The notes under the pieces: generated by a model
Told to the model about the DNA's origin: nothing
Seen by the model: only the letters and a program-made list of their open reading frames with translations
Database searches by the model: none
Origin: Platanthera guangdongensis
Taxonomy: Eukaryota > Streptophyta > Magnoliopsida > Asparagales > Orchidaceae
Length of the DNA: 64,000 nucleotides
Direction of reading: 5' to 3'
Assembly (NCBI GenBank): GCA_039583875.1
Contig: CM077162.1
Span: forward strand, 62,850,822-62,914,821
Part shown: in pieces, positions 1 to 64,000 of the stretch
How positions within the stretch are numbered: the first letter of the stretch is position 1
How the letters are laid out: each line of letters opens with the position of its first letter
Program-made: the position numbers and the translations under genes

Positions 1-2
1 AC

Positions 3-1130
3 AAGGGAGGGAATGCAGTAGTCTACTTAGCTACTCATCAGGAGAAAATAAAAGCTCAAGTGGATGACATTGCACTGAAGCAAGGATATGTTCTTGAGAA
101 CCAGATCAGAATGAATGATAATTTAACTGCTTCACACAATGCAATTGTCACAGAGATGAAGAACATAGTTGCTGGACTGACTACTTCTAATGCTACTGCT
201 AAGGAAGAGTTTGATAACGCTTTGCAAGAGGGTATCACTGCTGTTACTACTGCTCTTGAAAATTCTCAGAAGTTGATAACTGACAAACTCCAAAGGTTGA
301 AACCTTTCTTTAAAGATGGAGTCAACTATTTGGATGCCCAAGTAAGATTTCAAAAGGATGATCTAAGAGATCACATGGAAAGAGAAGTCATTAAGGGGGA
401 GAGGGTGTTAATCAAAGACAGCTCTGATCATGCCAAGTGGATTTCTAATTCTATCAGAGCTACTCTTGGTTATCCTCCTTTATGTGATGATGACAATGTA
501 GCAGAATCTGGGATACATCCTGCATATCTAGGAGGGGAGCAACCTGAAGTGGCTCAAGTAATCTACCCTCCTCCAGATTTTGATATGGTACAAGCTGATA
601 TACAGTCTATGTATAGCCCACCTGAGGGACAACACAATGTTATCATAGAGAAGGTGGTTCAGCCAGTATCTGAGGCTATGCAAGAAGCTTTTCTAAAAGA
701 ACAAGAAGCTAGATTGTCTAAGAAGAGGTTCAGAGAGCAAGCTGAACAAAGGCCTGACTTTGAGCAGTGGAGCCCCACTTCAAGAAACATTATCTTAACT
801 GCATGGAAAGCTGCCAAAGATAATATTCAAGATAGAAACAAATGGTTTTCTGAACTGGAGTGGAGAAAGCATGAATCTAGGCAAGAAGCTATAGTGCAAT
901 ATAGAAGAAAGGCAAAGATGGGAAAGCTACCTCCTACTACCCAGGAGCCTAGCAAGTACTTTCCCAAGCCTTATCATTATTTTGAGAGGCAGAAGATTAA
1001 AGCTGAAGAGCTAAAGAAGAAGGAGCTAAAAGGGGAAACACCTGTTGATACTGAAGATGCTGAAGCCCCTGTACAAGCCAAGATACAGTCTGGGAAGGGC
1101 ATAGTGATCAAGGAGGCTGAGCAAAAATAG
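3..1130 (+). CDS. ORF2 (third ORF, 'env-like' position) C-terminal part of element A1
   Basis: The frame is open from the first complete codon of the window and ends at TAG 1128-1130, so the N-terminus is missing. The visible ~375 residues are hydrophilic and mostly helical in character. They include a likely coiled coil at the start, a conserved central block (YPPLCDDD, then YLGGEQPEVAQ), and a basic C-terminus with KPYHYFERQKIKAEELKKK. No signal peptide or membrane segment is visible, so an envelope protein is unlikely from this part. The protein is very similar to the ORF2 C-terminus of element G, but here it is unbroken. That suggests selection until recently. The function is unknown; a structural or nuclear regulatory role is possible. 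Confidence 0.8.
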   Translation, partial: KGGNAVVYLATHQEKIKAQVDDIALKQGYVLENQIRMNDNLTASHNAIVTEMKNIVAGLTTSNATAKEEFDNALQEGITAVTTALENSQKLITDKLQRLKPFFKDGVNYLDAQVRFQKDDLRDHMEREVIKGERVLIKDSSDHAKWISNSIRATLGYPPLCDDDNVAESGIHPAYLGGEQPEVAQVIYPPPDFDMVQADIQSMYSPPEGQHNVIIEKVVQPVSEAMQEAFLKEQEARLSKKRFREQAEQRPDFEQWSPTSRNIILTAWKAAKDNIQDRNKWFSELEWRKHESRQEAIVQYRRKAKMGKLPPTTQEPSKYFPKPYHYFERQKIKAEELKKKELKGETPVDTEDAEAPVQAKIQSGKGIVIKEAEQK

Positions 1131-1384
1131 AATAGCATTATCTTAAGTTTACTATATAGTCCCTTGTATTAAAATATTCTGTAAACTTTTGTATAATGAA
1201 TATGACAAAGTTGAACAATGTGATGTGTTATAAATCTATTGTTCTGAGATGATATATGTGTATACATGTTTTGTTTGATACATGTTTATGTACTTGCCCT
1301 GTTATATAATCCTGCTTTACATCATGCTATGATTGTATTCTGTATGGTGTATATCATTGACTAAGGGTTATGACTTCTCCAAAT

Positions 1385-1394
1385 AGGGGGAGAT
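1385..1394 (+). promoter_or_regulatory. Polypurine tract of A1
   Basis: AGGGGGAGAT lies directly before the LTR start TGTTGGG. The sequence CCAAATAGGGGGAGAT is repeated before the G 3' LTR, and in reverse complement beside the LTRs of C, D, E and H. This is the expected plus-strand DNA primer site. Confidence 0.85.
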
Positions 1395-1539
1395 TGTTGG
1401 GTACATTGGTTCTAATGTACCTGATTTGAAGAAGCCTCACCCTACTCAATGATATACACCAAAATGTATTTGATGTATTTTGAGTTGCCTTGTGCAGGTT
1501 AAGTATTTTCAGGAAAGATGAAAAAGTTTCTAAGTCCAT

Positions 1540-2425
1540 GTGTCGACACCCAGAGGGAAAGTGTCGACACTTAAGAAGACTTGTGTCGACACCCAAGCAA
1601 GCAGTATCGACACTTGGAGTACTTGTGTCGACACCAGGGATGCAGAGTCGACACCAGACAGAAAGTGTCGACACAAGGAGCTGTATCGACACTCAATGAA
1701 GAAAGTCCAGTGAAGCTGTGTCGACACTTAGAAGCAGTGTCGACACCTAGAGGAACTGTGTCTACATCAGAAAGTGTCGACACTTGGAGGCTGTGTCGAC
1801 ACTCAACAAAAGTTCAGCAGAGTCTAAGTATAAGTGTCGACATAATAAAGAATGTGTTGACACTCAGCAGAAGACTCAACACTTGAAGAAAGTGTCGACA
1901 CAAGAAAGAATGTGTCGACACTCAGCAGAAGACTCAGTACATGAAGAAAGTGTCGACACTAGGATGCTGTGTCGACACTCAACAAAGTTCAACAAAAATT
2001 CTAAGTACAAGTGTCGACACTAAGAAGATGTGTCGACACTCAGCCAAAGTCTCAACAGATGAAGAATATGTCGACACAAGGAGCTGTGTCGACACTCAGC
2101 AAGTATCAACACAGAAGGCATGTGTCGACACCAAGAAGATGTGTCGACACTGAACAAGTTCAACACATGAAGAAGTGTCGACACAAAGGTGTTGTGTCGA
2201 CACTTACAAGAATTCAACTAAGTGCTGAAGAACAAGGAGTTGTGTCGACACTCAATATCAGTGTCGACACATAATGAAGAAGTTGTGTTGAGAAGTGAAT
2301 TCTACAACACAAGGAGTTGTGTCGATACCTTGAAGGCTAGTGTCGACACTTAGTCAACTTGTGTCGACACTTTGTCTATAAGTGTCGACACTTAAAGACA
2401 GACAGTCTCGACACTTTCAGACAGT
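1540..2425 (+). repeat. GTGTCGACAC palindrome array in the A1 LTR
   Basis: About 30 copies by eye, exact or with one or two changes, of the perfect 10-bp palindrome GTGTCGACAC. The first starts are 1540, 1561, 1583, 1604, 1625, 1645, 1665 and 1683, a period of about 21 bp or two helical turns. Spacers are varied and purine-rich. The array lies upstream of the TATA box in the presumed U3 promoter region. Confidence 0.95.
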
Positions 2426-2547
2426 TACAGATTTTTCAAGAACTGACTGGATGACTTGATAGCTGCCATTCCAGCCGGTCTACTGCACCTGTCAGAGTTG
2501 TCAGAAATCAGTTATGAACCGGACCAGCCGGTCACCATAAAGAAGGC

Positions 2548-2558
2548 CTATATATAGG
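2548..2558 (+). promoter_or_regulatory. TATA box of the A1 LTR
   Basis: CCTATATATAGG lies ~120 bp after the palindrome array. The equivalent place in G is TATAAATAGG. It is preceded by ACCGGACCAGCCGGT, a spaced CCGG palindrome. A transcript start about 30 bp downstream is inferred. Confidence 0.65.
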
Positions 2559-2964
2559 CTTATACTGTCTACAGAAAAAAATAATCAAGTAATTGAAAAA
2601 GAGGAAGATCTAGCTATTCTTTGAAGAATCAAGTGAAGATCTAAGTAGTTGGAGAGAGAGAGCTCCATCCAAGAAGACAGCCGTTGGAACCAGGCTGAGA
2701 AGAAGGATTCAGACCTAGTTCTGAATCTTAAGTTGCAGAGATCAAAGATCAGCTGCAGAGAAGATCAATCCTATTGTGTTCTACATTCAAGAAGCTTTGA
2801 AGAAAAGCCAAGTGAGATTGATCTCAGCAAAGTTCTTCCAAGAACTCATCAAGAACCTATCAAATCATCTCTCTATTCAGAGTTATAGGTATATACTCTT
2901 TGTATTTTATATTTCTTATAGGATCCTTAGGGATCTGAGTTTGTAAGCCTGTAATTATAAAGGC

Positions 2965-3130
2965 TGAGTGTAGGGCCTGTGTGCCTGAGTGTAGGATATT
3001 TGTATCTCTGAGTGTAGGCCTGTTGTAGCTGAGTGTAGGCCTGCTTTGGCTGAGTGTAGGCTTTGTGAAGAAGCTGAGTGTAGGTCTTTAAAGAAGACTG
3101 AGTTGTAGGGCCTTGGGCCTGAGCTGTAGG
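2965..3130 (+). repeat. CTGAGTGTAGG minisatellite in the transcribed part of the A1 LTR
   Basis: Seven or more imperfect copies of CTGAGTGTAGG, each followed by a short variable tail such as CCTG or CTTTG, lie downstream of the TATA box. The same repeat is in both LTRs of G and, more decayed, in B1. It would be in the transcript (R/U5). Confidence 0.8.
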
Positions 3131-3426
3131 AACCTGATTTGGGGTTCTGAGTGTAAGATCTAAGGATCTGAGATAGTGGAGGAGTTTGGCCGAATCTAGT
3201 ACACTACTAGATAGGCGAAGGGGGAAAGTGGATGTACCCAAACCTTGGGGAACCACTATAAACCTGTGTGTTCACTGTGTGTATGTGGTTTGCTGTGATT
3301 GCTGATTGATTGCTGTGCAAAAGTAGTTATAATTCTGTGATATAATCTGAATTCTGCCTAAAAAGTTAAAAAGATTTTAGTCACCTATTCACCCCCCCTC
3401 TAGGTGATTAGGTACAATATCTTTCA

Positions 3427-4201
3427 GGATTATGGGAAACACAAGAGTTGCCCCTTCTAAAGGGAAGGGCAAAGCTCTAGCTCCACCTCTAGCTTCCAAG
3501 CCTCCCATTTATTTTAGGAAATTTCTGTTACCTTCTAATAGGTATGACCAAGAAAGCATCTATGGTCACTAGAAGAATGGTCGATCCACTGTTATGAACA
3601 AAGATGTTCACAACTATAGTGGAAGATATAGCAGGGTGGTGCCTTTAAGGCTACCCATGAAGAAATTCAAATGGCCCATCATGGACCATTTGTCTTTGGT
3701 GCTCCAGCCCCCACTCTACAGAATGTGGATGCAACCAATTTTCAGGATCATTCAACAAAGACTCAAACCAGGGGTCAGTATTTTAGCAAGCCTAATTTGG
3801 TTATTTCTGATGCTATCAAGAGCATATTTTTTGAAAAGAAGATTGCCGCTGATGGCACTCAGTGCAGGCCAAATAAGCCAGCAAGAAGACTTACCTTCAA
3901 TCAGATGCTTCTTGAAAGGAACCTAAAGAAGGTTGCTGCTCCTCTTCCTTTTATTCAGTTAGTAGTTAACCACACTGCAGGGCCTGCGCAGAAAAGAAGA
4001 TACATCATTCTTGAATGTTGGCGCTGTGGCAAAGTGGGCCACTATGCTATAGACTACTGACACAATCCAAGTGTGCCAAGAGAAGCTATTAGTTCACCAG
4101 TCAGAATAGCTACTGGTAGACAAGTCCATTTTCAGAATAACATGCACCTAGGACACAATAAATATTGGGGGTCCTAAGGTAAAATAAATTATGTGATGCA
4201 G
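3427..4201 (+). pseudogene. Family-1 gag C-terminal fragment with a broken zinc knuckle
   Basis: The longest open part is 3671-4060. It ends in a zinc-knuckle-like motif CWRCGKVGHYAIDY that matches the second knuckle of the G gag (CWCCGKIGHFAMDC), but the last Cys is Tyr and a stop follows at once. Downstream residues still match the G gag tail (HNPS, then NKYWG). The fragment ends with TAA and a CAG at 4199-4201, the same place as the CAG at the gag-pol junction of the other elements. LTR-like sequence follows immediately. It flanks the right end of A1 and may be part of A1's target. Confidence 0.7.
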
Positions 4202-5723
4202 ATTAGTAATTAGGTACCTGATTTGGAGAATCCCTTTCAACTCAATGATATACGAAAATTCGTATTTGATATATATTTAGTTTACTTGTGTAGTTTCTAT
4301 GTTGAAGGAAAAAATAAACTATGCACAAAAGTGTCGAGACACTCGACAAGTGTCGACACCTTTGTAAAAGCAGTGTTGAGATAAGGAACCAGATGTGTCG
4401 ACACTCAAGAGTAGTGTCGACACATTTTACACAAGTTATGTCGAGACTGGAAGCAAGCTGTGTCGACACCCAGGACTTGGGTCGACACCGTTAGTCAAGA
4501 GACCAGCTGTGTCGACACTCAGAACTATTGTCGATATATTTCACACAAGCTGTGTTTAGACAAGAAGCTAGCAGTGTCGACACACTTGATTAATATCGAC
4601 ATCCTTATAAGAGAAGTGTCGAAACCCAGGACTGGTGTCGGAAGAATCTAAGTACAGAAGTGTCAACACCTCCATGCTGAATCTCACAAGACAGAAATTC
4701 TTCTAAGTCCTGAATTCGAAGCCTGAAGTTCCAACAACCGTCAGAACTGTCAGATGTCAGTAGATTAACTGGGGCAGCCAGCCACTCTTGCTAAAGCCTA
4801 TATGAGGAGACCAACACAATAGAAATAGAAGAGCAATCATTCTTATTCTTCTCATCTAAGTCTGTCATAATAATTCAATAGAATTCTGAAGGTGGAGAGG
4901 CGGCAGATCATGGATCAAATTCAATCTTCTCCAACCAAGTTCAACCCTACCTTCTCATTCAAGAAGCTTTGAAAAAGCTAAGAAGGGTTGAACCTTTTTC
5001 TTCATAGCCAAATTAAGGGAGAAGATTTCACATCAAGATCTGATCAAGAAGAAGTCACTAGTCTCTTTCTTCCTGGGTGACACTTCAAAACTCAAATTCT
5101 TTCTGTTATAATAATTTTGTAAGATCTATTAGTAGATCTGAGGTGTAAGAGATTGATTTATCGGAGTTGTAAGCCTAAATTATAAAGGCTGAGGTAGGGC
5201 TGTGAACCTGAAGTAGGAGATGGGGCTATTCTATGAGTTGTAGGAACTGGAAGGTTCTGAGGTTGTAGGGCAAGGGTTTGCCTGATGAGTAGGAGGGGAG
5301 GTGCACTATTAGGTAGGGTTCTTGAAGAGGAACCTGAGTTATAGGATCTTGAGGATCTGAGGTAGGATATTATTTTGTCTGAGTTGTAGGAGCCAGCTGG
5401 GCTCTGAGGTGTAAGATCTAAGGATCCGAGGAAAAGTAAGGAGTTTGGCTGAATCTGGCTCAATGTTAGATAGGTGAAGGGGGAAAGTGGATGTACCCAT
5501 AAATTGTGAAACCACTATAAAACTACTGTGTGCTATGTTGTGATTTGTGATGAGATTAGTAAATTAGATATGTGCTATATTTAGTAGATCAACTGTGTTC
5601 TTGAATACAATGGCTATGTTAATAAACACACTAAGAAATTTCTGTAACTTAAAGAAGCCAAGATTTAAATTGGACCAATTCACCCCCTCTAGGTCACTCT
5701 CTATCCTAAATAGACACTTTATA
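4202..5723 (+). repeat. Diverged family-1 LTR (B1)
   Basis: From about 4215 the sequence follows the family-1 LTR (GTACCTGATTTG, CTCAATGATATAC), although the first ~20 bp are diverged, so the left boundary is uncertain. It contains a decayed GTGTCGACAC array, a weak TATA (CCTATATGAGG, 4797-4807), GTAGG repeats at 5170-5430, the block GTGGATGTACCCA, and TTCACCCCCTCTAGG. A primer site follows, so it acts as a 5' LTR. No target duplication is recognised. Confidence 0.75.
4328..4670 (+). repeat. Decayed GTGTCGACAC array in the B1 LTR
   Basis: About 12-15 copies by eye, many changed by one or two bases. Spacing is less regular than in A1 and G. This shows that the array is an old feature of the family. 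Confidence 0.85.
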
Positions 5724-5725
5724 AT

Positions 5726-5736
5726 TGGTATCAGAG
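5726..5736 (+). promoter_or_regulatory. Primer binding site of B1
   Basis: TGGTATCAGAG is complementary to the 3' end of initiator tRNA-Met, the usual primer of plant copia elements. It lies just after the LTR. Confidence 0.8.
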
Positions 5737-5799
5737 AGAGGTTCACTGTGAAGGCATAACAACCTAGTGAGAATCCTAAGCATTAACTGAGATCAAATT

Positions 5800-7326
5800 A
5801 TGGCTCAAAGAGAAAACCATTCCATCAAACTCTTAGTCTGCTCTAAAGAAAACTTTGGAATTTGGAAGGAAAGGGTTAGAATCTTCATGGAGGATGCAGA
5901 TCCAAGAATATACACCACCGTATGGAAGGACCTTTCATATATACCTATGAAAGTGTCAATTCTTGATGCCAACATAAGGACACCTATGACCTATATGGAG
6001 ATGAACAAGGATGAGATAATTATGTCCTCTATGGATAAGAGGGCTCAGAACATAATTGTTAGTGCTATAGATGACTTTACATTCCAAAACTTGATTCATT
6101 GCAAAACATCCAAAGAAATATGGGAATCATTGATTATATATATGGAATGCACTGATGAGATTAGAGATGACAAAATCTCTATTAAACCGGCAGTATGAAG
6201 CCTTCAAGCAAGACAAGAAAGACACAATGGCTGAGAGCTTTGAGAATTTTTTCAGAATAGTGAACAACCTGAGAACATATGGTAGGAGCTTCACCAATTA
6301 TGAACTCAATGACAAGTTCTTGAGGTACATGAATAAGGAATGAGACATAAAGATTTGTGCTACTAAAGAAATGAGCAACTTAGCTAATATAGACCCCCAG
6401 GTTCTATTTGGCAAGCTATTGTCTTATGAGCTACAACTGAATCTCAAGAAGTTTGAAGAAGACTCAGCAAGAGCACTCAATAGATAAAAGTCTATAGACC
6501 TAAAGGCCGAGTCATCCAGAAAAGTCAGGGAAAATCTGCTCCCTCAGAAAGACAGGATGCAGTCTCAGAATGCACAAAATCTTCCTCATTAGGAGGGGAC
6601 ATGACTGAAGAAGAACTGTCACTCTTCTCAAGATAATTCAAGAAGATGTTGAGGAGAAGAAGGCAGGGATGCAGTCCAGCTAGAGACTCTTCTCATAAGA
6701 AGATAGTTCACTCAGAGAAACCCATGAAAAAGAAATATGGGGACATGTATGGTTCTTCTCAGAATAAACACATTAAGACTAATCTTGTTTGCTATTTCTA
6801 TTACATGCAATGGCATGCCATTGCTGTCTGACTAGTAAAAAGGAAGGAGAAAAAGTCTAAAAATTGGAAGACTGGACATCATAAGAAGTTTGACAAAAGC
6901 CTCTTATCCAAGAAGCAGTCCACTCTTTCAGACAGTTAGACAAATTCATATGAATCAGAAGAGGAGGAGACTCTTTTGGGTTTAATGACCATTAAGGAGG
7001 CCAGCAATATAAGAAGAACCACACTGTCATCCAGTGATAGTGAAGACTGTACAGATCAAGGGCTAATGACTCTAACAGAAGAATACGATCAGGATTGTTC
7101 AAATTCTGCCTAGGTAAAACCTATTACTACTAGTTTTGCCTCAGGCTCTAGATCAGCATCAGAGAATGAATCATTTTCACACTCTTCCAATAATAGTGAA
7201 CATGGTTCAGAATCAAAAGCAGATTTCAACACACTCATCGATAGATATGGGCAATTGTTGAAGGCTTTGATTACAAGCAAAGAGCTAGTTAAGAAATAAG
7301 CCAAAGAATAAGAGTCTCTGAGAGCA
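5800..7326 (+). pseudogene. B1 gag, decayed and truncated by element C
   Basis: It starts with an ATG at 5800 and is clearly related to the G gag (KERVRIFMEDADPRIYTTV, then MDKRAQNIIVSAIDD). It shifts frame near 6160-6195, has a TGA where G has Trp (about 6342), and carries further stops. The knuckle region at about 6790-6830 reads CYFYYMQWHAIAV and has lost the second Cys and the last Cys. An acidic Ser-rich stretch follows before the copy stops at the left edge of element C. The rest of B1 is not seen in the window. Confidence 0.85.
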
Positions 7327-8932
7327 TGAAAGTGAGGGATAGATCTGACTTAACCCTGGGGGGGGGGGGTGAATAGAGTATTTAAAAGACTTTGATTAGT
7401 TTTTATAGCAGAATTAAAATAAGTGGTATCTATATGTTTAAAGAGAAATAAAAACCAAAGACAATCACAACACAATAAATAAAAAATAAGGGCAAACCAT
7501 ACGACACAAAGATTTTATAGTGGTTCCCCTAAACTTGGGTACATACACTCTTCTGCCACCCTGGTAGGAATCCACTATAGGTTTTTGATCAGGTGCCATA
7601 CCATCAGAATATCTATTTTTAAGGGAGATATAACAACCCTTTGAGCTTTTGACTAGGTTCCCAAAAACCAATCCTAGTCTTTTGATCAGGAGACTTGACA
7701 ACCAAAAAAAATAACTTTTGAAGGGAGTTAAGAAACCCTTTGTACAGTGGTGAAAAGAAAGTAAAAGATGATATCTTCTCTGTCAATAGTCAGAGAGAAG
7801 ACTAGTGGATTTGATGTTGTCAAAGCTCCCCCTGAGTTACAGATCTGATCAGGAGTGTGGAAGCTTTGCATAGGGTGTAGGCCCTCAGATTGATTAAGAT
7901 CTTCAGAAAACTCTTAGACTGATGAAGATTGTTTGTCTCTTTAAATTCCTGAAGCAAAACTGAAGAAGGACTGAGAATGTATATAGGCTGTGTTATTCTT
8001 CAGTTCTCTGTATTGTATCTGTATGTCTCCCTTGTTGTTGAAAAAGAACAATAAAACCTTATATATCCTTTTCAGAAAATAATCTTTTGAATTTTGAATC
8101 TTAACCTTGATTTCCCGCCAAAATCTTGGGAGTTGAGCGGCTAAAAAAGCCATTAATTAGTTACCATAACTGTCCTAGTAAATAAGCCAATTACTCTGTG
8201 AATACCATAATTAATGCTGTCTTGGCATTGATATATTCTTGAGAATATGTAGCATTAATTATCAGAGTATTATAGACATATAAAAATAAACTTGAAACCA
8301 AAATGCCTTGGAAAACTGCATGGAAAATAGTCGAACAGAATCTGCCATAGAATTGTCGAACTAAACAAATTTCGTTGACCTGAGATCCAATATTGTCGAG
8401 CTGAATAAGGAAGACAAGCAGTATAAAAATCGTCGAACGAAACCTCTCTTTCGTCGAGCTGAGCTCCAAGATATCTCAACAAAAAATTCACTTTCCAATT
8501 TGAGCACCAAAGTCGTCGATTTGAGAGAGTCATATCGTCGAGCTGAACTTTTGGGAAGTGATAAAAGTTTGTAGATCTCAGCTAAGATTTCGTCGAATGC
8601 AACTCAAGGAAGTAGTCTGAGTTCGTCAATGTCAGCAAGGATTTCATCGAACTCAGCTCAAAGAAATAACTGAGTTCGTCAATCTCCGATCGACGAAAGT
8701 CGAGCTTAGTTCAACAATTTTCGAACGACTTTTTTGCTCTAAGAAAAACTGCATTTCTCTGAAAGTCTTATGTCTCTATATCTTCTGAAGGTTGATCCAA
8801 CCAACTAAGTTTGTTGACCTGACCTAGACTTAGAAAAAGACTTATCACCCTAGACTATACATGTGGGTTATCAGAGAAAACATAATAGTGAACCTAGCTC
8901 AAATCAACCCTAAATGAGGTGGGGTTCCAACA
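7327..8932 (-). repeat. 3' LTR of element C (1606 bp)
   Basis: On the plus strand it runs from TGAAAGTGAGGG to GGTTCCAACA, so on the element strand it starts TGTTGGAACC and ends TTTCA. It has the conserved block TAGTGGTTCCCC near 7520, a poly-G tract near 7360 that is the expanded CTATTCACCCCCC block, tandem TTGATCAGG units, and a GTCGA array at 8325-8735. Confidence 0.9.
8325..8735 (-). repeat. GTCGA palindrome array in the C LTR
   Basis: Around ten decayed units of the family-2 type: TCGTCGA or TCGAACG half-sites facing TCGACGA. This is the presumed U3 promoter region. Confidence 0.8.
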
Positions 8933-8949
8933 ATCTCCCCCTATTTGGG
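8933..8949 (-). promoter_or_regulatory. Polypurine tract of C
   Basis: ATCTCCCCCTATTTGGG on the plus strand, i.e. CCCAAATAGGGGGAGAT on the element strand, next to the 3' LTR. Confidence 0.85.
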
Positions 8950-9035
8950 TGAGGTCACTATTTACACAGAAATATAACAAAAAGCAAAAAGATATATCAT
9001 GCAAAAATAACACATTCAGCAGATATATTACAGAA

Positions 9036-11962
9036 CTATGAAAGTTTTTTTAAACAGATAGTAAAAATAGATAGTTCAGAAGAAGAGACAGAAGATGGAT
9101 TAGTGAATATAATTTTTCTTGTAGGATCTTCTGCTTCTCTTTGAGTCATCTTTAGGTCTTGAATGCCAATAAATTTCTGAGTAAAAGCTCTGGGCACAAC
9201 TGCCTCTAGATGTAGCTGCATATAAGCATTATGATCAAATAAGTTTTTCTTTACCTGGAATTTATCAAATTCCTTTTGCCTATAGGAAGACATTGTTGTG
9301 AACTAAGAAATATCCTTTCCTTCTGATTTGGCTTTGTTAATTTGAGATAGACCAATGAGTTCCTTCAATCTTGCCATTCTATAATCTGGATCTAGATCTG
9401 GATCATAAGTAGGAGAAAAAGGCCTTTCTGGGCTTGATCCTTGCTTTTGCTGAGAGCTGCATTGGGATGTTCTCTGTTGCTGTGAGCTGCCTTTAGAATA
9501 AGACATAGAAGGACTGTCTTGTTTCTGAGAACATCTGGAGGGATGTGAATAAGACGAAGATCTTTGATACTGAGAAACATTTCCTGAAGCACCTGCAGCT
9601 GGAGGAGGAGGAGGAGGTGGTCCTCTCCAAGACCGCTTAAGTGGAAAATCATATCTCTTTCTCTTCTTCCTTTCCTTTAGCTCATTTTTTGAGTATCTCA
9701 TCCAGTTAGGAGATTTTGGAGTGAGCTTTATATTATGGAGAACATAGTAGAGCATATCTGCTGTGGGATTTGGCTTAGGGGCAGCTTTTGCTGGAGCCTT
9801 CTTCTTGGCTTTCCTCTTCTTAGAAGTAGTATCTTGAGAATCATCAGATTCTTCATCATCGTCATCATTAGAAGAGGAGTTAGTTGGATTCTCATATAAG
9901 TCATGAATCTGTTTGAGCATATCTTCAAAAAGAAGAGGATGAGGATGAGGCCCAATAGATTCAGCCTGAGGCTGTACTGGAACAACAGACTCTGGTTGAA
10001 TTTTTGAAACAATTTGATCCTGAAAAGACTCATATTCTTGTTCAATATTAACAAACATAATCTCATCCATGTCTGACTTTGGGGATTCACATCAGCCATA
10101 TGTTGGTGGAGAGAATGCCTGAGGCTTAGTTATTGGCTCTGTAACATTATTAGAAACTAATAAGCTTGACCTGAGTTGATCCAAAATTTCAGGATTTATT
10201 GGGGATGAATAAAACGCTATATCTTTATACATATCTTAAACTGAAACAGTTGAAACTGGAAGATTGTTGCTATATACAGAATCAAAAGATTGTAATAAAG
10301 AAACTAAATCAACTGTGGGATTTATTATGAAACCACCAACAGTGCTTATGTCATTGTCTACATCATAGATAATATCAGTATCTGAATCATCATCAATAAT
10401 ATCAATAATTTCTGTTGAAACTTCTGCTTCTGGAGAGACTGCTGTTGCTGCTGCTGCTGCTGGAGGAGGAGTTGGAACTTCTTTATTGAACATTTCCCCT
10501 TGCCTAATTTCAGAGAGTCTTGAAGCCAGACCCCTAGAAGAAGAAGGGATAGAAGAGATGGAGGCAATTTAAGCAGATAGACGAGAGATGGTGTCAGTAA
10601 GAGGTGCAATGGCTTCATTTATGAGTTTTCTGAGAGTAGGAGTAATGAATTTTAGCAAATCATTTGAAACATCAGAAAAATTCAGATATAGATGTTTTGG
10701 ATCAGGAGTGGCATAGGGGTATGTATGTCCACATTTAGGACAGAGAGAAAATCCTAACTGAATATCTGTAAAAGGAATGTCAGGTAGATGGAGGGGATTA
10801 TCTGAGGATGAAGGGATATCTTGAGTGGATGAATGAATTGGTCATTGTGTTGGAGATGGAATGTTGGATGGAATTATGGTAGGAATGGTGGTAGTGATGG
10901 TTTCCTGGATGGGGGATTGAATTGGAGAATGGTGGATTGGAGAATGAAGTAGTGATGGTTGAGGAGGTGACATCAAGTTGAAATTTAACTGTGAAGAGGT
11001 GGATGGAATATCATCCAGATGATGATGAATAGGTGATTGAGGAGGTGGAGATGGTGTATCCTCATGGATAATGACTGGTGACTGTGGAGGTGATGGTGGT
11101 GGAAGAGGTGAAGTAGGAGGGATGATAGTGGATGGTTGCTGTTGAGGAGGTGCGGAATTCTGGTGGATGGAAGAACTTCTTCTGGAGGTGGGGGAGTGAC
11201 TATGACTGCCCTTGTGTCCTCTAAAGCTCCAGAGGAGGAGGCCCTGGATGGATTTGGGATAGTCCTCTCCCATTTTCCAAACAGAGCTGATGTAATCCTC
11301 TTGGAAGCATTGATGAAAGTGGTTTGGGAGATCAACAGTTTCGGGCACTTAGACTGAAGGAAGATCCCTAGGTTCCGTCCATATCCTCCAGATTTTCGTT
11401 TTAGCTTCTTCTTGATAGAATCAAAGAAAATTATTCCCCAGTTCACTGACTTCTTATTGACCAGGGTACACATCAACTTGAATTGGTGCCTTGTGATATG
11501 GTCATGAGCAGAATGTTTGCCCAATAACACTTTGCATACTAAATCTGCCAAAAACTTGTATTTTATAGACAGATTCTTTTCCAGTAAACGATTAGGGTTT
11601 CCCTGGGAGTGACCCAACCTATCTAGCATATCATTAATTTCACTACTAGATAACTCAATATCATCTTCCCCATTAACAAATCCAAAAACCTCATTTAAAA
11701 CATCTGGAGTTAAGATAACTTGATTACCAGAAATGGTGCCAACAATGGCTTGGGTATCCTGAAGCTTTGCAGTAAACATCCATTCCTTTATCTCTGAAAC
11801 TAGGAGTTTGATTCTAGTTGTCATGAAGTACTGTAGATTACGAGCTTCGAACAAATGAAGGATATCCTTGAATATTTGATCCGAGTGACTGAAAGATTCA
11901 AGGTCGATATCAAAACCAACATCAAATTTCATGTTTGAGAGGAGGGCTGGATAAATCGCCAT
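9036..11962 (-). pseudogene. ORF2 of element C (broken)
   Basis: It starts at ATG 11962 (MAIYPALLSNMKFDVGFDID), where the family N-terminal domain of ~240 residues is intact to about 11240. This domain includes the blocks KYKFLADLV, LLGKHSAHDHI and SALFGKWERT. The middle is Pro/Ser-rich and shifts frame several times. A C-P-K-C-G-H motif is at 10725-10742. The open stretch 9303-10070 carries an acidic run, a basic cluster KKRKAKKKAPAKAAPK that could be a nuclear signal, and the start of the conserved C-terminal domain. That domain ends in 9036-9293 (AVVPR near 9205). No membrane segment is visible. This is not a working gene. Confidence 0.85.
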
Positions 11963-11964
11963 TG

Positions 11965-11985
11965 CTGTGCAAAAAGTAACAAGAG
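11965..11985 (-). promoter_or_regulatory. 3' splice-site-like sequence 2 nt before the ORF2 ATG of C
   Basis: On the minus strand TTGTTACTTTTTGCACAG is followed by CA and the ATG. A pyrimidine tract and CAG at this spot are shared by C, D, E and H, although the surrounding bases differ. Confidence 0.5.
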
Positions 11986-12036
11986 ATCAGGTGCAAGAGA
12001 ACTGAAAAGTGCAGGATGGAGTTCGATGAAAACCCT

Positions 12037-12330
12037 ATTATAAGTTTTTAGAAGGAGAAACAGCGAACTCCATCTTGCGGAAAAGAAAAGCTTCAAGCTC
12101 AGGTCGACAAAAAAATTTCATAAAGAAATGATATCGTCGATCTCAATTTGAAGCAGGGGAAAATAGATCGTCGATCTCTGTTCGACGAAATAATTTATGA
12201 AGCAAGGTCGTCGATCTCCGTTCCGAAAAAATGACTTCACAGAGAGATTTTGTCGATCTCAGTTCGACAAAAAATTCTCAGGAAGAGTTCACAGATCGTC
12301 GACCTCCGTTCGGCGAAAAGTGACCAATTC
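12037..12330 (-). promoter_or_regulatory. Pre-ORF2 region of C: palindrome array and TATA-like box
   Basis: About five to six GTCGA units occupy 12095-12320, between the pol end and ORF2. A TATA-like CTTATAAT lies at 12037-12044, about 75 bp before the ORF2 ATG. The layout matches the same place in E and H. Confidence 0.65.
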
Positions 12331-12368
12331 TTGAAAACTCAGACATAAATCAAATTAGGCCTTCTCCA

Positions 12369-13107
12369 TTAATCATGCTTAGATGATTTAAAAAAGGACA
12401 GATGTTTCTTCTCATCTAATGGTTTAATGAAGATGTCTGCTTTTTGCAAATCAATAGAGATAAAGACAAGGTTAATTTTCTTTTTGTCTACACAATCTCT
12501 ATTGAGATGATGCCTTATTTATATATACTTGGTTCTACTATGATGCACTAGATTTTGTGCAATGGAAATTGCACTGTTACTATCACAAAATATAGCTGAA
12601 TTATTTAGATTGTAACCATAATCCAGGAGATGATTTTGAATCCATAATATTTGTGAACAACAACTGCCAGCTGCTATGTATTCAGCTTTTGCAGTTGAAG
12701 ATGACACAGATATCTGTTTCTTACAAAACCAAGACACAAGCCTATCACCAAGGAACTGGCATGTTCCTGATGTGCTTTTTCTGTCCACTCTACATCCAGC
12801 ATAGTCAGAATCTGAGAAACCAGTTAAGTCAAATTCTGACTCTGTTGGATACCAGAGTGCTAGATTTGGGCAACCTTTTATATATCTCAAAATACTTTTT
12901 AAGAAAATAAGGTGAGATTCTTTAGGGTTCACTTGGAACCTAGCATAAAGGCATGTAACAAACATAATATTTGGCCTACTAGTTGTGAGATACAACAAGG
13001 ACCCAACAATAGCCCTATATATTTTTTGATCAACTGGCTTGCCCTGTTCATCAGAATCAATCACAACATTGGAATCCATGAGTGTTTTCATTGCGGTGGC
13101 ATCAGAC
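12369..13107 (-). pseudogene. pol of element C, 3' part (RNase H)
   Basis: It encodes the end of reverse transcriptase and the RNase H domain: GFSDSDYAGCRVDRKSTSG, STAKAEYIAAGSC and CDSNSAISIA are visible. STAKAEY replaces the usual STAEAEY, so an acidic residue is changed. The upstream end is cut by element D at 13107, and the coding sequence resumes at 58302. A predicted protein start near 13163 would be partly LTR sequence of D and is not real. Confidence 0.88.
13103..13107. repeat. Left target-site duplication of D (CAGAC)
   Basis: CAGAC directly before the left LTR of D matches CAGAC at 58297-58301 directly after its right LTR. This proves that the two LTRs, 42 kb apart, belong to one insertion. 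Confidence 0.92.
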
Positions 13108-14318
13108 TGAAAGTGAGGGTTAGGTCTACAATACTCTAGATGGGTCCCCAAAAACCAACTCAAGTCTTTTGATCAAGAGACTTGCAACCAGGAATCACTT
13201 TTGAAGGGAGATGACAACCCTTTATAGAGGTGGGGGTGAGAGAGTTGATTTTGTCTTCTCTTTCTCAATAAACTGAGAAGACTTAAGTGGATTGATGTTT
13301 AGAAAAAGCTCCCCCTGAAATATTGAATGGTTCAGGAAGATTTAGAAGCTTTGCTGCAGGGTGATAGGCCTTCACAGTGATGATGTCTCCAACAAGCTTT
13401 TAGACTGATATTGATTAGTTGTCTCTTGAAAGCTTGGAGCCGATAAAGAACTCTGATGATGATTATCTGATTGATGCTGCAGAGTTCTTCTTTTTCTCTA
13501 GGAAGCCTTTTCTGTCGTTCTATTCACTGTATATGTATGTGCCTCTTCGTTCTCTGTATTCTCTGAAAAGCTTTCTTAATGATCGTGGATTATACTCTGT
13601 CTATGTCCCTCCTTTTTTTGTTTCTATATGTATTGAAGTCCAAAAACATTCCTTTTTATCATTCTGCAGGAATCGAGGAGAGAACCAAATGGATACAAAA
13701 ACTGCAATAAATGATTCCCTCAACTGTCTTTGGCATGTAATAAAATATAATAACTCCGTGAAGAACTGTAGTTAATGCTGTAATAGAAACGGTCATAATC
13801 CTTGAAAACATCAACATTAACTACCAGAGATTTGATGTCATAAATAGTATTGACAAAATAAGAATGAATTCTTCAAGATAGTTGAGCAATAGGGCAGTTG
13901 AACACAGAACAATAATCGCTGAGCTGAGATAGAAGATTGTCGAGCTGAGACAGGAAATCGTAGATCTGAATTCCGAGATCGTCGAGATGAGATCAACAAT
14001 CTGCGATCTGAGATATCCGAAAACTGAAGAGAAAGCGTCGACCTGAGCTCGTAGATCATCGAGCTGAGTTCAGAGACTAATCTCTGAGATCGTCGATCGG
14101 AGATCGACGATCGTCGATCTGAGTTCGACGAAAGTCGAACTGATTTGAAATTCATACTTAACTTCTGAGTCTTGGTCTTTGAAATGACATCCAATGCTGG
14201 TCTTTGTGAAGCCTGTTCTACTAAGACTAACTTAGACCTAGACTTTGACTCTGACTATACAAGTGAGTCAATCACCCTATGAGTGAACCTAGCCCAAATC
14301 AACCATGGGGTTCCAACA
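13108..14318 (-). repeat. 3' LTR of D (1211 bp, internally deleted)
   Basis: Ends are TGAAAGTGAGGG and GGTTCCAACA. Compared with the 1493-bp right LTR, about 0.28 kb is missing after position ~13145, where the sequence jumps into TCCCCAAAAACC. The array is at 13915-14140. The antisense open frame 13419-13775 is also present in the other LTR, but only because the two LTRs are copies. Confidence 0.9.
13910..14140 (-). repeat. GTCGA palindrome array in the D 3' LTR
   Basis: Seven to nine units with TCGTCGA/TCGACGA half-sites. It corresponds to the array at 57893-58120 in the other LTR. Confidence 0.85.
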
Positions 14319-14335
14319 ATCTCCCCCTATTTGGG
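14319..14335 (-). promoter_or_regulatory. Polypurine tract of D
   Basis: ATCTCCCCCTATTTGGG on the plus strand, next to the LTR. Confidence 0.85.
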
Positions 14336-14498
14336 TGAGGTTACTCAAAAACAAAAACGATAACAAAAAGCAATATAGTGCTATAGATATCTGATATAAA
14401 GTTGAAATAATCAACAGATATAGTATAGCATGTAACTCACAAATAATTCAGTCAAATTAGCAAAACAAAACAACTAATCTATAAGGAGTTCAGATGAC

Positions 14499-16408
14499 TT
14501 AGGATTTATCAGAAGGAGGAGCAGAAGAGGGCTTAGAAAACATGATCTTTCTGGAGGGATCTTCTGCTTCTTTCTTTGTCATCTTCATATCTTGACCTCC
14601 TAGAACTTTCTGAGAAGTAGCTCTAGGCACAACTGCTTCAGGATGAAGAGACATATACTCTGATGGATCAAATACTTTCTTGTTGACTTGTAATCTGTTA
14701 AGTTCTTTCTCTCTATATGATGACATAGTAGTGAATTTAGAGGGGTCTTGACCTTCTTTCCTGGCTTTATTCATTTGAGAGAGCCCAATTAATTCATTAA
14801 GCCTTGCCATTCTGAAGTTGGGGTCAAGCTCAGGTTCAAGAGGAGGAGAAGGAGGTCTCTCTGAATTTGCTACCTGGTCTGCCTTAAGAGAAGAAATTCT
14901 GAACTGAGTAGATTGGTCCTGGAAATTTGTAGACACTGTATGTTGCTGTTTCTGACTGGAGTATAAAGACCTAGGAGGTGGAACTACACTAAACTTTCCT
15001 TTTGACTTTCTTGAAGTAAAAGATCTTTGAGAGGATGAATGCTTATCAGAAGATCCAGCTGGAGGAGGATTTGAAGATCTGTCTTGCCTTTGATAGGTCT
15101 GGGTAATAGAAGGAGATCTTTGAGCTGCTGATCCAGAGGCTCCTGCTGCTGGAGGATGAGGAGGAGGAGGACCTCTCTTAAACTTCTGAGGTGGAGGAGA
15201 GTATCTCCTGCTCTTCATCCTAGCTTTTTGATCATTCTTAGACAACCACATCCACTTTTCCATACCAGGGTATGGTGTAATCCCTTTCAATATGTAGTAA
15301 GGGGTATCATTTGTATTACCTGGTTTGGGAGCAGCCTTTATTTTCTTAGATATTTTCTTCTTCTTAGGATCAGAATCAGAATACTCTGAATCATCATCTT
15401 GATCTTCATCAGATGATCCTATATCATAAAGAGCATCAATCTCTCTAATCATTTTTATGGGAATTTCCTTAATAGCTGGAGGAGGGACCACTTTAGCAAT
15501 GTCTGCTTCAGTTTCCATAGCAATGTCTTGAGTAAGAATGTCATCAAGACTGGGAATTAGACTGTCATCCATAACATAGGATGGCCTAGGAGGGCTAGAT
15601 AGCTGATCATCAGGATGTACTGCTAGAAGAACTACCAAACTTGCCTTCAGCTGTTCGAGAACTTTAGAAGTTATAGGAGGAGAGCAGCACACAATATCCA
15701 AACAAGATGGCTTGGGCCTTGGAAGACAATTAAGATAACTTGTGCAGAAAGAATTTAATAGCTCAAAAATATCCACTGTGGGATTGGTGCAACAATCACC
15801 AACAGTTACCACTACTGGAAGAGTTACTTCTTCTAAGTCTGTATCAAGAGTTATTGATTCTGAATCTGTATCAATATCAGTAGCTTCTGTATGTATAACT
15901 ATCTGAGTTTCTGAAAGAACAAATAATTGGTCTTCTGAAGGAACATCTAACTGTATTTCTGAAGGAACATCTGCTGCTAAAACTGCTGAGGGGAGCAAGG
16001 GAGCTTCTTCATTGGATATCTCCCCCTGCCTGGCTGCAGAGGCTTCTGTAGTCAGGCCCCCAGAAGAAGAAGCAGAGGATAGAGCAGCAACTCTTTGGGT
16101 AAGAGTGTTGATAGAGGCAGTTAGCGGAGCAATAAGTTGAGCTATAAGAATCTCCAATGAAGGAGAAATAAATTGCAGAAGATCATTAGCTATAATGGAG
16201 AAATTTAGGTAAGGGGGTTCAGGTTCAGAGGTTGAGCAAGGAGTTCTATGTCCACAGTGTGAGCAAACAGATAATGCAGAAAAGAAGTCTGTGCGAGTGA
16301 AGTCAGAAAAATGTGATGATGGAGGGGCAGCAGGTGGAAGAGATGTTGAGGGAACATTTGTTGATGGAACTGTTGTTGGTGGATAAATGATGGGAGAAGA
16401 AATGTGCT
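14499..16408 (-). pseudogene. ORF2 of element D, C-terminal part
   Basis: The frame is open on the minus strand from the E insertion point (16408) to the stop at 14499. It shows C-S-H-C-G-H (16248-16265), a coiled-coil-like stretch (LEILIAQLIAPLTASINTLT), an acidic Ser/Asp run (SSDEDQDDDSEYSDSD), a basic cluster PKKKKISKKIKAAPK, a Pro/Ser/Arg-rich region and the conserved C-terminal domain with RMARLNELIGLSQMNKAR and YMSLHPEAVVPRA. The N-terminal part is at 28249-29119 on the other side of E. It is counted as a pseudogene because it is split and the N-terminal part has a stop. Confidence 0.85.
16404..16408. repeat. Left target-site duplication of E (GTGCT)
   Basis: GTGCT matches 28244-28248 on the right side of E. 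Confidence 0.92.
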
Positions 16409-17894
16409 TGAAAGTGGAGGATAAGATATATCTTAACTCTAGAGGCGGGGGGGGGGGGGGGGGTGAATAGAGTATATTAAAATAATTTTCAAGATAAAAA
16501 TTATTTATAGTGGAAGACTTAATTTAAATAATATGTGTATATTGTTGCAGAAAATAAAAATATGAAAGCAAGAAATAAAACAACATAGCACACAACAAAA
16601 CACAAAGAAGCAACCAGAGGACACAAGGAGCTATAGTGGTTCCCTAATCAATCTGTGTACATCCACTCTTCTACCACCCTAAGTAGGAATCCACTGCAGG
16701 ATGAGTTGATCAGGTGTCCTGGGCACCAATGAGCTTTTGATAAAGTGCTCAAAAATCAAATTAGATTTTTTGATCAGGTGTCTTGCCATCACTGAGTTTT
16801 GACAAGGTCTCAGAAACCAACATAAACTTTTGAAGGGAGTTTGATAAACACTTTACAGCAGAGAGACAGAGAGAGGTGAGATGATCTTCTCTGTCAACAA
16901 TCAGAGAGAAGATAGTGGATGCTGTCAAAGCTCCCCCTGAGATCTTGAGTTGTTCAGGAAGTGAAGCTTTGCAATAGGGTGATAGGCCTTCAGAAGATTA
17001 GATCTCCAGCAAAAGATGATTCCAGCAGCAGCTGAAATGTGTGGTGTCTGGAGTCTTGAATGATAAGGCCTTTGAACACTGGAATCAAAAGGGATCTAGA
17101 AATTTCAGTATATTGATCTCCTTCAGTGATGTGTGTTCCTGTAAGAATTCTATGACTGTGAATATCTGCAACTTTTTTTTCTCTTTCTTGTTGTTGTTGT
17201 TAACCAGCAGAATGAATAATCTTTTATTCCTTAGATCTGAATAGAATAATTCTCTATCCAAGATAGCCGTTATCATGTCATAAATGACTTCCTTAAATGC
17301 ATTTTATCTTCTGGAGGAAAGTCCAATAAAACATTCCTTTAAAATCTCCTTGAAACTTGCTCCAGATTAATTGAAACGGCTACAAAATTCTTGAAATAAA
17401 TGCTGGGAACAAATAGAAGGGAATACCAAAACTGACTGAATTTGAATCTTGAAAAACGTCGATTTCTCCAGAAAAACGTCGACCTGAGCTCAACTATCGT
17501 TGAACTGAGCTCAGCGACTGGACTTAGACTGAAGCAGAAATCGTCGATCTGAGCTCAACTATCGTCGAACTGAGCTTAGAGATAGGGAAACATACTAGAG
17601 ACAGGAACGTCGATCTGAGCTCGAAGATCACTGAACGGAGTTCGATGACTCGTTGGAGTGAGCTCAGAGATCGTCAAATGGAGTTCGACGATTCGTCGAC
17701 CTGAGCTCGACGAAATGACTTAGTCTCCTGAACTGAAATATCTGGTCTTGAGGGTCTTGAGGGCAGCATTCAAACCTAAATACTAACCCTTAGACTCAAT
17801 CTAATTGACCTTTAGATCTATACAAGGAGGTCAAAACAAATTTACTAAAGGACATAGTGATCCTTGCCCAAATCAGTAATAGGGTGTTCCAACA
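16409..17894 (-). repeat. 3' LTR of E (1486 bp)
   Basis: Ends are TGAAAGTGGAGG and GTGTTCCAACA. A G run of about 18-20 at 16446-16463 sits in the conserved CACCCCCC block, far longer than the five to seven usual here. The array is at 17455-17715. Two related ~65-bp units with TTGATCAGGTG and GAGCTTTTGA lie at 16700-16830. Confidence 0.92.
17455..17715 (-). repeat. GTCGA palindrome array in the E 3' LTR
   Basis: About eight to ten units, with half-sites TCGTCGA and TCGACGA separated by CTGAGC-like spacers. Confidence 0.88.
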
Positions 17895-17911
17895 ATCTCC
17901 CCCTATTTGGG
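17895..17911 (-). promoter_or_regulatory. Polypurine tract of E
   Basis: ATCTCCCCCTATTTGGG next to the 3' LTR, as in C, D and H. Confidence 0.85.
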
Positions 17912-18037
17912 TTAGGAATACTATTTACAGATATTGGAAAAATAAAAACATACAATGCAGAAATATAAAAAAACATTGCAGAAATACAGATATAATCACA
18001 GATAGTCAGAAATAGGTATCACTGTCAGCTTACAAAA

Positions 18038-20943
18038 TCATTCTTTCTCCTTGCTCTTTTTGAGAACTATTTCTCTGTTAGGGTTAAGAGCTTCTTTCTT
18101 GGATCTTCGGTCATCATCTGCACCTAGAAAAGTTTGATGTTTTGTCCTGGGGACTACAGCTTCTGGGTGCAGCTTCATATAACTTTCTGAGTCAAAGAAT
18201 TTGATGGAAGAATATCTCTCAAGTTCTTTCTTTCTCTGTTCTGATAGAGTGGTGAAATTTGATGTGTCTCTTCCTTGTTCTCTAGCCTTTTTAATTTGGT
18301 CTAATGCAGCCAACTCTTTCATTCTTGCTGTCCAGGAATTAGGATTGTTCTCTGGGTCTTCAAATGGAATAGGAGGTTCATATCTGTTTGAAGAGTCATC
18401 AGGAGTAGCTCTGGAAGAAACTGGATCTCTTAGCTTATAATGGAAAGGACTAGATGTAGTGTCAATGGGACCTTGTCATTCTCTATGATAAGGATGTTGC
18501 CTGGAATATCCTTTATTATACACTCTGAGTTCTCTTTGATTACCTCTGAACTGTCCTCTTCTTGGTTGGTAACCTCTAGACTGATTTCCTCTTTGCTGAG
18601 ATCTTCCTTGAAATTGATATGAACTTTGGCTTTTAGCAGTAGATTGAAAGGCATAACTTCCACCTGTACCTGCATCAGGTGAAGGAGGAGGAGGAGGAGG
18701 ATTGAAAAGGGATGAACCTTTGTCATACTTCCTTTTCTTTTTCATGGCTTTCAGTTCATTTCTGGAGTACTGCATCCATGGTTCTGTAATCTAGCAATCA
18801 TGCAATATATAATAAGGAACATCATTTGCATCTTTAACCTTCTCTGGGGGAACTCTCTTCATGGCCTTGCTTCTTGCTTTCCTTTTCCTTGTAATTTTTG
18901 CAGAGGAATCATCAGAGTCAGTTCTAAACTGATCACTGTCTGAACTTTGTGGATTAGCATACAATGCATCAATCCTGTTGATATATTCTTTCTGTTGTTG
19001 AGGCTGAGCAGAAGAAATAACAGCAGGAACAGCAACAGGAGAAACAACAGCAGCAGGAATTGGAACAGAAACAACACTGGCAAAAGGAACTATAACAGCA
19101 GGTTCAAAAAAAAATTTCAGAAAAAATAAGCTCAGATACAACAGGCTCAAAATCAATTGCCTCTGTCATATGCACATCCTCAGAAACTGAAACAGCAACA
19201 TCAGAACTAACTAAAACATCAACAGCAGCAGCAGTAATTTCAACATTGTCCACAGCCTGGACAAAATCTATAAAAGAGGCTAAAATGCTGGGCTCACAGC
19301 AAGAAATAGGCACAATGGCCTTAGTAAGGTCTTCAGTATGCTGGTCTGGAAGGCAGCTGAAATATACAGAATCAAATACTGATAGTAGTGACCTGAGATC
19401 CACTATAATGACTGCAACTGGAGCTTGAACTGGAGTTACTGCAGCAGGAAATCTCTCAGCTTCATAAGGCATCTCCCCCCTGCCTAGATTCAGTGATAAC
19501 TGGATCAAGGCACCCAGTAGAAGGGATTGCCTGAGGAGGAAGAATAGAGGATAGCCTGGCAGACAACTCCTGAACAGTTTTCAGAAGTGGAGCCAATGAA
19601 GTCTCCAGCAATAGTGATAGCCTTGGAGCTATCAGCTCATATAGCTTGTCTGCAATAGCTGGAAGGTCTACTTGCTCAAGAGGGACTTGAGTAGAGGTAG
19701 GGATGGATGTGGTAGAGATGAAAGTTGGAGCAGCAGGAGATGTTGTTGGAGAAACTGTGGATGGTGGAAGTGACGGTTAAGATATTGGAATTGTGGAGAT
19801 GGAAGATAATGGAGTGGAGATGGATGGTGTGAATGATGGTTGAGCAATGATTTCCTGAAGTAATTATTAATAAGAAGTGGATGATGATGGTGGCTCAAGA
19901 GGGGATGAAGGAGAATCATCCATATAGGAATCATCTAGAAGAGTGAATGATGGAATATGAGATGATGAATCAATGTCCATATGTGGGTAGTGATGTAGTG
20001 GATGGAAGATTTCTTCAGTTGATGTTGGAGTTGGAGAAGGGATTGAAGTTGGAGATGGGATGGAAATGGGGGATGAAATTATGATAGTGGATGTGATTGT
20101 TGTTGATGAAACAATAGGTGGAGAAGGAGGAGATGATGAGGCAGGCAAATCTTCTGCAGGGGCAGAAACCTGAGGGGAAGAGACTGAAATAGTCCTTGTG
20201 CCTGAAGAAGAGATTGCAGAGGCTCTGCTGGGCTTTACAATCTGCCTGTCCCATTTCCCAAATAGGGCACAGGTAAGCCTCTTGTAGGCATTGATGTGTA
20301 TTCCATTGGACACAAGCAGGTCAGGGCATCTATTGTGAAGAAACAGCCCTAAAATCCTCCCAAAATTAACAAAATTCTTGTTAATTTTCTTCTTGATCAA
20401 ATCAAAAAACACTTCTCCCCAGTTCAGCTGCTTCTTGTCCACCAAGGCACCCATCAAACAGAGCTGATATCTAGAGATGGTATCATGAGCATAGTGTTTT
20501 GCCAACAACACTTTCCCAACTACATCAGCAAGAAATTTGTACTCAACTGACAGATTCTTCTTAAGCAATTTATTAGGGTTAGCTGCTGAATGGTCCATCC
20601 TCTCAAGCATAATTGAAAATTCTTCTCCAGAAAGCTCAATAAAATCTTCACAAGAATTTAATTGAAATACCTCTGTCAAAACAGCAGGTGTTAAAGGTAC
20701 CTGAGTTCCTGAGATGTTTCCGATCACAGTGTTCTGATCCAGATTGTGGGCAGTATACACCCATTCCTTTATTTCATCTGCAGCCAATTTGATCCTTGTA
20801 GACATTATGTTAACTAACTGTTGGTCCTTGAAGAGTTCCAGAATGTCCTTGAATATTTGATCACTGTTATCGAAAGAATCCATGTCTATATCAAAGCCAG
20901 TATCAAATTTCATGGCTGCCAGGATTGCGACTGAAATTGCCAT
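18038..20943 (-). pseudogene. ORF2 of element E (several stops and frameshifts)
   Basis: The start is ATG 20943 (MAISVAILAAMKFDTGFDID), 6 nt after a CAG acceptor-like site. The N-terminal domain and Pro/Ser-rich middle are open to about 19867. Then frames change: 19104-19508 is Ala/Val-rich, and 18791-19156 has the IDALYANPQSSDSD acidic block and the basic KRKARSKAMKR. 18476-18775 is Arg/Gly/Gln-rich, and 18038-18322 is the C-terminal domain (YMKLHPEAVVPRT). H has the same protein in one piece. Confidence 0.88.
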
Positions 20944-20949
20944 TGATTC

Positions 20950-20970
20950 CTGCAAAAAAAAATGAACAAA
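20950..20970 (-). promoter_or_regulatory. 3' splice-site-like sequence before the ORF2 ATG of E
   Basis: On the minus strand a run of nine T is followed by GCAG, then GAATCA and the ATG. The position is equivalent to the sites in C, D and H. Confidence 0.55.
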
Positions 20971-21057
20971 CACAAGCGCAAGTGCAAAAACGTTTGGAGG
21001 GAAAGAGAAATTTTGCAGAGAGTATGAAAGCGCAAAGGCAGAACGACGGCCGAAAAA

Positions 21058-21330
21058 TGAGTTTTATATTAGGGTTCGACGCAGATAAGGAAAGATCGTT
21101 GAACTCCGTTCGACGATCTGGGCTTCTAAAGGATACTGAAAGGTCATCAACATCGTCGATCTCCGTTCGACGATATTGGAGAGCGTCGAGCTCCGTTCGA
21201 CGATCACTGACCGGAAGAAGATAGCTTAGTACTATCTGGAAAGCGCTGAACTCCGTTCTACGATTTCTAAGAACGTCTATCTCCGTTCAACGATCTTTGG
21301 GAAAAACGTCGAGCACAGTTCAGAGACTAG
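21058..21330 (-). promoter_or_regulatory. Pre-ORF2 array and TATA-like box of E
   Basis: Six to seven GTCGA units with the spacer CTCCGT lie at 21085-21325. TAATATAAAAC follows at about 21058-21070, ~120 bp before the ORF2 ATG. H has the same TATA-like sequence. Confidence 0.7.
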
Positions 21331-21409
21331 AAACACCCTATAGATACAAAAATAAAATCAAATTGTTTGCCTAGTCTTGGTCATTTATAGATTTTTAAAA
21401 TCTTGGATC

Positions 21410-24400
21410 TTATTTTAAACTTCCTCCATCTAACATTCCTAACCGATTCAGGAAGAATGTATGTTTCTTTTAATCTAAGGGTTTGGTGAAAATATCTCCC
21501 CTTTGCAAATCAGTTGGGATATATTGAAGTTCAATTTTGTTTTTCTCAACATTATCCCTTAGAAAGTGATGTCTAATTTCTATGTGTTTTGTCCTAATAT
21601 GGAGGACTGGATTTTGTGCAATGGAAATAGCACTGATATTATCACAAAATATTTTAGACTTCTCTAAGTTATAGCCATAGTCTAGGAGTTGGTTTTGAAT
21701 CATAAGATTTGTGAACAACAACTACCTGTAGCCATATATTCAGCTTCAGCAGTTGAAGTTAACACAGATGTTTGTTTCTTGCAAAACCAGGAGACAAGTC
21801 TATCACCAAGAAACTGACAAGTTCCACTGGTGCTTTTCCTATCTATTCTGCATCCAGCATAATCAGCATCTGATAATCCAGTTAAGTCAAATGCTGAATC
21901 TTTTGGATACCAGAGACCTAGATTTGGACAATTTTTCACGTACCTAAGAATCCTTTTTACTAACGTTAAGTGTGACTCTCTAGGGCTCACTTGGAATCTA
22001 GCACATATACATGTAGGAAACATTATGTCAGGTCTACTAGCTGTAAGTTACAATAAAGAGCCAATCATTGCTCTATATGTTGTCTGATCAACAGATTTCC
22101 CATGTTCATCAGCATCTAATACAGCATTAGTAGGCATAGGTGTTTTCATACATGATGCTTCAGATATACCAAATTTCTTAACCAATTCTTTTGCATACTT
22201 GGTTTGAGAAATAAATATGCCTTTAGCATGTTGTTTGATTTGCAATCCTAGAAAGAAGGATAGCTCACACATTCTACTCATTTCAAATTTAGAATGCATT
22301 AGGTTGAAAAACCTTATGCACAAATTTGAATCAATAGAATCAAATATAATATCATCTACATAGATTTGTACTAGTAGGGTATGGACTTATGGGTTCTAAT
22401 AAAAAGGGTTTGGTCTACTCTACCCCTTATAAAATCATTTTTCAGAAGAAAGCATGCTAGGGTCTCATACCATGCTCTAGGAGCTTGCTTTAGACCATAT
22501 AATGCTTTATGCAATTTGAAAACATGATCAGGATGAGTTGAAGAGATAAAACCTGTGGGTTGTCTGATATAGACTTCTTCTTTGATATCTCCATTGAGAA
22601 AAGCACTCTTTATATCCATCTGGTATACTTTGAATCTTTTGTGTGCTGCATAGGATAAGAAGATTCTTATGGCCTCTAACCTTGCAACTGGTGCAAAGGT
22701 CTGGTCATAGTCTATCCCTTCTTCTTGAGAGTACCCTTGAGCAACTAGCCTTGCCTTGTTTCTTACAATGACTCCTTGATCATCCAATTTATTTTTGAAC
22801 ACCCATTTTGTTCCAACAATGGAGTGATCCTTTGACCTTGACACTAGTTCCCAAACTTTGTTCCTTTCAAATTGATGCAACTCCTCTTGCATTGCAATGA
22901 TCCAGCGTGGATCTTGCTCTGCATCTTGAATGGATTGAGGTTCAATTTGAGAAAGAAAGGAAGTGTGCATCAAGTTTTGGTTGACCTGATTTCTAGTTTG
23001 CACACCAGCTGAGATGTCTCCAATCACTTGGGAGATTGGATGGTCTCTTGATGTTACTAAATCAACAGGAGATGTTGATTATTCACCAACCTGTGTTGTT
23101 GTTTCCTCTTGTGGTACAACAACTGGCTCTTCAAGAAGATTCTCTTCAAGATGTTGAATGACTTCTTCATCTTCACTGCTTTCATCTTTTTGTATAATTT
23201 GTAACATGTCCAAGTCTTCAGCAAGAGAGTGCACCTGCAAATGTTCTATGGTAGAAGTATTCTTCTCCTTGAAAGACATGTTAGATTCATTAAAAGATAT
23301 ATGAACAGATTCTTCAATTTTGAGAGTAGATTTATTATATACCCTATAAGCTTTACTGATCATGGAGTATCCCAGAAACACTCCTTCATCAGCTTTAGCT
23401 TGAAATTTTACTAAGTATTTCTTATCATTATTATGAATGTAGCAAATACAACCAAAGATTTTGAAGTAATCTACTTTAGGTTTCTTCCCATTGAGTAATT
23501 CATAGGGAGTTTTTCCCTTCAGTTTATGTATTAAACTTCTATTCAACACATAGTTGGAGGTGTTCACTGCCTCTGCCCAAAAGGATAGAGGAAGGTGAGC
23601 AACTGACAACAATGTAGTAGCAGATTCAATAAGGGTTCTATTTTTCCTTTCAGCTACCCCATTTTGTTGAGGAGTTCTAGGAGCTGAGAAAGTGTGCCTG
23701 ATCCTTTCACTCTGACAGAACTCTTGCATAAGAAGAGAATCAAACTCTGTCCCATGATTACTTCTGATCAGGGCAATGTGAGTATTAAACTCAATCTGTA
23801 TGCATTTGAGAAACTCTATAAAACACTTAAAGTTATCAGACTTCTTCCTCAGAAAGAACACCCCTGTGAATCTAGAGAAGTCATCTACAACCACTAAAGT
23901 ATAGGATTTCCTTCCTAAGCTTGGTACTGTAATGGGTCCAAAAAGGTCCATGTGTAACAGATACAAAATCCTAGGTGAATCACTCTTATTAAGTGACTTG
24001 AAACTATTTTTGTTTTGCTTGCCTAATTGACAAGCCCTGCAAAGTCCTTCCTTCTTGTAGGGGCCAGAAGGTAGTCCTCTAACAAGTTTGTCCTTGGATA
24101 GCCTAGCACTGGTTCTAAGGTTTATATGTCCTAATCTTTTATGCCATAATTCATTAGGTCTACAAATGGAATTGAACAAGCATATATCTACCTTGGTTGA
24201 AAGGAAATCTACAAGATAAATATTACCTTTCCTTTTACCTGTCAACACAGTTGTGTTGTCCTCTGATTTGATTTTGCATGAGGATTTGTTGAAAGTCACT
24301 TGATAGCCTTCATCACACAGTTGACTGATACTGATTAAGTTGTGCTTCAGTACTTCCACATAGGCTACTTTCTTAAAAGTGACTGTGCCAATCTGGACTT

Positions 24401-24575
24401 CACCATATCCTTTTGTTAGTCCAAAGTTTGAATCACCAAATATTACTTTGGGTCCAAGCTTGGCTTTGAAGGATGTGAAATTGTCCTTGTTTCCTGTCAT
24501 GTGCTTTGAGCACCCACTGTCTAGATACCATTGCTGGTTTGATGTTAGATAGGTCTTCTCCTGCACATAAAGCAA
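21410..24575 (-). pseudogene. pol of element E (protease-integrase-RT-RNase H, inactivated)
   Basis: Co-linear with the intact H pol. The protease motif [10 protein letters not shown], the HHCC zinc finger and the integrase core are in 23079-24575, but the second catalytic Asp of integrase is Asn (IRSNHGTEF). A TAA replaces the Gln codon at ~23079. The RT part 22371-23027 is open, then a 1-nt loss shifts the frame just before YVDD. More stops lie near 22047 (Tyr to stop) and 21699 (Trp to stop). RNase H motifs remain ([30 protein letters not shown]). Confidence 0.92.
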
Positions 24576-24576
24576 T

Positions 24577-26592
24577 TTATTTGTTTTTGACGCAGTTTAC
24601 CTTGGGTCTAGGTTGATAACCTTTAAATTCTGAAATAAAAGACATCTCTGGTTGACTCTTATAGCCTTCAGGATGATATCTCCTAGGAGGTATTATCCAT
24701 TCAGTATAAGGGTTAAACCTTTGAGATGTAGGACCTCTAGGATTGAAGTTTGATTTACCTTTGAAGGATTTTTCAAAACTCTAAGCTCTGTTCGACGATC
24801 TTTGAGCTGAGTTCGACGATCTTGGGTCAGATCGTCGAGCTCCGTTCGAAGCTCGACTATGCCAGAGTTCAGGGTTCAGAAATCGTCGACCTGAGTTCGA
24901 CAATTCAGCCTGAGATCGTTGAGCTCCATTCGGCGATCGTCGAGCTCCGTTCGATGTTTTCTGTTGAACTTTTGTTTTCTTAGGTAAATCAAAATTCTTC
25001 CTAGCCACCTCTACAACTCCCTTACCGTTATCTGAGATAAACTTGATTGGGGTTGTTAATACTATGGGTTGGCTAGATGAGGCACCCAAGCCCAGTGTAC
25101 TATTGAATCTTGAGTTCACTATGCTTGTGATGTCCATTAGTTTGATACTTCTCCCATTAAGGGATTCCTCAAACTTTTTGGCCTTTGATAGCTCACTTTT
25201 CAGTGAAGCTATCTGCTCCCTATAGCATTCCAACTCCTCAGAGAGTTTGAGGTTTTCTGATTTTAAAGTGCTATGTTCAGATAGCTGATTTCTGAGAGAA
25301 ATGATTTACTTTTCAGATTTTAATAAATCTAAACACAGTGCTTAAAACTCACACTTGAAGTCCTCAGAATTAAAATCAAAAGAATTTATTACCTGGTCTT
25401 CTTCAGATTGAGTCTCTGATTCTGACTCTGACTCTTCTGCATCATAATTTTGTTGCGAGGCATTGATAGCCATCATGCAGAATTCTTTTTCATCAGCATC
25501 ATCTTTATCATCACTAGAGCTGGATGAAGCTTCAGATTCTTCTTCTGTCTCACTCCAAGTTTCAGCAACAAACCCCTTCCTTGTATTTTTGTTCTTGCTA
25601 GAGGAGGGTTTGTCATTGCTATTTCTCTTGAAGTCCTTTTATTTTCTCCTTTCTTTCATGTCCTTCTTGTCCTTGTTTTTATTTTCTGGACAGTCAAGCA
25701 CAATGTGGCCTGGTTTCCTGCATCCAAAACCAATAATCTCTTTGTTATTTGATTTGTCATACCTTGGCTTGTCATGCCCTCTGTATGATCTTTTCCTGAA
25801 ATCCTTCCTGGCCATTTTATAAAACCTTCTGGCCAGTAAGCTTAGCAGCTCTTCATTGCCTGTGACCTTGTCTTCAGGCTGATCTTCAATAGCTTTGAAT
25901 GCTATTGATTTCTCTTTTCTGACTGCTGGTGAAGCAGCCTTCTGCTCTTCTTCTCTATTCTTGATGAGCAGCTCATAAGACTTGAGCTTGCCCAAGAGAG
26001 CTTCAGTTGTGATCTCATTTAGGCTTCTGGCATCCTTGATTGGCCAGATCCTTGAGTCTCAAGAGCTTGGGAAGCACATTAGGATTTTATCATTGAGCTC
26101 AGTCAATGAGATCTCTTTGTCCAATATTTTTAGCTCATTGACTATGAGACTGAGTCTGTTATACATATCAGCAATTGACTCACTTTCTCCTTTCTCGAAG
26201 TTCTCATACTGAGTTATGAGATGGGATCTTCTATCGTTTCTCTCATCAGCAGATCCTGAGACTATCTCAGATAACTTGTCCCAGATGTCCTTTGCTGAGT
26301 TGCATTCAGCTACTTTTTGAAATATGTCATCAGACATGGTTTGTGCCAAAATGTTCATTGCTTTGGGATCTGCAACTTTCCATTTTTTTATTTCTGCATC
26401 TGTTCCTGAAGGAGGTGGAACAACACTTGTACTTGTATTTTCTGGGGGTCTTGGACACACTGTCAAAACAGAATTAAAAATATCTTCAACAATAGAATTC
26501 ATGTACAATCTTATCCTTGCCTTCCAAAGTGCAAACTTAGATAGATTGCACACTAGAGGTCTGGTGCTAGCATAATCTTTGCTCTGTGCCAT
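24577..26592 (-). pseudogene. gag of element E (inactivated)
   Basis: It starts at ATG 26592 ([20 protein letters not shown]). A Trp codon is TGA at ~26057, followed by further open pieces 25639-25995 and 24781-25233. The zinc knuckle reads [14 protein letters not shown], so its first Cys is lost. The 24785-24960 part is the in-frame GTCGA array (S-S-N-G-A-R-R-S type). It ends with KNK and TAA, and the pol frame begins 2 nt later in the +1 frame, as in H. Confidence 0.9.
24785..24960 (-). repeat. GTCGA array inside the E gag
   Basis: Five to seven units of the same TCGTCGA/TCGACGA type as in the LTR lie within the coding sequence. They are read in a frame giving Ser-Ser-Asn and Arg-Arg-Ser. 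Confidence 0.88.
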
Positions 26593-26752
26593 GGTTTTAC
26601 ATAAGGATAAATATAATATGAATAATGAAAAAAAAACCCTCTATGAAAGATTGATCTTATCAGAGATCTTTTGGTTCAGGTGTTAGCCTGTGCAACCACT
26701 CAGGTGTGGTATTTTAACTAACCTCTAGGGTCTGGTATTTTAACCAACCTCC

Positions 26753-26763
26753 CTCTGATACCA
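26753..26763 (-). promoter_or_regulatory. Primer binding site of E
   Basis: CTCTGATACCA on the plus strand, i.e. TGGTATCAGAG on the element strand, 2 nt from the 5' LTR. tRNA-Met type. Confidence 0.85.
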
Positions 26764-26765
26764 AT

Positions 26766-28243
26766 TGAAAGTGGAGCATAAGATCTATCTTAACTCTAGA
26801 GGTGGGGTGGGGGTGAATAGAGTATATTAAAATAATTTTCAAGATAAAAATTGTTTGCAGTGGAAGACTTAATTTAAATAATATGTGTATAGTGCTGCAG
26901 AAAATAAAAATATGAAAGCAAGAAATAAAACAACACAGCACATAACAAAACACAAAGAAGCAACTAGAGGACACAAGGAGCTATAGTGGTTCCCCAATCA
27001 ATCTGTGTACATCCACTCTTCTACCACCCTAGGTAGGAATCCACTGTAGGATGAGTTGATCAGGTGTCCTGGGCACCAATGAGCTTTTGATAAGGTGCTC
27101 AAAAACCAAACTAGATTTTTTGATCAGGTGTCTTACCACCACTGAGTTTTTACAAGGTCTCAGAAATCAACACAAACTTTTGAAGGGAGTTTAATAAACC
27201 CTTTATAGTAGAGAGAGAGAGAGAGAGGTGAGATGATCTTCTCTGTCAACAATCAGAGAGAAGATAGTGGATGTTGTCAAAGCTCCCCCTGAGATCTTGA
27301 GTTGTTCAGGAAGTGAAGCTTTGTAATAGCGTGATAGGCCTTCAGAAGATTAGATCTCCAGCAAAAGATGATTCCAGCAGCAGCTGAAATATGTGGTGTC
27401 TGGATTCTTGAATGATAAGGCCTTTGAACACTGGAATCAAAAGGGATCTAGAAATTTCAGTATATTGATCTTCCTCAATGATGTGTGTTCCTGTAAGAAT
27501 TCTATGACTATGAATATCTGCAACTTTTTCTCTTTCTTGTTGTTGTTGTTAACCAGCAGAATGAATAATCTTTTATTCCTTAGATCTAAATAGAATAATT
27601 CTCTGTCCAAGATAGCCGTTAGCCTATCATAAATGACTTCCTTAAATGCATTTTGTCTTCTAGAGGAAAGTCTAATAAAACATTTCTTTAAAATCTCCTT
27701 GAAACTTGCTCCAGATTAATTGAAACGGCTACAAGATTCTTGAAATAAATGCTGGGAACAAATAGAAGGGAATACCAAAAAAGACTGAATTTGAATCTTG
27801 AAAAACGTCGATCTCTCCAGAAAAATGTCGACCTGAGCTCAACTATCGTTGAACTGAGCTCAGCGACTGGACTTAGACTGAAGCAGAAATCGTCGATCTG
27901 AGCTCAACTATCGTCGAACTGAGCTCAGAGATAGGGAAACAAACTAGAGACAGGAACGTCGATCTGAGCTCGAAGATCGCCGAACGGAGTTTGACGACTC
28001 GTTGAAGTGAGCTCAGAGATCGTCGAATGGAGTTCGACCATTCGTCGACCTGAGCTCGACGAAATGACTTAGTCTCCTGAACTGAAATATATGGTCTTGA
28101 GGGTCTTGAGGGCAGCTTTCAAACCTAAATACTAACCCTTAGACTCAATCTAATTGACCTTTAGATCTATACAAGGATGTCAAAATAAATTTCGTAAAGG
28201 ACATAGTGATCCTTGCCCAAATCAGTAATAGGGTGTTCTAACA
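26766..28243 (-). repeat. 5' LTR of E (1478 bp)
   Basis: Ends are TGAAAGTGGAGC and GTGTTCTAACA. It is very like the 3' LTR but has a short G run, a longer GA run near 27215 and scattered substitutions. GTGCT follows. Confidence 0.92.
27800..28065 (-). repeat. GTCGA palindrome array in the E 5' LTR
   Basis: Same units and order as at 17455-17715. Confidence 0.88.
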
Positions 28244-28248
28244 GTGCT
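28244..28248. repeat. Right target-site duplication of E (GTGCT)
   Basis: Matches 16404-16408. Confidence 0.92.
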
Positions 28249-29119
28249 GAGAAGAATCATGAGGATTTTCAGGATGATCTTCATGAGGAGAAGCAAGATT
28301 GACTGCACGAGGGGATGTAGAAAGATCTGGAGGAGAAAATGCAGGATGATCTTCTGGAGTTGGGGAACTAACTCTGGTATCCTCAGAAGTCCTGGAGGTA
28401 TTGGGAGGCCTAGGAATGGCCCTCTCCCATTTTCCAAACACGGAGGAATCCAACCTCTTGCTGGCATTGATGAATTGGGTCTGGGAGACCATCAGTTCAG
28501 GGGCTTTTGCCTGGAGAAATATCCCCAATATTCTCCCAAAGCATACCTCTTTCTTAGAGCATTTCCTTTTAATCAATGAAAAGAACAAGTCAGCCCAGTT
28601 GACTGACGTTCCATTAACTAGAGCAGACATAATGGCAAACTGCTGCCTGTTAATATCATCATGGGCAGAGTGCTTTCCCAATAGCACTTTCCCGACAACA
28701 TCAGCCAAAAACTTAAATTGAGCAGATAAGTTCTTCTTAAGCAACATTGCTGGCACTCCATCAAGATGACCCATCCTTCCCAACATAGTTCTATATTCTG
28801 AACTGTCTTGTTCCAAACTATCATCTCCATTTACCAAGTCAAACATTTCAGAAAGAATGACTGGGGTTAGAATAACCTGGTTTCCCGCAATGGATCCAAT
28901 CATGGTTGATTCATCTGGACAGGTAGAAGAGTAAACCCATTATTTTGTCTCTGCAGTTGGTAACTTGATTATCTTTGTCATAAACGTCCTCAGACCTTGA
29001 TTTTCACAAAAATGCAGCATATCCATGAAGATCGGATCACAATGGCAGAACGAGTCGAAATCGATGTCAAACCCTGCATCAAATTTCATCGCAGATATGG
29101 TAGCCGCTGGAATCGCCAT
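28249..29119 (-). pseudogene. ORF2 of element D, N-terminal part
   Basis: The start is ATG 29119 (MAIPAATISAMKFDAGFDIDFD). A TAA stands where the relatives have GAA before WVY (about 28940), and the frame is then open from 28903 to the E insertion. The conserved N-terminal domain is clear: AQFKFLADVVGKVLLGKHSAHDD, NWADLFFSLIKRK and SSVFGKWERAIPRP. The protein continues at 16408 beyond E. Confidence 0.87.
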
Positions 29120-29126
29120 TAGAAAC

Positions 29127-29146
29127 CTGCAGGAGAGAACACGAGA
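29127..29146 (-). promoter_or_regulatory. 3' splice-site-like sequence before the ORF2 ATG of D
   Basis: On the minus strand CGTGTTCTCTCCTGCAG is followed by 7 nt and the ATG. Confidence 0.5.
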
Positions 29147-29234
29147 TCAAGTGCAGGAGGGGAAGTTGGAAAGCGCGGGATAGGGCGCGACGATAAACCC
29201 TTAAGTAGGTTTTTCAGAATGTGAAGAGTCGGGC

Positions 29235-29445
29235 TCTGTCCTACAATAATTCAATAAAAACTTCGATCTCAGATTTAAGAGGCTAAATAGATCGTCGATC
29301 TCCGTTCGACGATTTATCTTCTGAAGTATAGACGTCAATCACCGTTCGACGATATTTTCTTAACAGAGCTGTCGTCAATCGAAGGTCGACGATTTAGCTC
29401 AAGATTACTTCCGAGATCGTCAAACTATGTTCAACGATTTTGGAA
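29235..29445 (-). repeat. GTCGA array between pol and ORF2 of D
   Basis: About five decayed units. No clear TATA box is seen next to this copy. Confidence 0.75.
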
Positions 29446-29479
29446 CAGATCCAAAACCTAGGGCAGAAAAATAAATTAA

Positions 29480-30425
29480 TCTTTCCCATTGATCATTCCA
29501 AAGCTGATTCAGGAAGAATAGGTGCTTCTTTTCATCTAAGGGTTTGGTGAAATGTGTGCTCTTTGAAAATCAGTGCAGACAAAATCAAGATTTAATTTTT
29601 CTTTTGTCTAATGAAGTGATATCTTATTATTTTTTTATTTTTATTTATTTTATTTTTTTATTATTATTTTTGTATGTTTTGTTTTAAAATGATGCACTGG
29701 ATTATGTACTATAGATATAACACTTGTACTGTCACAGAGAATGGTGGAATTATTTAGGTTGAGACCAAAATCTAGGAGATAGTTTTGTATCCACTAGATC
29801 TATGAACAGCAAATGCCAATAGCCATATTTTCAAGGTAAAATACTTCAGGGTTCACCTGGAACCTAGCACAAAGGCATGTAGCAAACATGATATCTGGTC
29901 TGCTTGCTGTTAGATATAATGGGGATCCAACAATGGCCCTATAAAGGAAATATGATGGCTTACCTATGCTTCTCATCTCAAATTTGGAATGCATTGGATC
30001 AAAAAATTACTTGCATAATTTGAGATCAGTAGAACCAAATATATTTCATCATGATGCAATTTTGCAAAAAGAGTTCTATCTACCATGCAATTTGAGAACA
30101 AAAGGTGGATGAGTTGGAAGAACAGAACCTGGAGGTTGTTCAACATGAACCACTTCTTTAAGTACTTCATTCAAGAATGCACTCCTCACATCCATTTGGT
30201 AGACCTTGAACTTCTTTAATGCAGCATAGGCCAGCAAAATCCTTATAGCCTCTAGCCTAGCAATTTTCTTGAGAATCACTATTCCAATCTTGACTTTACC
30301 ATAACTTTTGGTCTAGCCACAGTTTGAATCCCCAAAGATAACCTTTGCTCCCAGCTTCGAGCACCCACTGTCCAGGTACCAATGTTGATTATATGCTGGA
30401 CAGTTCTTTTCCTGCAATAAAAATA
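29480..30425 (-). pseudogene. pol remnants of element D
   Basis: A mosaic of short pol pieces in the correct order with large internal deletions. It holds the RNase H end, a piece with [21 protein letters not shown] (29840-29940), the RT start ([22 protein letters not shown], then DVRSAFLN; 30110-30279), and a protease piece with [10 protein letters not shown] (~30355-30400). The YVDD motif, the integrase core and most of RNase H are missing. A T-rich run at 29622-29680 lies in it. Confidence 0.82.
29622..29680. repeat. AT-only low-complexity stretch
   Basis: Almost only T with single A, inside the decayed pol of D; probably slippage growth. Confidence 0.8.
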
Positions 30426-30436
30426 GCTAATTGTTT
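30412..30436 (-). promoter_or_regulatory. gag-pol junction of D with acceptor-like CAG
   Basis: After the gag stop TAG the sequence runs CTATTTTTATTGCAG, then pol. Gag and pol are in the same frame here, separated only by the TAG. Confidence 0.5.
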
Positions 30437-30599
30437 TTGACCCAGGTGACCTTGGGTCCTTGGTGATTTACATAACTGTAACTAGAAATGTAAGAACATT
30501 TCGGTTGATTCTTATAACCTTTAGGATGATATCTTCTTGTTGGTATTATCCATTGATTAAGGAGATTGAAGTTCCTGTTAGAATTTTGTTTTCTGCTAA

Positions 30600-31025
30600 T
30601 GGAATCTGGGATCGACGATTTCTGGTGGAATCGTCGAACTGAGCTCGACGATGTTGGATGTGATCTTCGATCTCTACTCGAAGAATGAAAATAATCATTC
30701 TCGGGGCACCACAATCGTCGATCTCTGTTCGACGAATCATACTGATATCGTCGATCATAGATCAAAGGATGATTACTACTAAAATTTGCGTTCAGAGATC
30801 GTCAACTTGCGTTCAACGACCAGTATTGATCTCATCGATCTCGGTTCACAGAGTAATAATGACTACTATCTGTGTTCCACGATCGTCGACCTCTGATCGA
30901 CGAAAAGTGATGATATCGTCCATCCCCTTTTGCTGAGTAGTTAAACCCAACCTCTCGGTTCAGAGATCGCCGATCGCCGTTCGACGAGTAATACTGAGAT
31001 CATCGACCTTGGTTCAACGACTTAT
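30600..31025 (-). repeat. GTCGA array inside the D gag
   Basis: About 13-15 units by eye, longer than the gag arrays of E and H. Some half-sites are decayed. Confidence 0.82.
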
Positions 31026-31706
31026 TTTGAACAAACAATTTTTGAATGTTTTTAGTTTGTTTTAGTAAAAACTCAGTTATTTTTTCCAAGTCTATTATCT
31101 TTTCTTTGCCTTTAACTGATTCTAATGAAGCTAATTTTTTTGAAGTAATTGTTAATTCTTCTTTGAGTTGAATGTTTTCAAAAGATAAATTAATTCTTTT
31201 TCTCTAATAAGTTCTATCTCCTCAGATAGAATCAAATCATTGCATAAAGTTTTAAAATCTTCTTTAAAATGTTCTGAAGAGAAATCAAGGGAGGAGATAA
31301 CCTGATCCTCTTCTGATTCTGTTATTAATACTTCATCATTTTCAGATTCTTCATTATAGCTACTAGAAGATGCATTGATTGCCATCAAGCAGACATCTCT
31401 TGCTCTTATTTCTTCTTCATCCTCAGTTGTACATGATGAAGCTTCAGAATCACACTAAGATTCTGCTTTAAATATTCTTTCTTTTGTTGATCCAGCAGCC
31501 ATTGCTGTGAGGGAGTCCCAGATTTCCTTTGCTGAAGTACATTCAGCCACTTCTTGAAAAATGTCATCAGACATTGATTGAGCAAGGATGTCCATTGCTC
31601 TTGCATCAGCAATTTTTGGGCTTCTGAGGCTATATATAGTGTAATAGGACCTGGCAAAATAGAGTTGTAAATGGCTTCATCAATAGAATTCATAAATAAT
31701 TTAATT

Positions 31707-31711
31707 CTTGC
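31707..31711. repeat. Left target-site duplication of G (CTTGC)
   Basis: Matches 56614-56618. Confidence 0.92.
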
Positions 31712-31856
31712 TGTTGGGTACATTGGTTTAAATGTACCTGATTTGAAGAAACCTCACCCAACTCAATGATATACATCAAAATGTATTTGATGTATTTTGA
31801 GTTACTTGTGCAGGTTAAGTATTTGCAGGACTGAATCAAAAAGTTTCTAAGTCCAT

Positions 31857-32745
31857 GTGTCGACACCCAGAGGGAAAGTGTCGACACTTAAGAAGACTTG
31901 TGTCGACAACCAGACAAGCAGTGTCGACACTTGGAGTCATTGTGTCGACACCAGGGATGCTGAGTCGACACCAGAGAGAAAGTGTCGACACAAGGAGCTG
32001 TGTCGACACTCAATGAAGAAAGTGCAGTGAAGTTGTGTCGACACTTAGCAGTTGTGTCGACACCCAGTGAAACTGTGTCTACATCAGAAAGTGTCGACAC
32101 TTGGAGGCTGTGTCGACACTCAACAAAAGCTAGCAGAGACTAAGTATAAGTGTCGACACCCAGAACAATGTGTCGACACACAGCAATAGAGTCAACACTT
32201 GAAGTAAGTGTCGACACCCAGAACAATGTGTCGACACTTAGCTGAAGACTCAACACTTGAAGAAAGTGTCGACACAAGGAGTTGTGTCGACACTTAGCAA
32301 AGATCAGCAAAGTTCAAGAATATTCTAAGTACAAGTATCGACACTAAGGAGATGTGTCGACACTCAACCAGAGTCTCAACACAAGGAAGAATGTGTCGAC
32401 ACAAGGAGATGTGTCGACACTCAACAAGTATCAACACTGAAGACATGTGTCGACATCAAGAAGCTGTGTCGACACTTAACAGATTCAACACATGAAGATG
32501 TGTCGACACAAAGGAGATGTGTCGACACTTAGAAGAATTCAGCAAAATACAGAAGTACAAGGACTTGTGTCGATACACATTATCAGTGTCGACACATGAA
32601 GAAGAAACGGTGTCGATATATAAAATCTACAATACAAGGAGTTGTGTCGACACCTTGTAGACTAGTGTCGACACGTAGACAACTTGTGTCGACACTTGGT
32701 CTATAAGTGTCGACACTTAAAGACATAAAGTCTCGACACTTACAG
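31857..32745 (+). repeat. GTGTCGACAC palindrome array in the G 5' LTR
   Basis: About 35 copies by eye, period about 20-22 bp in the regular parts. It resembles the A1 array almost unit for unit. Confidence 0.95.
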
Positions 32746-32873
32746 ACAGTTACAGTTATTTCAAGAACTGACTGGATGACTTGACAGCTGCCATTCCAGT
32801 CGGTCTACTGCACCTGTCAGAGTTGTCAGAATTCAGTTATGGACCGGACCAGCCGGTTACCATGAAGAAGGCC

Positions 32874-32883
32874 TATAAATAGG
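32874..32883 (+). promoter_or_regulatory. TATA box of the G 5' LTR
   Basis: TATAAATAGG, preceded by ACCGGACCAGCCGGT. The identical TATAAATAGG occurs upstream of ORF2 at 39181. Confidence 0.75.
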
Positions 32884-33702
32884 CTTGTGCTGTCTACAGA
32901 TAGAGGTTGTTCAGATCATTGATCAAGTGTTTAAACAAAGAAGATCGTGCTATCAAGTGCAGATCTAAGAAGTTGGAGAGAGGGAGCTCCATCCAAGAAA
33001 TCAGTTGTTGGAACCCAGCTGAGAAGAAGGTTTCTGATTGGTCTGAATCTTAAGAAGCAGAGATCAAGGATCAACTACAGAGGAATCAGTCTTATTGTGT
33101 TCTACTTTCAAGAAGCTTTGAAGAAAGCCAAGTCAGATTGATTTCAGCTGAGTTCTTCCAAGAACTCATCAAGAATCTCACAACTTATCTCTCTTTCATC
33201 AGAGTTGTTGAGTTTATACTTTTTGTATTCATTATAACTTGTAGGATCCTTAGGGATCTGAGATTGTAAGCCTGCAATTATAAAGGTTGAGGGTAGGAGA
33301 GTTAAATCTCTGAGTGTAGGCCTTGGTGGCTGAGTGTATGCCTTGGTGGCTGAGTATTGGCCTTTGTGGCTGAGTGTAGGCTTTGTGGAAAAGCTGAGTT
33401 GTAGGGCCTTGGGCCTGAGGTGTAGGAGCCTGTTTTGGGTTCTGAGATAGTGGAGGAGTTTGGCCGAATCTAGTACACTGTTAGATAGGCGAAGGGGGAA
33501 AGTGGATGTACCCAAAGCTTGGGGAACCACTATAAAACTCTGTGTCTACTGTGTGATTGTGTTTTGCTGTGATTGCTGAATGTGTGCTGTGATAAAATAG
33601 ATAGAATTCTGTGATATTATCTGATTGCTGCCCAAAAAGTCAAAAAGAATCAAGTCACCTATTCACCCCCCCTCTAGGTGATTAGGTACAATATCTTTCA
33701 AG

Positions 33703-33713
33703 TGGTATCAGAG
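33703..33713 (+). promoter_or_regulatory. Primer binding site of G
   Basis: TGGTATCAGAG, 2 nt after the LTR; tRNA-Met type. Confidence 0.88.
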
Positions 33714-33804
33714 GGAGGTTCCTCAAAAAGGACTAACAGTCTGAGGAGATCCTGTTGGCAGATTCAGTCTAAGTCAAATTACAGATTCAAGAAAATCAAG
33801 AATC

Positions 33805-35841
33805 ATGGGTTCCACTGAGAATCACAAGGAATTGGGATCCATGAAGTTACCCATATGTAGGAAAGAGATCTTTGGGATATGGAAGGAAAGGGTGAGACTT
33901 TTTATGGAAGCCTCAGACCCTAGGATTTATATCACAGTAAAAGAAGGGCCATATGTGCCCATGAAGGTTTCAGTCTTGGATGCCAATCAGAGAACACATA
34001 AGGATTTCTCTGAAATGACAAAGGATGAAATTGTTCTAGCCACTATGGATAAGAGGGCTCAGAACATAATAGTGAGTGTCATAGATGATGCAACTTTTCA
34101 GAATCTGATACACTGTAAGACAGCTAAAGAGATGTGGGAAACTCTTATTGTGTATATGGAGGGTTCTGAAGAAGTAAGGCAAGACAGAAAATCCTTGCTA
34201 AATCAAGAATATGAAAGTTTTAGACAAGGAAAAGCTGATAGCATAACTGAGTGCTATAAGAAGTTCTACAGAATTGTGAATGAACTCATGTCCTATGGCA
34301 GAGAGTTCAGTAATTATGAACTCAATGACAAGTTTCTAAGGTCCCTAACTAAAGATTGGGACACCAAGATCTGTGCCATTAGAGAAATGGCTAAGTTGGC
34401 AGAAATTCCTCCACCTACACTGTTTGGCAAACTGCTGTCTTATGAAATGCAGTTGACAGTGAGGAAAGAAGAGGAGAAATCAACAAGAAGTGAACATAAG
34501 GAGAGGACAGTGGCCTTCAAAATAGAAGCCCCCAGAAGGTACAAAGGTAAGTCACCAACTCCACCTCCAAAGATTGCTGAAACTGAGTCAGATGAGTTAG
34601 CAAGTACAAAGTCTGAAAGCAGTGAAAGTGATGAGGACTTTACTGCCTTCACTAGACATTTTCAGAAGTTCTTGAAGAAGAAACAGTGGAGGACAAGGCC
34701 TTCTACTTCACAGGGAAAAGAAGACTTTTATCAGAATAAAAAGGCTTCAAAGAAGGACAGGAAAAAGACTAAGTCTAGCAAGGCAACACTTTCAAAAATA
34801 GTGTGCTATTGCTGCAATAGACAAGGCCATGTTGTTGCAGATTGTCCAGAAAAGAGAAAGGAGTCTAGTGACAAGAAGAAGACTCATTTCAAAGGCAAGA
34901 AAGAAAAGTCTTTTGTTGCCAAAAAGGAGAAGACTCTGTCAGATATTTCTTCATCAGAAACTGAGTCAGATGCTGAGGCATATATAGGGTTGTTTGCTGA
35001 AGAAGAAGAAGAAGAGTTCATGCAGATTATGAATTCTATATATGAACAAGAAGAGAGTCAATGCCAAGGGCTAATGGCATTGACAGAAAGTGACAAAATC
35101 CTGGATCAGCCAGGACCTAGTAAGGTACAACATTATTCTTCCAGTTCAGTTTCTTGTGCTAGTACAGAATCAGATTCATCTTCATCAAGTGATGAGAGTG
35201 TATCTGAGTCAGAAGAAGATATTCATCCGTTGATAGATGAATATAAAGTTCTGTTGCAAGCTTATAAGAAGAGCAAGTCCCTAGCCAAAAGTCAGGCAAA
35301 GGAAATTGCTGATCTCTAAGCTGCTGCAACAGATTTTGAGAAGTTATTTGATCAAAAGCTAAATGAGATAGCCAGACTGAAGCACATAACTGTGATTCAG
35401 ATGGGGACTATCATATATAAGAATGATCAAATCAAGAGTCTGGAGATTAATCTTCAGAAGGAGAAGGACTTAGTTGCTAGGTTTTCTAAACCTAAGTCAG
35501 TCTTACCCATAATTGATGAATTTGTTCATCACAAAGGTAAAGCTGGACTGGGATTTATTAGACCTGCAAGGACTGTCCAGTCCAAGTCCAAGGGCAAAGC
35601 CCCAACACTCAACAAGCCAGCTGTAGATAAAACAGCTAAGACTGTACCTAAGCAAAGGTACAATAAGTTTGAGTGTTGGTGTTGTGGCAAGATAGGCCAC
35701 TTTGCAATGGACTGTTGGCACAATGCTAGTGCCAAAGTGAGTAGCAAACTGCCTATTGGAAAACCAGTAGGTAGTCTTGTCAGGATGCAAACTAACAAGT
35801 ACCAAGGACCCAAGAATTCTTTGGGTTCTAAGGTTCACTAA
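33805..35841 (+). pseudogene. gag of element G, one internal stop
   Basis: The capsid-nucleocapsid polyprotein starts at ATG 33805. The first ~200 residues are the copia gag domain (FGIWKERVRLFMEASDPRI, MDKRAQNIIVSVIDD). A zinc knuckle CYCCNRQGHVVADC is at residues ~333-347, followed by an acidic Ser-rich stretch. A TAA at 35317-35319 ends the open frame after 504 residues, but the same frame continues to 35841. That part has coiled-coil character and a second knuckle, CWCCGKIGHFAMDC, near residue 625. The TAA could be a single mutation or a programmed stop. Family-2 gags have only one knuckle. Confidence 0.85.
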
Positions 35842-35856
35842 TCTGTTTTACAGGTG
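35839..35856 (+). promoter_or_regulatory. gag-pol junction of G with acceptor-like CAG
   Basis: Gag ends at TAA 35839-35841, then TCTGTTTTACAG (CAG 35851-35853), then GTGAGTCC and pol in the same frame. It is either a readthrough stop or a spliced-out stop. Confidence 0.5.
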
Positions 35857-38732
35857 AGTCCAAGTGGCCATGCCCCAATATGGTACTTGGATAGTGGATG
35901 TTCCAAACATATGACTGGAACAAGGGGTTTACTAAAGGACTACATACCCATCAAGGATGGTCCAAAAGTCACCTTTGGTGGTTCTGAAAAAGGGATCATC
36001 AAGGGTTTTGGTAACATATCTAACTCCTTTATTAGAATTACTCAAGTGGCCTATGTTAAAGGTTTGAAACATAACCTTATTAGTATAAGTCAATTGAGCT
36101 ATGTAGGATATGACATCTCATTTGTTAAGAATGGTTGTCATATCAAGAGGTCAACTGATCAAAAGATCATTTTGACAGGTTATAGAAAGAGGAATGTCTA
36201 CTGCCTAGACATTATGCTGTGAGGTGTTTATACCTCTTGCATATGGATCTCTTTGGTCCAATGCCAGTTCACAGCCTAGGTAGGAAGGTCTATACCTTTG
36301 TAGTTGTAGATGACTACTCAAGGTTTTCCTGGGTGTTCTTCTTAAGACAGAAATCTGAAACACCTAATGTTTTTTATAGCTTTGTCAAGCAAATTCAGAA
36401 TGAACTAGACAGTACAGTGGTCAAGATTAGAAGTGACCATGGTACTGAATTTCAGTCTGAGAGTATGGCAAAACTATGTGAAGACTTTGGGATATTTCAA
36501 GAGTTTTCTTCACCAAGAACACCTCAGCAAAATGACATTGCTGAGAGGAAGAATAGAACCTTGATTGAGGCTGGTAGGACCCTATTAAGTGATACATCAT
36601 TAACAGAATACTTCTGGGCTGAAGCAGTTAATACTGCATGCCATGTTATTAATAGGGCTACCATTACTAAAGGCCTTAACAAGACCCCCTATGAGGTTGT
36701 GAAAGGCAGGAAACCAAACCTATCCTACTTCAGGATCTTTGGTTGTAAGTGCTTCATACTTAAAAATGGAAAGTCTTACTTGACTAATTTTGCTGCCAAG
36801 TCCCAAGAGGGAATTTTTGTTAGGTACAGCAATAATAGTAAGCCTTATAGAGTCTACAACTTGTCTACTCAAGTTGTAGAAGAGACTGTATATGTAGTAT
36901 TTGATGAAACTAGGCTTATTAATAATGAGTTGTCTAGTAGTGTATGCAGCCCCACAGGTTTAACAAAGAAGATGGACAAGCTCACTCTAGAAGAAGAATC
37001 TACAGCAAGACAGCAAATAGAAGACAGTGGCTGTTGTCCAGGGGGAGTACTACATGTACCTGATGCAGAAGAAGTACAAGGAGTGCAGCAAGATGAAGGA
37101 ACTGAAGAGGTTCAACCAGAAGTTAGGATGCCTCCAGCCTATAGGCATCTTAGAGATCATCCAGTAGAGCAGATCATTGGTGATCCAAGACAAGGGGTAC
37201 AAACAAGGAGCAGAAATCTGAATACAGCAATCTACTCCAGTTTTCTATCTCAAGTTGAACCAAAGAAGTTTGAAGAAGCCTTTCTAGATCCACAATGGAC
37301 TGAAGCAATGCAAGAAGAGCTGAATTAGTTCAAGAGGTGCAAGGTTTGGGAACTTGTTCCTAAATCTAAAGACCACAATATAATAGGAACCAAGTGGATC
37401 TACAGGAATAAGTTGGATGAACAAGGTGTCATCATTAAGAATAAAGCAAGATTGGTTGCTAAAGGATATAGGGAGGAAGAAGGTTTTGACTTTGATCAAA
37501 CCTTTGCTCCAGTAGCCAGACTGGAAGCCATAAGGATGTTCCTGGACTATGCAACCTTTCAAGGATTCAAAGTTTACCAAATGGATGTCAAGTTAGCATT
37601 TCTGAATGGTAATCTTAAAGAGGAAGTCTATGTGGAACAGCCATCAGGTTTTGTTGATTCAACTCTACCTAATCATGTCTATAGAGTTAGGAAAGCTTTA
37701 TATGGGTTAAAGCAAGCCCCTAGGGCTTGGTATGAAACCCTATCTAGTTTCCTCATTGAGAACAAGTTCTCAAGGGAGAAAATGGATAAGACTCTATTCC
37801 TTAGGGAATCTAGAGGCAAAGTAATACTAGTCCAAATATATGTAGATGACATTATATTTGGGTCAACTGAAAGCAGCCTTTGCAAAAAGTTTGCAAAACT
37901 TATGCAAGGTCAATTTGAGATGAGTAGTATGGGAGAGCTAAAGTTCTTATTGGGTCTCCAAGTAAGACAGACTGAGAATGGATTATCCATATGCCAGTCC
38001 AAGTTCACCCTAGAACTCATAAGGAAGTATGGTATGGATTCATCCAGTACCATGAAGACTCCTATGGGGTCAAGTGTGTCTCTTAGCAAGGATGATACAG
38101 GGAAACCTGTAGATGAGTCTTTGTATAGAGGGATAGTTGGCTCCCTTCTATATTTGGCTGCAAGTAGACCAGATATCATGTATGCTACATGTGTTTGTGC
38201 AAGGTATCAAGCCTGCCCTAAAGAGTCTCATTTGACAGCAGTCAAAAGGATATTGAGATATCTAAAGGGCACTCCCTATTTAGGCCTCTGGTACCCTAGG
38301 AATGGGGATTTTGAACTAACAGGTTATTCAGATGCAGACTATGCAGGATGCAAAGAAGATAGAAAAAGCACTACTGGAACCTGTCAATTCCTAGGTGGGA
38401 GACTAATTTCATGGAGTAGCAAAAATCAAACAAGTGTGGCTATCTCCACTGCAGAGTCAGAATATGTGGCTGCTGGAAGTTGCTGTGCTCAAGTTCTATG
38501 GATACAGCATCAGCTTGAGGACTATGGAATTCAGGTAAGTAGAACTCCACTCTTTTGTGACTCTACTAGTGCTATTTCAATAGCTAATAATCCTGTATCC
38601 CATAGTAGAACTAAACATATTGAAATTAAATATCATTTTCTTAGGGAGCATGTAGAAAGAGAAGATATTTTACTTGAATATGTTAGAACAGATAATCAAC
38701 TAGCTGATATGTATACTAAGCCCCTAGAATAA
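35854..38732 (+). pseudogene. pol of element G (protease, partial integrase, RT-RNase H)
   Basis: Protease [10 protein letters not shown] is at ~35891. The open frame stops at 36222, and integrase resumes in another frame at 36219 ([12 protein letters not shown]). About 80 residues, the HHCC pre-integrase zinc finger, are missing compared with H. The DDE residues remain ([24 protein letters not shown]). A TAG replaces Gln at 37326-37328. The RT and RNase H part is open to 38732, with [37 protein letters not shown] and [13 protein letters not shown]. The RT half looks fit; integrase does not. Confidence 0.93.
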
Positions 38733-38806
38733 GCTAAGTTCAATAGGTTTAAAATTGAACTAGGAATGATAAACTTAGAATAGGTTTATATTGGCTAAGT
38801 AAAATA

Positions 38807-39286
38807 GTGTCGACACACAGAGTTGTCTGTGTCGAGATAGTATAGTGGTGTCGACACTTCAGGGAAAAGGTGTCGACACATCTAGGAAGTTAGTGTCGAC
38901 ACTTCAGAATATTAGTGTCGACACATGATACGTAGGTGTCGACACATCCAAAGTGGTGTCGACACTTAGTTTTTACTCAGAATTCTCTAAGTAAAGTCTC
39001 GACTATGTGTCGAGTTAAGTTGTGTCGACACATAAATAAGTGTCGACACATATATATGTTGACTAAAACTTGTGTCGACACATATATGTCGAGACATTCT
39101 AAGTCAGTGTCGACACTTATCGCCAGTGTCGACACAATTCAAGTTAGCTGCCCGCCTTTTCATCTTCAAACCTAGAAATGTATAAATAGGATTTTGCCTT
39201 TGTCTGTCGACACGCTTTCAAAAGTTTCGAGACCAAACTACTGTGTCGACACCTCTCTTCTCTCAAGTCAAATTCTTCAAACCCTA
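38807..39286 (+). promoter_or_regulatory. Pre-ORF2 promoter-like region of G: GTGTCGACAC array plus TATA
   Basis: Exact GTGTCGACAC copies start at 38807, 38848, 38870, 38893, 38914, 38936, 38956, 39022, 39040, 39072, 39106, 39126 and 39243, with GTGTCGAG variants between them. The period is 19-23 bp in the first 150 bp. TATAAATAGG is at 39181-39190, identical to the LTR TATA box, and the ORF2 ATG is 97 nt after it. The unit order TATA-leader-ATG mirrors the LTR promoter. Confidence 0.8.
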
Positions 39287-42184
39287 ATGGCGCCAAAGCT
39301 TGAGGAGAACGTCAACGAAAGATACGAACTGGTGCGCGACGCATTGGGATGCTGACCAAGAAATCAAGAACGTGATAACCCTAGTTGCAGACTCAAGGTT
39401 AGAATATCTTGTTTCTGAACCTACTAAAATATGGAAGAAAGAGGTACTGGAATTCCTCAATGGAGCTAAGGTAGATGAAACTGGATTCAAGATCAAATCC
39501 AGGGTTCATGGTGAGAAGGTGAAGGTATCACCTAAGAGCTTGAGGAAGATTCTACAGCTACCAAGAACTAAGGAAGAGGATGAAGTAACTGCTTCTAAGA
39601 CAAGAGAAGCATTGATATGGTGTGGTCTAGATTCTAAGATGAAGATTGGATCTGTTTTCAATAGAAAAGGCATGAACAGCCAAGGCAAATTCATGTCTGA
39701 GATTGTTGGAAAAGTAATAGTATGCAAACCTGGAGGGCATGATAGAGTATCAGCCCATATGTTCAGTATTATGACAAAGATCATCTTCACTTTGAAAACA
39801 GATTGGTCTGTTATAATCTTTGAAAAGATAAAGGAAAGCTTGAAGAAGCCAAATCTGGGCAGGATTTTAAGCCTATACCTTGCTGGAAGTATTCCAGAGG
39901 TTATGGGTCAAGCTGCTGGAAGCAAAATCAACCATATGAGAAAAATGGATATGAGAATTTTCTCCAGATGGGACAGGATGTTGTCTAAAGAGCTGCCAAC
40001 CCCTGAGAAGATAGTTCCTGAGAAAGTATCACCTCCAAAGAAGAAGAGGAAAGCTGCTCCAGTGGCTCAGGTTCGAACTAGCAGCTCTGAAAGTGAAGAG
40101 CAAGTGGTTTTTACACCAGATGAGAATGAGGAAGGAACTGCTGTAAAGTCTCCTGCTCCTCAAGATGTTGCTGAGATCCAGGGGAGCTACCTCAAGCTAG
40201 CCCCATACACAAGGATCACATCCAGGGGGAGTCTCTAGTTGTAGAAGAACCAACTACACTAGAAAGTGAACAAGCAACCAACACAATACTTGAGGTAATC
40301 ACTGAAGTAATACTTTAGATTTTCCTATAGAGGATACTGATTTGTCTGATGTTCATCAGCAAACTCAGCTGGATAGCCAAGTCCCAGATGCTGTCATGGA
40401 AGACACATCTGTTGAAGTTGTAGTTACTGATCCAGTGGTTGAAGAGCCAAGACTTTCTCCAGCTCATTCACCCCAAGAATTTACAATGGAAGATTTATTC
40501 CTAAATCTGGATCAACAAGACTTTTACAAGGACACTGCTGCTACTGAAAAAGAGAATGCTCCAGTTGAGGGGGAGCAAGTTGTAATTCTTGAAGAGCCTG
40601 CAAGACAAGAAACTGAGAAGACACCAGATGTGCAGACTGAAAAACCCAAAGCTGTTGAGGAACTACCAAAGGGAAGGGTAGATATAGCCAGCTCCTCAGC
40701 ATCTGAAGATGAGGAGGCTGCAAGGGTAAAGAAATATAAAATTTATGTATTCAAGAGAAGGAGTCAGAGTTATAAGAAGGCCTTACAATCTATTGCACAA
40801 CAGCCTATATCACAGCCAGCTCCATTTGTTGATTATAGTGCTTTAATGGTTGCAATGCAAATTAAACTTGATGAGCAAAGGCAGGCCATAGAGAAATATG
40901 TGGATGAAGGGCAGAATTCTCTCCAATTTGATCTAGCCCAGGACATAAAATCTATCAGGTTTGAAATGAACCAAAATAAAAAGGAGATGACTAAATGTTT
41001 TCACAAGGGTGGAAATGCAGTGGTGTACTTGGCTACACACCAGGAGAAGATAAAAGCACAAGTGGATGACATGGCTGTGAAGCAAGGTTATGTTCTTGAA
41101 AATCAGATAAGAATGAATGACAACCTTACTGCATCTCACAATGCAATAGTCACAGAACTGAAGAATCTAGCTGCAGGGCAGACTCCAGTTATAGCAAAGG
41201 CAGATTTTGACAAAGTATTCCTAGAAGAAATCACTGCTCTTAAGACTGCCATCCAAGATTCTCAAAAGTTGATAACTGACAAACTCCAAAGGTTAAAACC
41301 TTTCTTTAAAGATGGAGTTAATTATTTGGATAATCAAGTAAGATTTCAGAAAGATGATGTCAGAGATCATATAGAAAGAGAAGTCATAAAGGGGGAGAGA
41401 GTTTTAGTCAAAGCCAGCTCTGATCATGCCAAGTGGATATCAAATTCTATCAGAGCAACTCTTGGATATCCTCCTCTTTGTGATGATGATAATGTTGCTG
41501 AATCTGGAATTCATCCTGCATATCTAGGAGGGGAGCAACCTGAAGTGGCTCAAGTCATCTACCCTCCTCCAGATTTTGATATGGTTCATGCTGACATACA
41601 GTCCATGTACAGCCCCACCTAGGGGCAAGGACAATATCATTATTGAAAAAGTTGTTCAGCCAATATCTGAAGCTATGCAAGAAGCACTGCAGAAAGAAGA
41701 AGAGACTAGATTGTCTAAGAAGAGGTTTAGGGAACAAGCTGAACAAAGACCAGACTTTGAGCAGTGGAGCCCTACCTCAAGAAATATTATTTTGACTGCC
41801 TGGAAAGCTGCCAAAGATAATGTGCATGACAAGAACGAATGATTTTCTGAGGCTGAATGGAGAAAACATGAGTCTAGGCAGGAGGCTATAGTCCAGTACA
41901 GAAGGAAGGCCAAGATGGGAAAGCTACCTCATACTGCTCAGGAGCCTAGCAAGTACTTTCCTAAGCCTTATCATTATTTTGAGAGGCAAAAGATTAAGGC
42001 TGAGGAACTTAAGAAGAAATATCTGAAAGGGAAGAAGCCTGCTGAAACTGGAGACACTGAAGCCTCAGTACAAGCTAGAGTACAATCTGGGAAGGGCATA
42101 GTCATTAAGGAGGCTGAACAGAAATATCTTAGAAATTTTCTCTTAAGTTTACTATGTATTCTTTTGATGAAAGACATTATGTAA
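39287..42184 (+). pseudogene. ORF2 of element G (frameshifted)
   Basis: ATG 39287 reads MAPKLEE; a 1-nt shift within the next 15 nt gives the long frame ending at 40238. That frame holds an N-terminal domain like the plant 'putative transposon protein' ORFs (EFLNGAKVDETGFKIKSRV, KVSPKSLRKILQLP, GKFMSEIVGKVIVCKPGGHD) and PPKKKRKA, very like a classical nuclear signal. 40342-41622 has acidic and long coiled-coil segments. 41576-42184 holds the basic C-terminus, with TGA for Trp at ~41841. Compared with A1 the normal stop is changed, so the frame runs on ~17 codons to 42184. No membrane segment is visible. Confidence 0.85.
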
Positions 42185-42404
42185 ACTTTAGTATTATGTA
42201 TATGACAAAGTATTGGAACAATGTGTTGTGTAATAAATTTGCTATGTGTTAAATTTATTTTATAATTGTTCTGTGATGCAATCTATGTGTACATGTTTGT
42301 TTCATACATGTTTATGTTTGCCCTGATATATAATCCTGCTTTACATCATTTTGTAATTTTATTATGAATGGTGTATATCATTGACTAAGGGTTATGACTT
42401 CTCC

Positions 42405-42418
42405 AAATAGGGGGAGAT
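42405..42418 (+). promoter_or_regulatory. Polypurine tract of G
   Basis: AAATAGGGGGAGAT before TGTTGGG. Confidence 0.85.
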
Positions 42419-43269
42419 TGTTGGGTACATTGATTTAAATGTACCTGATTTGAAGAAGCCTCACCCAACTCAATGATATACATCAAAATATATTTGATGT
42501 ATTTTGAGTTACTTGTGCAGGTTAAGTATTTGCAGGACTGAAGCAAAAAGTTTCTAAGTCCATGTGTCGACACCCATAGGGAAAGTGTCGACACTTAAGA
42601 AGACTTGTGTCGACACCCAGACAAGCAGTGTCGACACTTGGAGTCATTGTGTCGACACCAGGGATGCTGAGTCGAAACCAGACAGAAAGTGTCGACACAA
42701 GGAGCTGTGTCGACACTCAATGAAGAAAGTGCAGTGAAGCTGTGTCGACACTTAGCAGTTGTGTCGACACCCAGTGAAACTGTGTCTACATCAGAAAGTG
42801 TCGACACTTGGAGGCTGTGTCGACACTCAACAAAAGCTAGCAGAGACTAAGTACAAGTGTCGACACCCAGAACAATGTGTCGACATACAGCAGTAGAGTC
42901 AACACTTGAAGTAAGTGTCGACACCCAGAATAATGTGTCGACACTTAGCTGAAGACTCAACACTTGAATAAAGTGTCGACACAAGGAGTTGTGTCGACAC
43001 TTAGCAAAGATCAGCAAAGTTCAAGAATATTCTAAGTACAAGTGTCGACACTAAGGAGATGTATCGACACTCAACCAGAGTCTCAACACAAGGAAGAATG
43101 TGTCGACACAAGGAGATGTGTCGACACTCAACAAGTATCAACACTGAAGACATGTGTCGACACCAAGAAGCTGTGTCGACACTTAACAGATTCAACACAT
43201 GAAGATGTGTCTACACAAAGGAGATGTGTCGACACTTAGAAGAATTCAGCAAAATACTGAAGTACAAGG
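42419..43269 (+). repeat. 3' LTR of G, left part (851 bp)
   Basis: Begins TGTTGGGTAC and is cut inside its GTGTCGACAC array (42563-43225) by H. It continues at 55476. Confidence 0.94.
43265..43269. repeat. Left target-site duplication of H (CAAGG)
   Basis: Matches 55471-55475. Confidence 0.93.
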
Positions 43270-44833
43270 TGAAAGGGGGAACTAGATCTGATATACTCTA
43301 AAGGGGGGGTGAATAGAGTATATGGTGCTTTTTAAAAACACAAAGAGAAACTTTTGCAAAGCTTTACAACAATTGTTGTAATGAGTGTAAGCAAGGAAGC
43401 AGAAATAAAACTAAGCTATGCAGAAACTAAGCACAAGAAAATCTAGGCCAGAAACAAAAAGAAAACATGCAAAACCAGATGACACAAGGAAATATAGTGG
43501 TTCCCCAACTTGGGTACATCCACTCTTCTACCACCCTAGGTAGGAATCCACTGCAGGATGAGTTGATCAGGTGTCCTGGGCACCAATGAGCTTTTGATAA
43601 GGTGCTCAAAAACCAACACAGATTTTTTGATCAGGTGTCTTGCCACCAATGAGCTTTTGACAAGGTGCTCAAAAACCAGATTCAAACTTTTGAAGGGAGT
43701 TTGAAAAACCCTTTACAGCATGGGGTTGAGAGAGTGATGGCAGTCTTCTCTTTCTCAAGCAATTGAGAAGACTATGTGGATTCAGTGATGTTGTCAAAGC
43801 TCCCCCTGAGTCCTTGAAATCTTCAGGAAGATGAGCTTTGCTGAGGGTGATAGGCCTTCAAAGATAGATCTCTAGCAAAAGATGATTTCAGCAAGCTGAA
43901 ATGTTGAGTGTCTGGAGTCTTGAGATGATGTTGGCCTTGAACACTTGAGAGCTGAAGAGATCTGAAGATTTTTTAAAAGCTTGATCTCTCTGATGAGTGT
44001 TCTTCTGAATTCTTGTTGACAGAATATTTTTTAGAGTCTCTGTGTATTGAGAGGTGTCCTATTCTTGTCTGTTATCTGTCTTTATTCAAAAACATTCTCT
44101 TTTATTCTCTGTCTCTGAATAGGATATTACTCTGTCAAAGATAGCCGTTGGTCTGCATTGATTACAGCCTTAATTGCATAATATGTTCTGAAGGAAAGTC
44201 CACTGATTTGTTCCTTGAAAAATTCCTTGAAACTTGCTCCAGAAGTAAATGAAAATGGCTGGCAGATCTTCTGAATTAAATGCATAATAACTTCTATCTG
44301 ATTTGAATTTGAATTCTGAAAGATAACTGAAATCGTCGAACTGAGCTCTGCTATCGTCGAGCTGAGCTCAGCGAACTGGAAAATGCAAGCAGCAAAGAAA
44401 TCGTCGATCTGAGCTCAAAGATCGTCGAACTGAGCTCAGAGATAAGGATCCAGTGCAGAGTCAAAATCGTCGACCTGAGCTCAGCGATCGTCGAATGGAG
44501 TTCGACGATATTGAGACGTTGAGCTCAGCGATCGTCGAGCAGAGCTCGACGATATTATGAGGCATGAGCTCAGCGATCGTCGAATGGAGCTCGACGATCT
44601 GGCAAAGTTGAGCTAGACGATCGTCGACCGGAGTTCGACGAAACGTCGTGCTGAGCTCGACGATTTGGACTTAGTTTCCAGAAAAACTTGGGTCTTCAGA
44701 GCAGCTTCCAATCCTAACCTTTTAACCCTTAGACTCAATTCTAATTGACCTATTAAGCTATACAGAAGGTCAAGACATAGATTCCTAGAGACATAGTGAT
44801 CCTGACCCAAATTAGTAATAGGGTGTTCCAACA
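43270..44833 (-). repeat. 3' LTR of H (1564 bp)
   Basis: Ends are TGAAAGGGGGAACT and GTGTTCCAACA. It contains CTTTAGAG with seven C on the element strand near the LTR end, the conserved TAGTGGTTCCCC/GGGTACATCCACT block (43496-43527), two tandem ~60-bp units with TTGATCAGGTG and CACCAATGAGCTTTTGA (43563-43670), and the array. Confidence 0.95.
44333..44670 (-). repeat. GTCGA palindrome array in the H 3' LTR
   Basis: About ten units, each TCGTCGA, a CTGAGC- or TGGAGT-like spacer, then TCGACGA or a changed half-site. Confidence 0.92.
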
Positions 44834-44850
44834 ATCTCCCCCTATTTGGG
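44834..44850 (-). promoter_or_regulatory. Polypurine tract of H
   Basis: ATCTCCCCCTATTTGGG on the plus strand. Confidence 0.87.
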
Positions 44851-45008
44851 TTAGGAAAACTATTTACAGACATATGAAAAACAAACAACATCATACAGAA
44901 AAATACAGAAACAACAGAAGCTAGACATTACAGAACCATCACAGAGATATATAAAAGCATGATATCCAGAAGGCAGTCAAAAAAACCAAGAATTATCACC
45001 TTACAGAG

Positions 45009-48000
45009 TTATTCCTTTTCTTTGCCTTTTACCATTTTAATTTCTCTGTTAGGATCTAAAGCTTGTTGTTTTGATCTGGTATCATCAGCTGCACCCAAAT
45101 AGATTTGCTTTGATGTCCTGGGAACCACTGCAGCTGGATGCAACTCCATGTATCTGTCTGCATCAAAGAACTTACTGGAGGCATATCTTTCTAACTCTTT
45201 TTGCCTTTGCTCTGACATGGTAGAGATATTGGAAGTGTCTAGCCCTTGTTCTTTTGCTTTCTTTATCTGATCCAAAGCAGCCAGCTCTTTCATTCTTGCA
45301 GTCCAAGCCATAGGATTTTTCTCAGGATCCTCAAATGGAACAGGTGGCTCATACCTGTTGGAAGTAGTATCTTGAGGAGTCCTGGCAGTCACAGTATCTT
45401 TGAGCTTGTAGGGGAAAGGACCAGAAGATGTGTCAGATGGAACATGTCCTCCCCTAGAGTCAGGGTGCTGCCTGGAGTGTCCTTTAGAGTAAACCTGAGT
45501 TTCTCTTTGGTTTCCCCTATATCCTCCCATTTTGGAGTAAGACCCCCTAGACTGGCTTTCCCTTTGATATGTTCTTGCATGAGGTTGGTAGGGAGCCTGG
45601 CTTCTAGCAGGGCCTGAACTTGCAGAGCTGCCACCTGCACCTGCATCAGGTGGAGGTGGTGGAGGAGGATGAGGGTGCTTGAACTGAGTGGGACCTTTTT
45701 CATACTTCCTCTTCTTTTTCATAGCCTTTAACTGGTTCTTAGAGAATTGCATCCAATGCTCAGTGATTAGGCAATTGTGCAGAATATAATATGGAACATC
45801 ATTATCATCTCTGACTTTGGCAGGAGGAACTCTTTTCAAATCCTTACTTCTTGCCTTTCTTTTCTTTGCAATTGTGGCAGATGAGTCATCAGAAGCAGTG
45901 TTATAATCCTCTGATTCAGAACTTTGTGCATCATACAAGGCATCAATCTTCTTCATCAGATCTTCTTTCAGTTTAACAACAGCTGATGGGGCAACAGATA
46001 CAGAAGCAGGAGGAGCAACAGAAGCAGCAGATGTAACAGCAGATACTGGAGTAGCAGTAGAAGCAACAGAGATGATTTCAGGAATTTTGGCAGCAACAGG
46101 TTCAGAAACAATAACATCTACAGCAGGCTCAAAATCAACAGCCTCTGTCATCAAAAGATCCTGGGATGAGGGTATATCAGAAACATTCTCTTCAGCAGCA
46201 GATATAACTCCAGAGGCAGATACAGCCTTGTCTTCAGCAGCAGCAGCAGTAACATCATCAGAAGCAGTAGTTACTGACAGAATAAAATCAGAAATGATTT
46301 TGGGGTCACAGCAAGAGAAGGGCACTAGAGCCTTGGACAGATCTTCAGAGAGCTGGCCAGCAAGAACCTTTGGGGGCTGGACAGCATATGGCTCTGGGAG
46401 GCAGCAGAAGTAAGCAGTATCAAAAGTAGATAGCAAAGACCTTAGGTCTATTGCTAGTACTGGTGTAGCAGCAGCAGCAGAAGCAGACACAGAACCAGCA
46501 GCAGTGGCAGAAGCAGAAACAGCAGGAGGAGCAGCAGCAGCAACAGCAGCATGAAGGCTGGCTTCATAGGGCATCTCCCCCTGCCTGGATGCAGATACCT
46601 GTGCATCAAGGCACACTGCTGGGGGTGCTGCTAGAGGAGTAAGGAAAGAGGAAAGCCTGGCAGAGAGAGCTGCCACTGATTGTTGTAGAGGAGCTAAAGA
46701 GGCCTCCATGAGAAGAGAGAGCCTAGGTGCAAGGAGCTCATACAACTGATCAGCAAGGGCTGGGAGATCTATATGCTCAATGAGAGGAGCAGAGGTAGAG
46801 GGTATTGGGATGGCTGAGGAAGCTGGAGGTGGAGGGCTGGATGGTGAAGGGATAGAGGGCTGAGGTGTGGGAATTGTGGAGATGGAGGATAAGGGTATAG
46901 AGATGGATGGAGTGAAGGATGGTTGGTCAAGGATATGGTGGAGGAGATCTTGGAAGGATGTTGAGGTGGAGGGGAAGTCTGGAGGAGAAGAGGGGGAATC
47001 ATCCATGTAGGATTCATCCAGAAGTGTGAAGGATGGTATGGATGGGGATGAGGTGACATCTGGAGGTGGATATGAGAATAAGGGATGGAAGTGGATTGCT
47101 GGTGGAGATGAGATGGTGGCTGGAGATGGAATAGAGGTTGGAGATGGGCTGGAAATTGTAATGGGGGATGAGGCTAGAGTGGTGGATGGAGCTGGAGGTA
47201 GGGTTGAGCTTGGAGGAGGAGAAGCAGCAGCACTAACAGCAGGCAGGTCCTCTGCAGGGGCAGAGGCCTGGGGTGGAGTGACTCTTAGAGTCCTGGTGCC
47301 TGAAGGGGCAGAAGAAGAGGGCCTGCTGGGCTTGGAGATATGCCTGTCCCATTTCCCAAAAAGGGCACAGGTGAGTCTCTTGGAGGCATTGATGTGCACT
47401 CCAGAGGAGACTAGCAGAGAAGGGCACTTGGCCTGGAGGAAGACTCCCAGAATTCTTCCATAATTCACAAATGTTTTGTTTATCTTTTTCTTCAACAAAT
47501 CAAAAAAGACTTCTCCCCAGTTCAAGCTTTTTCTATCCACCAGAGCTCCCATGAGGCAGACCTGATATCTGGAGATGGTGTCATGAGCAGAATGCTTGGC
47601 CAAGAGAACCTTGCCTACTACATCAGCCAGAAACCTGTATTCCACTGACAGGTTCCTCTTAAACAACTTGCTAGGGTTTCCCTCAGGATGACCCATCCTG
47701 GCAAGTACATCTGAGAATTCATCTCCAGAGAGTTCAGCAGAATCTTCACCATTCCTTAAACCAAAAACCTCTGTCAATACTGTTGGGGTCAGAGGTACCT
47801 GGGTGCCACCAATAGAACCAACTATGGTATTGTTGTCAAGGTTATGGGCAGTGTAAACCCATTCTTTAATTTCATCAGATGCAAGTTTGATTCTGGTTGT
47901 CATCAGGGCAGATAGTTGCTGATCTTTGAATAAATTGAGAATATCCTGGAAGATTTGATCGGTTGTGTTGAAGGAGTCGAGATCGATGTCAAAGCCGGCA

Positions 48001-48041
48001 TCAAATTTCATTGCAGCGAGCACAACAACTGAAACGGCCAT
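45009..48041 (-). CDS. ORF2 of element H, intact (1010 aa)
   Basis: The chosen start is ATG 48041 (MAVSVVVLAAMKFDAGFDID) because C, D and E begin at the same place; the frame is open 12 codons further upstream. In order: a conserved N-terminal domain of ~245 residues (FLADVVGKVLLAKHSAHDT, NWGEVFFDLLKKK, CALFGKWDRHI), a long Pro/Ser/Thr-rich part, a Leu/Ala-rich coiled-coil-like segment, an Ala/Val-rich part, and an acidic block (IDALYDAQSSESEDYN). Then come the basic clusters KKRKARSKDLKR and KKKRKYEKG, an Arg/Gly/Gln-rich stretch, and a conserved ~115-residue C-terminal domain (RMKELAALDQIKKAK, LHPAAVVPRTS). I see no signal peptide, membrane span or cleavage site, so it does not look like an envelope protein. 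A nuclear role is inferred. Confidence 0.9.
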   Translation of the reverse strand: MAVSVVVLAAMKFDAGFDIDLDSFNTTDQIFQDILNLFKDQQLSALMTTRIKLASDEIKEWVYTAHNLDNNTIVGSIGGTQVPLTPTVLTEVFGLRNGEDSAELSGDEFSDVLARMGHPEGNPSKLFKRNLSVEYRFLADVVGKVLLAKHSAHDTISRYQVCLMGALVDRKSLNWGEVFFDLLKKKINKTFVNYGRILGVFLQAKCPSLLVSSGVHINASKRLTCALFGKWDRHISKPSRPSSSAPSGTRTLRVTPPQASAPAEDLPAVSAAASPPPSSTLPPAPSTTLASSPITISSPSPTSIPSPATISSPPAIHFHPLFSYPPPDVTSSPSIPSFTLLDESYMDDSPSSPPDFPSTSTSFQDLLHHILDQPSFTPSISIPLSSISTIPTPQPSIPSPSSPPPPASSAIPIPSTSAPLIEHIDLPALADQLYELLAPRLSLLMEASLAPLQQSVAALSARLSSFLTPLAAPPAVCLDAQVSASRQGEMPYEASLHAAVAAAAPPAVSASATAAGSVSASAAAATPVLAIDLRSLLSTFDTAYFCCLPEPYAVQPPKVLAGQLSEDLSKALVPFSCCDPKIISDFILSVTTASDDVTAAAAEDKAVSASGVISAAEENVSDIPSSQDLLMTEAVDFEPAVDVIVSEPVAAKIPEIISVASTATPVSAVTSAASVAPPASVSVAPSAVVKLKEDLMKKIDALYDAQSSESEDYNTASDDSSATIAKKRKARSKDLKRVPPAKVRDDNDVPYYILHNCLITEHWMQFSKNQLKAMKKKRKYEKGPTQFKHPHPPPPPPPDAGAGGSSASSGPARSQAPYQPHARTYQRESQSRGSYSKMGGYRGNQRETQVYSKGHSRQHPDSRGGHVPSDTSSGPFPYKLKDTVTARTPQDTTSNRYEPPVPFEDPEKNPMAWTARMKELAALDQIKKAKEQGLDTSNISTMSEQRQKELERYASSKFFDADRYMELHPAAVVPRTSKQIYLGAADDTRSKQQALDPNREIKMVKGKEKE

Positions 48042-48046
48042 GGTAC

Positions 48047-48066
48047 CTGCAAAAAAATCAACAGAC
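48047..48066 (-). promoter_or_regulatory. 3' splice-site-like sequence before the ORF2 ATG of H
   Basis: GTCTGTTGATTTTTTTGCAG, then GTACC and the ATG. A strong plant-type acceptor by eye. Confidence 0.6.
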
Positions 48067-48534
48067 AAAACGACCAAGTGTAGAACTGCTTGGAGGGAAG
48101 AAAAGTTTGCAGAGAAATTGAAAGCGCAAGAGAGAACGACGACGAAAAAAGAGTTTTATATTAGGGTTCGACGCAGAAAAGGAAAGATCGTTGAACTCAG
48201 TTCGACGATCGAGGCTTCTAAAGGAATCTGAAGAGACTCCAAAATCGTCGATCTCCGTTCGACGATCTGGAAAGGCGTCGAGCTCCGTTCGACGATCGTT
48301 CAGTGAACAAAATCGTCGAGCGCCGTTCGACGATCGTTGACCAGAAGAAATAGTCTATACTATCTGAGGAGCGCTGAACTTTGTTCGACGATCCTGGAAA
48401 TCGTCGACCTCCGTTCGACGATCTTTGGGGAAATCGTCGAGCGCAGTTCAGAGATCAGAGAAATTTTAGATACTAAGGAAAATCAGAAATTTTGCCTAGT
48501 CTTGGTCAATTTTTAGCTTTCAAAATCTTGAGTA
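48067..48534 (-). promoter_or_regulatory. Pre-ORF2 region of H: GTCGA array and TATA-like box
   Basis: About seven units at 48186-48454 with spacer CTCCGT (TCGTCGATCTCCGTTCGACG type). TAATATAAAA follows at 48154-48163, ~113 bp before the ORF2 ATG. The leader after it is CT-rich. 48455-48534 holds the pol 3' flank without a visible feature. Confidence 0.75.
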
Positions 48535-51500
48535 TTATTTGAGACTTCCTCCATCTAACATTCCTAACTGATTTAGGAAGAAGGTGTGTTTCTTTTCATC
48601 CAAAGGCTTGGTGAAAATATCTCCCCTTTGTAAATCAGTTGGGATATATTGCAGTTCAATTTTGTTCTTTTCAACATTATCCCTTAAGAAATGATGCCTA
48701 ATCTCTATATGTTTTGTCCTACTATGGAGGACTGGATTTTGAGCTATGGAGATAGCACTTGTATTGTCACAAAAGATTTTTGACTTTTCTAAGTTGTAAC
48801 CATAGTCTAGGAGTTGGTTTTGAATCCACAGTATTTGTGAACAACAACTGCCTGCAGCCATATATTCAGCTTCAGCAGTTGAAGTTGACACAGATGTTTG
48901 TTTCTTGCAAAACCAAGAGACAAGTCTATCACCAAGGAACTGACAAGTTCCACTGGTGCTTTTCCTGTCAATTCTGCATCCAGCATAATCAGCATCAGAG
49001 AATCCAGTTAACTCAAATGCTGAATCTTTTGGATACCAGAGACCTAGATTTGGACAACTTTTAACATACCTAAGAATCCTCTTTACTAATGTGAGATGTG
49101 ACTCTCTAGGGCTAACTTGGAATCTAGCACATATACATGTAGCAAACATTATATCTGGTCTACTGGCTGCAAGATACAGTAAAGAGCCAATCATTGCCCT
49201 ATATGTTGTCTGATCAACAGGTTTCCCATGTTCATCAGCATCCAATACAGCATTGGTAGGCATGGGTGTTTTCATACAAGATGCCTCAGACATGTCAAAT
49301 TTCTTAACCAGCTCATTAGCATATTTGGTTTGAGAAATAAAGATGCCTTCAGCATGTTGTTTGACTTGCAATCCTAGGAAGAAGGATAGCTCACCCATGC
49401 TACTCATCTCAAATTTAGAATGCATTAGGTTAGAAAACCTTCTGCACAATTTTGAGTCAGTAGACCCAAAGATGATATCGTCTACATAAATTTGTACTAG
49501 TAGGGTATGGGACTTATGAGTTCTAATAAAAAGAGTTTGGTCTACTCTACCCCTTATAAAACCATTTTCCAAAAGAAAGCATGCTAGGGTCTCATACCAT
49601 GCTCTAGGAGCTTGCTTGAGACCATATAATGCTTTATTTAATCTAAAAACAAAATCAGGATGAGTTGGAGAGATAAAACCTGGAGGTTGTCTGACATAGA
49701 CTTCCTCTTTGATGTCTCCATTCAAGAAGGCACTCTTGACATCCATCTGATAAACCTTGAAGCCTTTGTGAGCTGCATAAGCTAGAAATATCCTGATGGC
49801 TTCTAATCTTGCAACAGGTGCAATGGTCTGGTCATAGTCAATTCCTTCTTCTTGAGAATATCCTTGGGAAACTAGCCTTGCCTTGTTCCTTATTATTACT
49901 CCTTGATCATCCAGTTTGTTTCTGAATACCCATTTTGTTCCAACAATGGAATGATCCTTAGGCTTGGGCACTAGTTCCCATACTTTGTTCCTCTCAAATT
50001 GATGCAACTCCTCTTGCATGGCAATGATCCAGTGTGGATCTTGCTCTGCATCTTGAATGGATTGAGGTTCAATTTGAGAAAGAAAGCAGGTGTGCAACAG
50101 GTTTTGGTTGACCTGATTTCTGGTTTGCACACCGGCTGAGATTTCTCCAATTATTTGGGTAATTGGATGGTCTCTTGATGTTACTAAATCAACAGGGGGT
50201 GTTGATTGTTCACCAACCTGTGTTGTTGTTTCCTCTTGTGGTACAACAACTGGCTCTTCAAATGGGGCTTCAATGTGTTGAGCATTGCTTTCATCTTCAC
50301 TGCTTTCTTCTTCTTGAGCAACCTGTAGCTTGTTCATATCTTCAACTAGAGAGTGTTCCTGCAAAGGTTCTATGGTAGAAGAAATCTTCTCCTTGAAAGA
50401 CATGTTAGTTTCATCAAAAGAAACATGAACAGATTCCTCAATTTTCAGAGATGATTTATTATATACCCTATAGGCCTTGCTGATCATGGAGTATCCCAGA
50501 AACACTCCTTCATCAGCTTTGGCTTGAAATTTTGTTAGATGTTTCTTATCATTATTATGAATATAACAAATGCAACCAAAAATTTTGAAATAGTCAACTT
50601 TAGGTTTCTTCCCTTTGAGTAATTCATAGGGAGTCTTTCCCTTCAGTTTATGTATCAGGCTTCTGTTCAGCACATAGTTGGAGGTGTTCACTGCCTCTGC
50701 CCAGAAGGATAGAGGTAGATGAGCATCTGACAACAATGTAGTGGCAGATTCAATAAGGGTTCTATTTTTCCTTTCAGCTACCCCATTTTGTTGAGGAGTT
50801 CTAGGAGCTGAGAAAGTATGCCTGATCCCTTCACTCTGGCAGAACTCTTGCATAAGAAGAGAATCAAACTCTGTCCCATGATCACTTCTGATCAGGGCAA
50901 TGTGAGTATTGAACTCAATCTTTACACATTTGAGAAACTCTGTCAGACACTTAAAGTTATCAGACTTCTTCCTTAGAAAGAACACCCAAGTGAATCTAGA
51001 GAAGTCATCTACAATCACTAGAGTGTAGGATTTCCCTCCTAGGCTTTGTACTGTGATGGGTCCAAATAGATCCATGTGTAACAGATACAGTATCCTAGGT
51101 GAATCACTCTTATTAAGTGACTTAAAACTGTTTTTAGTTTGCTTGCCTAATTGACAAGCCTTGCAGAGTCCTTCCTTCTTGTAGGGGCCAGAAGGTAGTC
51201 CTCTAACAAGGTTGTCCTTGGATAGCCTAGCAATAGTTCTAAGGTTTAGGTGTCCTAGTCTCTTATGCCATAAAACATTTGGTCTACAAACTGAGTTGAA
51301 TAAGCAGATATCTATAGTAGTTGAAAGAAAATCTACTAGGTAGATGTTACCTTTCCTTTTACCTGTCAACACAGTTGTGTTGTCCTCTGACTTGATTTTG
51401 CATAAGGTTTTGCTGAAGGTCACCTGGTAGCCTTCATCACATAGCTGACTGATGCTGATTAGGTTGTGCTTCAGTCCTTCCACATATGCTACCTTCTTGA

Positions 51501-51699
51501 AGGTTACAGAACCAATCTGGACTGCTCCATATCTTTTAGTTTGTCCAAAGTTGGAGTCACCAAAGATAACTTTGGGTCCAAGCTTGGCTCTAAAGGAATT
51601 GAGGTTGTCCTTGTTCCCTGTCATGTGCTTTGAGCATCCACTATCCAAATACCATTGCTGGTTAGATGTTGGATAGGTCTTCACCTGCACATAAAACAA
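48535..51699 (-). CDS. pol of element H, intact (1054 aa)
   Basis: The copia polyprotein in one frame. Protease active site D19-S-G. HHCC zinc finger H145, H150, C179, C182. Integrase triad D210, D273, E309 (DX62DX35E). Reverse transcriptase with D653 ([12 protein letters not shown]) and YVDD at 738-741. RNase H with SDADYAG (901-907), STAEAEY (940-946) and CDNTSA (977-982). The order protease-integrase-RT-RNase H is that of Ty1/copia. There is no usual ATG: the frame opens just before the gag stop, in the +1 frame relative to gag, so expression needs frameshifting or splicing. It ends with TAA 48535-48537. Confidence 0.96.
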
Positions 51700-51703
51700 T
51701 TTA
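51685..51703 (-). promoter_or_regulatory. gag-pol junction of H with acceptor-like CAG
   Basis: On the element strand: gag stop TAA, then ATTGTTTTATGTGCAG (CAG at 51685-51687), then pol. The pol frame overlaps gag by about 16 nt before the stop. Confidence 0.5.
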
Positions 51704-53776
51704 CTTGTTTTTGACCCAGTTTACCTTGGGCCTAGGTTGATAACCTTTAAATTCAGAAATGAAAGATATCCCTGGCTGACTCTTATATCCTTCAGGATGA
51801 TATCTCCTTGGAGGTATAATCCATTCAGTATAAGGGTTAAATGTTTGGGATGAAGAACCCTCAGGATTCAATTTTGACTTGCCATTGAAAAAATTTCCAG
51901 AGCTCTGACCTCTGTTCGACGATCTTGGAGCTGAGTTCGACGATCTTGGGTCAGATCGTCGAGCTCCGTTCGACGGTCGACTATGGCTGAGGTCAGGTAT
52001 ATTGGATCGTCGACCAGCGTTCGACGATCTTGGCTTAGATCGTCGATCAGCGTTCGACGATTTGTCCTGAGATCGTCGAGCTGCGTTCGGCGATCGTCGA
52101 TCTTCATTCGGCGATCGTCGAGCTTCGTTCGACGATTTCTGCTGGGACTTGAATTTCTGAGGCAGATCAGAATTTTTCCTGGCAACCTCTACAACTCCCT
52201 TTCCCTTGTCAGAAATGAACTTGATAGGGGTTGTTAGAACAATAGGTTGGCTGGATGAGGCACCCAAGCCCAGTGTACTGTTGAATCTTGAGTTCACTGT
52301 GCTTGTGATGTCCATCAGCTTGATGCTTCTCCCATTGAGAGATTCTTCAAGCTTCTTGGCCTCAGAGAGTTCACTCTTCAGTGAAGCTATCTGTTCCCTA
52401 TGGTTTTCCAACTCCTGAGAGAGTTTGAGGTTTTCTGATTTTAAACCACTTTGTTCAGATAATTGCTTTCTGAGAGAGATGATCTCTTTCTCAGACTTTA
52501 GCAGGTCTAAACATAGTGCTTTAAATTCAAGTTTAAAATCTTCTGAAGTGAAATCAAAAGAGCTGATTACCTGATCTTCTTCAGGTTGAGTCTCTGAGTC
52601 TGACTCTGACTCCTCTTCCTCTGAGTTGTGTTGTGAGGCATTGATTGCCATCATGCAGAACTCCTTTTCCTCTGCATCATCCTCATCATCACTTGAGCTG
52701 GAAGAGGCTTCTGACTCCTCTTCAGTCTCACTCCAGGATTCAGCAACAAATCCTTTCCTTGTGTGCTTATTTCTGCTGGAGGAGGGTTTGCTATTTCCAT
52801 TCCTTTTGGAGTCCTTCTCCTTTCTTCTTTCTTTTCTGTCCCTTCTATCCTTGTTCTTGTTTTCTGGACAGTCAGGAACCATATGCCCTGGTTTCCTGCA
52901 ACCAAAGCAAATAATGTCCTTGCTATTGCCAATGGACTTGTCATACCTTGGCTTGTCTTGCTCCTTGTATGATCTTCTTCTGAAGTCCTTTCTGGCCATC
53001 TTGTAGAATCTTTTGGCCAACAGGCTGAGAAGTTCATCATTGACTGTTCCTTTTTCTTCAGGCAAATCCTCAGTTGCCTTGAATGCTATAGTCTTCTCCC
53101 TTTTTGTGGCTGGAGAAGCAGCCTTCTGTTCTTCTTCTCTGTTCTTGATGAGTAGCTCATAAGATTTGAGCTTACCCAACAAGGCTTCAGTGGTGATCTC
53201 ATTCAGGCTTCTGACATCTTTAATTGGCCAGATTCTTGAATCCCAAGTGCTGGGGAAGCACATTAGGATCTTGTTATTAAGTTCTGTTAGTGAGATCTCT
53301 TTGTCTAATGTCCTCAGTTCACTGACAATTAGACTCAGTCTGTTGTACATGTCTCCCACTGATTCAGTTTCTCCCTTCTTGAAGTTCTCATATTGGGAGA
53401 TGAGATGAGATCTTCTGTCCTTTCTCTCATCAGCTGAGCCAGAGACAATTTCTGAAAGCCTGTCCCAAATCTCCTTGGCTGAATTGCATTCAGCTACCTT
53501 TTGAAAAATGTCATCTGACATTGTCTGAGCTAGAATGTTCATTGCCTTGGCATCAGCTACCTTCCACTTTTTAATGTCAGCATCTGTTCCTGATGGAGGT
53601 GGAACAGCATTTGTGCTTGTGCTCTCTGGAGGTCTTGGACACACTATCAAAACAGAATTAAAAATATCTTCGTCAATAGAGTTCATGTATAGTCTAATCC
53701 TTGCTTTCCAAAGTGCAAACTTCGACAGATTGCACACTGGAGGTCTGGTGCTAGCATAATCTTTGTTCTGGGCCAT
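51701..53776 (-). CDS. gag of element H, intact (691 aa)
   Basis: ATG 53776. Residues 1-230 are the copia gag domain ([18 protein letters not shown], then [14 protein letters not shown]). The zinc knuckle is C290-X2-C293-X4-H298-X4-C303 ([14 protein letters not shown]). An acidic Ser/Asp/Glu stretch lies at 343-405 and a coiled coil at ~425-485. Residues ~548-622 are the basic repeat S-S-N-x-x-R-R-S, encoded by the GTCGA array. It ends KVNWVKNK. The protein forms the virus-like particle core and binds RNA. It is longer than most copia gags because of the coiled coil and RS repeat. Confidence 0.95.
51915..52140 (-). repeat. GTCGA array inside the H gag coding sequence
   Basis: About eight units of the LTR type (TCGTCGA, spacer, TCGACGA or TCGGCGA), kept in frame. 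The half-sites translate to Ser-Ser and Arg-Arg. Confidence 0.92.
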
Positions 53777-53893
53777 GATTTGTGCAGGCTAAGTCTAATA
53801 CTAGAAAACAAAAGAAGGATCTAGTTTGGGATCTTTGGGGTTCAGGTGTTAGCCTGTACAACCAAACAGATATGGTATGTTTAACCAACCTCG

Positions 53894-53904
53894 CTTTGAT
53901 ACCA
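53894..53904 (-). promoter_or_regulatory. Primer binding site of H
   Basis: CTTTGATACCA on the plus strand, i.e. TGGTATCAAAG: one base differs from TGGTATCAGAG in E, D and G. Confidence 0.85.
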
Positions 53905-53906
53905 AT

Positions 53907-55470
53907 TGAAAGGGGGAACTAGATCTGATATACTCTAAAGGGGGGGTGAATAGAGTATATGGTGCTTTTTAAAAACACAAAGAGAAACTTTTGCAAAGCT
54001 TTACAACAATTGTTGTAATGAGTGTAAGCAAGGAAGCAGAAATAAAACTAAGCTATGCAGAAACTAAGCACAAGAAAATCTAGGCCAGAAACAAAAAGAA
54101 AACATGCAAAACCAGATGACACAAGGAAATATAGTGGTTCCCCAACTTGGGTACATCCACTCTTCTACCACCCTAGGTAGGAATCCACTGTAGGATGAGT
54201 TGATCAGGTGTCCTGGGCACCAATGAGCTTTTGATAAGGTGCTCAAAAACCAACACAGATTTTTTGATCAGGTGTCTTGCCACCAATGAGCTTTTGACAA
54301 GGTGCTCAAAAACCAGATTCAAACTTTTGAAGGGAGTTTGAAAAACCCTTTACAGAATGGGGTTGAGAGAGTGATGGCATTCTTCTCTTTCTCAAGCAAC
54401 TGAGAAGACTATGTGGATTCAGTGATGTTGTCAAAGCTCCCCCTGAGTCCTTGAAATCTTCAGGAAGATGAGCTTTGCTGAGGGTGATAGGCCTTCAAAG
54501 ATAGATCTCCAGCAAAAGATGATTTCAGCAAGCTGAAATGTTGAGTGTCTGGAGTCTTGAGATGATGTTGGCCTTGAACACTTGAGAGCTGAAGAGATCT
54601 GAAGATTTTTTAAAAGCTTGATCTCTCTGATGAGTGTTCTTCTGAATTCTTGTTGACAGAATATTTTTTAGAGTCTCTGTGTATTGAGAGGTGTCCTATT
54701 CTTGTCTGTTATCTGTCTTTATTCAAAAACATTCTCTTTTATTCTCTGTCTCTGAATAGGATATTACTCTGTCAAAGATAGCCGTTGGTCTGCATTGATT
54801 ACAGCCTTAATTGCATAATATGTTCTGAAGGAAAGTCCACTGATTTGTTCCTTGAAAAATTCCTTGAAACTTGCTCCAGAAGTAAATGAAAATGGCTGGC
54901 AGATCTTCTGAATTAAATGCAGAATAACTTCTATTTGATTTGAATTTGAATTCTGAAAGATAACTGAAATCGTCGAACTGAGCTCTGCTATCGTCGAGCT
55001 GAGCTCAGCGAACTGGAAAATGCAAGCAGCAAAGAAATCGTCGATCTGAGCTCAAAGATCGTCGAACTGAGCTCAGAGATAAGGATCCAGTGCAGAGTCA
55101 AAATCGTCGACCTGAGCTCAGCGATCGTCGAATGGAGTTCGACGATATTGAGACGTTGAGCTCAGCGATCGTCGAGCAGAGCTCGACGATATTATGAGGC
55201 ATGAGCTCAGCGATCGTCGAATGGAGCTCGACGATGTGGCAAAGTTGAGCTAGACGATCGTCGACCGGAGTTCGACGAAATGTCGTGCTGAGCTCGACGA
55301 TTTGGACTTAGTTTCCAGAAAAACTTGGGTCTTCAGAGCAGCTTCCAATCATAACCTTTTAACCCTTAGACTCAATTCTAATTGACCTATTAAGCTATAC
55401 AGAAGGTCAAGACATAGATTCCTAGAGACATAGTGATCCTGACCCAAATTAGTAATAGGGTGTTCCAACA
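53907..55470 (-). repeat. 5' LTR of H (1564 bp)
   Basis: Same length and ends as 43270-44833, with about ten substitutions. The array is at 54968-55303. Confidence 0.95.
54968..55303 (-). repeat. GTCGA palindrome array in the H 5' LTR
   Basis: Same units as 44333-44670; lies in the first third of the LTR on the element strand (U3). Confidence 0.92.
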
Positions 55471-55475
55471 CAAGG
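55471..55475. repeat. Right target-site duplication of H (CAAGG)
   Basis: Matches 43265-43269. Confidence 0.93.
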
Positions 55476-56613
55476 ACTTGTGTCGACATACATTATCAGT
55501 GTCGACACATGAAGAAGAAACGGTGTCGAGATATAAAATCTACAACACAAGGAGTTGTGTCGACACCTTGTAGACTAGTGTCGACACTTAGACAACTTGT
55601 GTCGACACTTGGTCTATAAGTGTCGACACTTAAAGACAGAAAGTCTCGACACTTACAGACAGTTACAGTTATTTCAAGAACTGACTGGATGACTTGACAG
55701 CTGCCATTCCAGCCGGTCTACTGCACCTGTCAGAGTTGTCAGAATTCAGTTATGGACCGGAACAGCCGGTTACCATGAAGAAGGCCTATAAATAGGCTTG
55801 TGCTGTCTACAGATAGAGGTTGTTCAGATCATTGATCAAGTGTTTAAACAAAGAAGATCGTGCTATCAAGTGCAGATCTAAGAAGTTGGAGTGAGAGAGC
55901 TCCATCCAAGAAATCAGCTGTTGTAACCCAGCTGAGAAGAAGGTTTCAGATTGGTCTGATTCTTAAGAAGCAGAGATCAAGGATCAACTGCAGAGGAATC
56001 AGTCTTATTATGTTCTACTTTCAAGAAGCTTTGAAGAAAGCCAAGTCAGATTGATTTCAGCTGAGTTCTTCCAAGAACTCATCAAGAATCTCACAACTTA
56101 TCTCTCTTTTATCTGAGTTGTTGAGTTTATACTTTTTGTATTCATTATAACTTGTAGGATCCTTAGGGATCTGAGATTGTAAGCCTGCAATTATAAAGGC
56201 TGAGGGTAGGAGAGTTAAATCTCTGAGTGTAGGCCTTGGTGGCTGAGTGTAGGCCTTGGTGGCTGAGTGTAGGCCTTTGTGGCTGAGTGTAGGCTTTGTG
56301 GAAAAGCTGAGTTGTAGGGCCTTAGGCCTTAGGTGTAGGAGCCTGTTTTGGGTTCTGAGATAGTGGAGGAGTTTGGCCGAATCTAGTACACTACTAGATA
56401 GGCGAAGGGGGAAAGTGGATGTACCCAAAGCTTGGGGAACCACTATAAAACTCTGTGTCTACTGTGTGATTGTGTTTTGCTGTGATTGCTGAATGTGTGT
56501 TATGATAAAATAGATAGAATTCTGTGATATTATCTGATTGCTGCCCAAAAAGTCAAAAAGAATCAAGTCACCTATTCACCCCCCCTCTAGGTGATTAGGT
56601 ACAATATCTTTCA
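55476..56613 (+). repeat. 3' LTR of G, right part (1138 bp)
   Basis: Resumes in the array (last copies to ~55655), then TATAAATAGG (55787-55796), CTGAGTGTAGG minisatellite (56220-56300) and the end TATCTTTCA. 851 + 1138 = 1989 bp, equal to the 5' LTR. Confidence 0.94.
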
Positions 56614-56618
56614 CTTGC
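56614..56618. repeat. Right target-site duplication of G (CTTGC)
   Basis: Matches 31707-31711. Confidence 0.92.
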
Positions 56619-56678
56619 CTTCTAGATGGCAAACCTATTAAGGTTGCACACTGGAGGTCTGGTGCTTGCATAATCCAT
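56619..56678 (-). pseudogene. gag of element D, first ~20 codons
   Basis: From ATG 56678 it reads [18 protein letters not shown] and then TAG where relatives have Trp. It joins 31706 across G. The original ATG a few codons upstream appears lost. 56679-56790 is the leader. Confidence 0.82.
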
Positions 56679-56790
56679 GTTTTGTGCTGTAGCTGTGTAT
56701 AAAATCTAAATGGAAATAAATAAAATAAATGTGTAGATCTAACACAGGATCTTTGATTCAAGGGTTAACTTGTCCAACCAAAGGAACCTC

Positions 56791-56801
56791 CTCTGATACC
56801 A
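56791..56801 (-). promoter_or_regulatory. Primer binding site of D
   Basis: CTCTGATACCA on the plus strand, 2 nt from the LTR; tRNA-Met type. Confidence 0.85.
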
Positions 56802-56803
56802 AT

Positions 56804-58296
56804 TGAAAGTGAGGGTTAGGTCTACCATACTCTAGAGGGGGGCTGAATAGAGTATATTTAAAATTTGTTAGGTCCCTATAAAGGTGTTGTTACAGCTTTT
56901 GCTGTAAACTGAAAAGGTGCATAATTAGGAAACTGGAAAACAGAAAATAGTAAACCTAATCACAGCCACACAGCAAGAACAAAAATAAAAATGTAGGCAA
57001 CCAGACGACACAAGAAATTTATAGTGGTTCCCCAAATCTGGGTAGTCCACTCTTCTACCACCCTGGTAGGAATCCACTCAGGTTTTTGATCAGGTGCCTG
57101 ACACCAATGGGTTTTGATCAGGTCCCCAAAAACTAACTCAAGTCTTTTGATCAGGAGACTTGCAACCAAGAATCACTTTTGAAGGGAGATGACAACCGTT
57201 TACAGAGGTGGGGGTGAGAGAGTTGATTTTGTCTTCTCTTTCTCAATAAACTGAGAAGACTTAAGTGGATTGATGTTTAGCAAAAGCTCCCCCTGAAATA
57301 TTGAATGGTTCAGGAAGATTTGGAAGCTTTGCTGCAGGGTGATAGGCCTTCACAGTGATGATGTCTCCAGCAAGCTTTTAGACTGATATTGATTAGTTGT
57401 CTCTTGAAAGCTTGGAGCTGATGAAGAACTCTGATAATGATTATCTGATTGATGCTGCAGAGTTCTTCTTTTTCTCTAAGAAACCTTTTCTATCATTCTA
57501 TTCACTATATTTGTATGTGCCTCTGCGTTCTCTGTATTCTCTGAAAAGCTTTCTTAATGATCGTGGATTATACTCTGTCTATGTCCCTCCTTTTTTTCTT
57601 TCTATATGTATTGAAGTCCAAAAACATTCCTTTTTATCATTCTGCAGGAATCGAGGAGAGAACCAAACAGATACAAAAACTACAATAAATGATTTCCTCA
57701 ACTATCTTTGGCATGTAATAAAATATAATAACTCTGTGAAGAACTGTAGTTAATGCTGTAATAGAAACGGTCATAATCCTTGAAACAATCAGCATTAACT
57801 ACCAGAGATTTGATATCATAAATAACATTGATAAAATAAGAATGAATTCTTCAAGACAGTTGAGCAATAGGGCAGTTGAACACAGAACAATAATCGCTGA
57901 GCTGAGATAGAAGATTGTCGAGCTGAGACAGGAAATCGTCGATCTGAATTCTGAGATTGTCGAGCTGAGATAAACTATCTACGATCTGAGATATCCGAGA
58001 ACTGAAGAGAAAGCGTCGACCTGAGCTCGTAGATCGTCGAGCTCAGTTCAGAGACTAATCTCTGAGATCGTCGCTCAGAGATCTACGATCGTCGAGTTGA
58101 GTTCGACGAAAGTCGAACTGATTTGAAATTCATACTTAACTTCTGAGTCTTGGTCTTTGAAATGACATCCAATACTGGTCTTTGTGAAGCCTGTTCTACT
58201 AAGACTAACTTAGACCTAGACTTTGACTCTAACTATACAAGTGAATTAATCATCCTATGAGTGAACCTAGCCCAAATCAACCATGGGGTTCCAACA
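56804..58296 (-). repeat. 5' LTR of D (1493 bp)
   Basis: Ends are TGAAAGTGAGGG and GGTTCCAACA, followed by CAGAC. Array at 57893-58120. The antisense open frame 57397-57753 is shared with the other LTR by copy and not taken as a gene. Confidence 0.93.
57893..58120 (-). repeat. GTCGA palindrome array in the D 5' LTR
   Basis: Seven to nine units, partly decayed. Confidence 0.85.
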
Positions 58297-58301
58297 CAGA
58301 C
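58297..58301. repeat. Right target-site duplication of D (CAGAC)
   Basis: Matches 13103-13107. Confidence 0.92.
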
Positions 58302-60730
58302 ATCCAAAATCTCTTTATTAGCTGCTTAGCATATTTAAACTGGGATATAAAAATGCCATCAGGGGATTGCTTCGATTGGAGACCAAGGAAGTAGGAAAGC
58401 TCCCCCATGCTACTCATTTCAAACTTAGAATGCATCAGGTCAGAAAATCTTTTGCATAGTTTGGAATCAGTAGAGCCAAAAAAGACATCATCTACATATA
58501 TTTATACTAATAATACTTTATCTTTATGATGCCTAATGAACAAAGTTCTATCTACAATGCCCCTAGTGAACTTATGTTCTAAAAGAAAACTAGCTAAGGT
58601 CTCATACCAAGCTCTTGGAGCTTACTTTAAACCATAGAGAGCTTTATGTAAATTGAAAACAAAAGAGGGATGAGTTAGAGAGATAAAACCTAGTGGTTGC
58701 TCCACATAGACCTCCTCTTTGAGTCCACCATTTAAGAAAGCACTCTTGATATTCATCTGGTAGACTTTGAACTTCTTGTAGGCTGTATAGGCAAGAAAGA
58801 TCCTGATAGCCTCCAACCTTGCAACTAGGGCAAAGGTTTGATCATAGTCAATTCGTTCCTCCTGAGAATAGCCTTGAGCTACCAAACTTTCTTTGTTACT
58901 TACTATATCTCCTTGTGCATCCAATTTATTTCTGAATACCCATTTAGTTCCAATAAGTGGGTAGTCTTTGGGTCTTGGAACTAAATCCCAAACTCTGTAT
59001 CTCTTAAACTGATTAAGCTCCTCCTGCATTGCAACAATCTAGTGTGGATCTTGCTCTGCATCTTTTATGGATTGGGGCTTAAGTTGAGATATGAAGCAAG
59101 CATGCATCAATCCTGGTTCAGTTGATGTCTTGTTTGCACACGAATTGATATGTCTCCAATCACTTGAGATATAAGGTGATCTCTAAGTGTAAAAAGATCA
59201 GTAGGAGGAGTTTGGACAACTACAACATTTGGAATTAATTCCTCTTGTGGAATTATGTTGGCTGTTGTACGGTCAGCAATCATTTCAATGAAATCTTCTT
59301 CACTGTCTTCAGCAATAATTTGTTGAGAAGGATGTGATATATCCTCTTGGGTTAGGATTAAGTCATCCATTTTCTCACACAAATTTGGTACCTGCAAATT
59401 TTCTATGGTATAAGAATCATTCTCCTTGTAAAACATGTTAGCTTCATCAATTGAAACATGTACAGATTCTTCAATTTTTAAGGTAGATTTATTAAATACC
59501 CTATAGGTCTTGCTAACTTGGGAATATCCAAGAAACATTCCCTCTGCAGCTTTGGCGTCAAACATTCTAAGATGTTTCTTGTTATTATTATGAATAAAAC
59601 ATCTACAACCAAATACTTTAAAATAGTTAACTTTAGGTTGCTTCCCTTTGAGCAATTTATAGGGAGTCTTGCCCTTGAGTTTATGTATCAAACTCCTCAT
59701 CAGGACATATTTTGCTATGCTTATAACCTCTACCTAAAAGGATAGGGGAAAGTAAGCATCTGCAAGCAATGTCCCTACAGATTCAATAAGGGTTCTATTT
59801 TTCCTTTATGCTACCCCATTTTGTTGAGGAGTTCTAGGAGCAGAGAAGCAATATTTGATATCTTTCTTCTCACAGAATTCTTGCATGAGAAGAGAATTAA
59901 ACTCAGTGCCATGATCACTTCTAATCAATGCAACTAGAGTAGAGTACTTAATCTGAATGCTCTTAAGAAAGTCTATAAGAACTTTGAAATTATCTGACTT
60001 ATTTCTCAAAAAGAACACCCAAGTGAATCTAGAGAAATCATCCACAATAACTAAAATATAAGATTTCTCTCCCAAGCTCTGTACAACAATGGGTCCAAAA
60101 AGATGCATATGTAGCAAGTACAGAATCCTGGGTGAATCACTCTTATTAATAGATTGAAAGCTATTTTTAGTTTGCTTGCCTAATTGATAAGCCATGCAGA
60201 GGCTTTTCTTCTTGTAGGACCCAGAAGGCAATCCTCTAATAAGGTTGTCCCTAGATACTTTAGAAATATTTTTAAACTTAACATGTCCTAATATTTTATG
60301 CCATAAATTTTTATTATTGTTAATCTGATTGAACAAACAAATTTCTGACTTAGCTGACTTGAAATTAACTACATAGATGTTCACTTGTCTAAGTCCAGTT
60401 AAAAGAGTTTTGTTGTTTATTGAAGAAATAATGCAGGAAGATTTATTAAATGATACCTGATAACCTTCATCACATAACTGGCTTATGGATATCAGGTTAG
60501 GTTTTAGACCACTCACATATGCTATCTTCCTGAAAGTGATAGCTCCAACTTTGACATTCCCATAGCCTTCTGTTTGGCCATAGTTGGAATCTCCAAAGAT
60601 CACCTTTGGTCCAAGCTTAGACTTATAGTTGGTTAAGTTGTCCTTGCTTCCTATCATGTGCTTTGAGCACCCACTATCCAGGTACCATTGTTCCTCTATG
60701 GTAGGATAGTTCTATACCTGCAAGATAAGA
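58302..60730 (-). pseudogene. pol of element C, 5' part (protease, integrase, RT)
   Basis: Continues from 13107 across D. 59806-60657 has the protease tail and integrase, but the first catalytic Asp is His (LLHMHLFG) and the last Cys of HHCC is Tyr (LCMAYQ). 59107-59700 and 58622-59029 carry the integrase C-terminus and RT start ([16 protein letters not shown], Asp to Asn in the first RT motif). YVDD is present near 58490 after a stop in the preceding codons. Several frameshifts. Confidence 0.9.
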
Positions 60731-62725
60731 AAGTAGCTTTTCTTGACCCAAGTAACCTTGGGTCCTTGATTCTTCTCAAATTTAAAACTAGAAATATAAG
60801 AGAACTATGGTTGATTCTTATATTCTAGAGGATGAAATTTCCTAGGTGGGACTATCTATTTGGTAAAGGGATAAATAGATGATTTGGGATAATTAAAATT
60901 TTTGGAAGAATTCCAGTTTCTATTAAAATTTTCTGAGTTCGACGATTTTGGTAGAGTTCGTCGAGCTGAGGTCGACAAAAAGTATTGATGTCGTTTATCT
61001 CGGTTTAGAGAACGATAATGCTCACTTTCTATGTTCCATGATCGTCGATCTCTATTCGACGAAACATGTTGATTTCGTCGAGCACCCACTCTTGAGTAAT
61101 CATACCAAAACTCTGGGTTCAGAGTTCGTTGATCGCCGTTCGATGCAAAATACTGATTTCGTCGATCTGAATTCGACGAATTTTGTTGAACAATATTTTT
61201 ATGTGATTTTTTATTTTTCTTTTTCTTTGATTGATTTTTCTGCGAAGTTTCTATTAGTTTATTGTTAAATTCTACAATTTTCTCTTTACCCTTAGTAGAA
61301 ACAAATTTGATGGGGGTAGATAATATATTTTTCTTAAGGATAGATGATGCTCCTAAGCCTACTTTACAATTTAGCCTAGCATTTACAGTACTAGTAACAT
61401 TTATTATTTTAATGCTTATTCCATTTAAGGATTCTTCAAATTGCTTAGCTTCATTCAGTTCAGTTCAGTTTTTAATGAAATAATTTGTTCAGAAGCTATA
61501 TCTAGTTCATCTTTTAATTTTATATTTTCAGAAAACAAATTATCATATTCAATTAGTTTTTCTCTGAGAAGTTTGATTTCCTTCTCAGATTTAATTAGGT
61601 CGTTGCATAACAACTTAAATTCAGTTTTAAATAGTTCTAAAGTAAAATCAAATGAGAATATTACCTGATCCTCTTCTGACTCAGAATTCTCAGCCTTTGA
61701 TTCTTCAGCTTCTGATGGATTGCTTGATGCATTGATAGCCATCAAACAAATCTCTCTGGCTTTACCCTCTTCTTCATCTTCACTGGAGATGGAAGATGAA
61801 GGCTCTTCTTCAGACTCACTCCAAGTCTCAGCAACAATGCCTTTTTCTTTCTTCTTATACTTGCTGGAAGAAGGCTTGTTGTAGTGCTTCTTGGAGTCCT
61901 TTTCCTTCAGTTTATCCTTCTTCTGCTTCTTTGGACACTCAGTTATAATGTGTCCAGGCTTCCTGCAACCAAAGCAAACAATTTCCTTGGTAGGAGTTTT
62001 ATCATACCTTGATTTATCTTCATTTCTTGAACACCTCCTGAAATCCTTCTTGACCATTTTGTAGAATATTTTAGCCAGAATTCTCATCAGCTCTTAATTT
62101 GCTGGAAGTACTCATGATTCTTCAAATGCCTTAAAGGCAATGCTTTTCTCCTTCCTCCCTATGGTAGAAGTCTTCTGTTCAGCTGCATCTCTAGTCTTGA
62201 TGAGCTGCTCATAAGACTTGAGCTTGCCTAGCAAAGACTCAATAAAAATTTCATTTAGACTTCTGGCCTCCTTGATTGGACAGATCCTAGAATCCCATGT
62301 GCTGGGGAAGCATATAAGGATCTCATCATTGATCTTAGTCAATGATATGTTCTTGTACAGGTTCTTTAGCTCATTGATGATCAAGCTGAGTCTATTATAC
62401 ATATCAATAATTGACTCTGACTCTTCCTTTTTGAAGTTCTCATATTGTGAGATGAGAAGGGATCTTATATCTTTCCTCTCACCAGCAGATCCTACTACCA
62501 TTTGGTTGATGGAATCCCAAATGACCTTTGCTGATGTGTATTCAGCTACCTTTTGAAATATATCATCAGACATGGTTGAGCTAAGATGTTCATAACTTTA
62601 GCATCTGCTATCTTCAATGTTTTCTGAGCTTCTGTCCACTTAGGTGGTGGAACTGCTGAGGTACTTGTTGATGTTATTGCAGAAGGAGTATGTGGAACTG
62701 TCAAAACATAATTATAGATATCTTC
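60717..62725 (-). pseudogene. gag of element C (inactivated, cut by F)
   Basis: Open pieces 62112-62573, 61455-62087 and 60856-61089. The zinc knuckle [14 protein letters not shown] is intact. The coiled coil is at 61460-61640 and the translated GTCGA array at 60935-61190. At its end gag and pol share one frame with no stop before the CAG at 60718-60720; a TAG follows 3 nt later in pol. The first ~36 codons are cut off at 62726 by F. Confidence 0.88.
60935..61190 (-). repeat. GTCGA array inside the C gag
   Basis: About seven to eight decayed units at the same gag position as in D, E and H. Confidence 0.82.
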
Positions 62726-63090
62726 GGTTGGATCCCTAGTAAGATTTGGGCTAGATTCACTAAGTTAGGATCATATGACCCATAATGTATAACCAGGGTC
62801 ATGGGTGTGTCCTAGAGTCTAGGCCAAGTCCTTAGAATCAACATCACATGGACCAACTATCAACAAGACTGTCAGAGACTCAAGACTTAGAGTTTTTCTA
62901 AAGACCAAGTAAAATGAGTTCGACGTTCGTCGAACTCAGGTCGATGATAGTCATGCTCAGATCGACGATCTTAGAGTAAATTCTCTGAGCTGAGCTCGAC
63001 GAACTTGGTACTCAAGTCGACGAACTTTGGATACTATACTTAAACACTTCAAGATCAGAAAACATCTCTTTATTCTAAGACTAGAGTCTG
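62726..63090 (+). repeat. LTR fragment of element F (family 2, plus orientation)
   Basis: GGTTGGATCCC, then GATTTGGGCTAG and TTCACT, match the start of a family-2 LTR in plus orientation. GTCGA units lie at 62920-63025. It then runs directly into ORF2 sequence, so most of the element is missing between. Boundaries are uncertain. Confidence 0.6.
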
Positions 63091-64000
63091 ACTTTGGTCA
63101 ACAAACTTAATTCTCAGCAAGACAAACTTAATTCCCAAGTTGAGAAACCCATTATATCTGATGAGATACTGAAAAAGCTAGATGCTTTATATGATAATCC
63201 ACAGGATAACAGTGATGATGATGATGAAAATGATGAGGATTCTGATGAGGATGCTAAGAAAAAGAAGAAGCCAGTATCTAAAAATAGAAAAGCTCCTCCT
63301 CCTCCTGCTCCTATGCAAATCCAACCAATGACACTCCCTACTATATTATCCAAAAGATAACTCCATATAAAGGGATGTCAACTTGGATGTGGTTATCCAA
63401 AAATGAATAGAAAGAGAGGAAGAGAATTAGAAGATACCCTCCTCCTTCATCTCAAAAATACAGAAAAGATCCACCTCCTCCTCCTCCTCCAGCTGTTGGT
63501 GCTTCATGCACAACTTCCCAAAGATCTACCCAATTCCAAACATATCAGAGACATCAAGGGAGATCTATTTCTGAAAGCAGCCAGCATAGGCATTACTCTT
63601 CAGGCAAGCAACATCAATTTCATCATCAACCACAGCAGTAGCAACAACAGCTATCATTCCCTATAGATCAGAAAGCTGAAAGTCCTAAAATACCAAATTC
63701 TCCTCCTGTTCCTTTTGAAGATCCTAAAACAGCTAATACAGCTAGAATGGCCAGGATCCAAGAACTTGTAGGCCTTTTTATGATTAACAAGGCCAAAGCT
63801 GAAGGAAAAGATCCTTCTGAGTATTCCATAATGTCTAAATACATGAAAGAAGAGCTTAAGAGGTTTGATAAAGCAAACAAGTTTTTTAATCTTGATGACT
63901 ACATGAAGTTGCACCGAGAAGCAGTTGTCCCCAGAGCCACATCTTTGAAGATTATAGGGGCTGCTGATATGACTATGATAAAAGTGCAAGCTTCAGATCC
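63091..64000 (+). pseudogene. ORF2 C-terminal half of element F (frameshifted, 3' end outside window)
   Basis: 63094-63359 has LKKLDALYDNPQ, an acidic Asp run and the basic AKKKKKPVSKNRKAPPPP. After a frameshift and a stop near 63405 there is a Pro/Gln-rich part. From ~63666 the conserved C-terminal domain is open to the window end (RMARIQELVGLFMINKAKAE, then YMKLHREAVVPRA). It aligns with the ends of ORF2 in C, D, E and H. Confidence 0.8.

Follow-up and report, generated by a model that had tools for sequence, protein, structure and literature searches.

How is a third open reading frame that lies downstream of gag and pol expressed? This question is raised by element G, one of the LTR retrotransposons in the 64,000-nt stretch of DNA analysed here (the window). 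A full-length RNA of G would have 124 ATGs before this frame, ORF2, so some device is needed for it, be it an internal promoter, splicing or readthrough. The first-pass annotation had proposed that ORF2 has a promoter of its own under LTR-like control. The second box array and TATA box, which are not a fragment of the LTR, fit that proposal; its further statement, that a second array before the third ORF had not been seen described, is not supported. In Sireviruses, the group to which G is assigned below, expression and role of the third ORF have been called unsettled (PMC2829016, PMC3414828).

Elements in the window and anatomy of G

Self-comparison of the whole stretch showed that nested Sirevirus-like elements make up most of the window (Table 1). 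The outer ends of both LTRs of G are flanked by CTTGC, a 5-bp target duplication; its internal region spans 8,718 bp, of which the spacer between pol and ORF2 takes up 554 bp. We infer that G and the minus-strand element M2 probably sit within an older element (N), and N itself within another (O). At the left end of the window lies element A, a sister of G (~85% identical), whose visible part comprises the 3′ part of ORF2 and an LTR, its spacer being outside the window.

Judged by its sequence features, G is a Sirevirus-type Ty1/copia element. Its domains follow the copia order gag–integrase–RT (PF14223, PF00665, PF07727). Sireviruses have been defined by a 5′ LTR that ends in CA, followed by ATTGG or AGTGG and then by the PBS TATCAGAGC (PMC2829016); G reads CA-AGTGG-TATCAGAGG from 33699, which matches this definition with the ninth PBS base different. 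The Sirevirus polypurine tract (PPT), AGGGGGAG beginning 10 bp before the 3′ LTR (PMC2829016), is found in G at exactly that distance. Several extra PPT copies have been described in the Sirevirus linker, most of them downstream of ENV and close to the 3′ LTR (PMC2829016); those of G after pol (40224, 40568 and 41390) are all inside the ORF2 region, none following ORF2, and another copy lies within pol (37040). G also has a palindromic RM cluster upstream of its LTR TATA box (27 exact boxes before 32874) and, in the place of the ENV-like gene, a third ORF between pol and the 3′ LTR with an RM cluster before it. The RM core in G is GTCGAC and not the CGG-CCG core found in 12 of the 13 published RMs (the exception being Tnd-1), a mismatch that is not decisive for membership, because 8 of the 21 Sireviruses in the same study are without an RM (PMC2829016).

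Table 1. Features of element G and of the related elements in the window (positions are those of the window; a dot in the strand column marks the box arrays of G)
Feature	Position	Strand	Remarks
G, 5′ LTR	31712..33700	+	97.6–97.8% identity to the two 3′ LTR pieces
G, LTR box array	31857..32739	.	27 exact GTGTCGACAC in the 5′ LTR
G, LTR TATA box	32874..32883	+	TATAAATAGG
G, gag ORF	33805..35319	+	PF14223, E 8e-19
G, pol, two open pieces	36219..38732	+	PF00665, PF25597, PF07727
G, integrase piece of pol	36219-37328	+	
G, reverse transcriptase piece of pol	37413-38732	+	
G, internal box array	38807..39135	.	12 exact copies of GTGTCGACAC and some variants; putative upstream activating sites of ORF2
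G, internal TATA box	39181..39190	+	TATAAATAGG
G, proposed ORF2 leader region	39191..39286	+	no ATG; boxes at 39204 (one mismatch) and 39243 (exact)
G, ORF2	39287..41622	+	ATG 39287, context TAATGGCG; PF20167 match below curated cut-off; Platanthera relatives
G, polypurine tract	42409..42416	+	AGGGGGAG; start 10 bp before 3′ LTR at 42419
G, 3′ LTR in two parts	42419-43269 and 55470-56613 (span 42419..56613)	+	split by nested M1
M1, nested in 3′ LTR of G	43270-55470	-	LTRs 99.4% identical
M1, array of own box between pol and ORF2	48186..48456	-	TATAAAA 48160-48154; ATG 48041
M2	16408-28243	-	self-comparison
M2, array between pol and ORF2	21094..21295	-	TATAAAA 21068-21062; ATG 20943
O, array between pol and ORF2	12166..12318	-	TATAATA 12042-12036, recognized by the loose pattern only; ATG 11962
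N, array between pol and ORF2	29290..29439	-	CTTAAGG ~85 bp before ATG 29119

A box array and a TATA box precede ORF2

Motif scans of the window confirmed the internal array and TATA box that had been noted before ORF2 of G. The window has 98 copies of the box GTGTCGACAC, where shuffles predict 0.01, and 13 of these exact copies fall within 38807-39252: 12 precede the TATA box and one, at 39243, follows it. If as many as two mismatches are allowed, the 554-bp spacer holds 17 boxes, and none is present in the leader–gag–pol part (5,032 bp) or in the part made up of ORF2 and 3′UTR (3,132 bp). A distance of about 21 bp, as first described, applies to most boxes and not to all: upstream of the TATA box, successive exact boxes are spaced by 41, 22, 23, 22, 21, 20, 66, 18, 32, 35 and 19 bp. 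Pooling the 56 spacings below 60 bp from the two LTR arrays and the spacer, with longer spacings dropped, revealed a periodicity near 18-21 bp, and none of 5,000 sets drawn uniformly was as strongly periodic. Counting boxes with no more than one mismatch, the distance from the end of the last box to the TATA box is 45 bp at the internal site and 134 bp in the LTR. A coding function of the spacer was rejected, as all three forward frames contain stops.

The TATA 10-mer is indeed the same as in the LTR: TATAAATAGG is found three times in the window, in the two LTRs of G (32874 and 55787) and at 39181. In the 8,718-bp internal region of G, TATAAATA occurs once on the plus strand, just after the array, and is absent from the minus strand; TATAAA occurs three times on the plus strand. 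Among 2,000 dinucleotide shuffles of the spacer, the interval from -160 to -50 of the ATG contained TATAAATA in 3, TATAAA in 77 and TATAAATAGG in none. There are 96 bases between the 10-mer and the ORF2 ATG (39287). This ATG is likely the true start, because the residues that follow it resemble the start of P0001 and the matching part of P0010, both from Platanthera. ORF2 is broken in this copy, since the ATG frame stops after 22 codons (stop at 39353-39355) and the remainder is in other frames, with further open pieces at 39300-40238 and 40342-41622.

Transmembrane and coiled-coil domains have been named for the Sirevirus ENV-like gene (PMC3414828). A Kyte-Doolittle scan (19-residue mean above 1.6) detected no transmembrane segment in eight of nine ORF2-related sequences (two pieces from G, the A part, ORF2 of M1, the N part, P0001, P0005 and P0007); the ninth, P0002, has a single segment, which precedes its ORF2 part; the best windows below the cut, in M1 (1.56) and N (1.48), were just under it. 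ORF2 as an envelope is thus unsupported by hydropathy, and such a role is doubtful because this simple scan detects no segment.

The spacer is not a copy of the LTR

The view that the spacer is not a simple LTR insertion agrees with the self-comparison, in which no spacer–LTR match of at least 150 bp was present. Insertion of an LTR fragment before ORF2 was rejected, given that only ~20 matched bases align around the TATA box; this alignment scores 25, a value reached by one of 500 single-base shuffles, and half of its matches are the 10-mer. A block of ~120 bp around the LTR TATA box, common to A and G, is missing at the internal site. The identical 10-mer was dropped as proof of common ancestry, and it is weak evidence of a shared origin with the LTR, because the LTR of the sister element A reads TATATATAGG there. 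In the LTRs of M1 and M2, AATAAAAG lies ~0.2-0.3 kb after the arrays, and the TATAAAG of M2 is farther on.

Arrays of unlike motifs recur before related ORF2s

All five ORF2 starts located in the window by a non-exhaustive search have the family's own array between pol and the ATG, the arrays being of two motif types; a TATA-like box is recognized in four of five cases by the loose pattern TATAA and in three of five by TATA[AT]A. In N, no clear TATA box was found between the array and ATG 29119. Four of the five arrays, those of the minus-strand (M-type) elements, have a box unlike that of G, an interrupted palindrome close to GATCGTCGAACGGAGCTCGACGATC. Relative to the ATG, the TATAA motif is placed at -106 in G, -119 in M1, -125 in M2 and -80 in O, and M2 has a second TATAAA at 21389, before its array.

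A scan with the GATCGTCGAACGGAGCTCGACGATC consensus, which counts near-palindromic sites on both strands and so yields numbers up to twice the number of boxes, gave matches in both LTRs, in the pol–ORF2 spacers and in the 3′ gag region of M1 and M2, and none in pol or from ORF2 to the PPT of either element, whereas 50 shuffled consensus sequences gave on average 0.1 matches, and never more than 2, in all parts taken together. Six matches each were counted in the spacers of O and N. Boxes do not always mark a promoter, because the further cluster in the gag coding sequence of M1 and M2 has no TATA box seen after it.

All five ORF2 leaders lack an ATG, and all five starts have the context ATGGC; the chance of no ATG in a dinucleotide-shuffled leader is 0.38-0.76 for each, which makes ATG absence weak evidence when taken alone. 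The leaders are 0.62-0.74 pyrimidine, against 0.48 for the plus strand and 0.52 for the minus strand of the window.

Protein searches found relatives of ORF2 only in Platanthera (2 of 767, 7 of 7,990 and 4 of 7,997 candidates, one in the last set being repeated; in the two larger sets, the candidates scored were those sharing most words), a distribution that points to an orchid as the likely host. Viral contigs gave 9 pattern matches, none confirmed as an ORF2 relative, and no triple-box arrays. In Platanthera zijinensis, the gene model P0010 begins in RT, continues into ORF2 and translates the leader on the way. Between TATA box and ATG, it has the same residue as G in 10 of 11 codons of the TATA box and boxes versus 7 of 24 others (one-sided Fisher p 0.0009, the motif classes having been set after the alignment was seen); the comparison is at the protein level, and the TATA box of P0010 is deduced from the residues GINR, for which 1 of 144 codings is the exact 10-mer. 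P0006 likewise reads through an M-type array and the place of TATAAAA (residues NPNIK), as judged by eye and at the protein level only.

CpG is retained in the boxes

The observed/expected CpG ratio in G is 0.01 in gag–pol and 0.09 in ORF2, versus 1.11 in 38807-39290; the leader–gag–pol part (5,032 bp) has a single CpG, and ORF2 together with the 3′UTR (3,132 bp) has 10. Of the 116 CpGs of G, 87 lie in TCGA. In M1, the arrays reach 1.64-1.94 versus 0.02-0.04 in pol and ORF2. When the LTRs of G and A are aligned, 264 of 270 bases in boxes agree, as do 661 of 762 other bases of the array region (246 of 250 and 679 of 782 in the reverse direction), a test that covers LTR arrays only and in which the aligning of repeats can itself favour box identity. 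Kept from G in A are 32 of 34 TCGA CpGs, 5 of 8 other CpGs and 706 of 791 Cs or Gs outside CpG. The M1 and M2 spacers are less clear, with 7/7 and 7/11 for TCGA, 19/23 and 19/20 for other CpGs, and 130/155 and 131/162 for other C/G.

A probable internal promoter and its alternatives

The stretch before ORF2 is real and functional-looking, and array, TATA box, short ATG-free leader and ORF2 in this order would be the layout expected of an internal promoter. The best explanation, to which we assign a probability of about 0.6, is that 38807-39286 serves as an internal Pol II promoter for ORF2 that shares the upstream sites of the LTR. A factor binding the self-complementary GTGTCGACAC box would activate both the LTR promoter and the internal one, so that full-length RNA and a short ORF2 messenger would be made under shared control. 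The TATA box at 39181 would set the start ~25-35 bp downstream, at about 39205-39220, and the resulting leader of ~65-80 nt would have the ATG of ORF2 as its first.

An internal promoter at this place has been suggested before. Palindromic boxes were reported in 13 Sireviruses, nine of which also have them in the linker upstream of ENV, with 77 of the 79 linker copies before ENV and none in the linker of four Sireviruses without ENV; six ENV-containing Sireviruses are without boxes (Bousios et al. 2010, PMC2829016). These linker boxes were read as favouring a promoter for ENV inside the element, an idea credited there to Peterson-Burch and Voytas (2002), and the promoter was not conclusively identified (PMC2829016). 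The internal-promoter proposal for ORF2 is therefore already in print, and the second array before the third ORF, which the first-pass annotation had held to be new, was already on record. The likeness to G extends to many palindromic boxes before the LTR TATA box and again before the third ORF, and to CpG-island behaviour; the published RM core CGG-CCG differs from GTCGAC in G, the closest being Vitis CGGTCGACCG and Tnd-1 ACAATCGATTGT (PMC2829016). Unlike those Sireviruses as described in PMC2829016, G has a TATA box and a leader free of ATGs downstream of its internal array, and no transmembrane segment was found in its ORF2. The accessible text of that paper names no TATA box at the internal site, and a literature search largely outside subscription papers found no report of a TATA box or a mapped start at the pol–ORF2 site. 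Relative to Bousios et al. (2010), the novel features are the TATA box, a leader that lacks ATGs and the CpG scarcity outside the boxes.

Splicing of an RNA that starts in the LTR could also deliver ORF2, the array then being used otherwise, e.g. as an enhancer for the LTR promoter. An acceptor-like TGCAG or CACAG stands immediately 5′ of the ORF2 ATG in all four M-type copies, and in G a single acceptor-like site, at 39175, immediately precedes the TATA box, at the point where RT and the ORF2 leader are connected in the P0010 model. The env-like ORF of barley Bagy2, a third ORF after pol as in G, has been reported to be expressed by splicing (PMC7264820). However, the join in P0010 is a prediction, G has no site with 10 or more pyrimidines out of 15 from the TATA box to the ATG, and splicing leaves the TATA box after the array unexplained. 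We regard this account of ORF2 as unlikely, although splicing may contribute, most of all in M-type elements; internal promoter and splicing may both act together.

Another proposal is that the arrays work at the RNA level or attract silencing, with box hairpins feeding small RNAs or helping genomic RNAs to pair, and no promoter involved. The LTR palindromes of maize Sireviruses are hotspots of small-RNA mapping (PMC5311732), and the spacer array as RNA folds far better than shuffles (z -10.9 in G, -3.0 in M1), a score that does not separate the readings because exact palindromes must fold strongly. We consider such a role improbable, since it predicts neither the TATA box nor the lack of ATGs in the leader that follow the array.

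Equally improbable in our estimate, by analogy with the VANDAL/VANC system of Arabidopsis, is that the boxes bind an element-encoded protein, perhaps ORF2 or a partner recruited by it, which would keep the LTR and the ORF2 promoter unsilenced or unmethylated in a self-sustaining loop. Each motif type accompanies its own ORF2 type, and CpG survives mostly in boxes, as expected if boxes escape methylation or are selected. VANC targets are likewise element-specific short motifs in dense non-coding arrays that evolve fast between families (PMC5735166, PMC10398659). They differ in belonging to DNA transposons, in an anti-silencing protein that has been shown experimentally, and in a motif arrayed in one orientation (VANC21, YAGTATTAY), unlike the boxes of G and the M-type elements (PMC5735166, PMC10398659). 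Against this reading, the match of ORF2 to PF20167 is sub-threshold only, no DNA-binding domain is shown, and the structure predicted from three sequences is unusable (mean pLDDT 39.9). If the reading were true, an internal promoter, its product and its motif would evolve together in an LTR retrotransposon, with CpG scarcity outside the boxes as the footprint.

That the array is a functionless, self-propagating tandem repeat in a tolerant spacer is very unlikely: array length varies between copies, short repeats expand readily and the further box cluster in gag of M1 and M2 would suit such an origin, but two unlike motifs occupy the same spacer position, conservation in the LTR is higher in the boxes than in the intervening bases, CpG is kept in the boxes of elements otherwise nearly free of it, and nine published elements have arrays at the same place (PMC2829016).

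With respect to the favoured internal promoter, the combination of array, TATA box and ATG-free leader, recurring with unlike motifs, narrows the 2010 suggestion to a testable start-site prediction, and the spacer is a short fragment suited to reporter tests.

Grande is a Ty3/gypsy element. Its gene23 in maize is, like ORF2, an extra ORF between pol and the 3′ LTR with its own internal promoter (Gomez-Orte 2013, via PMC7264820); it differs in being antisense to gag–pol, and a common box array is unmentioned in the accessible text of PMC7264820. The envelope-like ORF of SIRE1 is a third ORF after pol as in G, but is expressed by stop-codon suppression (PMC2829016, PMC7264820), a single stop codon separating pol and ENV there, compared with 554 bp in G.

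Probable core promoter block and box clusters

In an alignment of the LTRs of the Sirevirus-type Ty1/copia element G and of its sister A at the left end of the window, the stretch of about 120 bp leading up to and around the TATA appears more alike than the remaining LTR. The block is likely to constitute a core promoter; it is missing from the internal site, the box array with a TATA that precedes ORF2 of G. In the minus-strand elements M1 and M2, which carry a short palindromic box motif of their own, a third box cluster lies within gag; inspection by eye revealed no TATA after either cluster, and G has no comparable gag cluster.

Features of the elements
Feature	Position	Strand	Location
Similar A/G block, A	2450-2580		LTR, around TATA
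Similar A/G block, G	32780-32900		LTR, around TATA
Third M-type box cluster, M1	51900-52137	minus	gag 3' part, shortly upstream of pol
Third M-type box cluster, M2	24776-24959	minus	gag 3' part, shortly upstream of pol
Intron-like stretch, M1	about 51680-51725	minus	gag-pol junction
Intron-like stretch, M2	about 24560-24605	minus	gag-pol junction
ORF2 ATGs preceded by acceptor-like sequence	48041, 20943, 29119, 11962	minus

Splice-like signals, CpG content and nesting

M1 and M2 also contain an intron-like stretch of ~45 nt (GTAAACTG ... TGTGCAG), within which the gag stop codon falls, and all four M-type copies show a splice-acceptor-like TGCAG or CACAG immediately 5' of the ORF2 ATG.

Outside the box arrays, G (31712-43269) and M1 (43270-55470) are almost devoid of CpG, with a single occurrence in the 5,032 bp of the G leader, gag and pol, and two in the 3,165 bp of M1 pol.

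Self-comparison of the window suggests that 8942-58306 arose by nested insertion in the order O(N(M2, G(M1))), N and O being the other M-type elements. The region 4350-6373 contains another array, made up of six exact GTGTCGACAC boxes and located near matches that are LTR-like (5379-5532) and gag-like (5845-6373); this array is probably part of a more distant plus-strand element.
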